From positions 1 through 23,155 of the IMG/VR virus record IMGVR_UViG_3300017962_000126: a DNA stretch of 23,155 bases; one strand, 5' to 3'. Below are positions 1 to 23,155 of the stretch, piece after piece. The notes below the pieces were generated by a model. It was not told the origin of the DNA. It made no database searches and saw nothing but the letters and a program-made list of their open reading frames with translations. The position numbers and the translations under genes are program-made. How positions within the stretch are numbered: the first letter of the stretch is position 1; each line of letters opens with the position of its first letter. This DNA comes from a virus.

Positions 1-296
1 GTCGCTCTGTGCGAAATTTAGTGGAAACTATTCCTACAGAGCGATTTTTTCAACCTCTTTTGGGGTCTGATGTGCGTTCTAGTTTATTTGACTTCGTTGA
101 TTATGGCACTGCGACCATAATTCAAGAGCAAATCTTGACTACAATCGAAAATTTCGAGCCAAGAGTGGCAAATGTTGAGGTTCAGGTCAATCCACAACCA
201 GATACCAACACTTTTGAGTGTAATATCGTCTTTGATATCATCGGTCAGGACTTTCCAGTACAAGAATTTACATTCATCCTAGAGGCAACAAGATAA
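1..296 (+). CDS. 25: Baseplate wedge protein gp25, C-terminal part (5' truncated by window edge)
   Basis: This is the end of a gp25-type protein, the small wedge subunit that with gp6 forms the inner ring around the baseplate hub and shows a lysozyme-like fold in the family. The frame is open to the window edge: codons at 3-8 (Arg, Ser) precede the GTG at 9, so that GTG is probably an internal Val and the real start lies upstream. About 97 residues are visible, against about 130 for T4 gp25. The family pattern is readable: a TxxxERFFQPLLGSDV segment (the usual 'GExxxxPxfGsdl' core), then LFDFVDYGTATIIQEQI and ENFEPRV, then a beta-rich C-terminus ending QEFTFILEATR. The stop at 294-296 lies one base before the gp6 ATG, implying cotranslation. 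Identity is by family pattern and synteny; I am confident of it. Confidence 0.9.
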   Translation, partial: RSVRNLVETIPTERFFQPLLGSDVRSSLFDFVDYGTATIIQEQILTTIENFEPRVANVEVQVNPQPDTNTFECNIVFDIIGQDFPVQEFTFILEATR

Positions 297-297
297 T

Positions 298-2178
298 ATG
301 CCTTTTACTAAGTTTACAAACCTCGATTTTGACCAGATAAGGGCGCAAATTAAGGATTATCTTCGTGCAAACTCCAATTTTACGGATTTTGACTTTGAAG
401 GGTCCAACTTTTCGGTCTTAATCGACACTCTAGCGTATAATACCTACATCACGGCATTCAATTCCAACATGATTGTCAATGAATCCTTCTTGGATTCGGC
501 AACATTGAGGGAAAATGTCGTATCGTTAGCAAGAAATATCGGATACGTACCTCGCTCCAGGAGCGCCGCTAAGGCGACTGTGACGATTAATGTAGAAACT
601 AGCGCAGACACTCCTACAGTGACCTTAGTGGAGGGTCTAGTGTGCGTTGCGTCGTCAAATAACACTAGTTTTGTCTTCTCAATCCCAGAAAGCATCACTA
701 CTACGGTGAAAGATGGGAAGGCATCATTCTCAGGTATCGAAATATATCAAGGAACTTTCCTAAAAAACATTTTTACTGTTGATGGCTCACTGGACCAGAG
801 ATTTATTCTCAATAATTCCTTCATTGACACCTCAACAATCGTTGCATATGTCAAAGGACCTAGCGAAACGGGTCTTGGAAGAGAATATTCACTGATTGAC
901 AACATCCTGAATGTCAAATCAACATCAGAAACCTATCTGATTCAGGAAGTTCAGGACGAAAAGTATGAATTGCTGTTTGGTGACGGTTTCTTTGGCAAGA
1001 AATTAGAGAATCAGTCAGTCATTACAGTCTCATACATCGTCACTGATGGTAAAGATGGTAATGGACCATCGAATTTTGCCTTCTCAGGTCGTGTTGTTGA
1101 CTCATCTAACAATGTTATTGCACTTTCCAGTGCATCTGTAACCACCACCAGTGCTGCCTCTAATGGCGGCGACATCGAGTCTATTGACTCAATCAAATAC
1201 TTTGCCCCAAGAATCTATTCATCGCAGTACAGGGCGGTTACAGCACGCGATTACGAAGCGATTATCCAATCCATCTACCCCAACACTGAGTCAGTCTCTG
1301 TTGTTGGTGGTGAAGAGTTAGACCCACCACAGTTTGGTAATGTAATCATCAGCATCAAACCAAAGAATGGTGATTATGTCTCTGACTTCGACAAGAATAA
1401 TATTCTGAGTAAGTTAAAGAATTACTCACTGTCAGGCATCAATCAGCAGATTGTAGACCTTAAGGTCCTTTATGTTGAGATTGACTCTGCAGTTTACTAC
1501 AATAATGCTCAGGTTTCTAATGTCAATGACTTGAAGTCTAGAATTGTAGATACCCTGAATACTTTCTCCACATCAAACATCAATCAGTTTGGTGGTAGAT
1601 TTAAGTATAGTAAACTTGGACAGACGATTGATAATGTTGATAATGCGATTACATCTAATGTAACCCGTGTTATTATCAGAAGAAACCTGAAAGCACTTAT
1701 TAATCAGTCTGCACAGTATGAGTTGTGCTTTGGAAATACTTTCTACAAGAAGTCTGGTGGTCTGAATATCAAGAGCACTGGGTTTACTCTTGCAGGAAGA
1801 AGTGGCACATTCTACTTCACTGATACTCCAGATGCAACTGGCAACATGGGTGTCATTTCAGTTGTCCAAGAGAATGAGGAAACTGGTGAATATAAGGTCA
1901 TTGTTAAGTCTGCAGGCACTGTAGATTATGCAAAAGGTGAGATTATCATCAATACACTTAACATCACATCTACGACAGCAGCAAACAATATTATTGAGAT
2001 TCAGGCATACCCAGAATCTAACGATGTAATCGGTCTCAAAGACCTATATCTGAGTTTTTCTGTTGCCGATAGCACCATAAATATGGTTAAGGATACGATT
2101 AGCTCTGGCGAACAGATTTCTGGCGTCGGATACAAAGTTACTTCTAGTTACTTAAACGGAGAACTAAAGAGGGTATAA
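298..2178 (+). CDS. 6: Baseplate wedge protein gp6 (baseplate J-like family)
   Basis: gp6 builds the continuous inner ring of the contractile-tail baseplate and transmits the conformational change that triggers sheath contraction. At 626 residues it is close to T4 gp6 (660). Visible hallmarks: DFEGSNFSVLIDTLAYNTY near residues 32-50, NESFLDSATLRENVVSLA near 61-78 followed by GYVPRSRSAA near 82-91, YELLFGDGFFGK from about 223, APRIYSSQYRAVTARDYEAI from about 303, and PPQFGNVIISIKP from about 343. The last two are typical of the gp6 / baseplate-J core. The remaining C-terminal half is beta-rich and less distinctive. The ATG at 298 lies one base after the gp25 stop; AGAGG at 281-285 is a rather distant ribosome-binding candidate, so coupling to gp25 is likely. 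A CATAAATA late-promoter-like motif sits inside its 3' end (2076-2083). No frameshift seen. Confidence 0.95.
   Translation: MPFTKFTNLDFDQIRAQIKDYLRANSNFTDFDFEGSNFSVLIDTLAYNTYITAFNSNMIVNESFLDSATLRENVVSLARNIGYVPRSRSAAKATVTINVETSADTPTVTLVEGLVCVASSNNTSFVFSIPESITTTVKDGKASFSGIEIYQGTFLKNIFTVDGSLDQRFILNNSFIDTSTIVAYVKGPSETGLGREYSLIDNILNVKSTSETYLIQEVQDEKYELLFGDGFFGKKLENQSVITVSYIVTDGKDGNGPSNFAFSGRVVDSSNNVIALSSASVTTTSAASNGGDIESIDSIKYFAPRIYSSQYRAVTARDYEAIIQSIYPNTESVSVVGGEELDPPQFGNVIISIKPKNGDYVSDFDKNNILSKLKNYSLSGINQQIVDLKVLYVEIDSAVYYNNAQVSNVNDLKSRIVDTLNTFSTSNINQFGGRFKYSKLGQTIDNVDNAITSNVTRVIIRRNLKALINQSAQYELCFGNTFYKKSGGLNIKSTGFTLAGRSGTFYFTDTPDATGNMGVISVVQENEETGEYKVIVKSAGTVDYAKGEIIINTLNITSTTAANNIIEIQAYPESNDVIGLKDLYLSFSVADSTINMVKDTISSGEQISGVGYKVTSSYLNGELKRV
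2076..2083 (+). promoter_or_regulatory. Possible internal late promoter (CATAAATA) upstream of the giant gene
   Basis: CATAAATA differs at one base from the T4 late consensus TATAAATA and fits the NATAAATA form reported for T4-like cyanophages. It is inside the gp6 coding sequence, 104 bases before the ATG at 2180. The same spacing (106 bases) is seen for the motif at 15500 before the next very large gene. Inside a coding region the motif could be chance, so confidence is modest. Confidence 0.4.
2166..2173 (+). promoter_or_regulatory. Ribosome binding site of the giant gene (AAAGAGGG)
   Basis: A purine-rich AAAGAGGG lies six bases before the ATG at 2180 and overlaps the last codons of gp6. 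It is one of only two good Shine-Dalgarno-like sites in the window. It supports the start at 2180, one base after the gp6 stop. Confidence 0.6.
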
Positions 2179-2179
2179 G

Positions 2180-5100
2180 ATGATAAAAACTGGATTTGAG
2201 ACGAGGGTAAAAGTTCAGCAAGTTATTGAGAACCAATTACCCGAATTTCTACGTTCCGAAAGCCCAAAGGCAGTAGACTTTTTAAAGCAGTATTATATTT
2301 CTCAGGAATATCAAGGTGCTCCAGCAGACCTTGCTAATAACCTTGACCAATATCTCAAGTTAGACAACCTCTCACCAGATGTTATCACTGGTCAGACTAC
2401 CCTGTCTTCAGATATTACTACTTCTTCTGATACAGTTGAGGTAGCATCGACGAAGGGATTCCCTGAACAGTATGGTCTGTTTAAGATTGATAGTGAAATT
2501 TTCACTTATACTGGTATCACCACAAACTCTTTCACTGGATGTGTAAGAGGATTTAGTGGTATTACTTCCTATAGGACTGATGACAATCCAGAAGAATTAA
2601 TATTCTCCTCATCCAGCAACGCAGCGCACACTTCTGGTGCCAAGGTTGAAAACCTTAGTGCTAAGTTTCTGCAAGAGTTTTATAAAAAACTCAAGTATTC
2701 TCTGACGCCAGGTCTGGAGAATGTTGCTTTCACAAGTGACTTAGATGTAAACAACTTTGTCAAAGAGGCAAGAAGTCTCTATGAGTCAAAGGGCACAGAG
2801 GAATCATATAGAATTCTCTTCAATGCACTGTATGGTGTAACTCCAAAGGTTGTTGACCTCGAAGATTATCTTCTCAAGCCTTCTACAGCAGAATATTTGA
2901 GAAGAGAAGTTGTTGTAGCAGAAAGAATTTCTGGCGACCCAACCAAACTTATTGGTCAAACTATCAAGAAATCGACTGATGAAGAAACTCAGGGGTCGGT
3001 ATCTGAAGTAGAAATCTTTACCAGGTCTGGAATTTCTACTTACTATAAGTTAAATCTGTTTGTTGGATACAACGATAGAGATTTAATCGAAGGCACTTTC
3101 AATATTCAACCAAAGACTAATGTAATCAACAGTGTTTCTGTTGGGTCTTCTATCATCACCGTAGATTCTACGATTGGTTTTAATGCTAGTGGCACTCTGA
3201 TTTCTGGTGACAATACTGTAACATACACTGGAAAGACTGTAAACCAGTTCTTAGGTTGTAGTGGTGTTGATACTGCAATTGATGTAAAGGATGAAATCAG
3301 GACCAGTGAAGTCTTTGTCGGTTATGAAAACGGAGACACCAGTAAGAAAGTCGAAATCCGTCTGACAGGCGTAATCTCTGATTTTGAATTGAAGAGTGAT
3401 GTTCTTCTTTCTTCAGAAGGTCAGAGAGTATATGTCAAGAATGTTGGTGAGAAGATTACCAATCCAGAGTCTGATGCATCATTCAAGCAAATCTTTGCAA
3501 ACTCTTGGATTTACAACACCAGCTCCAGATATCAAGTAAAGAGTATCAGTGGATCGACTTTTGAATTGAGGTCTGATATTGATAAGTCAAGTCTTGCTGT
3601 AGGTGATACTGTAGATATCCTTGAGGGTAATACGGAAACGGTTGCACACTCTGATGCTATTGTTGGTAGTATTTCTGGACATGATGTAACTCTAAACAAT
3701 CTTACAGGTTTTACTGAAGACACTGATAAGAATTACACTATCAGAAGAAAGTTAAAGACTGCTAGTAGTAGTGGCACACCAGTTTTGTATGGTGATGACC
3801 TGGTTACCAGTGATGTCCAGAATGTTTATAATGAGAAAGATGAGTACTTCTATGTTGCATCCAACTCTTTACCATCTTACGAAATCACACAAGATGTAAA
3901 GAAAGCAACACTAGCATCCGCTACCAGTAGTGCTCTGCAAGGATACAACTCCAACACTGAGAAATATACCATCCTTTCATTTGGAAGTGATGTCCCCTTT
4001 GTAACTGGCGACAAAGTATATTACTCAGCATCAGGCACTGCTCTCTCTGGATTACCAGAAGGTGAGTATTATGTCAGAGTTCTTCCTGCAAAGAATAAAA
4101 TCAAACTGTATCTGTCACACTCTCTGGTTGACATCGATACTCCTGCAGAATTTACTTCAACAACCACAACAGGGTCCCACACCTTTGTCTTAGTTGAGCA
4201 GAAAGTAGAGAAGGTATATCCTCAGCAACTTCTTAAGAAGTTTCCAGCAGAGAAAAATATCAAGATTGGAAACAAAACCGAAACTCTTCCAGGGTCCACA
4301 GGTCTTCTGGTTAATGGTGTTGAGGTATTAAACTATAAGTCTGAAGATAAGATTTACTATGGTCCTGTATCTTCTGTCGATGTATACAATGGTGGTAAAG
4401 AATATGATGTAATCAATCCACCAACAATCAAAATCTCAGCACCTGCTTCAGGAACAACTGCTTTAGTCAGACCTGTTGTATCTGGTGTTGTTGAAGATAT
4501 TATTGTTGACCCACAAAGTTTTGATATCAAAGATGTTACCTCAGTAACAATCGAAGGTGGTAATGGTAGTGGTGCAGTTTTAAAACCAATCGTAGAAACA
4601 AGATATAGAGAAGTTGAGTTTAATGGAAGCTCTTCCGTAATCGGTGGGTCTATTGACTTTACTAACGATGTTATTGTATTCCCATCAAATCACAACTTAG
4701 AGGATGGCGATGCCATTGTCTATAATAGAAATGGCAATACTGCTATCGGCATTGGAAGCTATGGTGGAAGTAATGCATCAACTGGAAACACCCTGATTAG
4801 TGGGTCTGTATATTATGCAGAGGTAGTTAATTCAACTAATATCAAACTGTACCAATCCTTCGGGTCTTATCAGTCTGGTATTAACACTGTAGGTTTCACT
4901 TCAGCAACTTCACAAGGCACTCACAAGTTTAAGACTTTTGAGGCAAGAAAGACTTTGACTTCAATCAAAGTCTTAAATCCTGGTAGTGGATATACTAATA
5001 AGAGACTGATTGCAAGTCCATCACAAGTATCAACTATTGAGGATACTATTACAACAGAAAATCATGGTTTTGCTGATGGCGATTTAGTTGTCTACACTAC

Positions 5101-8100
5101 TGCTGGCACTGTCATTGGTGGACTGACTAGTGGTAATGAGTATTATGTCATACGTGTCGATGATGATACATTCCGTTTAACCGACACTCAAACCAACTTC
5201 ACAAGAAGAAAGCACATCAATCTTACTTCTGCTGGTGTAGGATATCAAAACTTCTCATACAAAGATATCACAGTAACAATCAATGCAGAGTATAACAACT
5301 CTTCAGATAGTATTACTGCCACTCCAATCGTCAGAGGTTCTATTGAAAGTGTAAATCTTTATGAGAATGGCACTGGATATGGGTCCACTGTCCTCAACTT
5401 CCACAAGAGACCAAATGTTTCTGTGGAAATTGGAAAGGATGCAGAGTTAACCCCAATCATTTCCTCAGGTAAGATTAGCAGTGTTGTCATTGCAAATGCT
5501 GGCACTGAGTATACATCTGCTCCACTGTTGACTGTAAAGGGTGCTGGTGCAGGAGCAAAACTCAGAGCGGTTGTTTCTTCTGGTAAGATTACCAGTGTTG
5601 TCATTGTCAATCCTGGAATTGGATATGGTAGTGACACAACTATCACTGTATCTCCAAATGGAAGGAATGCTATCCTTGAAGCATCAGTAAGAGACCTTAC
5701 TGTTAATAAGTTTAGTAAGTTTGATACTGAGATTGTTATTGAAAATCCAGACAATGCTCAGGGTCTTGAGTATGCATATGTTGGATATTCAACTTCAATC
5801 GGCAATGATGTATTTGGTGATGACGGAAATCAGCACTCACCAATCATTGGATGGGCATTTGATGGCAACCCAATCTACGGTCCCTATGGATATACGGATG
5901 CTGATGATGTAAACTCTACAGTAAAACTACTTCAATCTGGATATACTGCTTCAACTTCAAATGTTGTTGATAGACCATCTTCATTCACATCAGGTTTCTT
6001 TGTAGAAGATTATCTTTACAATAATTCTGCAGACCTTGATGAATACAATGGTAGATTTGAAAAGACGCCAGAATTCCCTAACGGTGTCTATGCATATCAC
6101 GCTACAGTTGCTACATCGGATAGAGCACCACAATTCCCATACTTTATTGGAAACTTCTACCACTCACTGCCTGTTGAGCAAAACTTAAATCAGACATTTG
6201 ACTTTAATAATTCTGAATTGGTAAGAAACACCTTACCATATAAAGTGGCAGATGCTTTTGCTGATAACGACTTTATCAATGAGGCAAACGAAGCTCTTAT
6301 TCAGAATGCAGTAATCGAATCAATCAGCAAAGGGTCAGTTACTAATCTCACAGTCAATGAGGCTGGAGATGGATATAAAGTTGGTGATGTTGCAGTATTT
6401 GATAATACCGATACTAATGGTGGTGGAATCAGTGCTGATGTGAGAAGCATCAAAGGCAAATCAATCACTGACATTACAACAGTGGTTGATACTTACGAGT
6501 CGGTTAAAGTTGTATGGGAGAATGCAAATTCAGTATCTCTGCACATTGATAACAAACTCCATCAAATCTCCAATGAAGATAGCGTAACTGTTTCTGGTCT
6601 TTCAACTTTCGTTAATGGTCTTGCAAAGTCCCATGTTGTTGCAATCTCTTCAGAGACCACATATCTTGTATCAGAAGTTCCAAGCAACGCAACTGCTGGT
6701 GTTGTTACTGACATCTATGTTGCAAGAATTCCAGTAAGTCTGTCAGTTGGGTCTACTGTGGCAATCGGTACGGAGAAACTTTCCGTATTGAATATATTCC
6801 CCCAAAACAAAGTTGTAAGGACCCTGAGAGGCGTCACAGGCACCGCTCACACTGCATCTACAGAAGCAACTATCCTTGATGGAAAACTGAGCGTATCTGT
6901 CAACTTACCATACTTTGAATCATCATTGAATGAGAAAGTATACTTCAATCCAACTCAATCTGTTGGTATTGGGTCTACTGCTGGTATTGCTGTATCTTCA
7001 GAATACACTGTTGGTGTAGTAACTAGCACAATATCAATCCCAACCCAAAGCATCTATCTTCCAAATCACCCATTCAAAACCTCTCAGCAGGTAACATTCT
7101 CTAAGGCATCTGGAGCAAATCAAGTCTCAGTATCCAGCACTGAGTCTAGCTTCACCTTTGACCTCCCTGAAACACTGTTTGTAATCAATAAGTCTAAGGA
7201 TTATATCGGTCTTACAACTTCTGTTGGTTTGACCACAAACACAAATGGTCTATTCTTTAGAAGTTTCACTGCAAATAACGATGGCACTGACTATCGCTAT
7301 GCTCTTGAAACCAACCATACTCAGGTAACTGCAAAGGTTGAGAAGATTGTTTCTACAGTTTCCGTCTCAACTTCACACTCTTTAGAGAAGGGTGATACTA
7401 TTACTCTGAGCGTAAAACCAGAGCAGGTTGTTGGTATTGGATCAACTACACCAGTTTCTGTCAAATTTAATTCAACTCATAATAAGTTGCTGTTGAATAC
7501 AGTAGGATTTACCTCTGTTGGTGTTAATACAACTTCTAATGAGATTACACTGAGTAATCATAAGTTTGCTACAGGAAACAAAGTATTCTACGATTCATCA
7601 AATACTTTGATTTCTGGTCTTTCAACTGGATCTTACTTTGTTTATAAAGTTGATGATGACACAATTCAACTGGCAGAGACACATTATGATGCTGTTTCCA
7701 ACCCACCAACTGTAGTAAGTTTTGCTTCTACTGGTGGTTCTGGTCAGGAGATTTCCCCAATCAATCCACAAATCAGAATTGATAGAAATAACAGTCTCAA
7801 ATTTGACCTGACAGATTCATCTCTGGAAGATTATAAGTTTAAGATTTTCGAAGACAGTAACTATTATAATGAGTTGGTTTCTACTGGATCCACTACATCG
7901 TTTAGTGTAACTGGTGTTGGCACTGTTGGCGTCTCAACGAATGCTGCTTTGACTTTGAATTATAGTGATGGTCTTCCTTCTATCTTATACTATTCTCTTG
8001 AGAAAAGTGGATACATTACGACTGCAGACAATTCTGTCAAGAATAACTCTCAGATTTCATTCCATAATAGTGTTTATAATGGAAGTTATGAAGTCTTCGG

Positions 8101-11100
8101 TATTGGCACAACTACATTCAAGTTAGCACTGAAGAAGACTCCTGAATTCCTCTCATACACTCAGGATGATGTTGATACTCTTGAGTATTTCACAACTTCT
8201 ACTACAGCAAGTGGTGGCGTCAAGTCTATGAGAATTATCTCTGGAGGAAACAACTATAAGAAACTTCCAGAATTCTTGAGAATTACTTCTACCAATGGAA
8301 CGGGTGCTGACATTATTCCTTCATCCAATACTATTGGTAGAGTAAAGGAAGTGTCTGTTGATGATGCTGGATTTGACTTCTCTGCTGATAAGACCCTCAA
8401 TCCTGAAGCATTCATTTCGCCAACAATCAATCTCATCAATAGAGATATTGTTACAGGTATTTCTGTTGTATCTGGTGGTCAAAACTACACATCTGCTCCA
8501 GATTTGGTTATCGTAAATCCAAATACTGGTGAGGCATATTCAAGCGGTGTCTTAGAAGCAAATGTCCAAGGCTCTGCAGTATTCTCTGTTGATATTCTGG
8601 AGTCGCCTAGAGGACTTCCTCAAATCAACAATAAAGTTTATGCAATCAATAATAGTAATGGTATTGGTATTCAGAGTGCATATTCATCATCTGCTGGATT
8701 GGTAACCTGCTATATCGCAACACCAGTCCTAGGATTCTCCACCGCACCATTCAGTGTTGGCGATAAAATCTTTGTTGAGGGTATTAGAAAGTATGGCACT
8801 TCTGGAGATGGTCACAACTCAACAGACCTTGGATATAAATTCTTCACTGTCTCCTCTTACACAAATTCAAACCCTGCTAGAGTAGAGTTTAATATTTCCG
8901 ACTTTACATCAAATCCTGGTGTAGCGGTCACCGTCCAAAATCTCTATGCATCCATTATTAAGGAAGAAGATTATCCAACCTTCGAAATCACTCAGGAATC
9001 TGCAAGATTTATCATCTCCGAAAATATACTGACACTCGAAGGTGGAGTTTATGTAGAAAGAGATTTGATTATTGAAGAAGACCTTGAAGATTCTATCAAG
9101 GTATTTGGCACTTATGAACTCAGTCAAGATGAAGTAATTCGTGGAAAGTATTCTGGTGCTGAAGCAACTATCAAGTCTCTTGTTGACAATAAGGGTATAT
9201 TCAAGATTGATTATTCAACTAGAAAGAATCTTGGATGGTCGAATGATATTGGAAAACTCAATCAAGATTATCAGGTAACTCCAGATAACGATTATTTCCA
9301 AAATCTCTCTTACACCATCAAGAGTCCAATTGAATATGAGGACCTGGTAAATCCTGTAAATAGACTTCTTCATACCGCAGGACTTAAGAATTTCGCTGAC
9401 ACCGAAATTGTTAATACCACTAAAGCAGGCATTGGTACAACATCACAATCAACAACACTTTCTCTTGTCGATATTATTTCTGAGCAAAGAGTTGATACTA
9501 TTAACGATTTTGATTTGAGTGTTGATATTGATACTGTTACTAATAGTCCTGAGAAATCCAAATATATTAAATTGAAAAATAAGAAGTTAGCAGACTACAT
9601 TAGATGTCTGTCTAACAGAGTATTGTTTATGGACAATATTAGCTCACAATTCTCAAATGAAGGTGATGCTGATTTGTTTGTTGATGTTTTAAATTACAGT
9701 ATCAACGATGGTTATAATAGATTCCTGATTCAAACTATCAATCCAGATAGCACTGAAAGACAAATCTCAGAAATCATTACTCTTCCAACTGAGTCTGGCG
9801 AGATTATTACCTTTGAAAGGGGAATGCTTTCAAGTGGTGAAGAAAGAATATCTGATGTTGCTGGAAACATTTCAGAGTTTGGTGCTCTTACTCTTAGATT
9901 TACTCCAACTGAGTTGTATGATTCGGATTATGATATCAAGATTCTGAGAGACAACTTCTCCTCATCTCTTGCTGGTATTGGCACACAAACCATTGGATTT
10001 GTTAATCTGACTGGATCTAATGTTTCAGTTGCAGCAGCAACTACAGAAACTATCATTAGTGCTACAACTTCTTCTACAGAATCATTCTTCATCAATGCAG
10101 AAGTAGAGAATTTGACAACCAATGAAATGAATTATGTTGAGATGTTTGTTGACCACAACGGCACAGACACCTTCATTTCTGAATACTACCTTGACAACTC
10201 CCAATCAGAATCTTCCAACTTCATCGGCACATTTACTGCAGATATAGATTCTGGTGTTATCTCTATTGACTTTGAAAATACTGAAGGTGCTGATGTATTT
10301 GTCCGCTCCAAGATTGTTGGATTTGGCACTACTGCTAGTGGAATTGGCACTTACAGATTCTTGAGTGCTGGACAACCTGAAGGAAGTGAGAAGACAGTCC
10401 GCTTCCACAGCGACTTTGTTAATGCTTCTGGCATCACAACGATATTCTCAGTATCCAGGACTGATGTCACATCACTGAAGTCTTCTGTCAGAGTTGGTTA
10501 CGGTATAACATCTGCACTTCATCAGATACTGGTCACACATGACCAAACTGATACCTTCATTCTACAGTATCCATTCATGTCTGTGGAGAGTAATACTGGT
10601 ATCGGCACCTTTAGTTCCGATATTGATGGTGCTAACCTGGTCGTCAGATTCCACCCAGATTCTGGAATTACCGATACTATTTCTATTCAGGCATTCAGTG
10701 AGTTTATTCAGACAGAAAGTGATTTGAATAATACTCCACTCGACCTGGTTTATGGTAGCGTCAGAGAATCTCACATCGTTGCTAGTTATGATGCAATCAA
10801 TGGCGATAGAGTTAATAAGACACAATTTACTCTGAAGCATGATGATGTCCCCATCTTCCAGAAGACAATTGAGCCTTCTGATACTGATGTATTGGAATTG
10901 GGAACTGGCACATTCACTGTAGCAGACCACTTCTTCAGAACTGGTGAAAGATTGACTTACACTCCAGGGTCTTCCTTCGATGGTGCTACCGTAAGCAGAA
11001 TCCTTGATTCTTCTGGCACTGGAATATCCACTGAATTGTATGCAATCAGAGTCAGCTCAAATCAGTTTAGAGTTGCTACCAGTGAAGCAAATGCAAACGC

Positions 11101-14020
11101 TGGCACTGCAGTAACATTCAACTCTGGTGGAGACGGAAACGCCCACAGATTTGAAATGTTTAAGAAGATGGAGAAGTCGTTGGTCTCTATCAACGGTGTT
11201 GTCCAAAGTCCAATCTCATTCACTTCAGTAATTGTTGATTTGAGTGACAATGGTGGGTCCATTGGTGCAGCAGATACTTACTTCTCAGTTTCTGGAATCT
11301 CATCTATCTTACCTGGAGACCTTCTTAAGATTGATGATGAGTATGTTAAGGTTGATTCTGTCGGCATCGGCACAACAACTGATGGTCCAATCACTGGCAC
11401 TGGGTCAGTCAATCTTATTAAGAGTATCCGAGGATTTGTAGGATCTTCGGCAACTACACACACTGATGGCACTGAGGCAAGAGTTTACCTTGGGTCATTC
11501 AATATTGTAGGAAGTGATATTCACTTCACTGAAGCACCAAGAGGTAATACTGGTGCTAACCGCGACTCTAGCAACTTACCATTCCCAGAAGCGTCATTTG
11601 GTGGTCGTGTTTATCTGAGAAATGATTACACAACTAACAAAATCTTTGATAATATCTCTAAAGATTTTACTGGAATTGGTGCAACTTACAGACTGACAGT
11701 TGGTGGAGCAAATACCACTGGTATTGAAACTGGAAGCGGCGTCCTCTTTATCAATGATGTATTCCAAACTCCAACAACTACAAACAACCTTGGAAACAAC
11801 TACAGTTTTACTGAGTCGTCAGGTATCACCAGTGCAGTATTCACGGGCATAACCAATGATAGTGGAAATTTGATTCTTTCTGACTATGATGTCAATCAAA
11901 ATCAGTTGCCAAGAGGCGGCGTAATCGTATCTCTTGGATCTACATCTGGTCTTGGATTTGCACCTCTGGTTGGTGCATCAGTAACAGCAGTTGTTGGTGC
12001 TGGCGGATCTATTGTATCGGTTGGTCTTGGAGCAACTGATATTGTTGGATCTGGTTACAACGGAATTGTTTCTATCGGCATCAGCGTATTCGAAGAAAAT
12101 CATGTTGGTGATGTTGCATCTATCTCCGCTACTGTCGGTGCTGGCGGCACACTTTCATTCACAGTTGGTGCTGGTGGCACAGGATATTCAAATCCATCAG
12201 TATTTGTATCTGAGCCATCATACGAAAATCTTGAGGTTATAGGTGTTTCTAGACTTGGAATAGGTGCTACTACAGAAACTGGTGTAGGACTTCTCCTTTC
12301 ACTCGAAGTTGGTGCAGCATCAACTAGCGTTGGTATTGGGTCAACCTTGTTTGAAGTAACTTCATTCAAGATTACCAGACCAGGTTATTCCTTTAGAAAG
12401 GGTGATGTATTCAAACCAGTTGGTCTTGTAACTGATAGAAACCTTTCAGCACCAGACAATGACTTCGAATTGACCGTTATTGATACATTCACGGATTCAT
12501 TCTCTGCATGGCAGTTTGGTCAACTCGACTTTATCGACTCAATCAAGGATCTTCAAAACGGAAGTAGGACTAGATTCCCACTTTACTACAACAGTCAGTT
12601 GGTAAGTTTTGAAACTGACCCAGATGATGCACAGTCTTCTGAAATCGACCTTGATTCTATCTTGCTGATATTCGTCAATGGTGTAATACAAGAGCCAGGA
12701 GTACATTACAGTTTCGAAGGTGGCACATCATTCACATTCACTGAAGCTCCTGATGCGGATGAGAATATTGACATCTTCTTCTACAGAGGCACCAGAGGCA
12801 CTGACAGTTCTGAAGTTGAAGTTAATGAAACCATCAAGATTGGTGATATTGTAGAAATCAGAAAGAGTAATTCTATCGATGATACTGTTGCCCAAGACCC
12901 AAGGACTGTTTATAGCATTCCTGCATCAGATAGACTGGAAACAAACATCTATCCTGGACCTGGCGTTGATAGCACCAACTTCAAACCACTTTCTTGGACA
13001 AAGCAGAAAGTAGACATCAATGTCGGTGGCGAATACATCTACAAGTCTAGAGATTCCATTGAAACTCAAGTCTATCCAACAGCAAGAGTTATTTCTGACT
13101 TCTCAACAACTGACACTGAAATTTTCCTGGATGATGCCAGATTCTTTAATTATGAGGAAAATGAATCCGCAATCGTCATCAATGAATTTGATGCACTGAT
13201 AATTACAAATAGTAATCCAGTTGCTGCTGCAATCACCGCTGTTGTTTCTGCTGCTGGCACAATTTCATCACTCGATATTGTTAGTGGTGGGTCTGGTTAT
13301 GTTGGGTCTTCTACAGCAATCTCAATCGCCGCACCTAAGTCCATTGGTGTTGGTGTTGGCACTACTGCCATTGCAACCGCAACGGTCACTGACGGTGCTA
13401 TCACTGCTGTAACTATCACAAACGGCGGTATTGGATACACAGGAACAAATCCACCAAAAGTTATTGCACCAATTCAGGTTGCAACTCTTGAGAATATTGA
13501 GGATGTCACGACCGTATCAGGTTTCGCTGGTATTGTCACTGGTATCACAACTACTGCTGGTATCGGCACCGACCTGGCACTTCAATTCTTCCTCTCCTCC
13601 TCAAGCACTTTTGTTGGTCTTGATACTGGTTATCCAATCGTTATTTCAAATACACATATTGGATCTGGAGTAACTTCTATTGATAATCATGACAACTTCA
13701 CCGTCGGAATTGGTACAACATTTGTTGACAACATCTATAAGATTCATGAGTTAAATCTTCCTTCTGGGTCTGGTGGAAGTGTTGCAAACATCAAGGTCAA
13801 TATCTTGTCCACAACTGATGTTACAGGTCTTTCCACAGACGGTACAAATGTTGGCACATTCTCATGGGGTAGATTGTCAGGATTTACTAGAGGCACTTCG
13901 CCAATTTCCATCGGAGTTACTGGTCTGACTATTGACTCTGGATTGTCCACATTCCCATCGATCCAGCGTCGTGGATACGGTTTGAGAAACAACGGATCAC
14001 TCAAAAAGGATCTAGGATAG
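2180..14020 (+). CDS. Giant modular baseplate/tail protein with YHYH domain, at the gp7 position
   Basis: A 3946-residue virion protein between gp6 and gp8, where T4 has gp7 (1032 residues). Residues 1-62 carry NQLPEFLRSESPKAVDFLKQYY, and 197-214 read ARSLYESKGTEESYRILF. I recall both as the start of gp7-like baseplate proteins in many myoviruses. Next come mixed beta repeats: 'GD-V-Y' units (about residues 605, 836, 960, 1628, 1731, 1793, 2916), GxGY units (about 1055-1150, 1385, 2012-2130, 3270-3350, 3681-3766), RG..H units (about 99, 1528, 3046) and a tandem beta-sandwich pair (2635-2846). A YHYH domain lies at about 1205-1326 (GWAFDGNPIYGPYGY at 1224, AYHAT at 1305). YFQNLSYTIKSP and VNRLLHTAGLKNFADTEI at about 2375-2405 form another conserved gp7-like motif. 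The C-terminus ends IQRRGYGLRNNGSLKKDLG. No signal peptide or membrane segment. Role in the outer baseplate or fibre-like arms is inferred. Confidence 0.9.
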   Translation: MIKTGFETRVKVQQVIENQLPEFLRSESPKAVDFLKQYYISQEYQGAPADLANNLDQYLKLDNLSPDVITGQTTLSSDITTSSDTVEVASTKGFPEQYGLFKIDSEIFTYTGITTNSFTGCVRGFSGITSYRTDDNPEELIFSSSSNAAHTSGAKVENLSAKFLQEFYKKLKYSLTPGLENVAFTSDLDVNNFVKEARSLYESKGTEESYRILFNALYGVTPKVVDLEDYLLKPSTAEYLRREVVVAERISGDPTKLIGQTIKKSTDEETQGSVSEVEIFTRSGISTYYKLNLFVGYNDRDLIEGTFNIQPKTNVINSVSVGSSIITVDSTIGFNASGTLISGDNTVTYTGKTVNQFLGCSGVDTAIDVKDEIRTSEVFVGYENGDTSKKVEIRLTGVISDFELKSDVLLSSEGQRVYVKNVGEKITNPESDASFKQIFANSWIYNTSSRYQVKSISGSTFELRSDIDKSSLAVGDTVDILEGNTETVAHSDAIVGSISGHDVTLNNLTGFTEDTDKNYTIRRKLKTASSSGTPVLYGDDLVTSDVQNVYNEKDEYFYVASNSLPSYEITQDVKKATLASATSSALQGYNSNTEKYTILSFGSDVPFVTGDKVYYSASGTALSGLPEGEYYVRVLPAKNKIKLYLSHSLVDIDTPAEFTSTTTTGSHTFVLVEQKVEKVYPQQLLKKFPAEKNIKIGNKTETLPGSTGLLVNGVEVLNYKSEDKIYYGPVSSVDVYNGGKEYDVINPPTIKISAPASGTTALVRPVVSGVVEDIIVDPQSFDIKDVTSVTIEGGNGSGAVLKPIVETRYREVEFNGSSSVIGGSIDFTNDVIVFPSNHNLEDGDAIVYNRNGNTAIGIGSYGGSNASTGNTLISGSVYYAEVVNSTNIKLYQSFGSYQSGINTVGFTSATSQGTHKFKTFEARKTLTSIKVLNPGSGYTNKRLIASPSQVSTIEDTITTENHGFADGDLVVYTTAGTVIGGLTSGNEYYVIRVDDDTFRLTDTQTNFTRRKHINLTSAGVGYQNFSYKDITVTINAEYNNSSDSITATPIVRGSIESVNLYENGTGYGSTVLNFHKRPNVSVEIGKDAELTPIISSGKISSVVIANAGTEYTSAPLLTVKGAGAGAKLRAVVSSGKITSVVIVNPGIGYGSDTTITVSPNGRNAILEASVRDLTVNKFSKFDTEIVIENPDNAQGLEYAYVGYSTSIGNDVFGDDGNQHSPIIGWAFDGNPIYGPYGYTDADDVNSTVKLLQSGYTASTSNVVDRPSSFTSGFFVEDYLYNNSADLDEYNGRFEKTPEFPNGVYAYHATVATSDRAPQFPYFIGNFYHSLPVEQNLNQTFDFNNSELVRNTLPYKVADAFADNDFINEANEALIQNAVIESISKGSVTNLTVNEAGDGYKVGDVAVFDNTDTNGGGISADVRSIKGKSITDITTVVDTYESVKVVWENANSVSLHIDNKLHQISNEDSVTVSGLSTFVNGLAKSHVVAISSETTYLVSEVPSNATAGVVTDIYVARIPVSLSVGSTVAIGTEKLSVLNIFPQNKVVRTLRGVTGTAHTASTEATILDGKLSVSVNLPYFESSLNEKVYFNPTQSVGIGSTAGIAVSSEYTVGVVTSTISIPTQSIYLPNHPFKTSQQVTFSKASGANQVSVSSTESSFTFDLPETLFVINKSKDYIGLTTSVGLTTNTNGLFFRSFTANNDGTDYRYALETNHTQVTAKVEKIVSTVSVSTSHSLEKGDTITLSVKPEQVVGIGSTTPVSVKFNSTHNKLLLNTVGFTSVGVNTTSNEITLSNHKFATGNKVFYDSSNTLISGLSTGSYFVYKVDDDTIQLAETHYDAVSNPPTVVSFASTGGSGQEISPINPQIRIDRNNSLKFDLTDSSLEDYKFKIFEDSNYYNELVSTGSTTSFSVTGVGTVGVSTNAALTLNYSDGLPSILYYSLEKSGYITTADNSVKNNSQISFHNSVYNGSYEVFGIGTTTFKLALKKTPEFLSYTQDDVDTLEYFTTSTTASGGVKSMRIISGGNNYKKLPEFLRITSTNGTGADIIPSSNTIGRVKEVSVDDAGFDFSADKTLNPEAFISPTINLINRDIVTGISVVSGGQNYTSAPDLVIVNPNTGEAYSSGVLEANVQGSAVFSVDILESPRGLPQINNKVYAINNSNGIGIQSAYSSSAGLVTCYIATPVLGFSTAPFSVGDKIFVEGIRKYGTSGDGHNSTDLGYKFFTVSSYTNSNPARVEFNISDFTSNPGVAVTVQNLYASIIKEEDYPTFEITQESARFIISENILTLEGGVYVERDLIIEEDLEDSIKVFGTYELSQDEVIRGKYSGAEATIKSLVDNKGIFKIDYSTRKNLGWSNDIGKLNQDYQVTPDNDYFQNLSYTIKSPIEYEDLVNPVNRLLHTAGLKNFADTEIVNTTKAGIGTTSQSTTLSLVDIISEQRVDTINDFDLSVDIDTVTNSPEKSKYIKLKNKKLADYIRCLSNRVLFMDNISSQFSNEGDADLFVDVLNYSINDGYNRFLIQTINPDSTERQISEIITLPTESGEIITFERGMLSSGEERISDVAGNISEFGALTLRFTPTELYDSDYDIKILRDNFSSSLAGIGTQTIGFVNLTGSNVSVAAATTETIISATTSSTESFFINAEVENLTTNEMNYVEMFVDHNGTDTFISEYYLDNSQSESSNFIGTFTADIDSGVISIDFENTEGADVFVRSKIVGFGTTASGIGTYRFLSAGQPEGSEKTVRFHSDFVNASGITTIFSVSRTDVTSLKSSVRVGYGITSALHQILVTHDQTDTFILQYPFMSVESNTGIGTFSSDIDGANLVVRFHPDSGITDTISIQAFSEFIQTESDLNNTPLDLVYGSVRESHIVASYDAINGDRVNKTQFTLKHDDVPIFQKTIEPSDTDVLELGTGTFTVADHFFRTGERLTYTPGSSFDGATVSRILDSSGTGISTELYAIRVSSNQFRVATSEANANAGTAVTFNSGGDGNAHRFEMFKKMEKSLVSINGVVQSPISFTSVIVDLSDNGGSIGAADTYFSVSGISSILPGDLLKIDDEYVKVDSVGIGTTTDGPITGTGSVNLIKSIRGFVGSSATTHTDGTEARVYLGSFNIVGSDIHFTEAPRGNTGANRDSSNLPFPEASFGGRVYLRNDYTTNKIFDNISKDFTGIGATYRLTVGGANTTGIETGSGVLFINDVFQTPTTTNNLGNNYSFTESSGITSAVFTGITNDSGNLILSDYDVNQNQLPRGGVIVSLGSTSGLGFAPLVGASVTAVVGAGGSIVSVGLGATDIVGSGYNGIVSIGISVFEENHVGDVASISATVGAGGTLSFTVGAGGTGYSNPSVFVSEPSYENLEVIGVSRLGIGATTETGVGLLLSLEVGAASTSVGIGSTLFEVTSFKITRPGYSFRKGDVFKPVGLVTDRNLSAPDNDFELTVIDTFTDSFSAWQFGQLDFIDSIKDLQNGSRTRFPLYYNSQLVSFETDPDDAQSSEIDLDSILLIFVNGVIQEPGVHYSFEGGTSFTFTEAPDADENIDIFFYRGTRGTDSSEVEVNETIKIGDIVEIRKSNSIDDTVAQDPRTVYSIPASDRLETNIYPGPGVDSTNFKPLSWTKQKVDINVGGEYIYKSRDSIETQVYPTARVISDFSTTDTEIFLDDARFFNYEENESAIVINEFDALIITNSNPVAAAITAVVSAAGTISSLDIVSGGSGYVGSSTAISIAAPKSIGVGVGTTAIATATVTDGAITAVTITNGGIGYTGTNPPKVIAPIQVATLENIEDVTTVSGFAGIVTGITTTAGIGTDLALQFFLSSSSTFVGLDTGYPIVISNTHIGSGVTSIDNHDNFTVGIGTTFVDNIYKIHELNLPSGSGGSVANIKVNILSTTDVTGLSTDGTNVGTFSWGRLSGFTRGTSPISIGVTGLTIDSGLSTFPSIQRRGYGLRNNGSLKKDLG
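5468..5606 (+). repeat. Direct DNA repeat within the giant gene, 114-base period
   Basis: A 25-base segment starting GGTAAGATTA and ending TTGTCATTG occurs at 5468-5492 and again at 5582-5606 with one mismatch. The period is 114 bases, or 38 codons. It encodes the SGKI[ST]SVVIxN core of two successive GxGY units, making this pair the most similar at DNA level that I noticed. It may be a fairly recent tandem duplication. Confidence 0.7.
5792..6160 (+). other. YHYH domain inside the giant protein
   Basis: Protein residues about 1205-1326. The segment begins DGNQHSPIIGWAFDGNPIYG and continues PYGYTDADD. It then has GVYAYHAT (the YH element, here AYHA rather than the canonical YHYH) and closes with FPYFIGNFYH. 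Order and spacing match the YHYH family found in bacterial and phage proteins, whose biochemical function is not established to my knowledge. It is embedded between beta repeats, which suggests an inserted functional or binding domain. No gap or frameshift flanks it. Confidence 0.85.
10082..10717 (+). repeat. Tandem pair of divergent beta-sandwich-like repeats in the giant protein
   Basis: Two protein-level repeats occupy roughly 10082-10330 and 10474-10717. Both show D-H-[ND]-[GQ]-T-D-T-F-I, then a Tyr-rich strand, then IGTF[TS][AS]DID, then a hydrophobic strand ending in Phe plus an acidic or His residue, then a final beta strand. They resemble each other clearly in residues but not in DNA, so the duplication is old. 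Confidence 0.7.
11990..12230 (+). repeat. Gly-rich GxGY repeat pair (C-terminal third of the giant)
   Basis: Two units read A-V-V-G-A-G-G-S-I-V-S-V-G followed by IVGSGYNG, and A-T-V-G-A-G-G-T-L-S-F-T-V-G followed by GGTGYSNP. They belong to the same family as the units near 5345-5690, 8217-8600 and 13223-13478. Confidence 0.65.
13223..13478 (+). repeat. Gly-rich GxGY repeat pair near the C-terminus of the giant
   Basis: Two successive units: AVVSAAGTISSLDIVSGGSG then YVGSS, and ATVTDGAITAVTITNGGIGY then TGTNPPKVIAP. Each has the pattern 'a.V..G.I..v.I..GG.GY....P.v.i..P', so the units are about 40-45 residues long. This is the clearest form of the repeat in the window. Confidence 0.7.
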
Positions 14021-14021
14021 T

Positions 14022-14029
14022 TATAAATA
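14022..14029 (+). promoter_or_regulatory. T4-type late promoter, TATAAATA
   Basis: A perfect match to the T4 late promoter core recognised by the gp55-type sigma factor. It lies in the 28-base gap between the giant gene's stop (14018-14020) and the gp8 ATG (14049), so transcription would start only a few bases before gp8. It is the only intergenic gap in this stretch large enough to hold a promoter. The ATG has no convincing Shine-Dalgarno sequence (upstream AGAAAAAAG only). Confidence 0.8.
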
Positions 14030-14048
14030 CAGAAAAAAGCTATTTACG

Positions 14049-15602
14049 ATGGCGGCAATTGTAACAGATCAGTTTAGAATATTAAACGCGGCTAACTTTA
14101 TTGATTCCGTTTCTGATACTTCTAACTCATATTATGTCTTCGTTGGACTGGCAAATCCAACAACTTCTGGGTATGGTAGGGATACGGATTGGGATTCTGA
14201 CACTCCCAATCCTACGGATAATATCGACTATATCAACTTTGTCGGTGACTCGATGATGTTTGGTAAGAAAGTAACCTCTAACAATGCTAGGCGTGTTGTT
14301 AGAAGAGTTGACTGGGTTAGAGGGACGAAATATGAAATGTATCGTCATGACTATAGTCTGACAAACTTGTCTCCAATATCTAAAGCATCTAGACTTTACG
14401 ACTCAAACTATTATGTAATGAATAGTGAGTTTAAAGTATATGTTTGCTTAGATAATGGATCTTCAGGTATTAGCACAACAGGAAATGCTTCTGTAGACGA
14501 ACCCACATTTACAGATTTGGAGCCTTCATCAGCAGGCACCAGTGGTGATGGTTATACCTGGAAATATTTGTTTACTGTCACCCCAAGTGACATTATTAAA
14601 TTTGACTCTACGGAGTATATCGCATTACCAAGTGATTGGGCAACATCAACCAATGCTCAAGTATCTGCAGTAAGAGATAATGCTAACTCTGATGTAAATG
14701 AGAATCAACTGAAGAAAGTTTATATTGAAGAAAGAGGTGCTGGATACTCTCAGGGGTCACATGAAGTTAATATTCTAGGTGATGGTAGTGGTGCAAAAGT
14801 TGTCGTTGAAGTTAATAGCTCTGGTCAGATAACCAACGCTGTCATTTCTTCTGGCGGTAAAGGTTATACTTATGGAATGGTAGACTTAGGGTCAATCAAT
14901 AGCAACTCCAGCACAAAGGCAGAGTTGATTCCAATCATCCCACCATCAAAGGGTCATGGATATGACATCTACAGAGAGTTGGGTGCCGATAAAGTCTTGA
15001 TTTATGCAAGATTTGATGATTCAACCAGAGACTTCCCAATAGATACCAAGTTTGCACAGATTGGTATTGTTAAGAATCCAACTTCTATTGGGTCTACATC
15101 AGTCTATACTGATAATGAATTCTCATCGTTGAGTGCTATCAAATTCTCTTCGGTAACTGGGTCTGTTTCTATTGGTGAAAGAATCAGTCAGTCTATTGCT
15201 GATGAGACTGCCAAGGCGAAAGGTTTTGTATCAGCATATGATACAGAAACGAATGTCCTTAAGTTTTTCAAGGATAGGTCACTGTATCTGAATCAGACTA
15301 ACTTTGACCATGTAGATTATGTCGGTGTATCAACTTTGTCCAAAGTCTTAGACTTTGAATCATCGGCAAATGCTGTTACTGGAACTGGTGGTTTCTCTGG
15401 GTCTATCGATACTGGATTTACTGGTATTAGCACCAATCCTACTGGCAACAAACTTATTTCACTTGGTATGCAATTTACAAACGGGATTGCCTCACCAGAG
15501 ATAAATAAAGGGTCAGGAGATGTAATTTATCTTGATAACCGCCCAGTGATTTCAAGAAATTCTAGACAAAAAGAAGACGTTAAAATTATCCTGGAATTCT
15601 AA
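14049..15602 (+). CDS. 8: Baseplate wedge protein gp8 (cyanophage-type, extended)
   Basis: gp8 is a wedge subunit that binds gp7 and helps fix the outer baseplate in T4. The family signature is clear. YYVFVGLANPTTSGYG opens the protein. SMMFGKKVTSNNARRVVRRV leads to VDWVRGTKYEMYRHDYS near residues 82-100. YYVMNSEFKVYVCLDNG is followed by DGYTWKYLF at 167-175, matching the typical gp8 element 'DGYxWKYxY', and then KFDSTEYIALPSDW. Length is 517 residues against 334 in T4 gp8. The extra length is mostly C-terminal and includes two GxGY units (GAGYSQG and GGKGYTYG, about residues 230-282) like those in the giant neighbour. It is transcribed from, or reinforced by, the TATAAATA at 14022. Three bases separate its stop from the next ATG. 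Start chosen by the family N-terminus and the ORF limit. Confidence 0.93.
   Translation: MAAIVTDQFRILNAANFIDSVSDTSNSYYVFVGLANPTTSGYGRDTDWDSDTPNPTDNIDYINFVGDSMMFGKKVTSNNARRVVRRVDWVRGTKYEMYRHDYSLTNLSPISKASRLYDSNYYVMNSEFKVYVCLDNGSSGISTTGNASVDEPTFTDLEPSSAGTSGDGYTWKYLFTVTPSDIIKFDSTEYIALPSDWATSTNAQVSAVRDNANSDVNENQLKKVYIEERGAGYSQGSHEVNILGDGSGAKVVVEVNSSGQITNAVISSGGKGYTYGMVDLGSINSNSSTKAELIPIIPPSKGHGYDIYRELGADKVLIYARFDDSTRDFPIDTKFAQIGIVKNPTSIGSTSVYTDNEFSSLSAIKFSSVTGSVSIGERISQSIADETAKAKGFVSAYDTETNVLKFFKDRSLYLNQTNFDHVDYVGVSTLSKVLDFESSANAVTGTGGFSGSIDTGFTGISTNPTGNKLISLGMQFTNGIASPEINKGSGDVIYLDNRPVISRNSRQKEDVKIILEF
15500..15507 (+). promoter_or_regulatory. Possible internal late promoter (GATAAATA) upstream of the DUF4815 gene
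   Basis: GATAAATA fits NATAAATA with one mismatch to the T4 consensus. It is within gp8, 106 bases before the ATG at 15606, almost the same offset as the motif at 2076 before the giant gene. Chance occurrence in coding DNA cannot be excluded. Confidence 0.4.
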
Positions 15603-15605
15603 AAA

Positions 15606-18600
15606 ATGCCACAAAAAACGAATCTCAATATAAACCCCTATTATGACGACTTTGACAAGGGAGATAATTTCTATAGGGTTTTATTCAAACCAGGATTCCC
15701 TATCCAGGCTAGGGAGTTAACGACTTTACAGTCAATACTGCAAGACCAATTAGAGTCTTTCGGTAGTCATATGTTTAAAGAGGGGTCGATGGTGATCCCA
15801 GGAAACATAAACTATGATTCCGAATATTACTCAGTAAAGATTAATGATGAGCATCTTGGCATTGATGTTTCAGTTTATGCCGACAGTCTGATTGGAAAGA
15901 GACTGAAGGGACAAACTTCTGGGATTGTTGCAGTAGTTGATAGTTACGAATTAACGTCAGAAGCAAAGGGAATTACTGCTCTGACACTGTTTGTAAAATA
16001 TACAAGCTCTGGCACAGATAATTCTGTTGAGTATTTCACTGATGGTGAAATTCTTTTAACACAAGATGCTTTCACTTATGGAAACACAACCATTAGTGAA
16101 GGTGAAAGCGTAGTTACTCTGGTAGAAGAAGATGCGTGTGCTAGAGGCACAGCAGTTTCTATTGGAGAAGGTGTATATTTTATTAGAGGCACCTTTGTAA
16201 CTGTTAATAAGGACAAACTGGTCCTTGATGCATACACTGGAAACTCATCATACAGAGTTGGTCTTACAATCTTAGAAGAGTTTGTAACTGCAAAGGATGA
16301 TGCTTCACTGTATGATAATGCAAAAGGATATTCTAACTATGCAGCACCAGGTGCTGATAGACTGAAAATCTCAGCAACCTTATCCAAGAAGAGTCTGACT
16401 GACTTTACTGATAAGAGTTTCGTTGAGTTGATTAGAATTGATGAAGGTGAAATCAAGAAGTTACAGGATAAGTCAAATTATAATTTAATCAGAGACTACT
16501 TTGCTAAGAGAACTTACGAAGAGTCTGGGGACTATGCTGTAGGTAAGTTTGGTGTAGAGGTCAAAGAATCTCTGAATGATGGCATCTCAAATGAAGGTGT
16601 ATTCAACAGCGACCAAACTACAGAGCAAAACAATACTCCTTCAGACGATTTACTTTCAATCAAAGTATCTCCTGGTAAGGCATATGTAAGAGGATATGAT
16701 ATTGAGTCTGTTGGTACAACTATCCTTGATGTAGAGAAACCAAGAGATACTCAAAGTGTAAGAAATTCTCTTGTCCCATTTGAGTTTGGGACCTTGATGA
16801 GAGTCAATAATGTATTTTCGACTCCTTTCATTGGTGTTAATAACGCAAACAACACTGTTGAGTTGCGTAGTCAAAGAAAGGCATCTGGCACACCAACCTC
16901 TGGGGCAGGAGTTCAAGTAGGTGAAGCTAGAGTATACTCATTCAGTGTATCTGATGCCCCTCATACTGGCGACACTACTGAGTGGGATTTGTATCTGTTT
17001 GATGTCCAGACATACACCAGACTGACAATCAATAATTCGATTGCAACTGGCGATGTCCCCAATACATCATATGTCAGAGGTGTAAGCAGCGGTGCAAGTG
17101 GATATGTTACGACTTATGGTGGCACTACAGAAGTAACCCTGACTCAAACTTCTGGGTCATTCATTGTTGGTGAGCAAATTCTCATCAATGAAAGAGAAGA
17201 CCTTTCAAGGTCTATTCAGTCAATCAAAGTTTATGGCATTCAGGATGTCAAGTCCGTTTATCAAGACTCAAGTACTTTCTCAGGACTATCTGTAGACTTT
17301 GCTGCTGATACCGTATTGCAGAGTTCTCTGCCCAAGTCATTCAGCATCACTGATACTGTAACTATTACAAGTGGTGGTAATGTAACTTCTCCAGGAAATT
17401 CTTTCACTGGTATCAAAACTGATACTATTGTCAGATATCAAATTTCTGGTCTGAGCACAGAAACTTATAATAGAGTTGAATCTGTCGCTGCTGATGGGTC
17501 ATCGATGACTCTAGTATCGATACCTAATGTTGATGGTATTTGTAGTGGAGCACTTCCTGCAGCAACTGAAAGTGTTACATTTGCTCTTGGACAACCTTTA
17601 GTTGGTGATAAGGGTGGTCTTTATGCAAACATTCCTTCAGAGGATGTTTCTGCAGTAAGCCTTGCAGATTCAAACCTGATTGTAACAAAGCAAATCACTG
17701 GAGAAACAACAGATAGTGACGGACAACTTGTAGTCCCAATCAGCTCTGTTGGAATTACCAGTGCACTGTTTGAATCTTTTGACGCTGAAAGATACAGCAT
17801 CGTCTATAGTAATGGTGCCATTGAAGATTTGACATCCGACCAGTTTAGTTTAGATTCTGGTGGATCTCAGATTACCTTTACTGGTCTGACAGCATCACAA
17901 TCTAATGTTGTAGTCAATACAACAGTCAAGAAAATTAAAATCAAGAATAAGACCAAAGAATTTAATAGAAGTGCAAAGATTAATATCACCAATACATCTT
18001 CGGGTGTATCTACCAGCACTTCAGGTCTTACAACCAGCTTCTTCTATGGCACCAGAGTTGAAGATAAAGAAATCTCTCTGAATGTCCCCGATGTAGCAAA
18101 TGTTGTTGCAGTATATGAATCTCTGAATTCATCTTCACCTTCTCTTGATTCTTTAGACTTCCCATCAGGACTAGCACTCAATACAAATTCTATTCTTGGT
18201 GAGAAAATCACTGGTAGAACCAGTGGTGCCATTGCTCAAGTAGTTACAAGAGCTTCGGCAACCAATGTTGAGTTTGTATATCTCAACTCCAAGCAGTTTG
18301 TTGTTGGAGAAATTGTTGATTTTGAAGAATCCGACATCTCATCAACAATTCAAACAATCAATCTTGGCAACTATCAGAATATTACTAATAAGTATACTCT
18401 TGATAAGGGACAAAGAGAGCACTACTATGATTATTCTAGAATTGTAAGAAAGACTGATGGTTATATTCCATCACACAGACTTCTGGTAATCTACAACAAC
18501 TTCACAGTACCTTCTAATGATGCTGGTGATGTCTATACTGTAGATTCATATGATGATGAAAGATACACAAGCGATATCCCAGCATTGCCTAGTGGTGTAA

Positions 18601-21600
18601 GAGCATCTGATATCCTTGATTTTAGACCAAGAGTTGCTCCATTCACTTCAACGACTTCATCTCCATTTGGTTTTGCTAGCAGAAACTTTGCAACTACTGG
18701 CACCAACCCAACACTGGTAGTTTCTCCATCGGAGAGCTCACTGATTGGTTATGACTTCTATCTGCCAAGAATCGATAGAGTTGTATTGGATAAGTTAGGT
18801 AACTTTAGTGTCATTAAGGGCGTTTCTGCTCTCAATCCTAAGGCACCTACCAATGTTGAAGAAGCAATGGATATTGCAACTATTGAATATCCTGCTTATC
18901 TTTATAATACCGACGATGCAGTTATCAAACTCGTCGATAATAGAAGATACACGATGAGAGACATCGGTAAGATTGATGACAGAGTTTCAACTTTAGAAAC
19001 TTTAACATCACTCTCTCTGCTTGAGTTGGATACCAAAACATTCCAAGTCAGAGATGCTGATGGTTTCGATAGATTTAAGTCTGGTTTCTTTGTTGATGAC
19101 TTCAAGGATGTATCCAGACTTGACGCTAAACTGAGCACAGTAAATGTTGATGTTGTTGCTAGAGAGTTGCTGACTCCTATCGACTTCTACTCAGTAAAAC
19201 CAGAAATCGCTATTGACCCAGCACTTAATGCTGATACTGCAGATTTCTCAGATGACCTTACTCTCTTGGACACTAATGTCCAGAAGACTGGTGATTTGAT
19301 TACTCTGAAGTATGAAGAGAAAGGATGGATTGAGCAACCTCTAGCATCTAGAGTTGAGAATATCAACCCATTCAACATGATTCTCTTCACTGGTGTTGTA
19401 GAATTAACACCAAGCTCTGACAACTGGGTAAGAAATATCTATGTTGACGGTGGTGAGAGAACAATCACTGGTGACTTCAACGGGTCTTATATTGAAACTG
19501 TCAAGATTTCTAGCAGACCTGACGAATACATCAGGTCCAGAAATGTTGCATTTGCAGCAGGTGGTCTCAAGCCTCTGACAAGATACTATCCATTCATGGA
19601 TGGCACCAGTGGTATCGATATTACTCCAAAACTCATCGAAATTGAGATGAGTTCTGGTGTATTTGAAATCGGTGAAACTGTCCAAGGTTTCATTGGTGGC
19701 ACCAGACTGTTTAGTGCAAGAGTAATTCAACCTAACCACAAGACAGGCACATATAACAATCCAACAACCACATATAGCCTCAACCCATACAATACTAGCG
19801 TAACTCTTCCAACTGAGTATTCACAATCCTCAACTGTCCTTAACCATGATTCAGAAGCACTTGCTGATGAAGTATCTGGTAAGTATAGTGGTTTTGTTAC
19901 CGTTGGAATGACACTTCTGGGCGAGACCAGTGGTGCTGAAGCAACCGTATCTAATATCAGAGTTGTTACAGATACCTTTGGTGATGTTGGTGGCACATTC
20001 TTCTTCAGAGACCCATTAGCATCCCCAACTCCACCACTGCGTTTCAGAACTGGCACTAAGACCTTCAAACTGACATCAAGCTCCACCAACGCAGAACCTC
20101 TGCCAGGAAGTCTCCTGATTAGTAAGGGTCAGACCACATACGCTACTAGCGGTAGAGTTGATACCTTCAGACAGACTAGAGTTACTGTTAGAACTCCACC
20201 CCCACCACCACCAGCTCCAGCACCACAGAGAGGCGGTGGTAAGGACCCACTGGCACAGTCATTCACAGTTGATGAAACTGGCGCATTCCTCACATCTGTT
20301 GACCTATTCTTTGCTAATAAGGATGATAACCAGAAGGTAACAGTTGAAGTTAGAAATGTTGAGTTGGGCACACCAACTGACCAAATTGTTGATGACTTCG
20401 CAAGAGTTACATTAGACCCATCTCAGATTACTACATCTACAGATGCTAGTGTAGCAACGAATGTCAAATTCCCTGGTCCAGTTTATCTGCAACCAAATAC
20501 AGAGTATGCTCTGGTATTACTCTCGCCATATTCAGATAATTATGAAGTCTGGATTGGTAGAATGGGTGAGAAGACCGTCAATACGACGACTCTCCCAGAT
20601 GCAGAAAGCGTAATCGTCACCAAGCAATACATTGGCGGAAGTCTCTTCAAGTCTCAAAACGGGACTATTTGGACTGCAAACCAGTTTGATGACATGAAGT
20701 TTAAGTTGTATAAGGCAGAGTTTGCAACTAACCCAGGCACTGCATACTTCTACAACCCAACTTTAGATACAAACCATGATTCTGCTAAGTTGAATTCTAA
20801 CCCAGTTAGAACTCTTCCAAGAAAACTCAGAGTTGGTATTACAACCACTACAGCGCTGAATGATGTCCTGAAGGTTGGTAGAAAGGTAAGTGATACAACT
20901 GCCGCTGCTGGACCATACGGTTTCATTGAAAATGTTGGTGGTAGAGTTAATACTCTTGCAAGCACATTGGTTGGTGCTGGATACAGCAATGGCACATTTA
21001 CTGGTGTCCCTCTGTATTCCATCACAGGATCTGGCACAGGCGCAGAAGCAACACTGGTATTCGCAAGTGGTGCATTGTCCAGCATCTCTGCAGTAACAAC
21101 CGCTGGTAATGGATATGCGGTTGGCGATATCCTTGGCATTACAACTTCGAGTGTTGTCAAGGGTAGTGGAGCACAGATTACAGTATCCGCTCTGAATGGA
21201 TTTGATACTCTGTATCTGACCAATGTCCAAGGTGAAGAGTTGACTGCAGGTCAAGACTTGGTTGTTTATAATGGAGCAACTGCTGTTTCTTATGCAAACA
21301 CTGATATTCTTTCTTCCGCAACTGTAAGCAACCTTTATGATGGAAGAGTATTGGAAGTCACCCAATACAACCATGGTATGCACGCTGACAATAACATTGT
21401 CACACTTTCAGGAATTGAGCCTAACACGATTCCAACAACTCTTGACGCTTCTCTGGGTATCAGCAGCACGACTATTTCTGTTGCAAACACCAGCATATTT
21501 GCCACATATGAGGGTATCTCAACAACTTCTGGATACCTCAAGGTAAATGGAGAAATCATGTTCTACAGCGGAATCACCGCTGGGTCTGGTGGTGCTGGCA

Positions 21601-22679
21601 CAATCGGTATCAGCACAAGAGGTGTTGATGGGTCTCTGGTAAGGTCTCATGGTATTGGTGATAGAGTATTCCCATATGAGTTGAATGGCATCTCACTCAC
21701 TAAGATTAATACTCAGCACAATATGCCTTCAGATACAACTCTCAAGGGTGCTAGAGACATTGATAAGTATCACCTGCAAATCAGCAGAGGGTCTAGAACT
21801 TCTGGTGATTCTCAGTTGAGTTTCACTGATGAAAATTCTGTTGGTGGAGATAATGCTTCTTCATCCAGAAACATTCAATTCAATACCGTCACGCCACAGT
21901 TTAATGTCATAACACCTGGTGAGACCACAACTATCTCTGCACAAGTCAGGACAGTAAGTGGCACCAGTGCTGACGGGTCTGAAGCATCATTCATTGACCA
22001 AGGTTATGAGTCTGTTGAAATCAACAACGAAAATGAGCTTTCTTCGACAAGAATCGTTGCTTCTAAGGTCAATGAAACTACCAGACTGACTGACCTTCCT
22101 AAGAATAAGTCATTCACGGTTGGTCTTACCCTCAATTCTTCAGATAAAAATCTCTCACCAGTTATTGATACACAGAATGCAACTGTTATCTACGGTAGAA
22201 GCAGACTGAATTCACCAATCTCAAACTATGTAACTGATGGTGATGTCAATCTGGTTGAGGGTGATCCACATACCGCAGTTTATGTAAGCAGAAAAGTTTC
22301 TCTGGAGCAACCAGCATCTTCTCTGAAGGTTATCTTGGGTGCATACAGACATTCATCTGCAGATTTCAGAGTCCTCTATCAACTCTTTAGAGCAGACTCT
22401 AGTGAAGTTGAGCAATCATTCGAATTATTCCCAGGTTATGACAACCTGAAGGATACTGATGGTGATGGCTTCGGTGATGAAGTAATCGATTCTTCACTCA
22501 ACAGTGGTAGAGCAGATTCCTTCATTCCTGCAAACAAAGATGGAGAATTCTCCGAATATCAATTCACCGTTGATGGTCTTGAGCAGTTTGTAGGATTTAG
22601 AATCAAGGTTGTCATGAGTGGCACCAATGAGGCATATGCGCCCAAATTCAAAGACATGAGAGTGATTGCCCTTGCATAA
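15606..22679 (+). CDS. Large virion structural protein with N-terminal DUF4815 region
   Basis: A 2357-residue protein at the position of T4 genes 9-10, probably an outer baseplate component. The start NLNINPYYDDFD, then FYRVLFKPGFPIQARELTTL and GSHMFKEGSMVIPG, is the hallmark opening of DUF4815 phage proteins. KVSPGKAYVRGYDIE (about residue 350) and REHYYDYSRI (about 935) also fit. A helical stretch with coiled-coil character (DIGKIDDRVSTLETLTSLSL) lies near 1118-1137. A proline hinge (PPPPPPAPAP, about 1531) is followed by DPLAQSFTV, opening a beta-sandwich-like region to about 1720. Then come two GxGY units (about 1785-1845) and one RG..H unit (about 1974-2030). A calcium-loop-like DTDGDGFGDE sits at 2283-2292. 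TSGA-type units occur near residues 96, 491, 868 and 1438. No signal peptide or membrane segment. No Shine-Dalgarno site is seen at the ATG, three bases after the gp8 stop. Exact role unknown. Confidence 0.93.
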   Translation: MPQKTNLNINPYYDDFDKGDNFYRVLFKPGFPIQARELTTLQSILQDQLESFGSHMFKEGSMVIPGNINYDSEYYSVKINDEHLGIDVSVYADSLIGKRLKGQTSGIVAVVDSYELTSEAKGITALTLFVKYTSSGTDNSVEYFTDGEILLTQDAFTYGNTTISEGESVVTLVEEDACARGTAVSIGEGVYFIRGTFVTVNKDKLVLDAYTGNSSYRVGLTILEEFVTAKDDASLYDNAKGYSNYAAPGADRLKISATLSKKSLTDFTDKSFVELIRIDEGEIKKLQDKSNYNLIRDYFAKRTYEESGDYAVGKFGVEVKESLNDGISNEGVFNSDQTTEQNNTPSDDLLSIKVSPGKAYVRGYDIESVGTTILDVEKPRDTQSVRNSLVPFEFGTLMRVNNVFSTPFIGVNNANNTVELRSQRKASGTPTSGAGVQVGEARVYSFSVSDAPHTGDTTEWDLYLFDVQTYTRLTINNSIATGDVPNTSYVRGVSSGASGYVTTYGGTTEVTLTQTSGSFIVGEQILINEREDLSRSIQSIKVYGIQDVKSVYQDSSTFSGLSVDFAADTVLQSSLPKSFSITDTVTITSGGNVTSPGNSFTGIKTDTIVRYQISGLSTETYNRVESVAADGSSMTLVSIPNVDGICSGALPAATESVTFALGQPLVGDKGGLYANIPSEDVSAVSLADSNLIVTKQITGETTDSDGQLVVPISSVGITSALFESFDAERYSIVYSNGAIEDLTSDQFSLDSGGSQITFTGLTASQSNVVVNTTVKKIKIKNKTKEFNRSAKINITNTSSGVSTSTSGLTTSFFYGTRVEDKEISLNVPDVANVVAVYESLNSSSPSLDSLDFPSGLALNTNSILGEKITGRTSGAIAQVVTRASATNVEFVYLNSKQFVVGEIVDFEESDISSTIQTINLGNYQNITNKYTLDKGQREHYYDYSRIVRKTDGYIPSHRLLVIYNNFTVPSNDAGDVYTVDSYDDERYTSDIPALPSGVRASDILDFRPRVAPFTSTTSSPFGFASRNFATTGTNPTLVVSPSESSLIGYDFYLPRIDRVVLDKLGNFSVIKGVSALNPKAPTNVEEAMDIATIEYPAYLYNTDDAVIKLVDNRRYTMRDIGKIDDRVSTLETLTSLSLLELDTKTFQVRDADGFDRFKSGFFVDDFKDVSRLDAKLSTVNVDVVARELLTPIDFYSVKPEIAIDPALNADTADFSDDLTLLDTNVQKTGDLITLKYEEKGWIEQPLASRVENINPFNMILFTGVVELTPSSDNWVRNIYVDGGERTITGDFNGSYIETVKISSRPDEYIRSRNVAFAAGGLKPLTRYYPFMDGTSGIDITPKLIEIEMSSGVFEIGETVQGFIGGTRLFSARVIQPNHKTGTYNNPTTTYSLNPYNTSVTLPTEYSQSSTVLNHDSEALADEVSGKYSGFVTVGMTLLGETSGAEATVSNIRVVTDTFGDVGGTFFFRDPLASPTPPLRFRTGTKTFKLTSSSTNAEPLPGSLLISKGQTTYATSGRVDTFRQTRVTVRTPPPPPPAPAPQRGGGKDPLAQSFTVDETGAFLTSVDLFFANKDDNQKVTVEVRNVELGTPTDQIVDDFARVTLDPSQITTSTDASVATNVKFPGPVYLQPNTEYALVLLSPYSDNYEVWIGRMGEKTVNTTTLPDAESVIVTKQYIGGSLFKSQNGTIWTANQFDDMKFKLYKAEFATNPGTAYFYNPTLDTNHDSAKLNSNPVRTLPRKLRVGITTTTALNDVLKVGRKVSDTTAAAGPYGFIENVGGRVNTLASTLVGAGYSNGTFTGVPLYSITGSGTGAEATLVFASGALSSISAVTTAGNGYAVGDILGITTSSVVKGSGAQITVSALNGFDTLYLTNVQGEELTAGQDLVVYNGATAVSYANTDILSSATVSNLYDGRVLEVTQYNHGMHADNNIVTLSGIEPNTIPTTLDASLGISSTTISVANTSIFATYEGISTTSGYLKVNGEIMFYSGITAGSGGAGTIGISTRGVDGSLVRSHGIGDRVFPYELNGISLTKINTQHNMPSDTTLKGARDIDKYHLQISRGSRTSGDSQLSFTDENSVGGDNASSSRNIQFNTVTPQFNVITPGETTTISAQVRTVSGTSADGSEASFIDQGYESVEINNENELSSTRIVASKVNETTRLTDLPKNKSFTVGLTLNSSDKNLSPVIDTQNATVIYGRSRLNSPISNYVTDGDVNLVEGDPHTAVYVSRKVSLEQPASSLKVILGAYRHSSADFRVLYQLFRADSSEVEQSFELFPGYDNLKDTDGDGFGDEVIDSSLNSGRADSFIPANKDGEFSEYQFTVDGLEQFVGFRIKVVMSGTNEAYAPKFKDMRVIALA
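20197..20229 (+). other. Proline-rich hinge in the DUF4815 protein
   Basis: Encodes PPPPPPAPAPQ. It separates the repeat-rich N-terminal part from the DPLAQSF beta-sandwich region and probably serves as an extended linker. It is in frame and flanked by ordinary coding sequence. Confidence 0.75.
22452..22490 (+). other. Thrombospondin type-3-like calcium-binding motif
   Basis: Encodes DTDGDGFGDEVID at residues 2283-2295 of the DUF4815 protein. The spacing D-x-D-x-D-G-x-x-D matches the TSP3 / calcium-loop pattern (D2283, D2285, D2287, D2291). Only one copy is visible. Metal binding is inferred from the motif alone. Confidence 0.55.
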
Positions 22680-22680
22680 T

Positions 22681-22911
22681 ATGGAAAGAGTTGAAGGACA
22701 CAAGCACCTGTTTCGTGAGGATTCAGGTGCTATTGTCAATACTGATACTAATGGTTATAATCAGTATGTTAAACTGAGATCGGAAAGAAGGAGACAAAGA
22801 GAAGAAATAGACGGTCTAAAACAAGATATCAGTGAAATCAAGTCCCTACTTATGGAGATCATCAATGGACCCAAACTCAATTCAACTGGAAACAATGACC
22901 AGAATGTTTGA
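22681..22911 (+). CDS. Small conserved-type protein with C-terminal coiled coil
   Basis: A 76-residue protein of unknown function. The N-terminus has HKHLFREDSGAIVNTDTNGY, then NQYVKLRSERRRQ, then the heptad-like helix EEIDGLKQDISEIKSLLMEI (residues 41-60), and a short polar tail. The R-D-x-x-[ST]-G-A-I-x-N-T-[ND] opening followed by 'EI..LK.DI.EIK.LL' resembles a short protein I recall from many T4-like cyanophages near structural genes; that is recollection, not a search. I choose ATG 22681 over the in-frame TTG at 22666, because the ATG lies one base after the upstream stop and the extra residues (PLHN) fit no pattern. No Shine-Dalgarno site is seen, so coupling to the DUF4815 gene is likely. 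Its 3' end overlaps the next gene by 47 bases. A perfect 8-base inverted repeat lies near its start. Confidence 0.8.
   Translation: MERVEGHKHLFREDSGAIVNTDTNGYNQYVKLRSERRRQREEIDGLKQDISEIKSLLMEIINGPKLNSTGNNDQNV
22703..22731. repeat. Inverted repeat, 8-base arms, 13-base loop
   Basis: AGCACCTG at 22703-22710 pairs perfectly with CAGGTGCT at 22724-22731. It sits 24 bases after the stop of the large structural gene but within the next coding sequence, and no T-run follows. It could form an mRNA hairpin; a terminator role is not supported. Confidence 0.45.
22854..22858 (+). promoter_or_regulatory. Ribosome binding site GGAGA for the 61-residue protein
   Basis: GGAGA lies six bases before the ATG at 22865, a good Shine-Dalgarno match and spacing. 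It lies inside the preceding gene and decides the start at 22865 over the upstream in-frame codon at 22832 and the downstream ATGs at 22895 and 22904. Confidence 0.75.
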
Positions 22912-23050
22912 ATATGAAAAACATTCTAGACTTATTGATGAATTAAATATTGATGAGTTGAGAGAATGTGCTAAATCTTACTGCAAACTTTATTTGAAGC
23001 AGCAAGAAGTTGTCAGTAGTTTTGGTCGCCTTGATTCTGGTTTGACATAA
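22865..23050 (+). CDS. Small helical protein of unknown function (61 residues)
   Basis: It begins MDPNSIQLETMTRMFEYEKH and continues with an amphipathic helical stretch (IDELNIDELRECAKSYCKLY) and LKQQEVVSSF. There is no signal peptide or membrane segment. It overlaps the preceding gene by 47 bases in a different frame and has its own good ribosome binding site, so translation can be independent. The 'eL...aks..KLYLKQQE' ending resembles small helical proteins I recall from cyanobacteria and their phages. Size and helix layout are also loosely like NblA (phycobilisome degradation protein), but I see no convincing residue match and do not assign that function. The stop codon TAA is part of the CATAAATA motif that precedes the next gene. 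Confidence 0.78.
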   Translation: MDPNSIQLETMTRMFEYEKHSRLIDELNIDELRECAKSYCKLYLKQQEVVSSFGRLDSGLT

Positions 23051-23053
23051 ATA
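23046..23053 (+). promoter_or_regulatory. Late promoter-like site CATAAATA before the last gene
   Basis: CATAAATA overlaps the stop codon of the 61-residue gene (TAA at 23048-23050) and lies 29 bases before the ATG at 23075. That is nearly the same geometry as the perfect TATAAATA 27 bases before gp8, which raises the likelihood that it is a real late promoter. Confidence 0.65.
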
Positions 23054-23074
23054 CTTCTAAAGACCAACTTTACC

Positions 23075-23155
23075 ATGGCAGTTTACGTCAGTAATATTGT
23101 TATCAATACCAGCACGACATTCGCTCAGTCATATACCCTGGAAAATATCAATACA
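23075..23155 (+). CDS. N-terminus of a probable structural protein (3' truncated by window edge)
   Basis: Only 27 codons are visible: MAVYVSNIVINTSTTFAQSY and then TLENINT. The alternating hydrophobic pattern predicts beta strands. The opening 'VYVsNIvI..g..F.qs[FY].Le' resembles the start of small virion structural proteins that I recall in this region of T4-like cyanophages. The frame stays open to the edge. It follows a CATAAATA motif and a 24-base gap; AAAGACC at about 23059-23065 is a weak ribosome-binding candidate. Its length and domains cannot be judged here. Confidence 0.65.
   Translation, partial: MAVYVSNIVINTSTTFAQSYTLENINT

Follow-up and report, generated by a model that had tools for sequence, protein, structure and literature searches.

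Genes of the window and its giant relatives

The window, a 23,155-base virus record, begins with a gp25 (sheath initiator) gene that is incomplete at the window edge (positions 3..296, on the + strand like every window feature given below; PF04965, E = 1.6e-11). It is followed by the gene for the baseplate wedge protein gp6, the partner of gp7 (298..2178; phrog_219, E = 3.5e-202; Pfam Gp6-like_1st, E = 6e-18), and by a giant open reading frame for 3946 amino acids (2180..14020), which runs from ATG to TAG in one intact frame; the longest stop-free stretch in 100 shuffled windows was 187 codons. Downstream lie gp8, which contains one GxGY module (14049..15602; phrog_438, E = 1.3e-159; PF09215), and a separate gene for the VrlC/DUF4815 virion protein, distinct from gp7 (15606..22679; PF16075, E = 2e-58); in relatives, its syntenic counterpart bears the annotation VrlC or VriC. 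A reading made from the sequence only had held that a single 11.8-kb gene in the gp7 position replaces gp7. The size of the gene and its place between gp6 and gp8 were borne out, but nothing is replaced, since the gene is gp7. Its product matches phrog_2885 (“baseplate wedge subunit”) with 3845 bits over residues 2 to 3282, and it is syntenic with the annotated gp7 of P-SSM2. The order gp25-gp6-gp7-gp8 found in the window is kept from Desulfovibrio phage 7757, with a gp7 of 586 amino acids, up to the giants, and T4 itself retains gp6-gp7-gp8.

Almost no near match to the window was found at the DNA level; among named relatives, the nearest one found is Synechococcus phage S-SRM01, whose protein has 49% identity over the full length. 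Giant genes of this kind are already in GenBank, and several are named gp7 or baseplate wedge initiator. Annotated giants in the gp7 position are those of P-SSM2 (5195 amino acids), P-HM1 (4446), Syn9 (6076), S-SM2 (4156), S-SRM01 (3895), S-SM1 (6180), and S-RIM2 (6378). The giant form is ordinary in cyanomyoviruses, and the window protein is one of the smaller ones. The gp7 proteins of P-SSM2, S-SM2, P-HM1, and S-SRM01 (phrog_2885) have the same position and architecture. Identity to P-SSM2, S-SM2, and S-SRM01 is 31 to 49% over most of the length, with motif spacing within about 230 residues; outside the core, P-HM1 shows no more than distant similarity. These giants differ mainly in their C-terminal extension, at one site of which P-SSM2 has about 1,100 more residues.

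In the Syn9/S-SM1/S-RIM2 group, gp9-like and further wedge genes lie between gp7 and gp8 (L221:22391-27781; L222:24303-30001); the window is without them. The gp7 of S-SKS1 (L008:7320-19712) is broken into four overlapping open frames, which suggests frameshifts in the deposited sequence, and there are annotation gaps there.

Core pieces and their T4 gp7 counterparts

In the window protein, NQLPEFLRSESPK lies at residue 18, YESKGTEESYRILF at residue 201, YFQNLSYTIKSP at residue 2372, and RLLHTAGLKNF at residue 2395. These positions confirm the earlier account of N-terminal motifs and motifs at residues 2375 to 2405, with ~2100 residues between and ~1500 after them. The two core motifs, KGT and HP, are about 2,170 to 2,197 residues apart, and about 1,530 to 1,540 residues follow.

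A contiguous compact-core profile, made from nine compact or near-compact gp7 cores with none from giant proteins, aligns with the window protein as three blocks in collinear order, residues 8 to 67, 164 to 357, and 2268 to 2410 (E = 6.6e-7, 1.8e-12, and 9.7e-7; search size Z = 1000). Core piece 1 (residues 8 to 67; 2201..2380) holds the N-terminal helices and corresponds to profile positions 4 to 63. Piece 2 (residues 164 to ~310; 2669..3109) holds the KGT helix and the domain V region (profile positions 61 to 231). Piece 3, or motif B (residues 2293 to 2413; 9056..9418; profile positions 206 to 315), runs from DNDYFQNLSYTIKS to HTAGLKNF and is conserved in 13 phages. These collinear blocks, together with the variable motif spacing described below, support the proposal that an ancestral gp7 core was stretched by module insertion. 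In this marine cyanobacterial virus, about 2,000 residues of small repeat modules were inserted into the small conserved gp7 core and divide it into three pieces, whereas in T4 and many other viruses the core is nearly uninterrupted. The sequence-only reading of an expanded gp7 is largely right.

When an alignment of twelve cyanophage N-termini (A1) was searched against all PDB sequences, the best hit was T4 gp7 (residues 730 to 759, E = 3e-4), pairing T4 SYDFYSTKGIEASYKFLFKVLYNEEVEIE with ARSLYESKGTEESYRILFNALYGVTPKVV of the window. The compact-core profile also matches T4 gp7, at residues 645 to 758 (E = 3.6e-9). For an alignment of the compact family (A4) searched against 177,635 PDB sequences, the best hit was again gp7, from a Klebsiella phage (E = 2.7e-10) and from T4 (E = 1.2e-7), covering T4 residues 647 to 832 and, weakly, 865 to 895. 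Both motifs occur in T4 gp7 in the same order, KGT with 33.0 bits and HP with 11.1 bits, above the best null scores among 501 sequences (4.8 and 4.5 bits, respectively), so that the motifs are related to gp7-like proteins. The counterpart of motif B, T4 KIKSNLPSSRWKSDVIRFVHPVGF against window TIKSPIEYEDLVNPVNRLLHTAGL, is a weak match at these 11.1 bits, and the motif-B alignment, which is too diverse for a collection scan, found no match in the PDB when used alone.

A structural search with the modeled 393–amino acid compact gp7 of IMG/VR locus L207, encoded between gp6 and gp8, placed T4-type gp7 on top (E = 1e-6; the same proteins as with A4), a fold match that is for this compact homologue and for an AF2 model with a mean pLDDT of 54, poor outside the core helices. 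After gp7, the model matches wedge proteins of other contractile systems. A direct Pfam scan of the window protein found no Gp7_helical, Gp7_5th, or Gp7_6th (the T4 helical domain and domains V and VI). T4 gp7 hits all of them, and the compact gp7s are also without hits, the models being narrow to T4 relatives. Against PF23786 (Baseplate_wedge), the window protein scored 13 bits, below the curated cutoff of 27, which compact relatives pass. Overall, the window protein and T4 gp7 (phrog_964; 5IV5 and 5HX2) have in common the core helices, the KGT helix, the domain V region, the HP segment, and the gp6 and gp8 neighbors. T4 gp7 differs in having a 640-residue N-terminal part and domain VI, which was undetected in the window, a motif spacing of 149 amino acids, and no GxGY modules.

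Insertions, extension, and the range of sizes

Three sites carry additional residues: site A separates the first helices from the KGT helix, site B separates domain V from motif B, and the third is the C-terminus, past motif B. Insertion A (residues 68 to 163, ~96 amino acids; 2381..2668) holds one STxGFP module and is absent from the compact core; it is about 480 amino acids longer in Syn9 and S-CREM1. Insertion B, with approximate boundaries at residues 311 and 2292 (~1,980 amino acids; 3110..9055), holds GxGY, DGDxVxY, and STxGFP modules and a YHYH domain and is absent from T4 and compact gp7. Plain self-BLAST found no repeats; the repeats are only weakly alike, and profile searches were needed, which found 10 GxGY, 6 DGDxVxY, 2 STxGFP, and 4 VNGV units. 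The beta repeats and the YHYH domain that had been placed between the motifs were recovered, the latter as PF14240 at residues 1197 to 1311 (5762..6112; E = 1.6e-26 in Pfam and 2.1e-30). The GxGY module is common to neighboring virion genes: the one in the window gp8 lies at 14715-14801, and L207 gp8 (L207:2730-4241) has two. A split of gp7 inside insertion B in some phages, considered from PHROG positions (19630 and 18802), was rejected; S-SM1 and S-RIM2 encode gp7 whole.

The YHYH domain is a predicted zinc-dependent hydrolase (PMC7824862), in which a histidine triad and an aspartate would make up the metal site. In the window, its motif reads YAYH, and in 46 aligned rows it is mostly YAYF; all rows but one have YAY[F/H/Y], the second place is never H, and the first histidine is lost in all 46 and the second usually. 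As the name-giving histidines are mostly lost, a conserved catalytic role in this protein becomes less likely. A structural search with a model of the region (pLDDT 65) yielded nothing usable, the best E being 0.13, and a search of PDB sequences with the region gave no match.

The C-terminal extension (residues 2414 to 3946; 9419..14017) is nearly absent in ME01, whose gp7 ends about 60 residues past motif B. In DSL-LC02, an in-frame TAA occurs just after motif B (L011:15223-15231), an ATG follows two codons later, and the extension is an open reading frame of its own; this interruption is either a natural gene fission or a sequencing error. Within the extension, BLAST breakpoints in P-SSM2, S-T4, Sf-CH8, and ACG-2014f mark a length-variable site at about residues 3270 to 3320 (11987..12139), where relatives carry 170 to 1,118 extra residues that match tail-fiber PHROGs. 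The site may be a host-range hot spot. A conserved C-terminal block with a VNGV module (residues 3431 to 3638; 12470..13093) is detected by the “cterm” profile in most giant gp7s.

A constant spacing of ~2100 residues between the core motifs, which would speak against module insertion, was found only in close cyanophage relatives (2191 to 2342). Across the family, the spacing varies from 81 to 2,792 residues in proteins of 316 to 6,378 amino acids, a graded series running from phage C48C1 (81; 316 amino acids) through T4, others with 171 to 180, and HTVC008M (597) to the window and Syn9 (2792). In IMG/VR scans, 139 loci had both motifs in one open reading frame, 175 to 2342 residues apart and collinear in all. 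The compact gp7s (Desulfovibrio phage 7757, Ochrobactrum phage OC, L207, and C48C1; PF23786) have 316 to 631 amino acids, a spacing of 81 to 180, and no modules. That the core is contiguous in shorter homologues was confirmed with a 260–amino acid query, the HTVC008M gp055 core with its inserts left out, which aligns as a single piece with the proteins of Desulfovibrio phage 7757 (E = 5e-27) and Ochrobactrum phage OC (E = 3e-23). HTVC008M gp055 lies between gp6 and gp8; like its pelagi- and methylophage relatives, it has both core motifs, the synteny of the window, and GxGY modules in insertion B, but at 1016 amino acids it is much shorter than the window protein, and no YHYH domain was found in it. 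None of the eight proteins with spacing below 200 has a GxGY module; between the motifs, these modules number 0 to 6 up to a spacing of 972, 3 to 17 in cyanophages, and 8 in the window protein. This rise with spacing (Spearman 0.55) is only descriptive because the sequences are not independent.

Several annotations differ from these assignments. HTVC008M gp055 (L097:33435-36485) belongs to phrog_3465, “head closure Hc2,” yet is a gp7. Matches to gp7 cores were also seen for families phrog_701, 4406, and 19630, all filed under head and packaging, and for 26741, filed as unknown. In Ochrobactrum phage OC, gp6 (L133:2106-3989) is labeled “T4-like gp7,” and two adjoining genes have the same label.

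Role of gp7 and alternative readings

It is established that gp7 links a pair of gp6 molecules within a helical core bundle and trifurcation (PMC10457771, PMC6300606). We consider it very probable that the giant gene is a true gp7, in which a core of ~300 residues was split, inserts grew at A, B, and the C-terminus, and the role in the wedge remained as in T4. The core (N-terminal helices, KGT helix, domain V region, and SY-IKS-HPxG segment) would join two gp6 copies, and by analogy with the T4 and XM1 structures it would still form the wedge, while in the cyanophage lineage small beta modules would have been added at internal loops A and B and after the core to reach 3946 residues. XM1 gp17, P2 gpI, and TssG are wedge orthologues that, according to the literature, have the same role in a (gp6-like)2-gp7-like heterotrimer; XM1 gp17 is shorter (242 residues versus 3946).

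A very different view has been published: cyano- and pelagimyophages lack T4 gp7, for which VrlC apparently substitutes (PMC7029224, 2020), in keeping with an earlier list that has gp7 only in the non-cyanophage core (PMC3037559, 2010). The giant gene would then be an unrelated structural protein, and PHROG indeed files several of these gp7 families under head and packaging. We judge this highly improbable, given the core homology to T4 gp7 in both sequence and fold searches and the presence of VrlC as a separate gene in the same window, with only gp8 between the two. The occurrence of gp7 and VrlC in one gene cluster contradicts the published absence of gp7 and resolves its reported lack in abundant marine cyano- and pelagimyophages. 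Resemblance of both core motifs to gp7 by chance or convergence might be suspected from the HP motif, which alone is short and weak against T4, but has next to no chance of being true: all 139 loci and every named phage have the motifs in collinear order, synteny is retained, and null scores reach at most 4.8 bits.

The size change could also have run the other way, from an ancestral giant to compact gp7s by repeated module loss. Modules are scattered across many lineages, and in the gp6 tree (82 rows) the root is uncertain because T4 and the other outgroups are on long branches. In this tree, however, the giants form one clade (SH-aLRT 99) nested in shorter forms, beside pelagi- and methylophages of spacing 445 to 597; the T4, Desulfovibrio, Ochrobactrum, C48C1, L155, and L207 lineages are all without modules, and short forms are also the rule in other wedge orthologues, for example XM1 gp17 (PMC10457771). 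Loss is thus improbable, and the compact-to-giant direction, as judged from the sequences, would be based mainly on the breadth of compact forms across many separate lineages. Closer to the preferred reading, and given slightly less than an even chance, is one in which the protein is gp7 as proposed, with inserts that serve mainly as structural spacers, making the baseplate larger or double-layered, rather than as receptor-binding or enzymatic parts. The loss of most of the name-giving histidines in the 46 YHYH copies and the occurrence of the same modules in gp8 are in line with it; the tail-fiber matches at the length-variable site of relatives, typical of host-range parts, point the other way.

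In the expanded gp7 that we favor, the inserts might form arms that reach outward and bear host-contact parts or take their place. In T4 gp7, the fiber signal reaches the wedge through loop 841-862, whose movement resembles that of a jump rope (PMC8406304). In alignment A4, insertion B corresponds to a place between T4 residues 844 and 865 and thus falls in this loop, through whose position host contact might be relayed to the wedge. In Vibrio phage XM1, the 242–amino acid orthologue of gp7, gp17, anchors 12 spikes through its loops 80-106 and 201-242 (PMC10457771), which by their order would resemble sites A and B or C. From these two analogies, we think that the baseplate is enlarged outward by the inserts, at loops that in other systems dock peripheral proteins. 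A further, speculative step, which we hold to be possible but rather unlikely, is that gp7 loops are a general docking site of contractile tails, to which separate spike or fiber proteins attach in other systems, and that cyanophages built their peripheral host-contact apparatus into gp7 at the jump-rope loop, as one chain; if so, receptor contact and wedge switching would occur in a single gp7 chain.

No structure of a giant gp7 and, in open-access PMC papers, no description of a split core were found. The gp7 assignment unites protein families that are currently listed under head closure, head and packaging, unknown, or baseplate, and it shows that insertions can enlarge a core component of the machine more than tenfold while it keeps its place. 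Defined loops are marked where host-contact parts may be carried. The virions of S-CREM2 contain the protein encoded between gp6 and gp8, with 91 peptides (PMC10665884).
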